Shown: one piece after another, positions 1 to 40,371 of the stretch
Numbering within the stretch: the first letter of the stretch is position 1
Layout: every line of letters begins with the position of its first letter
Origin: a virus
Direction: 5' to 3' (one strand)
Virus record (IMG/VR): IMGVR_UViG_3300005613_000156
Location: 1 to 40,371 of that record
Length of the DNA: 40,371 nt
Made by a program: the position numbers and the translations under genes
Notes under the pieces: model-generated
The model's input: only the letters and a program-made list of their open reading frames with translations
What the model was told of the DNA's origin: nothing
Database searches by the model: none

Positions 1-123
1 ATTAAAATCAACACAAACAGCCCAAAAACCCCTTCAAGTAATGCAGTATGGTAGATCTGTGCCTGGTGCAGAAACAGACCAGAAATCATCATTTCTTGAT
101 GTGTTGCAATATGGTAGATCTGT
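1..123 (+). repeat. Direct repeat, copy 1 (in tape measure gene)
   Basis: Bases 1-123 are identical to 403-525, an offset of 402 bases (134 codons), so the reading frame is kept. Identity runs right up to the window edge, so the true repeat may be longer. Each copy holds two near-identical 20-base elements encoding QYGRSV, 63 bases apart (41-60 and 104-123). Confidence 0.97.
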
Positions 124-3100
124 TAATTTAGACGTACGAGATATGACAGAACAAGCTAGAAAACAAGTAAAAGAGGTAATTGCATTAAGAGATGCTATAG
201 AAAGAAATGATGGAGATATATCTGCAGGCATTAAAGAAGTAGCTAAAGAAAATACTTTAAAAACCATTGAAACAAAACTAGATGAGTTAAAACCCATAGA
301 CCCTGCTTATGGAGATCTACCTGTTGCTGATATGACAGAAGTTATAGATATGTTGTCTATGGTTAAAGACGAAGTTTCAAAGACAACAGGCGCTGTTAAA
401 GAATTAAAATCAACACAAACAGCCCAAAAACCCCTTCAAGTAATGCAGTATGGTAGATCTGTGCCTGGTGCAGAAACAGACCAGAAATCATCATTTCTTG
501 ATGTGTTGCAATATGGTAGATCTGTAGAAAAGAAACAAACAGGCGGTCGTATTTTTGGTGAAGGTGGTCCTAGGGAAGATAAAGTTCCTGCTATGTTAAG
601 CCCAGGAGAATTTGTAATAAGAACAGCAGCTGCCCAAAAAATAGGTTATGATGCTTTAAGCCACATGAATGCTAAAGGGTTGCTGCCAGGTTTTGCTGAT
701 GGGACTGATAAACTTTTTGGTGCAGGATTTCAAAAAGGATGGCAAAAATCTACAACAAAACCTTGGGAACAGTTAAAGGAGCTACTTAAGAAATTTGGAA
801 TAGATGTAGATAAAAAGGATGTACGTAATTTGGAAGAATTTGGACATATTTTATGGGGAACAGATAAAAATAAAATTGGTTTGGCTGGTGGAGGCACTCC
901 TTTTGAGAAGGTTCAAAAAGGTTTTAAGAAATCTACAACTGATCCTAAAAAACAATTAGAAGAAATGTTAAAAGAATTAAAGAAAAAATTAGGCCTTGCT
1001 GAAGGTGGTATGGGTCTTGATGATAAAGAGTTAGAGCAATTATTAGCGTGGTTTGGAAAAAAGAAAAAACCAGTTTCTTTAGGTGGTGTAGCTGGAGTAA
1101 GAGCCGCAGCTGGTGGAAAAGTTAGAGAACTACTTGAAGGATTAACAGAAGAAGAAAAATTGGCGGCAGGAATAAAACCCGAAGGCGGAATCAGACGTTT
1201 TGTTGGGGATGCTGGCGGAATAAAAGAAGTTGCTACTCAAAAAGAATTTAGAGAGTGGGCAGAAGCTAGTATGGCAAAAGCCACAAAAAGTAAATCTATT
1301 GAAGAAGTTAAAGCAGAGATAGCTAAAGATCTTGAGCGTCAGAAAGAAGAAATTGCTGCAACTACTAAACCTATAGAAGTTGATAAGAAAAAAGAGCTAC
1401 CCGCTCTTCAAAAGAAACTTCTTGAAGGAAGAAGTGATCAATTAGAACGGAATAAAAAATTACACGAAGACTTTAAAAAGGGTAGAAAACCATGGGAGGA
1501 CGCGCAAGGGAAAGTCGTAGGTGCTGATGTATTGAGCTCTACTTTTAGTCCTCTTCTTAAATTATGGTCTTCTGCTGTAGATATGTTTAAAGGTGAATTT
1601 ATAGAGCCTGAGATTTATTACCCAGGAGATGACCCGGTTAAGACCATGACTGGTAAAGCTAAATCTGGGAAGATAGATAAAATTAAAGATCTTGAAAAGA
1701 CTGTTGGGGTTGATGATATAAAAGAACTTCAAAAGAATACCATGGAGTTGTTAAAAAAGAAAGTTGCTGCAGGCGAATTTACTGATTGGGGTTATAAATC
1801 TACTAATATAGTTAATGATTTAATGCGTAAGTATTTTACTACAGAACATTATCAAAAAACTATAGACAGCATTAAAACACCAGAAGAATTAGTAAAGAGT
1901 TTTAAAGCATATTTATTAAGTGATAACAAACTTATAAGTAGAGAAAGAGCTGGGTTGGGGCTTGCTTTAGAAAGTAAAGATCCACATATTTTTAGTAGAA
2001 CTAAACCTTTTGAAAGAAAAATATATGCTCCATTTGCAGCTGCTGAAAAAGCGGAGATAGATAAAGCTACGGCTGAGCAAAGAAAGAAAGCTTGGGAAGC
2101 AGCAAGAAGTGATAAATTTATAGAAGAATCAAGAAGAGGTTTTGGTACATGGGGACAAAGAGAAGCGGAGAATATAAGAACAGGTCTTAGTGGAGATCCT
2201 AAAGATAAAATTAGAGTTCAATCAATTTGGGATCGTAGAGAAGCTTTCATAACTGAACAGGATTTAAAGGATGTTGTTCCTACTACAGGTCGTTCTGCCA
2301 TGGATGATCCTGAATATAGAGCTAAAAAAGAAGGTATGGAGCAGAAGAAAAAAGAACTTCTTGAAAGGTTGACAAATGCAACTCCTGGCTCGTCTGGAGA
2401 AAAATTAATTAACGAAGCTTTAAATGCACTTAATGCTGTAAATCGCTTAGATCCTCGTGATGAGAATTATAAAGAAAAATATGATAAAAAATATAAAGAA
2501 TTTGAAAAGAAAATTATAGGCGGCGGATTTCAATGGGGTAGAGTTGCTTCTGTTGGAAAAGAAATAAGTCCTGAAGATTATAAGAAATTACAATCACAGG
2601 CCAGATCTTTTGTAGATATGCAAAGAGCAGCAAAAGCTATGCACACTCTTTATTTTGAAGACAGACCCAAAGTTTTAGAGGATAGTCTTGGTAAAGGTGT
2701 TTATGACCAAAGACGTAAAACAATAATGCAGCAGTTATTATATACTAATGCTATAGTTGCTAAAATAAGTGCTGGTGAAAAATGGGGGGATTTAAAAGTA
2801 ATACAAGAAGGATTTAGAGATCGTTGGGGTGGTTTAAGTGAAGTAAGTATGGCTGGTAAAGCAAGAGATTTACATAGAATGATTAATATGTATAAAACTG
2901 AGGCAAAGGTAAAAAGATGGAAAGAGCTTACTAAAGGAACTATGCTTGGAGAAGATGTTTATGGTCCAGAAATGCGTCACGGAGATGTTTATATGGACTA
3001 TATTAAGAAAGCAGAAAAAGCTGGTTTTTTTGGGAAACGGAAATTAAAGAAAGAATTAGAAAAACTTGCATCAGAAAAAACAGAAAAAAAGCGGCTTAAA

Positions 3101-4204
3101 GAAGCAGTTGGTAAAGAATTACCACTTTTCGAGGAAACCCGAGGAGGCCTTTTATTTAATCTGATTAATCGTTATCTTTATAAAAAGAAGGAATACGAAG
3201 AAGACCCTAAAAAAAGACTTATTAGGGGATATAGAGCTAAAGAACAAGAGGAATTGATAGGTAGAGGAAAAAAGAAGGCCATAAAGGCAAAATATCCTGA
3301 TATACCTAGAGGAGAGAAAAAGGATGAGTCGTGGTGGGATAGTATTTGGAAATGGCTTGAAGGACCACGTGGTGGAGAAAAAGAAGGTTCAATGCGTGTT
3401 ATGCACCATGGTGGATTTGTAAATAAATCAGGCCCAGCCTTTTTACAGAAAGGTGAAGTTGTATTTCCTAAATCGTTTGCCGAAGGTGGAGAAGTTGGAC
3501 CTGGTGATGTAGCCAAAGCCATTCTTAGAGGTACTTTAAAGATAAAACTTGATATTGAAGAATTGAAGAGTTTATGGGATACGGAATTAAAAGTAGAAGA
3601 CACAGAGTTAAAAGTAGAAGACACAGAGTTAAAAGTAGAAGACAAGATATTTACTGTTGAAGACAAAATATTTACTGTTGAAGATAAAGTATTAACGGTT
3701 GATGATACACCTCTATCAGTCGAAGACAAGATATTTACTGTCGAAGATAAGGTATTCACGGTTGAAGACAAAGTATTCACTATAGAAGATACTAATATAA
3801 CAGTAGATGTAGGCAATCTTGCTGCAGATATAGGTGCAGCAGTAAGTGATGCTGTTTCTAATATTACTGTTAATGTTGAAAATGCTACTGGAGGTGCTGT
3901 AGGAGCGGACGAGGTTAATATTATTGCAGAAACTGTTTCTCAAGTTAATGATAAACTGGTTGCTATGAACAGAGAACTTGAAGGAAAAATTGAAATGGTT
4001 GGGCCAAGTATTGAGAGTAAAGTAATGAGTAATGTAGAACTTTCTATAGCTAATACTGTTAATAGAATAACGCTAGAGATTAGAAATATTGATACTAGAG
4101 TAGATGCACTTAGACAAAATAATGAGAGACAAAAACAACTCGGTGAGTATCAGCTTGGAGAGATTGTACGTAGAATAGATGAACTTAATAATTTAATAGG
4201 ATAA
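2..4204 (+). CDS. Tail tape measure-like protein, C-terminal part (5' end outside window)
   Basis: The frame is open from the first bases of the window, so the gene starts upstream and the Met at 41 is only an internal codon. About 1400 residues are visible. Numbering from that Met, residues 169-194 carry the tape-measure signature of a Gly-rich loop followed by VPAMLSPGEFVIR. A second, similar element (HHGGFVNKSGPAFLQKGEVVF) lies near residues 1122-1142. The centre is Lys/Glu-rich and probably helical. Residues 1180-1256 are eleven 7-residue units of the DKxFTVE type, followed by a helical, coiled-coil-like C-terminus. A related Lys-Ser-Thr-Thr segment occurs twice, near 735 and 925. Tape measure proteins set tail length and are often ejected with the DNA. 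No clear membrane segment is visible in this part. The family call is good; the exact role of the long C-terminal part is inferred. Confidence 0.8.
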   Translation, partial: LKSTQTAQKPLQVMQYGRSVPGAETDQKSSFLDVLQYGRSVNLDVRDMTEQARKQVKEVIALRDAIERNDGDISAGIKEVAKENTLKTIETKLDELKPIDPAYGDLPVADMTEVIDMLSMVKDEVSKTTGAVKELKSTQTAQKPLQVMQYGRSVPGAETDQKSSFLDVLQYGRSVEKKQTGGRIFGEGGPREDKVPAMLSPGEFVIRTAAAQKIGYDALSHMNAKGLLPGFADGTDKLFGAGFQKGWQKSTTKPWEQLKELLKKFGIDVDKKDVRNLEEFGHILWGTDKNKIGLAGGGTPFEKVQKGFKKSTTDPKKQLEEMLKELKKKLGLAEGGMGLDDKELEQLLAWFGKKKKPVSLGGVAGVRAAAGGKVRELLEGLTEEEKLAAGIKPEGGIRRFVGDAGGIKEVATQKEFREWAEASMAKATKSKSIEEVKAEIAKDLERQKEEIAATTKPIEVDKKKELPALQKKLLEGRSDQLERNKKLHEDFKKGRKPWEDAQGKVVGADVLSSTFSPLLKLWSSAVDMFKGEFIEPEIYYPGDDPVKTMTGKAKSGKIDKIKDLEKTVGVDDIKELQKNTMELLKKKVAAGEFTDWGYKSTNIVNDLMRKYFTTEHYQKTIDSIKTPEELVKSFKAYLLSDNKLISRERAGLGLALESKDPHIFSRTKPFERKIYAPFAAAEKAEIDKATAEQRKKAWEAARSDKFIEESRRGFGTWGQREAENIRTGLSGDPKDKIRVQSIWDRREAFITEQDLKDVVPTTGRSAMDDPEYRAKKEGMEQKKKELLERLTNATPGSSGEKLINEALNALNAVNRLDPRDENYKEKYDKKYKEFEKKIIGGGFQWGRVASVGKEISPEDYKKLQSQARSFVDMQRAAKAMHTLYFEDRPKVLEDSLGKGVYDQRRKTIMQQLLYTNAIVAKISAGEKWGDLKVIQEGFRDRWGGLSEVSMAGKARDLHRMINMYKTEAKVKRWKELTKGTMLGEDVYGPEMRHGDVYMDYIKKAEKAGFFGKRKLKKELEKLASEKTEKKRLKEAVGKELPLFEETRGGLLFNLINRYLYKKKEYEEDPKKRLIRGYRAKEQEELIGRGKKKAIKAKYPDIPRGEKKDESWWDSIWKWLEGPRGGEKEGSMRVMHHGGFVNKSGPAFLQKGEVVFPKSFAEGGEVGPGDVAKAILRGTLKIKLDIEELKSLWDTELKVEDTELKVEDTELKVEDKIFTVEDKIFTVEDKVLTVDDTPLSVEDKIFTVEDKVFTVEDKVFTIEDTNITVDVGNLAADIGAAVSDAVSNITVNVENATGGAVGADEVNIIAETVSQVNDKLVAMNRELEGKIEMVGPSIESKVMSNVELSIANTVNRITLEIRNIDTRVDALRQNNERQKQLGEYQLGEIVRRIDELNNLIG
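403..525 (+). repeat. Direct repeat, copy 2 (in tape measure gene)
   Basis: This is the second exact copy of bases 1-123. It differs from copy 1 only after base 525, where copy 1 continues into a helical segment and copy 2 into the VPAMLSPGEF tape-measure motif. The 402-base period suggests recent tandem duplication of a 134-codon unit; more copies may lie upstream of the window. Confidence 0.97.
3578..3808 (+). repeat. Eleven tandem 21-bp units encoding a 7-residue repeat
   Basis: Eleven in-frame units read DTELKVE (three times), then variants such as DKIFTVE, DKVLTVD, DTPLSVE and DTNITVD. Units 2 and 3 are identical at DNA level; the others diverge. Hydrophobic residues sit at positions 4 and 6 of each unit. 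That spacing favours short beta strands separated by an acidic turn, rather than a coiled coil, which needs 3-4 spacing. It lies inside the tape-measure-like gene, just after the GEVVFPKSFAEGG element. Confidence 0.9.
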
Positions 4205-4217
4205 AGGAGTATGAATT

Positions 4218-6317
4218 ATGGCAAATGGAGTAAATCCACCTGAATTAACAGATTTTTGGGAAAAATTTGGTGATTATAGTGACTATATAGAAGTTTCTTG
4301 CGATTTTACAGGCAGTTTGGCCGTGGATGTTTTAAATCATTTTGGTATAGAGACTCGCGGTACTGTTGGTGGTACTCTAATGGACATAGATATAAAAAAT
4401 ATGGATGCTTTAGCAGTAATAAAGCTCTCTCTTTTAGAAGCATCGGCTGATTCAGGTAAATATTATGAGTTTATAATGAGCTCTGATGGTTATGTGGAGT
4501 TTAAAGAAATTGGTAATTATAGTGGTAGTATAAGTGATGTTTATTATTCAATGCAGACATCTAGTTATGTAGAAGAATGTGTAGGAGTAATGGTGACTGG
4601 TAAAAAACCTTTGCCGGAAAGAAAAGTGTTGAATTGGAAGCCAATATGGGGAGATTTACCAGCTTCCGAAAGAATTTATGATACAAGCGACATGATGACT
4701 AATTGTAATATGGATAATTTTTCTGCACATGCTACTATAGTATACAATGATCCACATATTACCCTTGGCACAGATGGGTATGAAGATGGTATAGATAATT
4801 TATTTGAGCATGGTGGTAGCGGCGACGAAGATTTGGGTCCTTTCGACAGTGTTTTGGGTTATGCTAGATGGAAAAATCCTCCAGCGGCTTATACAACTAC
4901 GGATACAGTAATCACTCATCGTGATACTGCTAGTATACCTGTTAGAGTTGATGGTCCTTTTAAACCAGCAGGAGGAGCTGATATAGGAGTTAAATTAGCT
5001 TTACCTCCTACTTTTCCAGAAAACGCTATTGATCCTAATTGTTGGAAGATGACAATGGAAGCTCAGTGGGAAGACGGTGTTGAGGTTTTGATACCGGAAA
5101 GGTTTAGATTTGAAACAGCTAGGGGAGTTACTGTTGATAAATTTGTTGGAATTGAAAAAGTATATCTTATAGGAAAAAAACTATCTCTTCTTAGATCTAT
5201 TCCAAAAGATGATGCTGCGGCTGTAAAAAAAGCATCAGAAATAAATGATGAGGATTTATTGGTGTATGCATCAATAGATGATCCTAATACAGTTATGTTA
5301 GAGTTGGAAAGAGGTCAACATTATGAAGTTGCATATAAAGATGGTCAGCAAGATGTCACAGAGGATGTTACCACATATAAAACTCCTTATCTTGTATTTG
5401 TTGATAATGGGGAATATGGAGATCCTCAAAAATATGGTAATGGTCCCGATAGAACTGGTGTAAGACTTCGTTTTACTGCTAATTGTTCTTATATAGACGA
5501 GAATGGTTTGGAACATCAGTCTGGAGATTATACAGTTTTACCTCTTGGTTCTAGGAATGGTTTCATAATTAATGAGATATGGGCGTTGCTTAATTTAGAA
5601 ACCCCATCAATTACTATTTATGATCCAAATGGTGGTGGTGCTCAATCAGAGTTCGGTGGTATAAATAACCGAGCTTTACTAATTGCGGAGAACTATGATT
5701 ACCAGATTGCTCCTATGGTTATAGTAGATGCCCCACCTCCTATAGGTTATAATGGTAGGTTGATAGATCAAACCCAACATATACAAGATCATGATCCTAC
5801 TACCGCACAGAGTTTTGAAGATACTGATTATAATTTAGCTTTAGATGAAATGAATGGCGGTGGCGGTATGTCTATAAATTTGTCATTTTTGGAGGAAAAT
5901 CAAGTAGTAACTCTTTCAGAAGTATTATATGAATATATGAATAGTCTTGATGGACAAGAAACTGTCTATACATGTGGGCCAGAATGTGATCCAGAATTGG
6001 GTGGTTATGGTCCAAATGGAGGTATAATAAACCAAATAAATTATTCATATGCAGATAGTCAGGCTTATACTATATCTGTTACAGAAGGGCCAAGATTACT
6101 TGGGCAAATGGCTACGATAGGAACTGGTCCATATCCAATTAGAACAGAGTCTCCGTCTATGGAAGGTATTATAACCCAAGATTTAGGCAATCATATTCAT
6201 TTCATGGTTAATTTAGATGCTTATGGAGAAAGAGTGGCTATCAATTGTTGTGAAAAAATATTGCGTGTGGGAGACAGGGTTAGTTGCACTGTACACAATG
6301 CCCCTGTTGAGTCCTAA
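4218..6317 (+). CDS. Probable baseplate hub / tail-tip protein
   Basis: This 699-residue protein starts at an ATG 14 bases after the tape-measure stop, behind AAGGAG. An early segment (about residues 60-95) has the pattern of a helix carrying ALAVIKLSLLEAS followed by a beta strand with an SSDGYVEFKE turn. That resembles the domain in late-control-D or hub proteins where a helix precedes an 'evaluated at the tip' beta strand. The rest is beta-rich and Gly/Asp/Tyr-rich, ending with RVAINCCEKILRVGDRVSC. Position directly after a tape measure and before a second hub-like protein supports a hub or baseplate-wedge role. No catalytic motif is recognised. The call rests on gene order plus weak motif resemblance, so another tail-tip protein is possible. 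Confidence 0.45.
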   Translation: MANGVNPPELTDFWEKFGDYSDYIEVSCDFTGSLAVDVLNHFGIETRGTVGGTLMDIDIKNMDALAVIKLSLLEASADSGKYYEFIMSSDGYVEFKEIGNYSGSISDVYYSMQTSSYVEECVGVMVTGKKPLPERKVLNWKPIWGDLPASERIYDTSDMMTNCNMDNFSAHATIVYNDPHITLGTDGYEDGIDNLFEHGGSGDEDLGPFDSVLGYARWKNPPAAYTTTDTVITHRDTASIPVRVDGPFKPAGGADIGVKLALPPTFPENAIDPNCWKMTMEAQWEDGVEVLIPERFRFETARGVTVDKFVGIEKVYLIGKKLSLLRSIPKDDAAAVKKASEINDEDLLVYASIDDPNTVMLELERGQHYEVAYKDGQQDVTEDVTTYKTPYLVFVDNGEYGDPQKYGNGPDRTGVRLRFTANCSYIDENGLEHQSGDYTVLPLGSRNGFIINEIWALLNLETPSITIYDPNGGGAQSEFGGINNRALLIAENYDYQIAPMVIVDAPPPIGYNGRLIDQTQHIQDHDPTTAQSFEDTDYNLALDEMNGGGGMSINLSFLEENQVVTLSEVLYEYMNSLDGQETVYTCGPECDPELGGYGPNGGIINQINYSYADSQAYTISVTEGPRLLGQMATIGTGPYPIRTESPSMEGIITQDLGNHIHFMVNLDAYGERVAINCCEKILRVGDRVSCTVHNAPVES

Positions 6318-6326
6318 GGAGAGAAT

Positions 6327-6902
6327 ATGTCACAGATAGAAATGGTAAAAATAAGAGCGGAAGTTAGAATTGGAACTTTGGTTGTTGCTACTCCTTATAT
6401 TATAAGATTTAATGTAAGTAAGGTTAGAGGTAGATTTTCTACTTTTGATGCGTCTCTAAAAGTATCTAATACACAAGTTAGTGGTAATATAGTTGGTGAT
6501 AACATTACAATAAAAGCTGGTAGAGGTTCAGCTTCTACTTTAATTTTCACTGGTTTTGTAAGACAAGTAAAAGTGTCACCTTGTATGGACGATCCTTCAT
6601 TTGTTATTCTTAATCTCAGCGGGGCTGATAAACTTAGTTATTTAGAGGGTAAAAAATACACAAGAAGATGTAGGGCTTCGACAGGTGTTTTTTGTACTAT
6701 AAATTCTGTACAACGAGATGGATTAAAAAGCGGTAAATTTGGGTATAGACAACGAGGTGTTGTGGAGACAGTCCGTGGAGATTTAAATACACAAGATAAC
6801 ACTGTGAGTTCTAGAGATATTACTGCTATAAAGGTTCAAAAAGCGGCTTCGACAGGGGCATCTAAAGGCTCGCCTTTGTCTGCTGTTGTAGGAGGAAGAT
6901 AA
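6327..6902 (+). CDS. Hub-like N-terminal domain protein (gp27/gpD-type fold, inferred)
   Basis: This 191-residue protein begins at an ATG behind AAGGAGAG, 9 bases after the preceding stop. Residues 5-105 follow the layout of the first hub domain of contractile and siphophage tails: paired strands, then IFTGFVRQVKV, then a polar loop, then VILNLSGADKLSYLEGKKY. The 'F.G.V ... G.D.l..L....y' pattern is typical of hub proteins that dock under the tail tube. The C-terminal 60 residues are polar, Ser/Gly-rich and probably flexible. It may work with the preceding 699-residue protein as two halves of one hub. Assignment is by pattern, not by search. Confidence 0.5.
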   Translation: MSQIEMVKIRAEVRIGTLVVATPYIIRFNVSKVRGRFSTFDASLKVSNTQVSGNIVGDNITIKAGRGSASTLIFTGFVRQVKVSPCMDDPSFVILNLSGADKLSYLEGKKYTRRCRASTGVFCTINSVQRDGLKSGKFGYRQRGVVETVRGDLNTQDNTVSSRDITAIKVQKAASTGASKGSPLSAVVGGR

Positions 6903-6903
6903 A

Positions 6904-7302
6904 ATGTCTGAAGTTGTAGTATCAACAACAAGTATTTATTTAATACCGGGTATGACAGCAACTATATCTGTCGTGCAAGATCCAGAACATGGGTTTGGAG
7001 ATTTTGCAAAGATGGATACTTTTAGAGTAACTTCTGGAAGAACTGTAGATCTTAGTTTGACCAATGGTTTTTATGTAGAAGATGAAGATGTAGGGACTAT
7101 AGAAAGAGTTCCAAATAAAGCAGCAGTTGTTTATACTCATAAAAAACCAGAACCAAATACGATATGGTTTATTGCGGCTTCTGGTGCAGGTTCAAGAAGA
7201 GGCGCTGTTAATGTGGTATCAGTACCAATACACGATCATTCATCTATTGTTCAAGGCGGGCCTGCTTATGGTACATATTTTAGTGATGATGATGTGGAAT
7301 AA
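6904..7302 (+). CDS. Small tail protein with HDHSSIVQGGPAYGTY C-terminal motif
   Basis: This 132-residue protein starts 2 bases after the previous stop; its AGGAGG ribosome site lies inside the upstream gene, which implies coupled translation. The first 100 residues look like two small beta sheets (TSIYLIPGMTATISVV; FRVTSGRTVDLSL). The end holds a His-Asp-His followed by QGGPAYGTY and an acidic tail. His-X-His is used for metal binding in tips of phage spikes, but that link is only a suggestion. I do not recognise the family. Context between hub-like and tube-like genes points to a baseplate or tail-tip component. Confidence 0.45.
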   Translation: MSEVVVSTTSIYLIPGMTATISVVQDPEHGFGDFAKMDTFRVTSGRTVDLSLTNGFYVEDEDVGTIERVPNKAAVVYTHKKPEPNTIWFIAASGAGSRRGAVNVVSVPIHDHSSIVQGGPAYGTYFSDDDVE

Positions 7303-7313
7303 GGAGATTAGTT

Positions 7314-7928
7314 ATGCCTACTAGTAACTGTTGTGATTTAGTAAGTAATTTTACTGTTAGTTTGACTGGTTGTATTTTATCTGTAAATACTAGCAGTAGG
7401 GCAGAATTTATGAAATTATGTGAAGAAGAAGTTCTTACTGGCCCCGTTATAGGTACTCTTTCTATGACTGCTCATGCAACGGATTCTGTTTATGTAGGAT
7501 GTCCAGCCAATGCTGGTGTAACTATTCCTTGGATTTCTAAATATGATTGTGATAATGATATTGTCCACTTTTTATTTGGCGGCGAAGGAACTTCTCATAT
7601 TACAGGGGATGTTGGTACCCTTGCTACGCAACATTATTCAGCTAATCGTAGATACAAATCTATTAACGCTAATTCTGGAGGAGGTCCTGCTGCGTTAGTT
7701 CAGAATATTTGTAGGGAAGAGGGTTATGGTTTAACTTACAATGGTTTACCTATAGCATTTGATACATCTAATGAATCGACACTAAGTAGATCGTCTTTTG
7801 TGCCAGATCTTGGAGCTGTAAATGATATTATTTATTTACAATCTTTTAATTTAGAGTTAATACCGGGAAATTTTCCTACTGCTTCATATTCTTATGTGTT
7901 CGTAGTAGGATCTGATTCATGTAGTTAA
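7314..7928 (+). CDS. Tail-tube-like protein, Cys-rich (possible tube initiator)
   Basis: This 204-residue beta-rich protein has a clear AAGGAG site. Eight cysteines are spread along it, including a CC pair near the start. The C-terminal part (IIYLQSFNLELIPGNFPTA then SYSYVFVV) matches in layout the segment WYLTSYSYSKGDPNLPGQ of the 221-residue protein encoded at 8776-9441. Both look like the long hairpin and final strands of a tail-tube subunit. Two tube-like proteins in one cluster would fit a major tube protein plus a tube-initiating or baseplate-tube protein. This is inference from pattern and neighbourhood. Confidence 0.4.
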   Translation: MPTSNCCDLVSNFTVSLTGCILSVNTSSRAEFMKLCEEEVLTGPVIGTLSMTAHATDSVYVGCPANAGVTIPWISKYDCDNDIVHFLFGGEGTSHITGDVGTLATQHYSANRRYKSINANSGGGPAALVQNICREEGYGLTYNGLPIAFDTSNESTLSRSSFVPDLGAVNDIIYLQSFNLELIPGNFPTASYSYVFVVGSDSCS

Positions 7929-7946
7929 TATTTTGGAGGTAGAAAT

Positions 7947-8237
7947 ATGGCAAATCAACCATATATAGGAGAAACTTATAGAGTAAGAGCAGCTACCCCT
8001 ATGGCCGTAACTGATAGGACGGGTTATTTTGTATGGCATACGTTTATGGCTGAAAGGAGTAGAATGTTTATTTGGGATTGTTATGTAGGCGTTTTGCCCG
8101 CTAGTTCTCAATTTAGAGGGCAAGGTGGGGATTTTATGACTGCCCAGTTTTCCAGACTTAATGCTGTTGGTGGGGAGGCATTTCAAGGAAGAATTACAGA
8201 AAAACCAACTTATGTTGAAGAGGATCAATTTTATTAA
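7947..8237 (+). CDS. Small structural protein, unknown (96 aa)
   Basis: A 96-residue protein starts at ATG behind TGGAGG. It begins with MANQPYIGETYRVRA, suggesting a short beta strand after a flexible N-terminus, and has a Trp/Tyr/Phe-rich middle (FVWHTFMAERSRMFIWD) and a polar acidic end. There is no signal peptide, membrane segment or known motif. It lies between tube-like and small tail genes with 10-20 base spacing, so a tail or baseplate accessory role is likely but unproven. Confidence 0.5.
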   Translation: MANQPYIGETYRVRAATPMAVTDRTGYFVWHTFMAERSRMFIWDCYVGVLPASSQFRGQGGDFMTAQFSRLNAVGGEAFQGRITEKPTYVEEDQFY

Positions 8238-8249
8238 TAGGGGGTTATT

Positions 8250-8495
8250 GTGGCATCGTTCACAGAGTGTACATCTTTAAATATATCATATGATGTTATG
8301 GGAAGAGCAACGGTGAGTTATACAGTTGTACATACTGATAAGAATATAACTCCTTTTCCAGAAGGCGGTTCACAAAGTTCAATATCTGCTGGTGGAAGGA
8401 CTTTTTCAGGGTATGTAGCAAATGCATCTATGGTTCAAATACCCAATACAAAATGGTATGAAACTCATGTTACATTTATTGCGGTTGCTAATTAA
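8250..8495 (+). CDS. Small beta-rich tail protein (81 aa), GTG start
   Basis: Translation starts at GTG behind AGGGGG; no suitable ATG is present at the 5' end and the next Met is at residue 17, inside a strand, so GTG is preferred. The protein is an all-beta pattern: NISYDVMGRATVSYTVV, then a Gly/Ser loop, then AGGRTFSGYVANASM and WYETHVTFIAVAN. The compact alternating pattern suggests a small beta-sandwich or OB-like unit on the tail or baseplate. I do not assign it to a named family. Confidence 0.55.
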   Translation: MASFTECTSLNISYDVMGRATVSYTVVHTDKNITPFPEGGSQSSISAGGRTFSGYVANASMVQIPNTKWYETHVTFIAVAN

Positions 8496-8507
8496 GGGAG
8501 GGATATA

Positions 8508-8720
8508 ATGGGTTGTAGTGGTTGTGGAAAAAAGCGCGCAGCTAGAGCTGCAAGGGCTGTAATTGATGAAAAAACTGGTGTTATGGGAGGGTATAAGTAT
8601 TTAAATGATAAGCAAATTAAAGCTCGTCTTGAGGTATATAAGAAAAGATATTGTAGTGATTGTAAAAAAAGATATGATTGTAATTATGAAATGTATGTAA
8701 AGTGTAAAGAAAATAAATAA
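8508..8720 (+). CDS. Small zinc-ribbon-like protein (70 aa)
   Basis: This 70-residue basic protein starts behind AGGGAGGG. Cysteines occur as C3-x2-C6 at the N-terminus, in MGCSGCGKK, and C49-x2-C52, C58 and C66 at the C-terminus (YCSDCKKRYDC). This is consistent with one or two zinc sites joined by an Arg/Lys-rich helix. Such small proteins in phage structural regions are often of unknown role and could act as assembly or regulatory factors. It is the last gene before a 55-base gap with a promoter-like sequence. Confidence 0.6.
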   Translation: MGCSGCGKKRAARAARAVIDEKTGVMGGYKYLNDKQIKARLEVYKKRYCSDCKKRYDCNYEMYVKCKENK

Positions 8721-8733
8721 TAAACTAACTTTA

Positions 8734-8741
8734 TATAAATA
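8734..8741 (+). promoter_or_regulatory. Possible late-type promoter element TATAAATA
   Basis: In the 55-base gap before the tube-like gene, TATAAATA matches the -10 element of T4-type late promoters. It sits in an interrupted dyad (ACTT before, AAGT after). The same octamer also occurs by chance inside AT-rich coding sequence here, so this is only a candidate. Its place ahead of a gene for a probable major structural protein is the main support. Confidence 0.3.
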
Positions 8742-8775
8742 TGAAGTATGTTAATTTTATAGGAGGTGTTTTTAA

Positions 8776-9441
8776 ATGGCAACAAGTGTTATTATAGGCT
8801 TCGGCACGGTGGTGGGTGGTATATTTACTAATGCTTGTGTTACTAATGCAAGTTGGGGGTACAACCCTAATGTTCAAAGGATATATGGATTAGGTTCTAC
8901 GGAAGAATGTATGATTACTGAAAAACCTACTGAAAATGTAACCATTACTGTTTATGAAGGTACTGGTGGTCCTACTTCTGTAGGGGTTCTTGCCAGCACA
9001 GACTGTGATGATGTAAATACCCACAGTGTAACTGTTGTTCCCGCTACTTGTGGTGGTAATGTGGATAATATTACTGGTCTTTGGTATCTCACATCTTATA
9101 GTTATTCAAAAGGAGATCCTAATTTACCTGGTCAAGAAACTTGGTCTTTTCAGCGTTGGGTGGAAAGTCAAACTGATCCAACACAGTCGCCAGCACCTAA
9201 TCATTATATTCAAGGAGCAGCAGAAGCACAAGCCAGTGAAATGACCGGGTGTGGTATTACTTTCACTAACGTGGGTAATTTACAATCAGGTAGCACTGGT
9301 AGTGTGGCTGGAGGTGCAACTGGTCAAGCAAGTACTATGTATTATGGGGTGGCTCAGTCTGTAGGAGGGCCTACTTTAGGCGGTGGAGATTTAGGTACTG
9401 GAAGTGCCAGTATGCCTATAACACCGTTATGGACCGATTAA
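8776..9441 (+). CDS. Tail-tube-like protein (possible major tail protein)
   Basis: This 221-residue protein has the best ribosome site in the area (AGGAGGTG) and its own upstream gap, as expected for a highly made subunit. The N-terminal half is beta-rich (GFGTVVGGIFTNACVTNASW; IYGLGSTEECMITEKPTEN). The middle contains WYLTSYSYSKGDPNLPGQ then ETWSFQRW, which resembles the final strands of tail-tube subunits. The last 75 residues are Gly/Ala/Ser-rich and low complexity, perhaps exposed on the surface. It shares layout with the protein at 7314-7928. A decoration protein or minor tail protein is an alternative. Confidence 0.45.
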   Translation: MATSVIIGFGTVVGGIFTNACVTNASWGYNPNVQRIYGLGSTEECMITEKPTENVTITVYEGTGGPTSVGVLASTDCDDVNTHSVTVVPATCGGNVDNITGLWYLTSYSYSKGDPNLPGQETWSFQRWVESQTDPTQSPAPNHYIQGAAEAQASEMTGCGITFTNVGNLQSGSTGSVAGGATGQASTMYYGVAQSVGGPTLGGGDLGTGSASMPITPLWTD

Positions 9442-9465
9442 AGGATAAGTAAAGGGAGAAGAATT

Positions 9466-9900
9466 ATGGGTGATAAGTTTATACTTTCGGAAAAATTTCG
9501 TTTAGAACTTCATTGGAAAGAAATTAAATATGAAGCTGAAGAGCGTTGTAAATTAATTGATGCTTGTTTTTCAGGCCCTGTTTTAAGCATTGCTCAAAAA
9601 ATAGAGGAGAATAGCTTTATTGATTTAGATTTTTATGAGCAGTATTCTATAATAACTAAAAATTATTACGTAGCAAGATTTTCATGGAATAAGGTTATAT
9701 ATAATAAAGATAACACAGTTAGCTTAGGTGACGCATATTTATCTCACAACAAAGATTTAAATAAAGTTCCTAAATTAAAAAATAATGATTTTATTGTAAT
9801 AGACACTAAAGGCCATGAAGAAGAAACACATGCTTTTAATTTAGTTTATAGATCATATGTAGTGAATGAGAATTTTATAATGTATAATTTTAGAAAGTAG
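9466..9900 (+). CDS. Hypothetical protein (144 aa)
   Basis: This 144-residue acidic protein starts behind GGGAGAAG. It is unlike its neighbours in being mixed helix and strand with few Gly or Ser: an N-terminal helix (WKEIKYEAEERCKLIDACF) precedes an apparent beta half (YYVARFSWNKVIYN; DFIVIDTKGHEEETH). No membrane segment, zinc pattern or known motif is visible. A tail-assembly chaperone-like or regulatory protein is possible, but nothing in the sequence decides it. Confidence 0.5.
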   Translation: MGDKFILSEKFRLELHWKEIKYEAEERCKLIDACFSGPVLSIAQKIEENSFIDLDFYEQYSIITKNYYVARFSWNKVIYNKDNTVSLGDAYLSHNKDLNKVPKLKNNDFIVIDTKGHEEETHAFNLVYRSYVVNENFIMYNFRK

Positions 9901-9910
9901 AGGATAGAAT

Positions 9911-10261
9911 ATGCCTAGAGGTTGGGGAAGAAAATGTGGCACTGGTACTCCGCAGGAAGTTTGGCGAGATATGTACGGCACTGATTCTTACGGTAATTTG
10001 CCAGAATATAAATACCTACACCATGTTGGACAATGTTGGATGCCGTGTCCTTATTCTACGCAGTCAAACGCAACAAGAACTAGGGTTTTATTAGGCCTGG
10101 CTGATGTGGACCCTTTACCTACTCAAAATGATCATACTGGAAGTGATAATAAAATTTATTATATGAAAGCGTGGGCCAGGGGTAATAGGTGGGGATATGA
10201 ATGTACATTTGATGGTTGTCCTTACTTTACAGCTAACAGTGAAAGATATTTTTATGTATAA
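9911..10261 (+). CDS. Hypothetical Cys-containing protein (116 aa)
   Basis: This 116-residue protein starts 10 bases after the previous gene. It has cysteines at KCGTG, QCWMPC and the C-terminal ECTFDGCPYF, plus adjacent histidines (YLHHVGQC). This could form a zinc or disulfide site. It is Trp/Tyr-rich and looks like a small compact structural protein. No family is recognised; the setting suggests a tail or baseplate part. Confidence 0.5.
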   Translation: MPRGWGRKCGTGTPQEVWRDMYGTDSYGNLPEYKYLHHVGQCWMPCPYSTQSNATRTRVLLGLADVDPLPTQNDHTGSDNKIYYMKAWARGNRWGYECTFDGCPYFTANSERYFYV

Positions 10262-10282
10262 AATTAAGGAGGAATAATTAAC

Positions 10283-11260
10283 ATGGCTATAAACATTGAT
10301 ACACAAGATTTAGAAAACTATCCTGGAACTGTAAAAAGAGTTACTGTTGATCAAGATAGTATAGTGCCTACTGGAGAAGAAGGTGATGAAAAATATGTAT
10401 TCAAAACATCTACAACTGCTTATAGTGATAACACGACTAATGCTGCTATTCAAGATTTATACGTAACATATTTTAGAGGTGGTTGGGCCAAAAGTTCTGG
10501 ATTTGCAGGCAGCGGCGGTAAATTTAATCTTGATGCGACGCATTATAATCTTAAAGTTAAAATAGATAGTACTGTAAGCGGCACTGATGGAAATGGGTAT
10601 TATACTGTATCCTTAGATTATAATGTTGATGAAACGCCAATAAGTGGTGAAGCCATTGCTGCGGATATGGAAACTAAAATAAGAGCACTTACTATGGAAA
10701 CAGCTGATACAGGCTATGCTTTGGCTTATAGAAATTGTTCTGTAGAATATCAAAATGGAAAATTTTGGATAATTTCTGGAAGTCTTAGCAGATATTATAC
10801 CGGCTCCACTAAATCATCAGTTAGGGTTGCAGCAGCAGCCACTAATGATTGTAGTGTAGAATTAGGATTTGATTTACCATTAGAGACCGAGATTATGAGC
10901 GCTGTATCTATTAAAGAAGCCGCTTTGGGAGCAAATTATACAGCAGATACTACTCCGCTTACTATTGGTGCTGGAACTGGTGTTGTGGCTGGTGATTGTA
11001 TGATGATTACAGATGGTACTAATACTGATTATTTTACAGCTCTAAATGGTACTACAGATACTAGTGTCGTTGTACCTGTTAGTGGGACAAATGGTTTTGT
11101 TGGTATATCTAATAGTTATACTACGGCTGCTGGAGCTGTTGTCCAGAAGTTAAGACGGCAAGATCCTGAGGGCGAACCAACATTGTATTATACTGATATA
11201 GATACTATTGTTAGATTTGGTATAAAAACTATGGTCAATCAAATAGATTATAGTTCTTAA
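10283..11260 (+). CDS. Structural protein with hook-IN-like beta domain
   Basis: This 325-residue protein starts at ATG behind AAGGAGGA. Residues about 81-205 follow a pattern seen in flagellar hook IN domains and some phage tail proteins: paired strands, a short helix (EAIAADMETKIRAL), a Tyr/Ala strand, then FWIISGS, a Ser-rich turn, SVRVAAAA and VELGFDLPLETE. The same pattern recurs in the proteins at 21430-22980 and 31360-39321. The rest is Thr/Gly-rich beta sequence ending in a more ordered tail (YYTDIDTIVRFGIKTMVNQ). A tail or decoration protein is likely. The family link is by pattern and not confirmed. Confidence 0.5.
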   Translation: MAINIDTQDLENYPGTVKRVTVDQDSIVPTGEEGDEKYVFKTSTTAYSDNTTNAAIQDLYVTYFRGGWAKSSGFAGSGGKFNLDATHYNLKVKIDSTVSGTDGNGYYTVSLDYNVDETPISGEAIAADMETKIRALTMETADTGYALAYRNCSVEYQNGKFWIISGSLSRYYTGSTKSSVRVAAAATNDCSVELGFDLPLETEIMSAVSIKEAALGANYTADTTPLTIGAGTGVVAGDCMMITDGTNTDYFTALNGTTDTSVVVPVSGTNGFVGISNSYTTAAGAVVQKLRRQDPEGEPTLYYTDIDTIVRFGIKTMVNQIDYSS

Positions 11261-11271
11261 GGAGATAAACG

Positions 11272-11778
11272 TTGGCACAGTTTTTAGTAAGAAATAGTTT
11301 AAATCCTAATAAGGTTGTGAGGCTGGGGATAACTTTTGAGCAACTTGTACCTAAAGGTTATGAAGGTGGATATATTTGGTTAGTAGAGATTGCTACTAAT
11401 GAACCTCATAAAGATGGAGGTACAATACCGCCGGAATTTATAAATTTAACTAGCTTGGATAATTTAGACGAGGAAATACAAAAAGTTGTAGAAGTTATTT
11501 CTGCTAAAGTTGATTGGACTCCGCTTGAAGAAGATATAAGAGCACCAATTGTAGAATCTTGTTATCCATCTGACTATATTGTGGATATAGAGACTAATAT
11601 CTCAATAGTTATCAAGGATTTGTTACCGGCTGCTGGTATAGATACAGACAGTATACAGATGGTTATTACTACAGATAGTGAGGATTTTGATGTTACGTCG
11701 GAGCTTGATATAACTGGTGATCCTTATGAATATACAGTTAAGTGGAAACCATTTATGAGAGTTTATGGTGCGTATTAA
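11272..11778 (+). CDS. Structural protein with partial C-terminal Ig-like domain, TTG start
   Basis: The 168-residue product begins at TTG, 11 bases after the previous stop, behind AAGGAGAT; no ATG exists near the 5' end. Residues 1-88 are a mixed domain of unknown type. From about residue 90 the sequence (PIVESCYPSDYIVDIETN, then ISIVIKDLLPAAGIDTDSIQ) aligns with the Ig-like repeat in the 918-residue protein (SPSREQANVAIDSNIYYEVK, DDGAGVDIDSLEMTVN). It stops after YTVKWKPF, before the last two strands expected for such a domain. The thiamine-enzyme-like pair follows 12 bases later. The domain may be truncated or completed by another chain. Confidence 0.55.
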   Translation: MAQFLVRNSLNPNKVVRLGITFEQLVPKGYEGGYIWLVEIATNEPHKDGGTIPPEFINLTSLDNLDEEIQKVVEVISAKVDWTPLEEDIRAPIVESCYPSDYIVDIETNISIVIKDLLPAAGIDTDSIQMVITTDSEDFDVTSELDITGDPYEYTVKWKPFMRVYGAY

Positions 11779-11790
11779 AAGGAGGATATT

Positions 11791-12276
11791 ATGGTCAAGG
11801 CAAAGGATTTCTGGAGTTACTTATGTGAAGAATTAGATTATAGGTTTTTTGCTGGGGTTGTTTGTGAAGGATTAAAACCATTGTATGACACTATGGATAG
11901 TAGATTCATGCATTATATACCCGCTGTGAATGAGAAAGTTGCTTTAGGTTTGGTTAATGGCGCAAGAATTGCCGGTGTGAAAGGAGCAGTTTTAATGAGT
12001 GCTAATTATTTACTTGATGTTTCAAACTCATTAATTTCATTTAACAAACAATACGAAGTCCCAGCATTAATTATATGTTATGATGAAGAATATTATTGGT
12101 CAAAACATAATTCAATTGTATCATTATTGTTAGCCCATTTTAAAGTTATGAAAATTGATGATGATATAGAAGAGCCTGATTATACATTCGAAGATAACAT
12201 AAATATTGTTGTGAAAGGTGCCGAAGAGGAAAACAGACCTGGAATATTATTTATAGGAAAGGAGGATTTAGAATGA
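11791..12276 (+). CDS. ThDP-binding decarboxylase alpha-like subunit (phosphonopyruvate/sulfopyruvate decarboxylase family)
   Basis: This 161-residue protein matches the N-terminal (PYR) half of phosphonopyruvate and sulfopyruvate decarboxylases, which bind thiamine diphosphate (ThDP). In order: FFAGVVCEG (residues 19-27; family GVPCS), AVNEKVALGLVNGARIAG (45-62), with Glu48 in the place of the ThDP-activating Glu, then VLM (67-69), and SNSLISFNKQYEVPALIICY (78-97), matching the family 'N.L.SL...Y.iP.l'. The usual QNSG after VLM is replaced by SANY, and the RGEPG-type loop is YDEEYYW. Length matches a stand-alone alpha subunit such as ComD. It overlaps the next gene by 4 bases (ATGA), so the two are coupled. 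In active relatives the pair decarboxylates a 2-oxo acid; the substrate here is unknown. Confidence 0.72.
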   Translation: MVKAKDFWSYLCEELDYRFFAGVVCEGLKPLYDTMDSRFMHYIPAVNEKVALGLVNGARIAGVKGAVLMSANYLLDVSNSLISFNKQYEVPALIICYDEEYYWSKHNSIVSLLLAHFKVMKIDDDIEEPDYTFEDNINIVVKGAEEENRPGILFIGKEDLE

Positions 12277-12908
12277 AGAGATACACAACAGTAAAAAAAT
12301 TTTTATCTGTTTTAAACAATAATGATATAGCTATATTTGTTGGTCAAAATCTGTGCGAAGAAGCATTTAAATATGATAGAGAAGGCAGTTTTTATCTATT
12401 AGATGTCAATGAGCTTCATTCTTCATTAGCTCTTGGCGTAGCAATGTGTACTGACAAAAGAGTGTTTGTGTTTTGTAATGATGGTGATTTTTTAAGAGAG
12501 ATCGGTTCTGCTGCTCAGATGGCTGTTAGTAGATGTAGTAATATATTTTACGTTGTATTAGCCACAGGTTTTTACCAGTTTGCTGGTGGACAGCCAACTA
12601 TTTTCAATGAGTTTCCCGCTTCTAAAACTGTTTTTGCTAATTTAGGATTTTTGGTGAACGATTATATAAATTATTTTGAAGAGGGTAAGGCAGGAATGAA
12701 ATCATTAAAGGTTTATTTAGAGCGAATAAAAGGTCCTATGGCTATAATAATGAGATTAGAAAAGGGTATTAGAAAAAATGTTAGGGAAGAAATATCTTAT
12801 TCTAAACAGGAATTAACTGATAGAATAATGAAATTTATTAGTGATGAAAGTTTGGGTACATCATTATATATAAAACCTTCTAATTTATTCTCTAATATGG
12901 AGGGATAA
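12273..12908 (+). CDS. ThDP-binding decarboxylase beta-like subunit (phosphonopyruvate/sulfopyruvate decarboxylase family)
   Basis: This 211-residue protein matches the C-terminal (PP) half of the same enzyme family and starts inside the alpha-like gene's stop (ATGA). SSLALGVAM (50-58) corresponds to 'ALGiAl'. CNDGDFLREIGS (68-79) corresponds to DGDGxLLMNLGS and keeps Asp70 as possible Mg ligand, with NDG instead of GDG. VVLATGFYQFAGGQPTIF (94-111) corresponds to LDNGxYGSTGGQPT; GGQPT is kept but the DN pair is AT, so the usual Asn metal ligand is Thr98. Together the two chains (372 residues) equal one full-length family member. The last 60 residues are Lys/Glu-rich helix. It may be an enzyme with altered cofactor geometry or a pseudoenzyme. 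Its position between fibre genes is unusual. Confidence 0.72.
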   Translation: MKRYTTVKKFLSVLNNNDIAIFVGQNLCEEAFKYDREGSFYLLDVNELHSSLALGVAMCTDKRVFVFCNDGDFLREIGSAAQMAVSRCSNIFYVVLATGFYQFAGGQPTIFNEFPASKTVFANLGFLVNDYINYFEEGKAGMKSLKVYLERIKGPMAIIMRLEKGIRKNVREEISYSKQELTDRIMKFISDESLGTSLYIKPSNLFSNMEG

Positions 12909-12913
12909 TTTAA

Positions 12914-14134
12914 ATGGCTTATGAAAATATAACATTACGAAAACGAAATGTCGTCATGGTAGATGGTTATTTCTATATGTTTGATGAGGATACTGATAGT
13001 TTAATTGTCAAGACCGATGATGGTACACAGGCATATTCATATCCATTAGATACTACTATTACTAATCAAATTGTCAGTTTGGAATACGATGGTAGAAATT
13101 TCTGGACTTTAGAAAATTTAGCAGGTAATGATATTACAATTAGAAAATGGTATTTGGATAACTATGTTTGTAAATTAAGACAGACATTTAGTCTTATAGA
13201 AACTGGTTCTCATAAATATGAATCCAACGCATTTACTGTTGAGCATTATCATGTAGAATTTAGTAGCCCAGAAGCTGCCGGTCAGACTACTTTAAGTATT
13301 ACAGATGGGTCTAATCTATCAAGCGGAATGACTATTACTCTTGGTCCTAATTCAAGTGGTCAAATAGAAGAACGCACCGTTAACTCTGCTGGACCAGATT
13401 GGGTAAATATAAATGGCACTACTTCGTATGCATATGATACTGGTGATCCAATTGTTTTTTTCACTAACCTTTGGATATTTAATGACTGGGATGGTTTGAA
13501 TCAGACAGGTGCATTATATAAGTTTAGTGCTTATACTGGTTCGTTAGTAACTAAGTATTCTGGTGGTGCATACCAGGACATTGAAGCTTGTACTTTTTAC
13601 GATATGTCAGATGTTTACGGCTCAGGGTCGGAAGCTATATGTTATATTAAAGCTACTAATTGTATATTTTTAGATCCAAGCGATTTAAATAATAGTTTTG
13701 GTTCAATGGTCATGGATAACGTAGAAGATGATCAAGCTACTGTTATTAATATTTACGATTTAACTATAGAAGGTACCAATGTTTATAGGCTTCAATTAAA
13801 AGCTACCTATTATGGAACTACTTATACTTTTGCTAACAGTTCTTACAACTATCAGCTTTCAACGCTGGATGCATTTATAACCAGTATTAGTTTAAGTGCT
13901 AATCCTGCTATTTTACCTGCTGACAGCGTAACTACTAGTACTATAACCGCTATAGTTAAAGATCAGTTCTTACTACCTATAGCAAGTAAATTAGTTTATT
14001 TTACAGACGATGATGCTGTTGGTTCTATTGTAACATCTCCTGTGAGCACTAATGCACAAGGAGTAGCAGTAACAACATATATTGCTGGAAACCAAGCACG
14101 AGAAGTAAGAATTACTGCGACAGCGCAACAATAA
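12914..14134 (+). CDS. Fibre/decoration protein with C-terminal Ig-like (Big_1-type) domain
   Basis: This 406-residue protein begins MAYENI, as does its downstream neighbour, and the two are clear paralogues: both contain VEHY near residues 110-125, a 'TLGP' turn, and a YKFSAYTGS/FKINAYSGN strand. Residues 1-310 look like a beta-propeller- or beta-sandwich-like region. Residues about 321-406 form an Ig-like domain of the invasin Big_1 kind (ITSISLSANPAILPADSVTT; TITAIVKDQFLLPIASKLVY; NAQGVAVTTYIAG). Such domains stack to extend fibres or bind carbohydrate weakly. A strong AGGGA site precedes the ATG. Likely a tail fibre or surface decoration subunit. Confidence 0.6.
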   Translation: MAYENITLRKRNVVMVDGYFYMFDEDTDSLIVKTDDGTQAYSYPLDTTITNQIVSLEYDGRNFWTLENLAGNDITIRKWYLDNYVCKLRQTFSLIETGSHKYESNAFTVEHYHVEFSSPEAAGQTTLSITDGSNLSSGMTITLGPNSSGQIEERTVNSAGPDWVNINGTTSYAYDTGDPIVFFTNLWIFNDWDGLNQTGALYKFSAYTGSLVTKYSGGAYQDIEACTFYDMSDVYGSGSEAICYIKATNCIFLDPSDLNNSFGSMVMDNVEDDQATVINIYDLTIEGTNVYRLQLKATYYGTTYTFANSSYNYQLSTLDAFITSISLSANPAILPADSVTTSTITAIVKDQFLLPIASKLVYFTDDDAVGSIVTSPVSTNAQGVAVTTYIAGNQAREVRITATAQQ

Positions 14135-14147
14135 TAGGGAGATTTAG

Positions 14148-16904
14148 ATGGCGTACGAAAATATTCAGATACAATATCCTAATTTTTGTCATGGTCCACA
14201 AGACGGAACGTTTTGTACTATTAATCAGGATGTTGCTACTACCATAATGCGTGTTAAAACATCTGCTGGTGGATTTATAGCAGATTACACGTTGTCATCT
14301 AATATTATAAATGAGCTGCTGCATTTAGAATATGTAGGCCCTATGGATTTGACTGGAATGTTAGATGGATTAACTTTTTTTACTGTGGAGAAAGTAAATA
14401 ATACTACAGTAATAATAAAGAGGTGGGAGTCAAGGCCTAGTTCTAACCAGTTGAATTTGAAGCAGCAGATTATAAAGTCTAATACAGGTAGTTACTATTA
14501 TGATATAAATAGTGCGGCAGTGGAGCATTATAGAAGAACATTTTCAGACAGCTTGCCGGCCGGTAGTAATTATGTGGAGCTAAATTCTACAAGCAGGATT
14601 GCTTCTGGAACAAAATTACTTTTAGGCCCCAGTACCGATGCTGATAATATAGGAGATTATGAATATGTTACAGTGAGTTTTGTAAGCGGAAACAAAGCGT
14701 ATCTGACTTCTAATTTAGTTTATGATTATGTGTTGGGAGATGGTGTTTGTTTTTATACCCATGTTTACTTATATAGTAATATAGGTATAGGTGGAGATGC
14801 TTCAAGAGGAACCCTATTTAAGATTAATGCTTATAGCGGAAATGTAGATGACACAAATACGGATAAGGTCTATCAAAACATAAGTGTCGCCAGATGGTAT
14901 GAAGCTACTGCTTCGGTTGCTTCTATAAGTGATAATAACATGCTTTTTGTAAGCCCCTACAATTCATATTTAAATTGGAAATCTATGTTCATGAATAATA
15001 TAGAAGATAATAATTATGATATGTTTGAACTTCATGATGTAGTGTTTGAAGATTACGCTGTTTTGAAACTTATGAATAAGATGACATTAAGAGATGATAA
15101 CGGTAATAAAACTACCTATGATTGGGGAAGTTGGTATAATTATAGACAAGATACAATTCTTCCTTATACTAATAGTATACAGATATATACAACTAAGTCT
15201 TTTATGATAGGAGCTAATGATACTACTACTTTCTATATAAAAGTTATTGACCAGTTTGGTGTTGGTCTAAGAGACAAAACTGTTAATTTATATTTAGACA
15301 GCGGTGATATAGCCGCACAATTCAATCCTACTAATGGACAGGTTATTACTGATATAAATGGAGAAGCTACTGTTGGATATACATCTGGTTCTTCTTATAC
15401 TGGAGTTACGGTTATAACTTGTAGAGTTGATGGTTCGTCTGCTCTTACTGGTAGTCAGTATGTTTGGGATAGTATAAGGATTTATAGTGAGATAGATGTG
15501 GATCCTCCTGTAGAAACTAAATTATTTCAATTAAAAGAAGTAGAAAGTGTTAATAACAATTTGATAAAACAAGTTGCAGAGGATGTTAGTATTTCCATAG
15601 CTATGTTTGGCAGAACATTTTTTACAACTCCAGGCGGAGATTGGATAAACCCTTGTACAGGCAGTTTTGATGTTGAAGATTGGATACCTGGATTAGTTAT
15701 TGGAGAAAACGATTGCCCGAATGCAGCTAATGGAGGTGGAATGTCACCGGGTGGTCCTCCTTTTGATGATGCAAGTTTGTATAATATGAAACCAAACCAA
15801 ATAACTCAAGTTTTAGATTTTGAAAGTGAATATCCGATGTATCAAGTAGGAAGTTTTAAAGTGAAAGGAAAGGAATGGCAAGATCCTCCTGGACAATGGG
15901 TTGATGTTTGGACTGAGCCCTATTTCTCTATGTATCAAAAAGAAGAATCTGGAGAAATGACATTTAGCCAACTAAAAGTTAGCACTCATACTTATTGGTT
16001 GGAAGGAACTGCTTATGATGAATTATGGACGCACACTGAATTAGACCAGTTTGTGTTTGTTGAAGATGCCATACCTAAATTCTGGAGTGAGAAGAACCCT
16101 AAAAGTACTAATATTTGGATTAGACTAAGGCCTTTTGCTTATAGTTTGAACGCTCTTAGATTGACATATCTTGTGAGAGAAGTTTGGTATGGTGGAGATA
16201 CTAATTACGTAAACGTGACTTCTCAAGTAGCTTATCAATATTTTGATGCGGGCGGTGGTATATTGGGTGTTGAGTTAACATATAATCCTACACAAGATTT
16301 TCACCATAATTCAGTTGTTTATATACACATAGAGATATATGATACTGCGTTTATTGCCAACAAAATAACTACAAGCTATTGGTTTACTATTATACCAGAT
16401 TATAAAAGCCCATATCTTGAGAATTTAAGTCCGAGCCGAGAACAAGCTAATGTGGCTATAGATTCAAATATTTATTACGAGGTTAAAGACGATGGTGCTG
16501 GTGTTGATATAGACAGTTTAGAAATGACTGTTAATTCTAGAAGAGTAGTGCCTACAACTATAACTAGGATTACAGACAACCATTATGCAATTAATTATAT
16601 ACCATCTAATAACTTTTATTATGATAAAAGAATTACGGTGTCTGTGAAAGTTAAAGATACAAGTGATTTTGAAAACTGGTTAAATGATAGATATTCGTTT
16701 TATACCGCAGAAAGTGATGAGATACTTTTTACAGCATTGGAGCCAGGTATGTGTAAAAAAGGATTACCAAGATTTCAAGATGTTTCGTTTGTTGCATTAG
16801 GTATTGGCAGCGGAATAGATAGAAGCACTTTGAGATTACAAGTGCACGATTATGATGTAACAGATGACTCACAAATTGTTCCGATTATTTATAGGATAAG
16901 TTAG
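14148..16904 (+). CDS. Large fibre protein with Big_1-type and tandem Ig-like domains, last domain incomplete
   Basis: This 918-residue paralogue of the preceding protein keeps the same N-terminal 330 residues in outline. A Big_1-type domain lies near residues 341-445 (FYIKVIDQFGVGLRDKTVNL; DINGEATVGYTSG). A spacer with a Gly/Pro-rich stretch (NGGGMSPGGPPFDDASL) follows. Then come Ig-like repeats: one near 655-750, one near 754-855 (SPSREQANVAIDSNIYYEVK ... RYSFYTAE), and the start of a third (FVALGIGSGIDRSTLRLQV) that ends after about half its strands. The stop is 8 bases before an HNH endonuclease gene, which suggests the 3' end may have been lost or replaced. Probably a tail fibre or tip protein. 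Confidence 0.6.
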   Translation: MAYENIQIQYPNFCHGPQDGTFCTINQDVATTIMRVKTSAGGFIADYTLSSNIINELLHLEYVGPMDLTGMLDGLTFFTVEKVNNTTVIIKRWESRPSSNQLNLKQQIIKSNTGSYYYDINSAAVEHYRRTFSDSLPAGSNYVELNSTSRIASGTKLLLGPSTDADNIGDYEYVTVSFVSGNKAYLTSNLVYDYVLGDGVCFYTHVYLYSNIGIGGDASRGTLFKINAYSGNVDDTNTDKVYQNISVARWYEATASVASISDNNMLFVSPYNSYLNWKSMFMNNIEDNNYDMFELHDVVFEDYAVLKLMNKMTLRDDNGNKTTYDWGSWYNYRQDTILPYTNSIQIYTTKSFMIGANDTTTFYIKVIDQFGVGLRDKTVNLYLDSGDIAAQFNPTNGQVITDINGEATVGYTSGSSYTGVTVITCRVDGSSALTGSQYVWDSIRIYSEIDVDPPVETKLFQLKEVESVNNNLIKQVAEDVSISIAMFGRTFFTTPGGDWINPCTGSFDVEDWIPGLVIGENDCPNAANGGGMSPGGPPFDDASLYNMKPNQITQVLDFESEYPMYQVGSFKVKGKEWQDPPGQWVDVWTEPYFSMYQKEESGEMTFSQLKVSTHTYWLEGTAYDELWTHTELDQFVFVEDAIPKFWSEKNPKSTNIWIRLRPFAYSLNALRLTYLVREVWYGGDTNYVNVTSQVAYQYFDAGGGILGVELTYNPTQDFHHNSVVYIHIEIYDTAFIANKITTSYWFTIIPDYKSPYLENLSPSREQANVAIDSNIYYEVKDDGAGVDIDSLEMTVNSRRVVPTTITRITDNHYAINYIPSNNFYYDKRITVSVKVKDTSDFENWLNDRYSFYTAESDEILFTALEPGMCKKGLPRFQDVSFVALGIGSGIDRSTLRLQVHDYDVTDDSQIVPIIYRIS

Positions 16905-16912
16905 GAGGGTTT

Positions 16913-17665
16913 ATGAAGATTTGTTGGGATAATTTAGAAGGAATATATTTAACGAAAAATGGTATTTTTATCAAGGGTTTTAATAGTTACGTTGAAAAAG
17001 AAAAATGTATAGAATGTGGAGAATCATATTTAACACCCAAAACTAGACAAAGTGATTTCTGCGACCGTTCTTGTGCTTTAAAGAGAAGAAAATTTTCAGA
17101 AGAAACAAAACAAAAAATGGTTAGGGCGTGGAAAAAGAGAGGGCCTGTTTCAAAAGAAACGAGACAAAAAATGTCTGCTGTACGTAAAGGTTTGTTGATT
17201 GGAGAAAGGAATGGTATGTATAAAAAAATCCATTCTGATGAAATGAAAAGAAAGATGTCTCGTAGAATGAAAGGTAATAAATATAGATTGGGTATCAGTC
17301 ACTCAGAAGAAGTTAAGAGGCACTTATCTATTATTAATAGGGGTGAATTAAATGGTAATTGGCAAGGCGGAATTTCTTGCGAACCATACTGCTACGAATG
17401 GTCTTTTAAAGATTTTAAAGACATGATAAAAGAAAGAGATGGAAATAAATGTATGAACCCCGATTGTCTGGGGAATTCGTGTATGTTAGTTATTCATCAT
17501 ATTGATTATAATAAAAAGAATTGTGATCCCGAGAATTTAATAACTTTATGTAATTCGTGTAATTCCCGTGCAAATGGAAATAGAGAATGGCACGAGTCGT
17601 GGTACAAAGCTATAGTAAATAGGAGGTATTGTAATGGCTATCCCTACAATCAGTTTTCTTTATAA
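16913..17665 (+). CDS. HNH homing endonuclease with NUMOD3-type repeats
   Basis: The product is 250 residues. A zinc-binding module C32-x2-C35 / C50-x3-C54 is followed by helical NUMOD3-like DNA-binding repeats (SEETKQKMVRAW; SKETRQKMSAVRKG; HSDEMKRKMSRRMKG; SEEVKRHLS). The HNH nuclease lies at residues 175-220: C180/C185, the catalytic HH at 195-196, Asn208 and C213-x2-C216. These are free-standing homing endonucleases that cut DNA lacking their gene and so spread between related phages. The 3' end overlaps the next gene by 32 bases and supplies that gene's ribosome site. High Lys content differs from the structural neighbours. All expected catalytic residues are present, so it is probably active. 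Confidence 0.9.
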   Translation: MKICWDNLEGIYLTKNGIFIKGFNSYVEKEKCIECGESYLTPKTRQSDFCDRSCALKRRKFSEETKQKMVRAWKKRGPVSKETRQKMSAVRKGLLIGERNGMYKKIHSDEMKRKMSRRMKGNKYRLGISHSEEVKRHLSIINRGELNGNWQGGISCEPYCYEWSFKDFKDMIKERDGNKCMNPDCLGNSCMLVIHHIDYNKKNCDPENLITLCNSCNSRANGNREWHESWYKAIVNRRYCNGYPYNQFSL

Positions 17666-18287
17666 TAAAAGTTCAAATGATGTGGCATACACGGGAGTGG
17701 GGGCTGCTGATGTCAACTATAATGTAATAAACATAAACTCAGACAAACTAATTTTTTCAGGCGGAGGAATAGATGATTCTGTACTCACAACCCCTACGTG
17801 TGCAAGCGGCACTAGGTCACCTACAATACGTCCTTCTGTTTCAAGTTATGTTATACCCGAGACATATGTAGAAGATTCATCTGTGATGACACACATTCCA
17901 TTGGTAGGACATAATGCTAATCGTTATTGTATGGCAGTGTACGTAAATGGCACAGCGAGTTCGGATCTTTATTTGGAAGCGTGGGATTCTTCGGACTTTA
18001 GTACAACAAATCTACCAGTTCTTCAAGGCTCTGCTAACAGTTCAAATGAGAGTTATGTTAATGCAATACGAACAACAGACCAGGTAACCCCTATTTATCC
18101 ATGGAATGGCGGTAGTGGTTCTTACGGGTCTGCCTATTTAAGAGGAACAAGTGATAGGACACCGTTGAAGGGAACTTCGCCTATAGCTAACGAGGCACTT
18201 TATTTTAATATTTATATCCTCCTTCAGACGGATTCGTCTACATTTTTTAATCAACCAGTGTTGGCGTTTCGATATCTCTACACATAA
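17634..18287 (+). CDS. Structural protein, paralogue of the protein at 19101-19778
   Basis: This 217-residue protein starts at an ATG inside the 3' end of the HNH gene, behind AGGAGG. It is Ser/Thr/Asn-rich and probably all beta. The C-terminal half (LYLEAWDSSDFSTTNLPVLQ ... FFNQPVLAFRYLYT) matches in layout the protein at 19101-19778 (CRLTAWDDVTHSTTLNEIIS ... DFVIVLHYSYT): the same AWD turn, similar length and aromatic end. The pair probably forms related surface or fibre subunits. No enzymatic motif is seen. Confidence 0.5.
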   Translation: MAIPTISFLYNKSSNDVAYTGVGAADVNYNVININSDKLIFSGGGIDDSVLTTPTCASGTRSPTIRPSVSSYVIPETYVEDSSVMTHIPLVGHNANRYCMAVYVNGTASSDLYLEAWDSSDFSTTNLPVLQGSANSSNESYVNAIRTTDQVTPIYPWNGGSGSYGSAYLRGTSDRTPLKGTSPIANEALYFNIYILLQTDSSTFFNQPVLAFRYLYT

Positions 18288-18296
18288 GGAGTAACT

Positions 18297-18635
18297 ATGA
18301 CCAACTTATATTATTATAAAGCAGATGTAATTAAAGTATACGATGGAGACACTATAACTGTGAATATAAGTTTAGGTATGGGTGTGTGGTTGTATAAACA
18401 GAAGATTAGATTGTATGGTATAAACGCCCCAGAAATGCGTGGACCAGAAAAGGTAGAAGGAAAGAAATCAAGAGATTGGCTTCGTGAAAGGATTCTTGGT
18501 AAAGAAATAATTTTAAAAACTATAAAAGATAAAACAGGAAAGTATGGCAGACTTCTTGGCGAGATTTGGTTTGAGAATGAGAATATTAATGATCTTCTCG
18601 TAGAAAATGGAATGGCTAAAATAGCTATATATTAG
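18297..18635 (+). CDS. Staphylococcal-nuclease-like (SNase/TNase) protein
   Basis: The 112-residue protein is essentially one SNase domain. YDGDT lies at 15-19, RLYGINAPE at 38-46 with Arg38 and Glu46 in the place of catalytic Arg35 and Glu43, GRLLGEIW at 84-91 with Arg85 in the place of Arg87, and NINDLLVENGMAKI at 96-109. Asn43 replaces the Asp usually seen in the metal site (RLxGIDAPE), a change common in this family. No signal peptide is visible, so it would act in the cytoplasm or as part of the virion. A small DNA- or RNA-cleaving enzyme is likely. It sits among structural genes and near several homing nucleases. Confidence 0.88.
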   Translation: MTNLYYYKADVIKVYDGDTITVNISLGMGVWLYKQKIRLYGINAPEMRGPEKVEGKKSRDWLRERILGKEIILKTIKDKTGKYGRLLGEIWFENENINDLLVENGMAKIAIY

Positions 18636-18644
18636 GAGGAAGGA

Positions 18645-19088
18645 ATGAAAAATTTTCAACACATGACTAAGGAAGATGGAAAGGTTTATGGAAGACATAA
18701 TGTAGTAACAGGTATAAATCCGTATAGATGTCATTTTATTGCGGAATATCCAGATGGAAAGATAATAAGAGGAAATGATCTTTTCAATACTGGATGGGAT
18801 AATATCCCAAATGGATTGTCAGCGCTTAAATATGTTTTGAGCACCGGGCATGTTATAAGTGTGCCCAAATTTAAAGCCTATTTACCTCTTATAGAAACAA
18901 GTATAGGGATGGATGGAAGCAGAATGTTTCATTCAATCAATGTTAAATGTTTAGCTGATAATGAGGTTGTAGTTTTTAGAATAATTCTTAAAGAAGACAA
19001 CATGTCTAAATTAAAAATAGGTGACATTGTTATGGGTAAAGAAATAAAACCAGAAAGTTTTAATAGGTCCTGGAAATTTTCAAATTAA
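18645..19088 (+). CDS. Hypothetical protein, related to the protein at 25129-25437
   Basis: This 147-residue protein starts behind AGGAGGA. Residues 25-110 follow the layout of the 102-residue protein at 25129: CHFIAEYPDGKIIRGNDLF against WSVEYADGTKINENQMEW, then a W..lP segment, a strand, a GH/GK turn, a central strand, and an ESRSIGYY-like strand (IETSIGMDGSRMFHSIN). Both genes directly follow nuclease genes and precede large structural genes. The function is unknown; a small tail accessory or regulatory protein is plausible. Confidence 0.5.
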   Translation: MKNFQHMTKEDGKVYGRHNVVTGINPYRCHFIAEYPDGKIIRGNDLFNTGWDNIPNGLSALKYVLSTGHVISVPKFKAYLPLIETSIGMDGSRMFHSINVKCLADNEVVVFRIILKEDNMSKLKIGDIVMGKEIKPESFNRSWKFSN

Positions 19089-19100
19089 GGAGAAAGAGAC

Positions 19101-19778
19101 ATGGCTGTAACTTTAACTACTAAATTTTATGATGATGATGGGAGTGCTTGGAAGGATCTTTCTAAGGTAGTGTTTACAAGTCCTAACATGGATAGTCCTA
19201 ATACTGCTGGAACCAGGTCTCACATTCTTCCGGGCCAAGGAACATTAGGTATGTGGTATGAAGATTCTACTAATATGTATAGAATATCTGATTGCCAACA
19301 ACCTACATGGCAAGAGTATACTAATTGCAGTGGTACTTTAGTAAGTGGAACATGTACAAGCGGAACTACTTGTTTTTGTGCTGCTAATTCTGTAAACTTT
19401 GAGGTTACATTTGGAGAGTGTTATGATTGTAGGCTTACTGCGTGGGACGATGTAACTCACAGTACGACATTGAATGAAATTATTTCTGGTGATCACTGTA
19501 GAGTTTCTGCTGTATCTTATTATTATACTGGTTCTAATTTCAAATACCCGGATTCGATAACAGGAGTGTTTGGTCCCATCTACAATAGGATACTGAAAGG
19601 TAACACCACGTATTTGGGTGTTGATTATTATATCGGAGATTTTGATATGCAGTATAGGACCGCCGGTAATACTACAGGGGACATTTTATTTTTTAGACCA
19701 ATGCTTTACGGTATACATTCAGGCATATCCTATGGGGTTCATGATTTTGTGATAGTATTGCATTACAGTTATACTTAA
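19101..19778 (+). CDS. Structural protein, paralogue of the protein at 17634-18287
   Basis: This 225-residue beta-rich protein has a strong AAGGAGAAAG site. A Cys cluster lies near residues 77-109 (NCSGTLVSGTCTSGTTCFC, then GECYDC), unlike its partner at 17634. The C-terminal half shares the AWD turn and aromatic end with that paralogue. The set may be related fibre or decoration subunits separated by the nuclease genes. No known motif is seen. Confidence 0.5.
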   Translation: MAVTLTTKFYDDDGSAWKDLSKVVFTSPNMDSPNTAGTRSHILPGQGTLGMWYEDSTNMYRISDCQQPTWQEYTNCSGTLVSGTCTSGTTCFCAANSVNFEVTFGECYDCRLTAWDDVTHSTTLNEIISGDHCRVSAVSYYYTGSNFKYPDSITGVFGPIYNRILKGNTTYLGVDYYIGDFDMQYRTAGNTTGDILFFRPMLYGIHSGISYGVHDFVIVLHYSYT

Positions 19779-19790
19779 TAGGAGGATTTA

Positions 19791-21362
19791 ATGCCTGATG
19801 GAACCAATAACATATACGTTGATGCCAGTTTCTATGCCCCATCTGATGGTTCGGATGATGTTACTGCAGAATTAACTTTAGCAGAAGCTGATGTTATTGG
19901 TGCATATAATATAACAGTGGATTTTGAAACAACTATTGCTGGGACCACAAGTACTTCAAATATTGTAGAGTATTTTATGGCGGCAGGGTATGTTAGTGGT
20001 ACTATAAATAGATACATAGAGATTTTTGTGTCGTCTACTACTACAAGCGGATATGAAGTATGTCTGGTAGATTATAGTGTTGGGGATACTATATCTGGAA
20101 CACGTAATACTTATATAGATTGTTTTCTTGCTGGTCAGCCTTTTCAGGCAGGAATTCCAGCGGTAACATCTGGTTATCAATTTGTATATATTAATTATAC
20201 CGCAGGGCAAGTATTTACAGGATATGGAGATAGAAATATTTTTACCGAGTGTTGGTTATGGCCTCCGATATCTGGTAGTGATGATGTTATAATCAACTAC
20301 ACACAGCCTAGTCCTATACTTGCTGGTATAAATAAAATTGCAGATGTTAGATTTGGTTCTTTAACAAGCATGGCGTCAGGTTCAATTAGTTCAGATGTGG
20401 ATGTAACTTTTGCAGGATGGGTTAATTATCCGCTTGATTCGGATGTATTTTGTGGTATAGCTAATGTCAAACCTATTGATTCTGAACTTACTGTTGTAAG
20501 CGGAGCTGTAAATGCTTATGATTTTGAAACGCACAGCGGAGCTGTTGTAAGCGGAACTTTGATTTATGATCTTTTTTGTTGTTTGATGGATTATACCCAC
20601 ATGGATTCTGAATTAACTGTTATACCAGGTATTGTTGATAAATTAGATTTTGATTTGTGGTGTGGACTTTTTAATAGAGAAGGATTTGTTTTTGATGTTG
20701 ATTTACTTTCTTTAAAAATTTCTAATTTTCAACCAGCAGAAGATGATTATTCCTATTCTAAAAATGGTATATCAGTAGATATAACTGATGATATTTATAC
20801 AGTTTTAACTGCTTCTGGGATTACTTGTTCTGGAACATGTTTAAAAGTGGATGGAACTCCAGTTTTAACTACATTTTCTGGTATAACTGATGGTTATAGA
20901 ATGTTTTATAACCCGCTCGGCGGATTTGGTGATTTAGATGGGAGCACAGAATTTTTGGTTCGCGCTGAAAATTCTAATAACAATGTTTTAGAAAGAAGTT
21001 ATTATTTAACAAGTGGTTATTTAGTAGATTATGAGAATTACGATAAAATTAATTATGGTTATGAAAACGAAGTTATTGTAAGAATGTCTGCCGAGAATAT
21101 GGCGACATGTCCTAAGTTCTCAGCCCAAGCTTATTGGTTTGTTACGGAGCATTTGAAGAATAGAGATTTGGGAGCGAGTATAGTAGGTGTGGAATTACCT
21201 GAAACTAGTGGTGAAAGAGATTTACAAGCGACTATTTATCCGCAAAGCACTGCTTATTTCTATGGTAAAACATTTAGAGTTGTACTAACGTGTAGAGACT
21301 TTTTAGGAAACGAGATGGAACCTTATGAATTTGAATTTAAGATAGAGGATCCACCTAATTAA
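19791..21362 (+). CDS. Large beta-rich protein with internal repeats and C-terminal Ig-like domains
   Basis: This 523-residue protein starts at ATG behind AGGAGG, 12 bases after the previous stop. The N-terminal 300 residues are Ser/Thr/Asp/Gly-rich, with degenerate repeats such as DSELTVVSG and DSELTVIPG (near nucleotides 20477 and 20606) and FCG/FCC/WCG strands. The C-terminal half (from about residue 310) looks like two Ig-like sandwich domains (NGISVDITDDIYTVLTASGI ... SYYLTSGYLVDYENY; then YENEVIVRMSAEN ... FEFKIEDPPN). The final domain is complete, unlike those ending at 11778 and 16904. Probably a fibre or decoration protein. Confidence 0.55.
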   Translation: MPDGTNNIYVDASFYAPSDGSDDVTAELTLAEADVIGAYNITVDFETTIAGTTSTSNIVEYFMAAGYVSGTINRYIEIFVSSTTTSGYEVCLVDYSVGDTISGTRNTYIDCFLAGQPFQAGIPAVTSGYQFVYINYTAGQVFTGYGDRNIFTECWLWPPISGSDDVIINYTQPSPILAGINKIADVRFGSLTSMASGSISSDVDVTFAGWVNYPLDSDVFCGIANVKPIDSELTVVSGAVNAYDFETHSGAVVSGTLIYDLFCCLMDYTHMDSELTVIPGIVDKLDFDLWCGLFNREGFVFDVDLLSLKISNFQPAEDDYSYSKNGISVDITDDIYTVLTASGITCSGTCLKVDGTPVLTTFSGITDGYRMFYNPLGGFGDLDGSTEFLVRAENSNNNVLERSYYLTSGYLVDYENYDKINYGYENEVIVRMSAENMATCPKFSAQAYWFVTEHLKNRDLGASIVGVELPETSGERDLQATIYPQSTAYFYGKTFRVVLTCRDFLGNEMEPYEFEFKIEDPPN

Positions 21363-21367
21363 TTTAA

Positions 21368-21384
21368 CCTTACAATAAGTAAGG
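21368..21384 (+). terminator. Possible small hairpin in intergenic gap
   Basis: A 6-bp perfect stem (CCTTAC / GTAAGG) with a 5-base loop is followed by GGTTATTTT. It could be a weak terminator or processing site in the 67-base gap before the next gene. The stem is short and the T-run poor, so the call is tentative. Confidence 0.3.
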
Positions 21385-21429
21385 GGTTATTTTAACTCTG
21401 TTGAGAAATTAAAAAAGGAGGATATTTGT

Positions 21430-22980
21430 ATGGCTGCTGTTACTAGATGGGTTTTATATGCTGTTGATGCCGCGGGAGCATCAGATACGGGTGGTTCTAC
21501 TGCATCTGGAGTAGGTACCCGTGGGGTTGCAAAAGGAAATTCCCCAACATCTGACACATTTAATATCGGATCAACAACTAATAGATTATATATAAACATA
21601 GATGGTGATGGTGGGCCTTCTACTTATATTACTTTGGCTAGTGGTACTGATTTAGATCCTAGATTTGTAGCAAAAGATATTACTGAAAAACTTCACGCAT
21701 TGGGGTTAACTGGGGGATATCCTTATGCTCAATGTATTTGGGAAAATAATGAATTTGCTATATATTCTGGAGATTTAGGTTCAAGTAGTTCAGTATCTGT
21801 CACAAGTGGTACTAACACAGCACATTTAGAGTTAGGTTTTGGTTCTAAAACTGAAACAGGAGGCTCAGCAACTTCAAATCAATATACTGGTGGTTTGACT
21901 GTAAGTGGAACTTACAGTGGCTTTTTTGATGAGATGTACACTATTTTATTAAATAAAGAGACTAATGTTCCTACTCCTAGTAAAGGAGGTACCAATAGTT
22001 ATACTGGGACTATTACTGCTGGAGGAGTATTTACACACGATAGTGATATTACTTATAGTATAGAAATTGATACAACGAATGGAACTACGATGGGCGCAGG
22101 AACTGGTAATGTTCCTACTATGTCATGGGATTCAACTGGAAGTGCTGATGATAGCAGTTCCCCGGTAGAATTGCTTTACCCAAATTATTGGTACAAGTTA
22201 GGTACTAAGGGTGTTATGGTAAAGTTTACGGATGCTGTGTTTAATACTTGTGTTAATCCTGATTACGCATGGACCATTGCTTGTACTTATGCTCAATATG
22301 TAGAAGGATCTAATACACAAGCGCCGGCCGGAACTGCCAAATATATATGGTCAAGTACAAGAGGAGATGATGCTACTGCTGCTATTACCACTTCTAGTAC
22401 TACTCCTACAAGATTAGGGACTAGAGGGTTGTATATTACATTTAATGGGAGCGGTAACTTTCTTGCTGGTGATGAGTTCCGCGTGATATGTAAACCACCC
22501 CAACCGGCAAGTTATAATATTACTAATTTGAATTTTGGAAATGTTACGGTTAGTACTAATAGTGCGATTAAACCAGTAATGTTTGAGATAATGAGCGGTG
22601 CTGTGGAAATGTCAACTGTAAAGTTTGGATTACAAAGTGAAGGATCTTTTTCCCACCATGATGCAGGAAATGCTGATACCGAATTTCATTTTGGCACAGT
22701 GGGACCAAGTAGTAATGCTGGTTCAGCTCCTATTGATGGATTGGAATGGAGAGCCAATGTTACTGCATCTGATATAAGTAGTGACACACCTCCAAGTTAT
22801 TTATATGCTACTAAACAAGATCTGGCAGTTGTTGCTGATGCTGATAACAGTGAGGCTATTGGTGCAAGTGCTTATATGGGCATGTCTGCTGATCCGATAT
22901 ATTTAGCTATTAAATTAGGAGCAAATGAAGTTGGAGCAAATAGTCAAATTAATTTTAGGCTATATTTCGATTATAGTTAG
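21430..22980 (+). CDS. Structural protein with hook-IN-like beta domain
   Basis: This 516-residue protein starts behind AAAAAGGAGG. After GVGTRGVAKGNS, residues 45-150 repeat the domain of the 10283-11260 protein: RLYINIDGDGG, then FVAKDITEKLHALGL, then NEFAIYSGDLGSSSSVSV and AHLELGFGSKTE. GxGTRG-like turns recur at two later places (KLGTKGVMVKFTD; RLGTRGLYITFNG). The C-terminal third (NITNLNFGNVTVSTNSAIKP; INFRLYFDYS) is a further beta domain. The probable role is a tail surface or tip protein, made at a high level to judge from the strong ribosome site. Confidence 0.5.
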   Translation: MAAVTRWVLYAVDAAGASDTGGSTASGVGTRGVAKGNSPTSDTFNIGSTTNRLYINIDGDGGPSTYITLASGTDLDPRFVAKDITEKLHALGLTGGYPYAQCIWENNEFAIYSGDLGSSSSVSVTSGTNTAHLELGFGSKTETGGSATSNQYTGGLTVSGTYSGFFDEMYTILLNKETNVPTPSKGGTNSYTGTITAGGVFTHDSDITYSIEIDTTNGTTMGAGTGNVPTMSWDSTGSADDSSSPVELLYPNYWYKLGTKGVMVKFTDAVFNTCVNPDYAWTIACTYAQYVEGSNTQAPAGTAKYIWSSTRGDDATAAITTSSTTPTRLGTRGLYITFNGSGNFLAGDEFRVICKPPQPASYNITNLNFGNVTVSTNSAIKPVMFEIMSGAVEMSTVKFGLQSEGSFSHHDAGNADTEFHFGTVGPSSNAGSAPIDGLEWRANVTASDISSDTPPSYLYATKQDLAVVADADNSEAIGASAYMGMSADPIYLAIKLGANEVGANSQINFRLYFDYS

Positions 22981-22988
22981 TATAAATA
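22981..22988 (+). promoter_or_regulatory. Possible late-type promoter element TATAAATA
   Basis: TATAAATA begins right after the stop codon at 22980, at the start of the longest gap in the window (115 bases), ahead of the zinc-ribbon nuclease gene. A second candidate -10 (TATAAT) is at 23042-23047. The octamer also occurs inside AT-rich genes, so support is limited. Confidence 0.3.
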
Positions 22989-23050
22989 AATACTTACAAT
23001 TATATTACCATGTAATTTACTCTGGAATTAACTAACCTCTCTATAATATA

Positions 23051-23070
23051 GAAAGGAAAATTTTTCTTTC
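23051..23070 (+). repeat. Near-perfect 20-base palindrome in the 22981-23095 gap
   Basis: The sequence GAAAGGAAAA followed by TTTTTCTTTC pairs along its whole length with one G-T pair. As RNA it would form an AT-rich hairpin about 25 bases before the next start codon. It could be a protein-binding site, an mRNA 5' hairpin, or a weak terminator. A smaller dyad (ATTAC CAT GTAAT) lies at 23004-23016. Confidence 0.5.
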
Positions 23071-23095
23071 AAAATAATTATATGGAGGTAGTGAA

Positions 23096-24208
23096 ATGAA
23101 TTTAATTGAATATATTGATTTTTGTAAATGTGGTTGCGGTGAAGAGGTAAAGGAAGGCAATTTATACGTACATGGTCATAATAGGCGTGGATTAGCAAGT
23201 TATACACATGGCGATAGATGGTCTATGAAACACGACAAATGTGTGGTGTGTGGAACTATGAAAAGGAAACATGTCGGTAATGGTTTATGTATAAAATGTC
23301 ATAAGGCATGGAGATATGAAATTAAAAAACAAGAAGAAATTAAAAAGTGGTCGAAAAAATATGATAAATGTATAGATTGTGGTAGAACAGATAGACCCCA
23401 TCAAGCTAATGGTCGTTGTGGTACTTGTCATGTGAATAATTTAAATAGACAAAAAGGGGTACAAAAAAGAAATATAGGTGCTTGGTCTTGGTATTATGAT
23501 AAATGTCAGAAATGTGGAACTACAGAGAGACCTCATGCTGCTAGAGGGTTGTGTGTTGATTGTAATGAAACATCAAGAAGAGATTTATCAGGTGGTTGTG
23601 AAATATGCCCAGTGTGTGGTGTAAAGGTTATTAAATTAAATCAACATATGTCTATGAGAGCTAAAAAATGTGAAGGTCATAGAACATATCAGCGTGATTT
23701 GTTTAAAATGTATTTTAAAAGTGATTTAGGATTAGATGATATAGCAAAAGAATTAAAGACGGATAGACACACTATCACCAGAAATTTCAACAAGCTTTTT
23801 GGTAAAAAAGAAACTGAAAAACGCAATCAGAAAGTTAAAAGTTGTCTTTGTTCTGAAAAGGCTGCTATAAACTATAATCCAAATAATAAAAGAGGAACCA
23901 TAGTATATTATAATTCATTAAGTAATGGTAAAGTCAGGTTTAGATCTAAGTTAGAAAAACAATTTGCAGAATTTCTTGACAGGTCTGGAGTCAGGTGGGT
24001 CTATGAGCACAAATCATTTCCTTATATTGATAAAAAAGGAAAACGAAGGACCTACACTCCAGATTTTTATTTTGTAGACGAGGATAGGTATATTGAAATA
24101 AAAGGATATAAAAAAGATAGTGATGAGTATAAAGTAAATACTTTAATAAAAGCAGGTATAAATATAAAAATGATAGGAAAAGGAGAATTCGAAAATGCCG
24201 TTATATGA
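23096..24208 (+). CDS. Zinc-ribbon array plus HTH plus PD-(D/E)XK endonuclease (homing-type)
   Basis: The product is 370 residues. An N-terminal CKCGCGEEVKEG ... HGHNRRG module is followed by three similar zinc ribbons: C49/C52/C65/C68, C92/C95/C108/C111 and C137/C140/C153/C156. Each has the layout 'W...yDkC..CGt..r.H.a.G.C..C'. A C2H2-like finger (C171/C174/H184/C192) and a helix-turn-helix (about 205-235, LGLDDIAKELKTDRHTITRN) come next. The C-terminal 280-370 is a PD-(D/E)XK-type nuclease core: Glu287, TPDFYF with Asp323, and IEIKGYK with Glu334 and Lys336. The many DNA-binding modules joined to a small nuclease fit a homing endonuclease. It overlaps an FmdB-type gene by 14 bases. Confidence 0.82.
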   Translation: MNLIEYIDFCKCGCGEEVKEGNLYVHGHNRRGLASYTHGDRWSMKHDKCVVCGTMKRKHVGNGLCIKCHKAWRYEIKKQEEIKKWSKKYDKCIDCGRTDRPHQANGRCGTCHVNNLNRQKGVQKRNIGAWSWYYDKCQKCGTTERPHAARGLCVDCNETSRRDLSGGCEICPVCGVKVIKLNQHMSMRAKKCEGHRTYQRDLFKMYFKSDLGLDDIAKELKTDRHTITRNFNKLFGKKETEKRNQKVKSCLCSEKAAINYNPNNKRGTIVYYNSLSNGKVRFRSKLEKQFAEFLDRSGVRWVYEHKSFPYIDKKGKRRTYTPDFYFVDEDRYIEIKGYKKDSDEYKVNTLIKAGINIKMIGKGEFENAVI

Positions 24209-24368
24209 ATTTGAATGTAAAGAATGTAATATTAATATAGAGATGCTTCAAAAAATGGACGAGAAGACGCCTAACTGCCCCGTGTGTGGACGATCTATGG
24301 TTAGGGTTATGTCTACTACTACTTTTATATTAAAAGGTAAGGGGTGGTTTAAAAGTGGGGGGTATTAA
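24195..24368 (+). CDS. FmdB-family-like zinc-ribbon protein (57 aa)
   Basis: This short gene starts at ATG 24195, inside the 3' end of the nuclease gene, behind AAAAGGAGAA, and ends in TAATG overlapping the next start. It encodes MPLYEFECKEC at the start, CPVCGRSMVRVMS in the middle and TFILKGKGWFKSGGY at the end. That is the full layout of FmdB-type regulatory zinc ribbons, with C8/C11 and C28/C31 as zinc ligands. These small proteins are common in bacteria and phages; the role in phages is unknown. Its tight coupling on both sides to nuclease genes is notable. Confidence 0.9.
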   Translation: MPLYEFECKECNINIEMLQKMDEKTPNCPVCGRSMVRVMSTTTFILKGKGWFKSGGY

Positions 24369-25138
24369 TGGGATTACTTTATATAATTAAAAATAATATA
24401 AATGGGAAAAGATATATTGGAAAAACTACAAAGAATTTAGATGAGAGGATTAAACAACATTTTAATTGTATTAGTAGTAAGGTAAATAAGTACCATTTAC
24501 ATTATGCCATAGAAAAATATGGATGGAATAATTTTTCTGTTGATTCTTATTCTTTTACTAATGAGTTGTTAGACTATATGGAAAAGGAATTTATTAAAAA
24601 ATTTGATACTTTTAAAAATGGATATAATATGACAATCGGCGGAGAAGGATCTGCTGGTAGAATAGTATCGGAAGAAACGCGCAAGAAACAATCTAAGGTT
24701 GCAAAGATAAGATTTAAGAAGCCAGAAAACCATCCAATGTATGGAGTTAGAAAATTTGGGGTCAATAATTCATTTTATGGCAGAAGACATTCTAAAGAAT
24801 CTAAAGATAAAATGAGTAGGTCTCAAAAAGAAAGATGGGTTGGCGAAAAACACCCTATGTTAAATAGAAAACATTCTGAAAAAAGCAGAAAGAAAATGTC
24901 TGCATCACGAACTGGGGAAGGCAATCATATGTTTGGTAGAATTGGAGACAAACATCCATGTGCAAAGGAATATATAATTATTTTTCCTGATGGTAAAGAA
25001 AAACTTATTTGTGGTCTATGCAATTTTTGCAGAAAGTATAATCTGGATGGTAGTGCCATGATAAGAGTAGCTAAGAATATACAAAAGAAACACAAAGGTT
25101 TTAGGTGTGTTTATAAGGAGGGGCATTCATGTGTATAA
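24368..25138 (+). CDS. GIY-YIG homing endonuclease with NUMOD3-type repeats
   Basis: This 256-residue protein starts at the A of a TAATG overlap. The GIY-YIG nuclease occupies residues 1-95: LYIIKNNINGKRYIGKT with YIG at 16-18, catalytic Arg27 in LDERIKQH, HYAIEKYGWNNF, Glu72 in DYMEKEFIKKFDTF, and GYNMTIGGEG. Residues 100-200 carry NUMOD3-like helical DNA-binding repeats (SEETRKKQSKVAKIRFKKPE; HSKESKDKMSRSQKERW; HSEKSRKKMSASRTGEGNHM). A C-terminal domain with YNLDGSAMIRVAK may be a further DNA-binding helix-turn-helix. All main catalytic residues are present. It is a free-standing mobile element, the second clear homing nuclease in this stretch. Confidence 0.92.
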   Translation: MGLLYIIKNNINGKRYIGKTTKNLDERIKQHFNCISSKVNKYHLHYAIEKYGWNNFSVDSYSFTNELLDYMEKEFIKKFDTFKNGYNMTIGGEGSAGRIVSEETRKKQSKVAKIRFKKPENHPMYGVRKFGVNNSFYGRRHSKESKDKMSRSQKERWVGEKHPMLNRKHSEKSRKKMSASRTGEGNHMFGRIGDKHPCAKEYIIIFPDGKEKLICGLCNFCRKYNLDGSAMIRVAKNIQKKHKGFRCVYKEGHSCV

Positions 25139-25437
25139 AAAGGGGATGGAGTGTGGAATACGCAGACGGTACTAAAATAAATGAGAATCAAATGGAGTGG
25201 AAGAAATTACCTAAAGTAGGAATTATAAGACTTACACTACACTATGATGGAAAGTGTTGGGACATACACGATAAATCAGCATATGTTCAAAAGAAAAGAG
25301 CCTCTGTAGTTCCAGGCGTCGCAGAAAGCTTTGTTATTGAATCGCGTTCAATAGGTTATTATGAAGGAAATAAAAAAGTTTGGTATACAGTTGATGAATT
25401 TACAGGCCAAATGAAAATGGAGGTTACAGATCTTTAA
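25129..25437 (+). CDS. Small protein, related to the protein at 18645-19088
   Basis: This 102-residue protein starts at ATG 25129, inside the GIY-YIG 3' end, behind AAGGAGG, and its stop overlaps the next start (TAATG). WSVEYADGTKINENQMEWKK, an HYDGKCW strand, AYVQKKRASVVPG and IESRSIGYYEGNKKVWYTV give a small mixed-strand fold. The same layout is seen in the protein at 18645-19088. The function is unknown. Close coupling to the 1829-residue gene suggests a role with that tail protein, for example as a chaperone or cap. Confidence 0.55.
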   Translation: MCIKRGWSVEYADGTKINENQMEWKKLPKVGIIRLTLHYDGKCWDIHDKSAYVQKKRASVVPGVAESFVIESRSIGYYEGNKKVWYTVDEFTGQMKMEVTDL

Positions 25438-28400
25438 TGACTATAGACTCAAGAACATATTATGATGAACATCAAGCAGACCCAAGATCTGTATTTGAGG
25501 ATATAGAAGCAGGTATTCGTATTGATCCAATATATTCTTGTCAGTATTTTATTAAAGGATTATCTGGACTCTGTAAATATTGGGATACATCTACAGATAG
25601 ATGTATATATGATACCACTGAAAGTAGTCCTAGTGGATATAATGCTGGTAATTGTGATTATCTTGGCAGAAGAACTACTTGTGATAAATATGAGTGTAAA
25701 ACTATAACAGATCCAGATACTGGTGAAGAAGTAAATGATGAAGATCTTGAAAAATATTGGTGTATAGCTCCTAATATGTTTCTTTCTGGTTTAGGTAAGC
25801 GTATTAACACTGGCAGTGACGCTCCTTTATTGAGTCCAATACCTAAGTCTGAAATACTAGGATATTGTAACGGTAATTGTGATGGCCAAGGAAGAGGCAC
25901 TGGGTGTGGTGGTGAGCCTGGTGTTACTCCTATTATATGTAGTTATTATAGGCCGTTTCAATTAGGTTTTGGAGCAGATGAGCCACACCAATTAGAATAT
26001 GAGTATGTTGATGATCGTGTAGTAATAAAAGACGAGGCTTTAGAAAACGCTTATGCTACTGCTGGAGATCCTCTAGGTAGTAGGTTACCTTTTTCTTTTA
26101 AACTCTATAATCTAAGAGCATATATGCAAAAATGTGCTTATTGGGATAGTGATTATGGTTCTAGATTTGAAGTAAATACTACTGTTTCTGGTGCCTGTGT
26201 TAGGTTAGATGTTACTCAAGATCCATCGGTTTTGTGTACTTGTACAGAGGAAGCTGCCAGACCTTATTCTACTTATGCTACTGAAGCACCTGGCGGAATT
26301 ACTGCTTGGTTATTAAAAGATGTATGGTCTGATGCAAATACAGTTATCTGTAACGGTGCAAAACCAGAATGTCCTTGTTATACTGGTAAATGGAATTATT
26401 TAAACGATGAAAAAATGTTGGAGGGAATGCGTATTACTGCTGCACAGGCTTTAGAGTTAAGATTTTGGACTTCTGATTGGGGAAGTCAAGAAGAGTATGA
26501 TTTATTTTTTACTGAAATACCTAATTTTCAAGATGCTGCAAGAGCATTAATATATACTTATACTTCATTAGAGCGTATGTCTACTCCAGATGAGAGCATT
26601 ATGAAGGGTAAGAAATATGATATGTGTATGCCAGCGCCTATTAATCATAAAGAGTTTATACTTGAGGATTATGTAGAAATTTCAGATTATACTTATCCCA
26701 GATTAGGTATTGATCCTGGTACTACTGTTCCTACCGAAGGGCAAGTATATTATCCTAATTTAATAAGAGATCCAGATGTAGCCTCATCATATATACGTCC
26801 TTTAGACATCATATATCCCTACTTTAGTTTATCCCCTTTTGAAGAAGCCATTTGTGAGGACAGAGATATACCTTTTTGTGTTAAAAGAGGTTGTTTAATG
26901 GAAAATGATTCATTGTCTGTAATAGGTTCAACTGTTAGAAGGTCTACAGTATATGCTTTGAATTTAACTGCTTTTCAAGATATAGATTACATGGTGCCAG
27001 AATTATTAACGCATTGGACTGTTTCTACTATATCAGATGTTCGTAATGTTAGTACTGATAATGATACTATATATGAAGGGTTTAGCCCCAAAGAAAAATT
27101 TTTTATGCGTATCCCTGATTTTTTGGCAGAGTGTTATAAGATAAACCCAATGTTTATAACAGAAGGAACAGCTGATGATTATGGATTTTTTAAACTTGAT
27201 TCTATTAATATAATGTATCAACAAAGAAATGTTATAATTATATTTGTTCTCTATTCTGATAATACATGGGATTTTAGAAAGAGACCTGTTTGGGGACAAT
27301 GGTATGGAGGTGTTGTAGTACAAGATAGTTTTAATTATGAAATTGAGTCAAGAACTTTAGATACACGACCAATAGCTTTTAATGGTGCTGAAATTACTGG
27401 TAGAATGCTTCCTTTTACAGCGCCAGCTTCTGAGCACCGTGTATCTCCGCTTTGTTATTCATATGATTTGATTTCATTTGCTTCGAGTTGTGTGACTACT
27501 GGTAGTGATTTTTCACAATATTGGAAATATGGATATTGTATCAAAAAGATAATTGTTAGTGACGAACAGGTAGACACGTGGGGGCGTATAGGAAATACAA
27601 GTAAAATTTGGGTAGACATTACACAAGATACAAATTTAAACCATATATTTGAATGGGATGTTGATAGTGCAAAAATGATATTTGTAGTTGAAAATACTAC
27701 TGTTTGTGGAGATAGTATTGAGGTAGAAATGGAGGTAGAATCTATAGAAGCTTTTGTTTCTGGTAATCTTAGTGTGACTCCAACTGCTCGTATCTTAAAA
27801 CCAGTAGATGATTCTAAAAAATTTGGATTTTTTAATAGTGACTGGATTTTGAGGGTTACATATTGGTACAAATCTTTCAGTAATACTGATGAAATTGAGG
27901 ACAATGAAGAAATAGTATTTCCAGATTTTGAAAACCCTCTTTATTCATTCAGAGGTCCTTCTTTTATTATTGAAAGAGATACTAATTTATTTACTATTTC
28001 TAATATAAGATGGGATACTGTTGCAGTGATGGGATATTTTAACAGCGAAGATGGTAGATTAATTAGTTGTATGGCTACAAAAATGCTTACACAAGTAGTA
28101 ACTCTTGATTGTAGAAATGTGGACATTAAATATAGTTATGCTGCCGATGCTATTGGATATAGAATAATGCCTGAAACTTCTGCATCTACTCTTGCTACAA
28201 TTAGATCGCCCGATCTTCAATTTGAAGTTCCTCCTCTTTCATATGCTCCTCCATGTGGAGATCATGAGGGGCCTAGAATGTGGTATCCGTTTAGTTCCTG
28301 TGAGCAGATGGAATATTATCAAGAATTTGCTGGGGGAGCTTGGTGTACTAATGCATATCAAGATACTCCAAGAGATGATTTAAGATTTTGCACTCCACCA

Positions 28401-30926
28401 TTATATAAAGGATGGGTAAGTGCAGGATCTGCATCTGCTTATGCTGATTGTGTGCTTTCATTTTGGTATAGATATACTAGGGGAAAAACCCCTACACAAA
28501 GTAGATGGACGGGCGCCGGAAGGATTGTTGCTTATGTTGATTTGGCAGCCTATGATGTTGCTGGTTGGACTCCTCCTCCTTTTGGAAATAAAGGTAGAGA
28601 ATTTGTTGAAAGATATTTATGTTCAGATTTTCATCATCATTTAACTTATAAAGGAGTTGTAAGGCCTGCTTCTACTGTTAAATATGTACCATTAGTGCCC
28701 AATTATTCTGATTTTTATTTTTCTTTTAATTCTTTTGACCAAGATGGTATAAATGGTTTAGATGATTTTAGTTATATAAGTCAAATTAACTTTCTTAAAT
28801 CTAATTTAGTGAGTGAAGTTATTCAAGAAGATGATAGATTAAGGTGGGATGAAGTATATAATGTTCGTAGAATGTTTCAAACAACTTATCCATTACCATT
28901 GATTACTACAGGATCTATTCAATTAGCGGTGCATTATAATTTTATAGAAGAGGATACAGCTTGGGCATGGAGAGAGTGTTGGAAAGATATAGAATTTATT
29001 GAAAGTAAGGTATTGTTTTTTGTGGATTATGAAAAACCAGATTATAAATATGGCATTGATAAAGATGAGCATAGATATATATGTGATGAAGATGAATATA
29101 CTATTTATTATAAGGCTCCAATTATAGAAGATTCAGTATTTATTACGTTTCCCTCTGTAAAATTGGGTGAGAATGGCAAGGAGCGGTGGTTTGAAGTTAG
29201 ATATGATGATTATAATTCTGATTATGTTGAATGGAAAGATGAAGATTCAGGAGAAGTTGGTGGCAGCGGTGGTGATGCTGATGGTGGTGGACAGGGAAAT
29301 ATCTATGAAAGAACTTTAGGTTCAGAATGGAATCATGATGAGCATATTTTATTTGATGAAGATGCTGTTGATACTATAAGTGCTGCTGAGAGTGCTGGTA
29401 GAATAATTCAAGAATTGGATGATATGCTTGAATTAGCTACTTTTTATTATAATAGAGGATTAATAGCGCATATTAAAAAAAATAGTCTTCAATATTTGCC
29501 TTATGAAGACAGTGAATTTATTGAAGATACTGAAATAACCAATATTAATACCGAACCCGATTTCGTTTTGGAAACAGCTTTGCCTAGAATAGGGATTTCT
29601 GACGTCGATAGAATTTGGTATAATGAATCTTTTGTTGTAGAGTTTGATGTTTCTGAGTTATCTATGACAGGTGGATGCGTAGCTAAACTTGAAATAGTTG
29701 GTAAGTGGGGAATTAAATATATAAGAAATTTTGATGTTGGTACTGTAGCTTCTATTATGGGCGGTTACTCTGAAGATTTGAATGCTGAAAGAAGAACAGA
29801 CGGTAGTGTTTGGATGAAATATTCAATTTGTAAACCAGGAATTACTGTAAAAGGAGTAACTAATGGGTCAGAAGAAACATTATATACGTTGGATGAAGTA
29901 GAATATGATATAGATTTTTATCCTGATTTAGGTTATGATAATTTTAAATTAGAAATACCATTACAGCCTAATATAAATAGAATGTTTAATGAACCAGAAC
30001 AATTTATAAAAATTGAATTTAGCTGTGTTACTAATCAATTTATATTTTTAAATACAAATTCTATTAAAATGTATGTTGCTAGATATGTGGATTCTACAGA
30101 AAGAATTAAAGTTTATGAAAGAAAATATATTAGATCAAAAGGTAGTAATTTTGGGTCATTAAATATAAATGGTCCTAAACAAATGGGTGAAGTTAGTTAT
30201 CCATTACAAAGAGAATTACAAGAAGATAACTCTGGCTCTTATTTTGCTGTATCTCCAACATTGGATTATGGTTATAAGGGAGTAATACAAGCAAGGGACA
30301 AACTTAGAGGATTTTATAGTTTAGAGCAACATACAGAGAATGAAGATTTAGATATAGATATGAGTACACTTGTAACAACAGAAGAAACCGAACAAATGTT
30401 TTTATATCAGTCGGCTTATATTAGTGATATTGATGGAGATACGTGGAATTATTCATTAATATGTCCTCCTCAACTTGTAGAATTTTTTGCTAATTATGAG
30501 ATAACTGGTGCAGCAGAGATTGCAGGAAATGTTCAATTTGTGTCTCAGAAATATGTTTGGGAAGATCATTATCTTTATGGGGTGTATAATTCGCAATCAA
30601 GTCATGCTTTTTGGCAACCATTAGGGCATATATATAAATGGAGTGATAGAGTAGTTTATATGAGATGTTATGAGTTTGTTCCGTCAGGTGGTACTGTGGA
30701 TTATGCAACTGTCCTTAGAGTGTATCCTGTTTATGAAGTTGTATATGTGCACCTTGATATAGATTCTGATGAAGTTCCTTCTGATCCTTATACCGCTTTA
30801 TATGCAAATAGAATATTTTATCAGATGAATGTTGTTGCTAATTTAACTGGATCAATTCCTTTGGTTGAAGGTGGTCCTTATGGAGTAGCTACTACATTTC
30901 AGGATGATCCTTTAGCTGATAGTTAG
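25437..30926 (+). CDS. Giant Cys-rich tail/baseplate-like protein (1829 aa)
   Basis: The N-terminal 330 residues hold 18 cysteines, including repeated C-x-YWD motifs (CKYWDTSTDRC; CAYWDSDYG) and a CNGNCDGQGRGTGC stretch, so disulfides or metal sites are likely there. The middle (about 330-1270) is beta-rich and acidic with no recognised domain. A flexible Gly/Asp linker (VGGSGGDADGGGQGN) lies near residues 1274-1290. After a short helical part (about 1315-1340) the rest is beta-rich, with further domains ending at TFQDDPLADS. No signal peptide is seen. Its size and position between tail genes suggest a baseplate or tail-tip component. The fold and partners cannot be told from sequence alone. 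Confidence 0.55.
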   Translation: MTIDSRTYYDEHQADPRSVFEDIEAGIRIDPIYSCQYFIKGLSGLCKYWDTSTDRCIYDTTESSPSGYNAGNCDYLGRRTTCDKYECKTITDPDTGEEVNDEDLEKYWCIAPNMFLSGLGKRINTGSDAPLLSPIPKSEILGYCNGNCDGQGRGTGCGGEPGVTPIICSYYRPFQLGFGADEPHQLEYEYVDDRVVIKDEALENAYATAGDPLGSRLPFSFKLYNLRAYMQKCAYWDSDYGSRFEVNTTVSGACVRLDVTQDPSVLCTCTEEAARPYSTYATEAPGGITAWLLKDVWSDANTVICNGAKPECPCYTGKWNYLNDEKMLEGMRITAAQALELRFWTSDWGSQEEYDLFFTEIPNFQDAARALIYTYTSLERMSTPDESIMKGKKYDMCMPAPINHKEFILEDYVEISDYTYPRLGIDPGTTVPTEGQVYYPNLIRDPDVASSYIRPLDIIYPYFSLSPFEEAICEDRDIPFCVKRGCLMENDSLSVIGSTVRRSTVYALNLTAFQDIDYMVPELLTHWTVSTISDVRNVSTDNDTIYEGFSPKEKFFMRIPDFLAECYKINPMFITEGTADDYGFFKLDSINIMYQQRNVIIIFVLYSDNTWDFRKRPVWGQWYGGVVVQDSFNYEIESRTLDTRPIAFNGAEITGRMLPFTAPASEHRVSPLCYSYDLISFASSCVTTGSDFSQYWKYGYCIKKIIVSDEQVDTWGRIGNTSKIWVDITQDTNLNHIFEWDVDSAKMIFVVENTTVCGDSIEVEMEVESIEAFVSGNLSVTPTARILKPVDDSKKFGFFNSDWILRVTYWYKSFSNTDEIEDNEEIVFPDFENPLYSFRGPSFIIERDTNLFTISNIRWDTVAVMGYFNSEDGRLISCMATKMLTQVVTLDCRNVDIKYSYAADAIGYRIMPETSASTLATIRSPDLQFEVPPLSYAPPCGDHEGPRMWYPFSSCEQMEYYQEFAGGAWCTNAYQDTPRDDLRFCTPPLYKGWVSAGSASAYADCVLSFWYRYTRGKTPTQSRWTGAGRIVAYVDLAAYDVAGWTPPPFGNKGREFVERYLCSDFHHHLTYKGVVRPASTVKYVPLVPNYSDFYFSFNSFDQDGINGLDDFSYISQINFLKSNLVSEVIQEDDRLRWDEVYNVRRMFQTTYPLPLITTGSIQLAVHYNFIEEDTAWAWRECWKDIEFIESKVLFFVDYEKPDYKYGIDKDEHRYICDEDEYTIYYKAPIIEDSVFITFPSVKLGENGKERWFEVRYDDYNSDYVEWKDEDSGEVGGSGGDADGGGQGNIYERTLGSEWNHDEHILFDEDAVDTISAAESAGRIIQELDDMLELATFYYNRGLIAHIKKNSLQYLPYEDSEFIEDTEITNINTEPDFVLETALPRIGISDVDRIWYNESFVVEFDVSELSMTGGCVAKLEIVGKWGIKYIRNFDVGTVASIMGGYSEDLNAERRTDGSVWMKYSICKPGITVKGVTNGSEETLYTLDEVEYDIDFYPDLGYDNFKLEIPLQPNINRMFNEPEQFIKIEFSCVTNQFIFLNTNSIKMYVARYVDSTERIKVYERKYIRSKGSNFGSLNINGPKQMGEVSYPLQRELQEDNSGSYFAVSPTLDYGYKGVIQARDKLRGFYSLEQHTENEDLDIDMSTLVTTEETEQMFLYQSAYISDIDGDTWNYSLICPPQLVEFFANYEITGAAEIAGNVQFVSQKYVWEDHYLYGVYNSQSSHAFWQPLGHIYKWSDRVVYMRCYEFVPSGGTVDYATVLRVYPVYEVVYVHLDIDSDEVPSDPYTALYANRIFYQMNVVANLTGSIPLVEGGPYGVATTFQDDPLADS

Positions 30927-30934
30927 GAAATTAT

Positions 30935-31345
30935 ATGTTAAGTAAAATAGAAAATAATTTAGAATGTGATTTTTGTGAGCATGGTCTTCTTAAATATAGT
31001 CCAGCAGAAACATTTGAAGCTTATTTTTCTCCAGAATCGTTTTCATTAGAAAAAATAGGTGACATAATAGATGAAACCATTAACGAATATTTAGTATTTG
31101 AATGTTCAGTTTGTAAAGCTGTTGTTAAATATACATATAAAGATGTAGAAAAGAAAATTAGAAAGAATATGTATGATAAAATTATATTTGCACTAGCTAT
31201 GAAGGATTTTAAAGATTCTGGTGCAATTGGTTTTACAAATAGAACTCTTGTTTATTGTGGTAAGTGTCAGGGTTTTGATGCCAAGGGTTCTTGTCCAATT
31301 AAGATATTTAATAAGTGTAAATTAAAGAAACTTCCTAAGTTATAA
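30935..31345 (+). CDS. Zinc-ribbon protein (136 aa)
   Basis: This 136-residue protein starts 8 bases after the giant gene. The ribosome site is weak (AGGAAA), so it may rely on coupling to the upstream gene. Cysteine pairs occur at CDFC (11-14), CSVC (57-60) and CGKC, plus C..C near the end (GSCPIKIFNKC), fitting at least two zinc sites. The middle is helical (YKDVEKKIRKNMYDKIIFAL). It may act in assembly or regulation. It is one of several small zinc proteins in this window. Confidence 0.6.
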   Translation: MLSKIENNLECDFCEHGLLKYSPAETFEAYFSPESFSLEKIGDIIDETINEYLVFECSVCKAVVKYTYKDVEKKIRKNMYDKIIFALAMKDFKDSGAIGFTNRTLVYCGKCQGFDAKGSCPIKIFNKCKLKKLPKL

Positions 31346-31359
31346 TTTAAAGGGGATGT

Positions 31360-34300
31360 ATGAGCTATAATTTTATAAATGAAGCTGCTTCTATAGGAAC
31401 ATCGTCGTTGTGTAAGTATGACACCGTTGCTGGTTTTGCTTCTGATTTTACTACCAATAGTGACGTAGATGGGTGGGATTACTACGATGGTATACACACG
31501 TACGGTTCTTGGAACGGTTTTTTGTTCGGCACTTTATATGGTGATTATGCTTTGCTTGGGCGTAATACTGTATTTAAACCAGTTTCAGCTGAAACTCATT
31601 ATAATGTTAGAATAGCGATGAAGATAAATATAGTGGGACGGGAAGGAAGCCATCCAGAACCTACAACTGGAAGAATAATGTGGGTCACTTTAAATAATCC
31701 TGTGTGGGGAACGGACAAATTCATGGATTTCACAGTCTATCCTGATAATATGTGGCATGAATATAATTTAAACATGGGTGCGGAGCAATGGTGGCAAGGA
31801 GATGTAAATAATTTACGTGTTTATCCTATTTTAACTAATGGTCAAGATGGTGATGAATTTTTTATAAAAACTATAGATATAGTTTCGGTGGACACTTATA
31901 GTTGTAACCAAATAGGTTGTAGTTATTATAATAATTACTCCCATCCTTGTGGAGGTGTGGGAACTAGAGGGTATAGAAAATCTTCTTCTACTGGTGTTGA
32001 CTTATATAACATAGAAGAAGGAGTTAATGATGAACTTATATTAAATATAAACGGGTATGGTAGTGAAGTAGTCAGATTAGATCCTGTTGTTAGTGGTACT
32101 GGTCCGGAAGTTAGTAAATTAATAACTAAAGCAGCATCTAAAGTAGCTATTGGTGGGTATTCAGAGATAGAAGTAAGCTATACTGATAATAATGAGTTCA
32201 TAATATACTCAGGAACTTATGCTGCGGATAGTACTGTAGAAGTTGAATATAATAACACTGCTGTTATTTTTGGGTTTTTTAATGAAGCTGCTGTGGATTT
32301 GTCATCTGGAAGTAATGGTAGTCAACCTGCTAGTGGGTTTTCTCCTTCTAATTCTTTTAAGATTAAGTCATTTCAGTTGTTAAATTTGTTTGACGGCAGT
32401 AATGATACAGCTTTTGAGTTTGATCCTAGTATTTATAATATTGAAGGTGGTAGAAGAGATTGGTTGGATAGTGGTTTAGGTATATCAAAAACTAGTTTTG
32501 GCGACGCAGAATCGAGCTCTACTGCACAAGTTGTGAGAGAATATAATGTTTTAGATAACACTGATAAAACTATAATAGATTATAATCATCCATTTAATGC
32601 AAGTGGAAGAATCAGAAAAATAACTGCGGCTATTACATTGGATCAAGGATGGGATGATCTTGTTGATTATCCTAAAGAAAATTTTGCTGGTAGAATGGAG
32701 GCCACTGGATGTAAGTTTTTAATATTACGTCCAAAGAAAAATGGTAATTTAAAAGTAGTTGGGTCTGTGGATATTTCTGATAGAGACTATTCAAGTGGAA
32801 GATTATATTCTCAACAGCAGGAATATACAGAAATAGATTGTGATCTTTGGGTTAATAAAGGAGATTTTCTTGGTATTTATAATGCAAATGTGTATATAGG
32901 AAAATCTTCTACTGGCGAAGTTTTAGACGCTTTATATTATCATGTTGGTGGTGAAGCAACTGGAGAGTTTGTTCCTGGTAAAATTTATGGAGATGGTGTT
33001 GGAGGCTTGCTTATTTATGCTAGAAGCTCTGAGGTCCAAGACAAGTTAGTTATAGATGTTGATTTAGGAAATAGAGTCAACATAGAAGAAGTAAATATTA
33101 TTGGAAGTGCTGAGACAACACATTTGGAATTTAATGTGGCAAGGTGTTTAGATGTAAATTGGGATGTGGATTTCTTTGGTCATAATCATATTACTGGATA
33201 TGTATATACAGTTGTAGGATCGTATTATCACGAAGATTTAACTTTTACGCACAATAACGTGGGGTACGGTCTTAATTGTTTATCTGATGGTATAAGAACA
33301 GCTATTGATGGTTTTGCTGCGGATAGTTATAGTTTGAATTCCATGGGGCTTGGTCAATCAAATGAATATGGAAGTGGTGCGGTTACTCCTGGTATTGCTG
33401 TTACTAATCCATCATATTTTATGTCCAACGGTGACGGTGAATGGGTAGGGGTTTATCAGCACATTGGAAGCAGTTGTGCAGCAGGGTATGTAGATGAGTT
33501 TGTTGAAGATCCCATTGCTTTTACCCTTCTTTTTCCATATGGTACATCTAAAAAGATATATAAATCTGCTATTTATTTCAAAGAGAAGCATAATTTCAGA
33601 GATTTTGCATTGTCTGTTGTTTATAATTTAAATGATGTGTATGGTACTGCAGATGATCCTCGTTTTCATCTTATATCGGAGTACTCTGCTGTGACTATTG
33701 ATGATAGAAGAATAGAGAAAGATGGTCCTGGTTATGATGATGTGAATCTTTATTTGTTTACTAATCCTTCTTTTTCACAACCTGAAGTTGAGTTTACGGG
33801 TGAGGTTACTGGTCAGGGTGGGAGAATAGGTTATATAACTAATAATGAAGCAAATTTACAAGCTAATAATACTGATTGGAATACTATTATACATGAATTT
33901 GAACCTATTGAGTGTAAGGGGTTTAGATATTATTGTAATTACCACGAGTCCACAAAGATTTGTGAAATGGAATTATATTGTTATACTGAAGATGTTGGTT
34001 CAAGTATGGTAGGAAGTGTATACACATCATCATCTCATTATGGAGATTTATGGTGGTCATCTTCTTTAAACGAGAATCCAGACACATCTGTAACGGCTTT
34101 TATAGGAGACACACCTAGATATATTTCAATTGAAATTAGACCTATTACCAAAATGAAATTAAATGAGATAAGATTTGATGTCAAATATGATGATGTGTAT
34201 ATGGGAACAAAAGGCTGTCAGTATGATTTATTACCTATTCATAGTAAAATTGGTTCTATTAATGATGGTACGAGAATAGATATTGAAAACGTTTACGAAG

Positions 34301-37300
34301 GCTCTTATGATTTATATGTAAATATAGCAGAAGATGCTGAGGCAGAAAGTGGAATTATATTTTATAGTAGTATGCACTCCGCTGATTCTATTACTACGCC
34401 CCAGATAGGTCCTAATGCACGATATCACAAAGAAAATGATTATTTGATCAGAAATGATTATCGTAATTGTGCAATAAATAACCAATGTTACGGATTAAGA
34501 AATTTGATTGATGGTAAGACAGCTTATTATTCTATATTAGATGAACATAGTTATCAAGAATTTGGAACTCTTTCTTCTGGTGAGTCTGTAGATTTTGAAA
34601 ACATACCAAATCTGAATATGACTGTTATAAATCTTCCTATTCTTTATAGAAATAGATATTGGAAACTAGGATTTTTATGTGATGATCACGCAGCATTAAA
34701 TGTTAGAGAGATGAAGATATATTATGAAGATGAGGAGGTTGAGTGCACTTTTTATCACGATAAAGATTTACCATATGAAATAGGCCCAATATCTGATACT
34801 GCTCCTCATTTAAGTAATAATTCTCCTGTAGGGAGTTATTATGATATAAAGGAAGATTATTATATTGGTATGGATCTTGGATGTCAAGGGTCAATTGATA
34901 AAATAGTTTTATTTCATGATTCAATATTAGAATATGATAATTATTACTGTGGTGTAGATTTTTATACTCAATTATATCTAATTGGGAAAGATGGGGATAT
35001 TATAGATTATAGTTATTACCAACACACCCCCACCGTGGGAGATGGTATTTATACGGCAGGAACTGTTAATGGTAGATGGGATCGTTATGAAAAAACTGCT
35101 GTTTATGGTGTAGATGGTCTATATGGATCAGATGCTACTCCTACAAGTGGAACTTTATCTTCAACACCAGAGTTTGTTGATGGTGTTATATTTGATGCTA
35201 ATTCTGAAAAAACAATGCAGGCTTATTATTCAAGTGGTATTGATTTTGGTGCACCAACTTCAATAACTGCATTACATTATTCTGGATTTATAAATACTTA
35301 TAGTGCTTTGTTTGCTACTGCTCCTAGATATTATGTTTATTCTTCTAACGACGGTGTTAATTGGACTTTAATTGAGACACTTTATTATGATGAGTATGCA
35401 ACTCAAGGTCCTCATATGTGGTATAGTCAATATAGCAGTACCCCAAACGCTAGATATTATTCAAGGTTTGTATTGCCGCTTAATGGTATTCATACTGCTA
35501 GATATTTTAAACTTTTTCATACCATTTCACCCGAAGCTCAGTATTGGACTAAATTTAAAATATCTGAAATATATGGAGAAATGGAAGAACTAAAAGCTAT
35601 TCCTGCAACTGGAATTAAATTTTCTGGAACTACTGATAGTGAAATAACTATTCCATATTTTGATGCTATAAATCCGGCAGTAGATGGTTCTAATCCTGGT
35701 AATCCGATGTATGTAGATTTTTGGTTTAAGATGGACTCGTTACCAGTAAATGATGGTGATTATGTTGTGTTGGCCTCTAATTGGTTAAATGAACCACCAG
35801 ATCGTTATCCGACTGGTGGCAGTTCTTATTATATAAATACTACTTCAAAAGTTAGTGGTGATTCTTGGTTAATAATAGTAAGAAATGATAGTGGCAATGT
35901 GGCAATAGAATTTTGGATACAGTGGTATATGCATTCTAACAATTGGAGGAAGCAACGATTGGAAGTAGCTCGTACAGTGAATCCTTACCCAATAGAATCT
36001 GGTAAGTGGTATGAAATATCTTTTTATTTTACTGGTAATAATTTCAGTTATGCTTGGATTAATAGCCAAAGAATTGGTCATATAGCTAGTTATGGAGGTA
36101 ATCCTGCTTGTCCAACATCCGCAACCAACGATTTAGTGATAGGAAATAATTTGGATGGTATTATATCTGATTTTAGGATTAGTAGTAGGACTAGAAGTAC
36201 GCATCTTCCTTATTATTGGGGACCTTATGAACATTATTATGCTATGTCTTTATATGTTAGCAATGATAATCTTCTTTATGGTAAATATTTGGACGTAGAT
36301 ACTAGATATGATAATCCGCACCATTATTATAGTTCTGATAATGTATATTCTCAATCTTATAACTCTTATTTTGTTATAGATTTAGCCAGAAGATACGATA
36401 TAGATTGGATTAGAAGCTATGGTGATTCTGATAAATATGAATTATCTTTTTATGGAACTAATCGAGCTGCGCTTTCTTATTCCAATGAGGATATAGATGA
36501 TGTTAACCAGGTTACATTTGAGAGTGCTGATGATTATGCAAATCAAATAATGCTTAGAGAGGCTGAGTGGTATGATTGGGCACCCAATTATCCTGATCCA
36601 GCACATGCTTCGGTTAGTTTTAGTGCCATCAATTGTGGCGGGCTTACAAAAGAAAACGGTATTTTTAAAATAGATATTAGATACAGAGAAACTTACTCGG
36701 GTGATTTTGATCGTAGTAGGGGTATTTTTATTGAAATTACAAGTACTGGGGGTCCTAATTCAGAAGAATGGAGTTATTTTTTATCAGAATTAGAAATAGG
36801 TTATTGGACAAACAATACTTGGTATACACTATACTTACCATTTAAATACTTTGATAGTCAAGGTGGTGAATTAGATGTTTCTGCAATAAATTATATAAGA
36901 TTAACTGCTTATAGGGTATCAGGAGCAACAGATGGTTTTTATCTTGATGGTAAAAATGCAGAGGTTTTGTGGGATGTACGAGATGTTACTGCTCTTACGA
37001 ATGATGTTAGATGGTTACGTGTTAAACTTCCAAATGATGGTACAACAAGAATTATAAGAAAGTTAGGTTTATATCCTAATATTTCTACAAGAATTAGTCC
37101 GGCTGGCGGAGCGTACAACCATGAGTGGGATGTTCTTGGAACTTCTGTAACTAATTATGAGGATCCAACAAATTTAGCATTGTCTGCAACTGTTACTGGT
37201 TCAAGTTATTTTGGTATGATGAGTTTCGATAAAATTAATGATGGTGTTATTGACGAGAGTTATGAATATGAGCATGTTTATCATAATGCTTCGTTTGATA

Positions 37301-39321
37301 ATTCTTGGGGTTCAAGTGGTGAGATCAATCCGTGGATAATTATAGACCTTGGTGCTGTTTATGATATATATAGAGTAAAATTATACCATGGATATGATGG
37401 TGTTGACACTGCTTATATAATAGAGGATTACACAGTTAGAACTTCTGTTGATGATCAGGAGTATTACACACAAATTTCTGTGACAAATAATAGTAGTTTT
37501 GAACGAACTCATGATTTTACTGCTGTGCCGACAAGATATGTGAAGATAGAGATTTCTGATTATAAGAGCACTGCTATTTTTCTAAGGGCTAATCCACATG
37601 GGGATATAGAATCATTTGTTGGCGCGGTATTAAGAGAAGTTGAGATTTATCAAGATTATGGTATTACAAGTGTTAATAGTGAAGATTATCCTGTCATTTG
37701 TATTAATCTAAATGATCAATTTTATATTTCTTCACACAATATAATTGGATTAGATGTTAATGACCAGTCTCAAGATTGGAGTAATGCCAATCATAATTTT
37801 ACATATTCAAACTATATTTTCAATGAGCCTCAAAAGATTGGGTTTAGAGAGTGGGACAGCAGTCCTGGCTATGATCAATGGGTAGCTGTTAGAATGGATA
37901 CTGCTGAAAATTATTACGCCGGCCCGCACTATTTAAAACATATTAGAGTTAAATGCGCTTATGATCAAAATCCATGTGATTTTCCTTGGTGGTGGTCGTC
38001 TAATTTAAGCACGCTTAGTAGAGATTATGGGCAAGATGTTGAGAATTGCATAAGCTCTTTAAAGATAGAATACCCAGCATCTACTAATTCTGATACTATT
38101 TATTTCTTAGAAGGAGATGATTTTGGTATTGACACTTTTGCAGCTTGGCGGGACGGTCTTAATGTGAGATTGAAAATAGATAATATAGACAATATAGATT
38201 TATCATATGGATATCTATATTTAGGTGGGTATGATTATACCACTGCTGGTAATCCAATAAAATATAAATGGTATTTTAGTACGTTGTCTGGGTCTTTAGA
38301 TTCTGGTTGGTCTAATTTATTTTTGAGATTTAAAACTGCAGATGAGATAGAATATACAGCACTGCCTGATGAGCGTAGCGGTGACCCAGATCCGAGAATA
38401 GTAGACACTATAACTTTGGGTAAATTAGGTATGGTGTTTAGAGGTGTAGGTAATCCTTTAACTATGCATTTGGATGGATTTAAGATAAGAAGAAATCATT
38501 TTCAAGATTATTCTTCTTTTAATAATGGACTTTATTTAAGCAACGATGACTATCTAGTGTGTCCTATAGGAGAATTTGAAATGTCAAGAGGTACTATAGA
38601 ATTTTGGTTAAGGGCAGATTATGATCATCAAGGATTTGATTTCTATAATAGATTAAAAAATAGAGCCATATTCCATTTTGGGAATAATGCTAATGATATT
38701 TTTGGCATGATGTTCACGTATGATGGTATGGAAATATATTGTGGTAATTTAAGCGATGAAATAGGTGTGAATTCTTTTGTTTTTAATTTTGATTGGGGTG
38801 CTTCTATTATGGACACCACATTTCATATGGCAGTTGTGTTTTCTAATGATGGTACTCAAATACATAGTGATAGTAGTACAATCAGAGTATACATGAGTAA
38901 TACATTAGTAGGTAAGATACACAATACCTGGAATGTGTATGATAATAAACATTTTAATTTTATCCTCGGCGGAAAAGGTCCTTTGGCACTAAAAGTGGGT
39001 AAAACACACGAAACTGGTTCCGTTGATGGGGTTATTTCTAATTTCAAAATTTATAATTATTGTAAAACAGATTTTTATGATTCTATATCAGGTCGAGAAG
39101 ATCCAGCAGATAATATTATAAGCCCTAGTAGTCTAATTGAAGTTTCCAGAGATAATCTAACCTATTATAAAGTTAGAGAAGGTGAGTTACCCTTCAAATT
39201 TGAAGCAGTTCAACCAGGTGTCGTGACACCAATATATGTTAGAACTATATTACCAAATAATTTATCTGGATATGAGAAACGTACCAGTGGTTTACTTATA
39301 TATTGGGACTTAGGAGTTTAA
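31360..39321 (+). CDS. Giant receptor-binding-like protein with discoidin-like and LamG-like domains (2653 aa)
   Basis: ATG 31360 follows AAAGGGG; an ATG 4 bases earlier is in another frame. Order: a carbohydrate-binding-like jelly roll (about 50-185); the hook-IN-like domain (198-325; GVGTRG, then NEFIIYSG); several discoidin-like (F5/8C) modules marked by a DLG-type strand near residues 562, 1167, 1670 and 1991, such as PWIIIDLGAVYDIYRVKLYH with RYVKIEI further on; a LamG/ConA-like lectin domain (about 1420-1611; YVDFWFKMDS ... WYEISFYFTG ... IISDFRISSRTR); another jelly roll (1725-1870); and a second LamG-like domain (about 2387-2567; TIEFWLRADY ... VISNFKIYNY). The likely role is glycan or receptor binding at the tail tip or a fibre. 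Domain calls are by pattern. Confidence 0.7.
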   Translation: MSYNFINEAASIGTSSLCKYDTVAGFASDFTTNSDVDGWDYYDGIHTYGSWNGFLFGTLYGDYALLGRNTVFKPVSAETHYNVRIAMKINIVGREGSHPEPTTGRIMWVTLNNPVWGTDKFMDFTVYPDNMWHEYNLNMGAEQWWQGDVNNLRVYPILTNGQDGDEFFIKTIDIVSVDTYSCNQIGCSYYNNYSHPCGGVGTRGYRKSSSTGVDLYNIEEGVNDELILNINGYGSEVVRLDPVVSGTGPEVSKLITKAASKVAIGGYSEIEVSYTDNNEFIIYSGTYAADSTVEVEYNNTAVIFGFFNEAAVDLSSGSNGSQPASGFSPSNSFKIKSFQLLNLFDGSNDTAFEFDPSIYNIEGGRRDWLDSGLGISKTSFGDAESSSTAQVVREYNVLDNTDKTIIDYNHPFNASGRIRKITAAITLDQGWDDLVDYPKENFAGRMEATGCKFLILRPKKNGNLKVVGSVDISDRDYSSGRLYSQQQEYTEIDCDLWVNKGDFLGIYNANVYIGKSSTGEVLDALYYHVGGEATGEFVPGKIYGDGVGGLLIYARSSEVQDKLVIDVDLGNRVNIEEVNIIGSAETTHLEFNVARCLDVNWDVDFFGHNHITGYVYTVVGSYYHEDLTFTHNNVGYGLNCLSDGIRTAIDGFAADSYSLNSMGLGQSNEYGSGAVTPGIAVTNPSYFMSNGDGEWVGVYQHIGSSCAAGYVDEFVEDPIAFTLLFPYGTSKKIYKSAIYFKEKHNFRDFALSVVYNLNDVYGTADDPRFHLISEYSAVTIDDRRIEKDGPGYDDVNLYLFTNPSFSQPEVEFTGEVTGQGGRIGYITNNEANLQANNTDWNTIIHEFEPIECKGFRYYCNYHESTKICEMELYCYTEDVGSSMVGSVYTSSSHYGDLWWSSSLNENPDTSVTAFIGDTPRYISIEIRPITKMKLNEIRFDVKYDDVYMGTKGCQYDLLPIHSKIGSINDGTRIDIENVYEGSYDLYVNIAEDAEAESGIIFYSSMHSADSITTPQIGPNARYHKENDYLIRNDYRNCAINNQCYGLRNLIDGKTAYYSILDEHSYQEFGTLSSGESVDFENIPNLNMTVINLPILYRNRYWKLGFLCDDHAALNVREMKIYYEDEEVECTFYHDKDLPYEIGPISDTAPHLSNNSPVGSYYDIKEDYYIGMDLGCQGSIDKIVLFHDSILEYDNYYCGVDFYTQLYLIGKDGDIIDYSYYQHTPTVGDGIYTAGTVNGRWDRYEKTAVYGVDGLYGSDATPTSGTLSSTPEFVDGVIFDANSEKTMQAYYSSGIDFGAPTSITALHYSGFINTYSALFATAPRYYVYSSNDGVNWTLIETLYYDEYATQGPHMWYSQYSSTPNARYYSRFVLPLNGIHTARYFKLFHTISPEAQYWTKFKISEIYGEMEELKAIPATGIKFSGTTDSEITIPYFDAINPAVDGSNPGNPMYVDFWFKMDSLPVNDGDYVVLASNWLNEPPDRYPTGGSSYYINTTSKVSGDSWLIIVRNDSGNVAIEFWIQWYMHSNNWRKQRLEVARTVNPYPIESGKWYEISFYFTGNNFSYAWINSQRIGHIASYGGNPACPTSATNDLVIGNNLDGIISDFRISSRTRSTHLPYYWGPYEHYYAMSLYVSNDNLLYGKYLDVDTRYDNPHHYYSSDNVYSQSYNSYFVIDLARRYDIDWIRSYGDSDKYELSFYGTNRAALSYSNEDIDDVNQVTFESADDYANQIMLREAEWYDWAPNYPDPAHASVSFSAINCGGLTKENGIFKIDIRYRETYSGDFDRSRGIFIEITSTGGPNSEEWSYFLSELEIGYWTNNTWYTLYLPFKYFDSQGGELDVSAINYIRLTAYRVSGATDGFYLDGKNAEVLWDVRDVTALTNDVRWLRVKLPNDGTTRIIRKLGLYPNISTRISPAGGAYNHEWDVLGTSVTNYEDPTNLALSATVTGSSYFGMMSFDKINDGVIDESYEYEHVYHNASFDNSWGSSGEINPWIIIDLGAVYDIYRVKLYHGYDGVDTAYIIEDYTVRTSVDDQEYYTQISVTNNSSFERTHDFTAVPTRYVKIEISDYKSTAIFLRANPHGDIESFVGAVLREVEIYQDYGITSVNSEDYPVICINLNDQFYISSHNIIGLDVNDQSQDWSNANHNFTYSNYIFNEPQKIGFREWDSSPGYDQWVAVRMDTAENYYAGPHYLKHIRVKCAYDQNPCDFPWWWSSNLSTLSRDYGQDVENCISSLKIEYPASTNSDTIYFLEGDDFGIDTFAAWRDGLNVRLKIDNIDNIDLSYGYLYLGGYDYTTAGNPIKYKWYFSTLSGSLDSGWSNLFLRFKTADEIEYTALPDERSGDPDPRIVDTITLGKLGMVFRGVGNPLTMHLDGFKIRRNHFQDYSSFNNGLYLSNDDYLVCPIGEFEMSRGTIEFWLRADYDHQGFDFYNRLKNRAIFHFGNNANDIFGMMFTYDGMEIYCGNLSDEIGVNSFVFNFDWGASIMDTTFHMAVVFSNDGTQIHSDSSTIRVYMSNTLVGKIHNTWNVYDNKHFNFILGGKGPLALKVGKTHETGSVDGVISNFKIYNYCKTDFYDSISGREDPADNIISPSSLIEVSRDNLTYYKVREGELPFKFEAVQPGVVTPIYVRTILPNNLSGYEKRTSGLLIYWDLGV

Positions 39322-39322
39322 T

Positions 39323-40371
39323 ATGAAATATAATCTATTAAGAAATAGTTATATAAATTCTAATACGGATGTTGGAAATGTAAGTTTAAGTATTGAAAAT
39401 GTAGAAGATTTAATTGATTTTACTACAATGAGTGGTGTTGTATCAATTAATGGTACCAATGACAATATATTTTGTATAGATGCTGATTTAGGTGATAGGG
39501 TTGCAATTTATCAAATGAGATATTATTTTGACAGTGCTACAGCATCAGGCACAGTGGCGTCTGGTATAGAGTTTTATTATAAAACTGACATTAGTAATGA
39601 TTATACAGCGTTGACAACAAATATTGGTGCTGGGTGTTATTATACTACTATATCACAAGATTATTCTGCGCCGAGATATGTTAGGATAGTTCATACTGTA
39701 TCCGGCACGTCTATAACAGGAGATGTAGTTGCTTGGTCAGTTTTGAATGATGATAGTGTGGTAGATTTTGGATCCGATGGTGTTTTAGAATCTACTCATA
39801 TAAATACATCTCTTAGTTATTTAGACTATAACTATTATATTAAAGAAATAGAAATATATAACAGTGGTGCAGAGAATGCCAATGCTAACATGATACTTGA
39901 ACCCCAAACAAGCGATGTTGATTATTTAATGTCAATATCTGAATCGGAAAATGGCCCTTGGGTTTTTTCTAGGAATGATGATTTGGTTATAGTAGACGGT
40001 CAGTTATGGGATAATGGTATTTATGTTGATACAAACTCAGATCAGGAAAGCAAGCTGAGATTGGATGCTGGTAAGACTAGCGGAACATATACCACACAAG
40101 TTTTTAAAAAAGATTTGTCTAAATTTGTTCATATAGATATAAATGAAACGGTTGTATCTGGTGCTATAATAGCCACAGATGTAGATGATTATACTTCTAC
40201 AATTGAGATAAGAAGTAGTCACATTAAACCAGAAGATTATGCTGTTTATAGGCAATGTTATAATGAGGGAAGTTATGATAGAACTTTAATTTTAAGAGAT
40301 TATCTAATAAGTGACGGAACTAAAGTGTTTGATAGTGATGTTGATTTAGGAGTAAATTACGCGGCAGATTT
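39323..40371 (+). CDS. Discoidin-like fibre protein, 5' part (runs off window)
   Basis: The gene starts at ATG 39323, 1 base after the giant gene's stop, behind AGGAG, and stays open for all 349 visible codons to the right edge, so it is cut only by the window. Residues 47-150 are discoidin-like: NIFCIDADLGDRVAIYQMRY, FYYKTDISNDYTAL and APRYVRIVHT. The closest relative is the module near residue 562 of the preceding giant protein (KLVIDVDLGNRVNIEEVNII). The region after residue 170 is beta-rich with no clear family. Probably a partner fibre or receptor-binding protein in the same operon. Confidence 0.75.
   Translation, partial: MKYNLLRNSYINSNTDVGNVSLSIENVEDLIDFTTMSGVVSINGTNDNIFCIDADLGDRVAIYQMRYYFDSATASGTVASGIEFYYKTDISNDYTALTTNIGAGCYYTTISQDYSAPRYVRIVHTVSGTSITGDVVAWSVLNDDSVVDFGSDGVLESTHINTSLSYLDYNYYIKEIEIYNSGAENANANMILEPQTSDVDYLMSISESENGPWVFSRNDDLVIVDGQLWDNGIYVDTNSDQESKLRLDAGKTSGTYTTQVFKKDLSKFVHIDINETVVSGAIIATDVDDYTSTIEIRSSHIKPEDYAVYRQCYNEGSYDRTLILRDYLISDGTKVFDSDVDLGVNYAAD

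Follow-up and report, generated by a model that had tools for sequence, protein, structure and literature searches.

The window analyzed here, IMG/VR virus record IMGVR_UViG_3300005613_000156, is a stretch of 40,371 bases in which nearly all genes lie on the plus strand and are arranged like a module for late structural proteins. The last part of a tape-measure-like ORF of great length is followed by a conserved gene for a 699-aa protein (4218-6317), hub- or baseplate-like by its position, then by several small tail-like genes, a conserved 325-aa tail-module gene (g325; 10283-11260) and a 168-aa gene (g168; 11272-11778). Downstream of g168 lie two genes, alpha (11791-12276, 161 aa) and beta (12273-12908, 211 aa), which were identified from their ORFs, profile matches and folds as a PYR-domain (ComD/RhiE-like) chain and a PP-domain (ComE/RhiF-like) chain, respectively. 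Beta starts inside an ATGA overlap with alpha, and each gene has the ribosome-binding site aaggagg, located immediately upstream of the alpha start and, in the case of beta, within the 3' end of alpha. Next come a fibre-like gene (12914-14134) with a C-terminal Big_1/invasin-like Ig domain and its larger paralogue, a second fibre-like gene (14148-16904); all the genes named here are on the plus strand.

An earlier, sequence-only reading of this DNA had described an ATGA-coupled pair of split thiamine diphosphate (ThDP) decarboxylase genes, with 5-12 base spacing to the neighbours and a total length equal to one full enzyme. Both ORFs were recovered at the same positions, the gaps are 12 bp before alpha and 5 bp after beta, all of the quoted motifs (GVVCEG, NEKVALGLVNG, VLM, ALGVAM, NDGD and FAGGQPT) are present, and the two chains sum to 372 aa, compared with 360 positions in the Ppd model. 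The statement that the pair lies between Ig-domain fibre genes holds on the downstream side, where the Big_1 match (E = 3.1e-8) falls slightly below the Pfam cut-off, but not on the upstream side, where g168 has no significant Pfam match. A PHROGs search with the pair and its neighbours gave no useful name.

The pair is homologous to the PYR and PP halves of phosphonopyruvate and sulfopyruvate decarboxylases, with a similarity far past chance. Alpha matched the phosphonopyruvate decarboxylase model TIGR03297 (E = 2.9e-9), the sulfopyruvate alpha model TIGR03845 (1.2e-8) and the PDB sequence 9iz3_A (1.2e-7), and beta matched TIGR03297 (1.9e-12), the sulfopyruvate beta model TIGR03846 (4.8e-12) and, over the Pfam cut-off, PF02775 (1.9e-5). 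The NCBIfam scores amount to about 1/10 to 1/4 of the curated cut-offs (36.4 and 46.9 bits versus 312.5 for TIGR03297, 35 versus 147.95 for TIGR03845, and 46.2 versus 221.5 for TIGR03846). AF2 models of the single chains, with 12 phage sequences as the input alignment, reached a pLDDT of 87.6 and a pTM of 0.86 for alpha, and 84.4 and 0.85 for beta. The best Foldseek matches in the PDB were both from RhiEF (9iz4_A for alpha, E = 8.5e-9; 9iz3_B for beta, E = 4.3e-10), and the second-ranked fold match of both chains was AzcB/AzcC (9u8q). The profile matches of both halves, together with the predicted PYR and PP folds, place the pair in the ThDP superfamily and bear out the split alpha/beta ancestry proposed from the letters of the window. 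A frameshifted or split single-chain Ppd was considered and rejected, because the split is common to the whole phage family and to cellular RhiEF/ComDE.

RhiEF, a phosphonopyruvate decarboxylase, is a heteromer in which one chain corresponds to the PYR domain and the other to the PP domain (PMC12141560). The protein from Bacillus subtilis ATCC 6633 (PDB 9IZ3/9IZ4) resembles the phage pair in having PYR and PP chains encoded by adjacent genes, and it is the top match for both phage chains in sequence as well as in fold; however, it retains all ThDP and substrate motifs and belongs to the rhizocticin cluster, whereas the phage pair retains few of these motifs and belongs to a tail module. Domain order and sizes are also shared, at the level of remote homology, with ComD/ComE and the single-chain AepY/Ppd (TIGR03845/TIGR03846/TIGR03297), but the phage pair scores far under their curated cut-offs and lacks GDG-N, QNSG and RG. 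AzcB/AzcC, a ThDP-dependent alpha-imino acid decarboxylase whose structure, by its entry title (PDB 9u8q), is that of an enzyme, is likewise a split ThDP pair, with a weaker fold match than RhiEF.

No match was obtained when either chain was used as a query in a protein search of 50,697 annotated phages, and scans of viral contigs with one protein or a 3-row alignment retrieved two relatives only (L001 and L002). Further relatives were reached with neighbouring genes, including g325, as bait and with larger alignments. The bait search yielded 12 non-redundant phage contigs including the window, in all 12 of which alpha and beta occupy the same place among the tail genes, and wider scans added five (L084, L088, L089, L096 and L097), for a total of 17. 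Both halves co-occur in every one of these contigs and one chain alone in none, and the ORFs are intact throughout. This survey of phages for the pair beside tail genes confirms that it belongs to a conserved structural operon, as the sequence-only reading had suggested. The pair-carrying phages are uncultured and large: their contigs reach 189 kb, and tape-measure-like ORFs of 5,290 aa (401-16273 in L023) and 5,528 aa (34-16620 in L035) closely precede the module. If these ORFs are tape measures, they would imply a very long tail. One contig that was read gene by gene encodes terminase, DnaB, RecA/UvsX and clamp genes. A g325 search of 84,980 bacterial and archaeal genomes found no relative, and thus neither a prophage nor a clue to the host; tRNA genes, sought as a host clue, were not found, and a plasmid search with alpha gave no match.

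Two gene orders are equally frequent among the phages. In eight contigs the order is g325-g168-alpha-beta-fibre, as in the window, and in eight it is g325-alpha-beta-g168-fibre, so that g168 lies upstream or downstream of the pair but never more than two genes away from it. The orthologue of the fibre-like gene at 12914-14134 comes after the pair or after g168 in the compared phages. In L007 (10001-14741), two copies of g325 flank the pair (g325-alpha-beta-g325'-g168-fibre), likely a remnant of a tandem duplication through which one order could have given rise to the other. The pair has shifted by one gene while always staying in the g325/g168/fibre neighbourhood. In L087, the nearest relative of the window, another ORF (MPYKISGYKTDTARIIILKESDW...) follows g168 where alpha should begin (17499-17763), and the contig ends about 260 bp after g168; the pair may have been replaced there, or the contig end may cut the view. 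The slot beside g168 may be a place where different accessory tail genes can insert.

In two more distant lineages (L093 and L095/L099), g325, g168 and the fibre gene are joined directly, without the pair, and the 699-aa protein is about 30% identical to that of the window. A beta search over the rest of these three contigs (104-234 kb) gave no match. In the marker tree, which was built from the 699-aa hub protein and g325, a 100/100 branch separates the no-pair lineages from all pair carriers, and in the tree of the pair itself a 100/100 branch splits the 17 phage rows from 19 cellular rows. The phage copies thus form one clade against the cellular copies. The marker tree is most simply explained by gain of the pair on the stem of the ingroup; loss in the outgroup is also compatible with it.

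The 19 cellular homologues, single-chain or split, were drawn from genomes of Bacillota, from plasmids of several phyla and from a single fecal contig, and they served as controls for the active site. Fourteen positions that are nearly invariant in these homologues were chosen by motif. The cellular proteins retain 10-14 of them, the phage proteins 1-7 (with L001 and L006 at 7 each), and the window 4. Among all cell-conserved positions, the phages retain 54% at other sites versus 24% at active-site positions, with a permutation p of 0.014 that is indicative, as the active-site set was picked by motif. The catalytic Glu of the PYR domain is present in all 19 cellular homologues and in 12 of the 17 phages, including the window, where alpha Glu48 (11932-11934) aligns with the ThDP-activating position. 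The diphosphate/Mg motif GDG-X(24,27)-N is broken in the window: beta 69-71 reads NDG (12477-12485), and Thr98 (12564-12566) replaces the Mg-binding Asn. Among the 17 phages the motif is complete only in L006. The first Gly of GDG (beta 69) has been lost in 14 phages and kept in three, and the last Gly is kept in four, whereas the GDG positions are conserved in 18-19 and the Mg-binding Asn in all 19 of the cellular homologues. For comparison, conservation across the superfamily of ThDP decarboxylases is 98% at the first Gly of GDG and 94% at the catalytic Glu51, with Val in the 3% that are glyoxylate carboligases, which function without this Glu (PMC3534367).

The substrate motifs of alpha (QNSG and RG) and the SMG of beta are lost as well. 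In cells, alpha RG is found in 19 of 19, alpha QNSG in 17-18 and beta SMG in 18-19. In phages, the Gln of QNSG and the Met of SMG are retained in none and the Gly of QNSG has been lost in all 17; the Arg and the Gly of RG are kept in one phage each, and no position is retained in more than three phages apart from the Gly of SMG (6/17). The window has neither QNSG nor RG. L006 alone retains GDG...DN together with the Glu, and the substrate motifs are already absent there. In the marker tree as well as in the pair tree it splits off close to the base, and this position, combined with a near-complete site, fits a stepwise erosion after capture. At the other extreme, the active sites of L013, L015 and L016 are nearly erased. 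Judged from these residues, most members of the family probably do not catalyze ThDP decarboxylation.

The loss of motifs is not accompanied by a loss of constraint. Between L013 and L015, dN/dS is 0.30 for alpha and 0.22 for beta, compared with 0.07-0.11 for two neighbouring genes; other comparisons gave 0.27-0.37 where dS was unsaturated, and the values for the pair are 2-4 times that of g325. A dN/dS of 0.2-0.3 in close relatives that are devoid of the motifs indicates that the proteins are under selection, and neutral decay was rejected on these grounds. In addition, the phage proteins have invariant residues of their own. In alpha, C12 and P44 (17/17 each) and W8 (15/17) are not conserved in cells, and F84 (16/17) corresponds to a cellular Leu. 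In beta, S86 (17/17) and C88 (16/17) are joined by R/K75, which is found in 15 phages (non-basic in L006 and L007) versus Met in 18 of 19 cells, and by D44, found in 11 phages versus Gly in cells. D44 adjoins SMG and R/K75 adjoins GDG in the sequence, and one may speculate that a salt bridge between them fills the cofactor pocket.

Homology, fold, synteny, the single phage clade, active-site erosion and purifying selection are computational results, and the reading that we lean towards is that a split ThDP decarboxylase was captured, turned into a pseudoenzyme or a much altered enzyme, and became fixed as a late-expressed heteromer that serves structure or assembly close to the fibres. The ancestral protein would have been a split (alpha/beta) enzyme of the ComDE/RhiEF/Ppd kind, taken up by the ancestor of one large tailed phage clade into the slot between g325/g168 and the Ig-domain fibre gene and then inherited vertically together with the other tail genes. 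Its sites for cofactor and substrate would have been overwritten, with GDG...N broken and QNSG, RG and SMG lost, and the heteromer, made late, would have turned into a structural or assembly protein of the tail-tip/fibre complex. The two chains most likely still form an alpha/beta heteromer, because the PYR and PP folds are kept and the chains always occur together. Gene context, namely late expression, a shared direction of transcription and strong ribosome sites among tail genes, makes a role in the structure or assembly of the tail-tip/fibre complex most likely. The absence of the pair from the outgroups is evidence against a general requirement for tails, as is its faster evolution relative to g325. 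More tentatively, the pseudoenzyme might act specifically as a tail-tip building block or assembly factor, and the phages would then document the transition, with active sites ranging from almost complete in L006 to all but gone in L013, L015 and L016. The earlier assignment to the enzyme family was correct, and of the roles considered at that time, a repurposed scaffold is the best supported.

If this is true, a metabolic heteromer was turned into virion architecture within one phage clade. An enzyme that loses its active site phage by phage, under purifying selection and in a structural operon, is a rare case, and this family offers an order of losses, an outgroup without the pair and a near-intact member. 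With this family, structure determination and proteomics could test whether ThDP enzymes are recruited as virion parts, and to annotate such genes as phosphonate-related auxiliary metabolism would be a mistake. Searches of open-licence papers on phage phosphonopyruvate decarboxylases, phage ThDP enzymes and baseplate pseudoenzymes turned up none that describes a ThDP pair in a tail operon.

Alternatively, the pair could still be an active ThDP enzyme with altered chemistry, which binds Mg-ThDP via D/E70 and T/N/S98 of beta and acts on a different host substrate, in auxiliary metabolism or in the modification of particle sugars. In pyruvate:ferredoxin oxidoreductase, Asp and Thr are the Mg-ThDP ligands. 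Beta 70 is acidic in all 17 phages (15 Asp, 2 Glu) and beta 98 is Thr, Asn or Ser in 15 (9, 3 and 3, respectively), so that binding of a diphosphate ligand or of the metal may persist, which tells against a strictly dead enzyme. The presence of Glu48 in 12 phages and of GDG...DN plus Glu in L006 would agree with residual activity, as would the GEG at the GDG site of L001 and L002, a variant found in a minority of true decarboxylases (the GDG Asp, D444, is conserved at 91% and replaced by Glu in 7% of the superfamily; PMC3534367). Nevertheless, we regard retained catalysis as unlikely in view of the loss of Gly69 in 14 phages, of the Glu in five, of RG in nearly all, and of the SMG Met and the QNSG Gln and Gly in all 17, and because the module is structural, not metabolic. 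Sugar-nucleotide genes do occur on some contigs, but the dehydratase is present on only 5 of 18, and the case for a glycan role of the pair is weak. One large phage, IMGVR_UViG_3300035698_007036, has a sugar-nucleotide and glycosyltransferase cluster (L037 16757 to L038 18020; GDP-mannose dehydratase, UDP-GlcNAc 2-epimerase and glycosyltransferases) beside RecA, clamp and DnaB genes, and its genome also encodes pyruvyl-transferase and FrhB/FdhB domains.

The accessory pattern of the pair, that is, its absence from outgroups, its fast evolution and its shuffled order relative to g168, would also suit a late host-directed protein carried as an accessory gene in the tail operon, for instance one that counters host defences or that pairs with a ThDP enzyme of the host in an inhibitory or dominant-negative way. 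Degenerate subunits could be natural poisons of a heteromer. We assign a low probability to this explanation, since both chains are kept in all phages and always lie between tail genes, outside an early-gene context. A working phosphonopyruvate or sulfopyruvate decarboxylase that makes phosphonates or coenzyme M precursors is very improbable. Its best curated models (TIGR03297, TIGR03845 and TIGR03846) and the nearest solved structure, RhiEF, do point to such enzymes, but scores of 35-47 bits stand against cut-offs of 148-312, the substrate motifs are gone family-wide, and PEP mutase was detected at E <= 0.01 in none of the 18 contigs, which are fragments, compared with 13 of 14 control genomes. 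Together with the loss of most cofactor residues, these results leave little of the phosphonate modification envisaged in the sequence-only reading. That the pair is a non-functional relic of a recent capture, without selected function, is hardly credible despite the decay of the active site, given intact ORFs with good ribosome sites in 17 of 17 contigs, a dN/dS of 0.22-0.37 where measurable, new invariant residues and purifying selection over deep divergence.

For the favoured reading, recruitment of a metabolic heteromer into the tail, partial parallels exist. Dihydrofolate reductase and thymidylate synthase of phage T4 are metabolic enzymes reported as components of the tail baseplate; their folds are unrelated to those of the pair, and they remain active. 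A Foldseek search against viral proteins returned weak hits to split transketolase-like proteins of Campylobacter phages (E = 0.0015-0.016). In phage CP21 (HE815464), CP21_041 and CP21_104 (25189-25767 and 74423-74872) are, like the pair, small split ThDP-fold proteins of a large phage. Inspection by eye revealed SDA at the GDG site of the PP half and a Glu in the PYR half, and CP21_041 adjoins a gp5-like hub gene. In contrast to the pair, they are separated by about 49 kb, annotated as transketolase-like and outside the ComDE/RhiEF lineage. They may represent another phage ThDP-fold pseudoenzyme pair and an independent parallel.

Several further ORFs were observed in the window. An HNH endonuclease ORF (16913-17665; PHROG 1271, E = 4e-7) lies between structural genes; L001 has a homologue at the same site (15054-15761), and L002 has none there. 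Within the tail region, a thermonuclease-like ORF (18297-18635) and two endonuclease-like ORFs, one of a zinc-ribbon type with a C-terminal nuclease (23096-24208) and one GIY-YIG-like (24368-25138), were recognized by eye. Lastly, a 2,653-aa protein (31360-39321) with F5/F8 type C and laminin-G-like (lectin) domains is likely a receptor-binding or decoration fibre.
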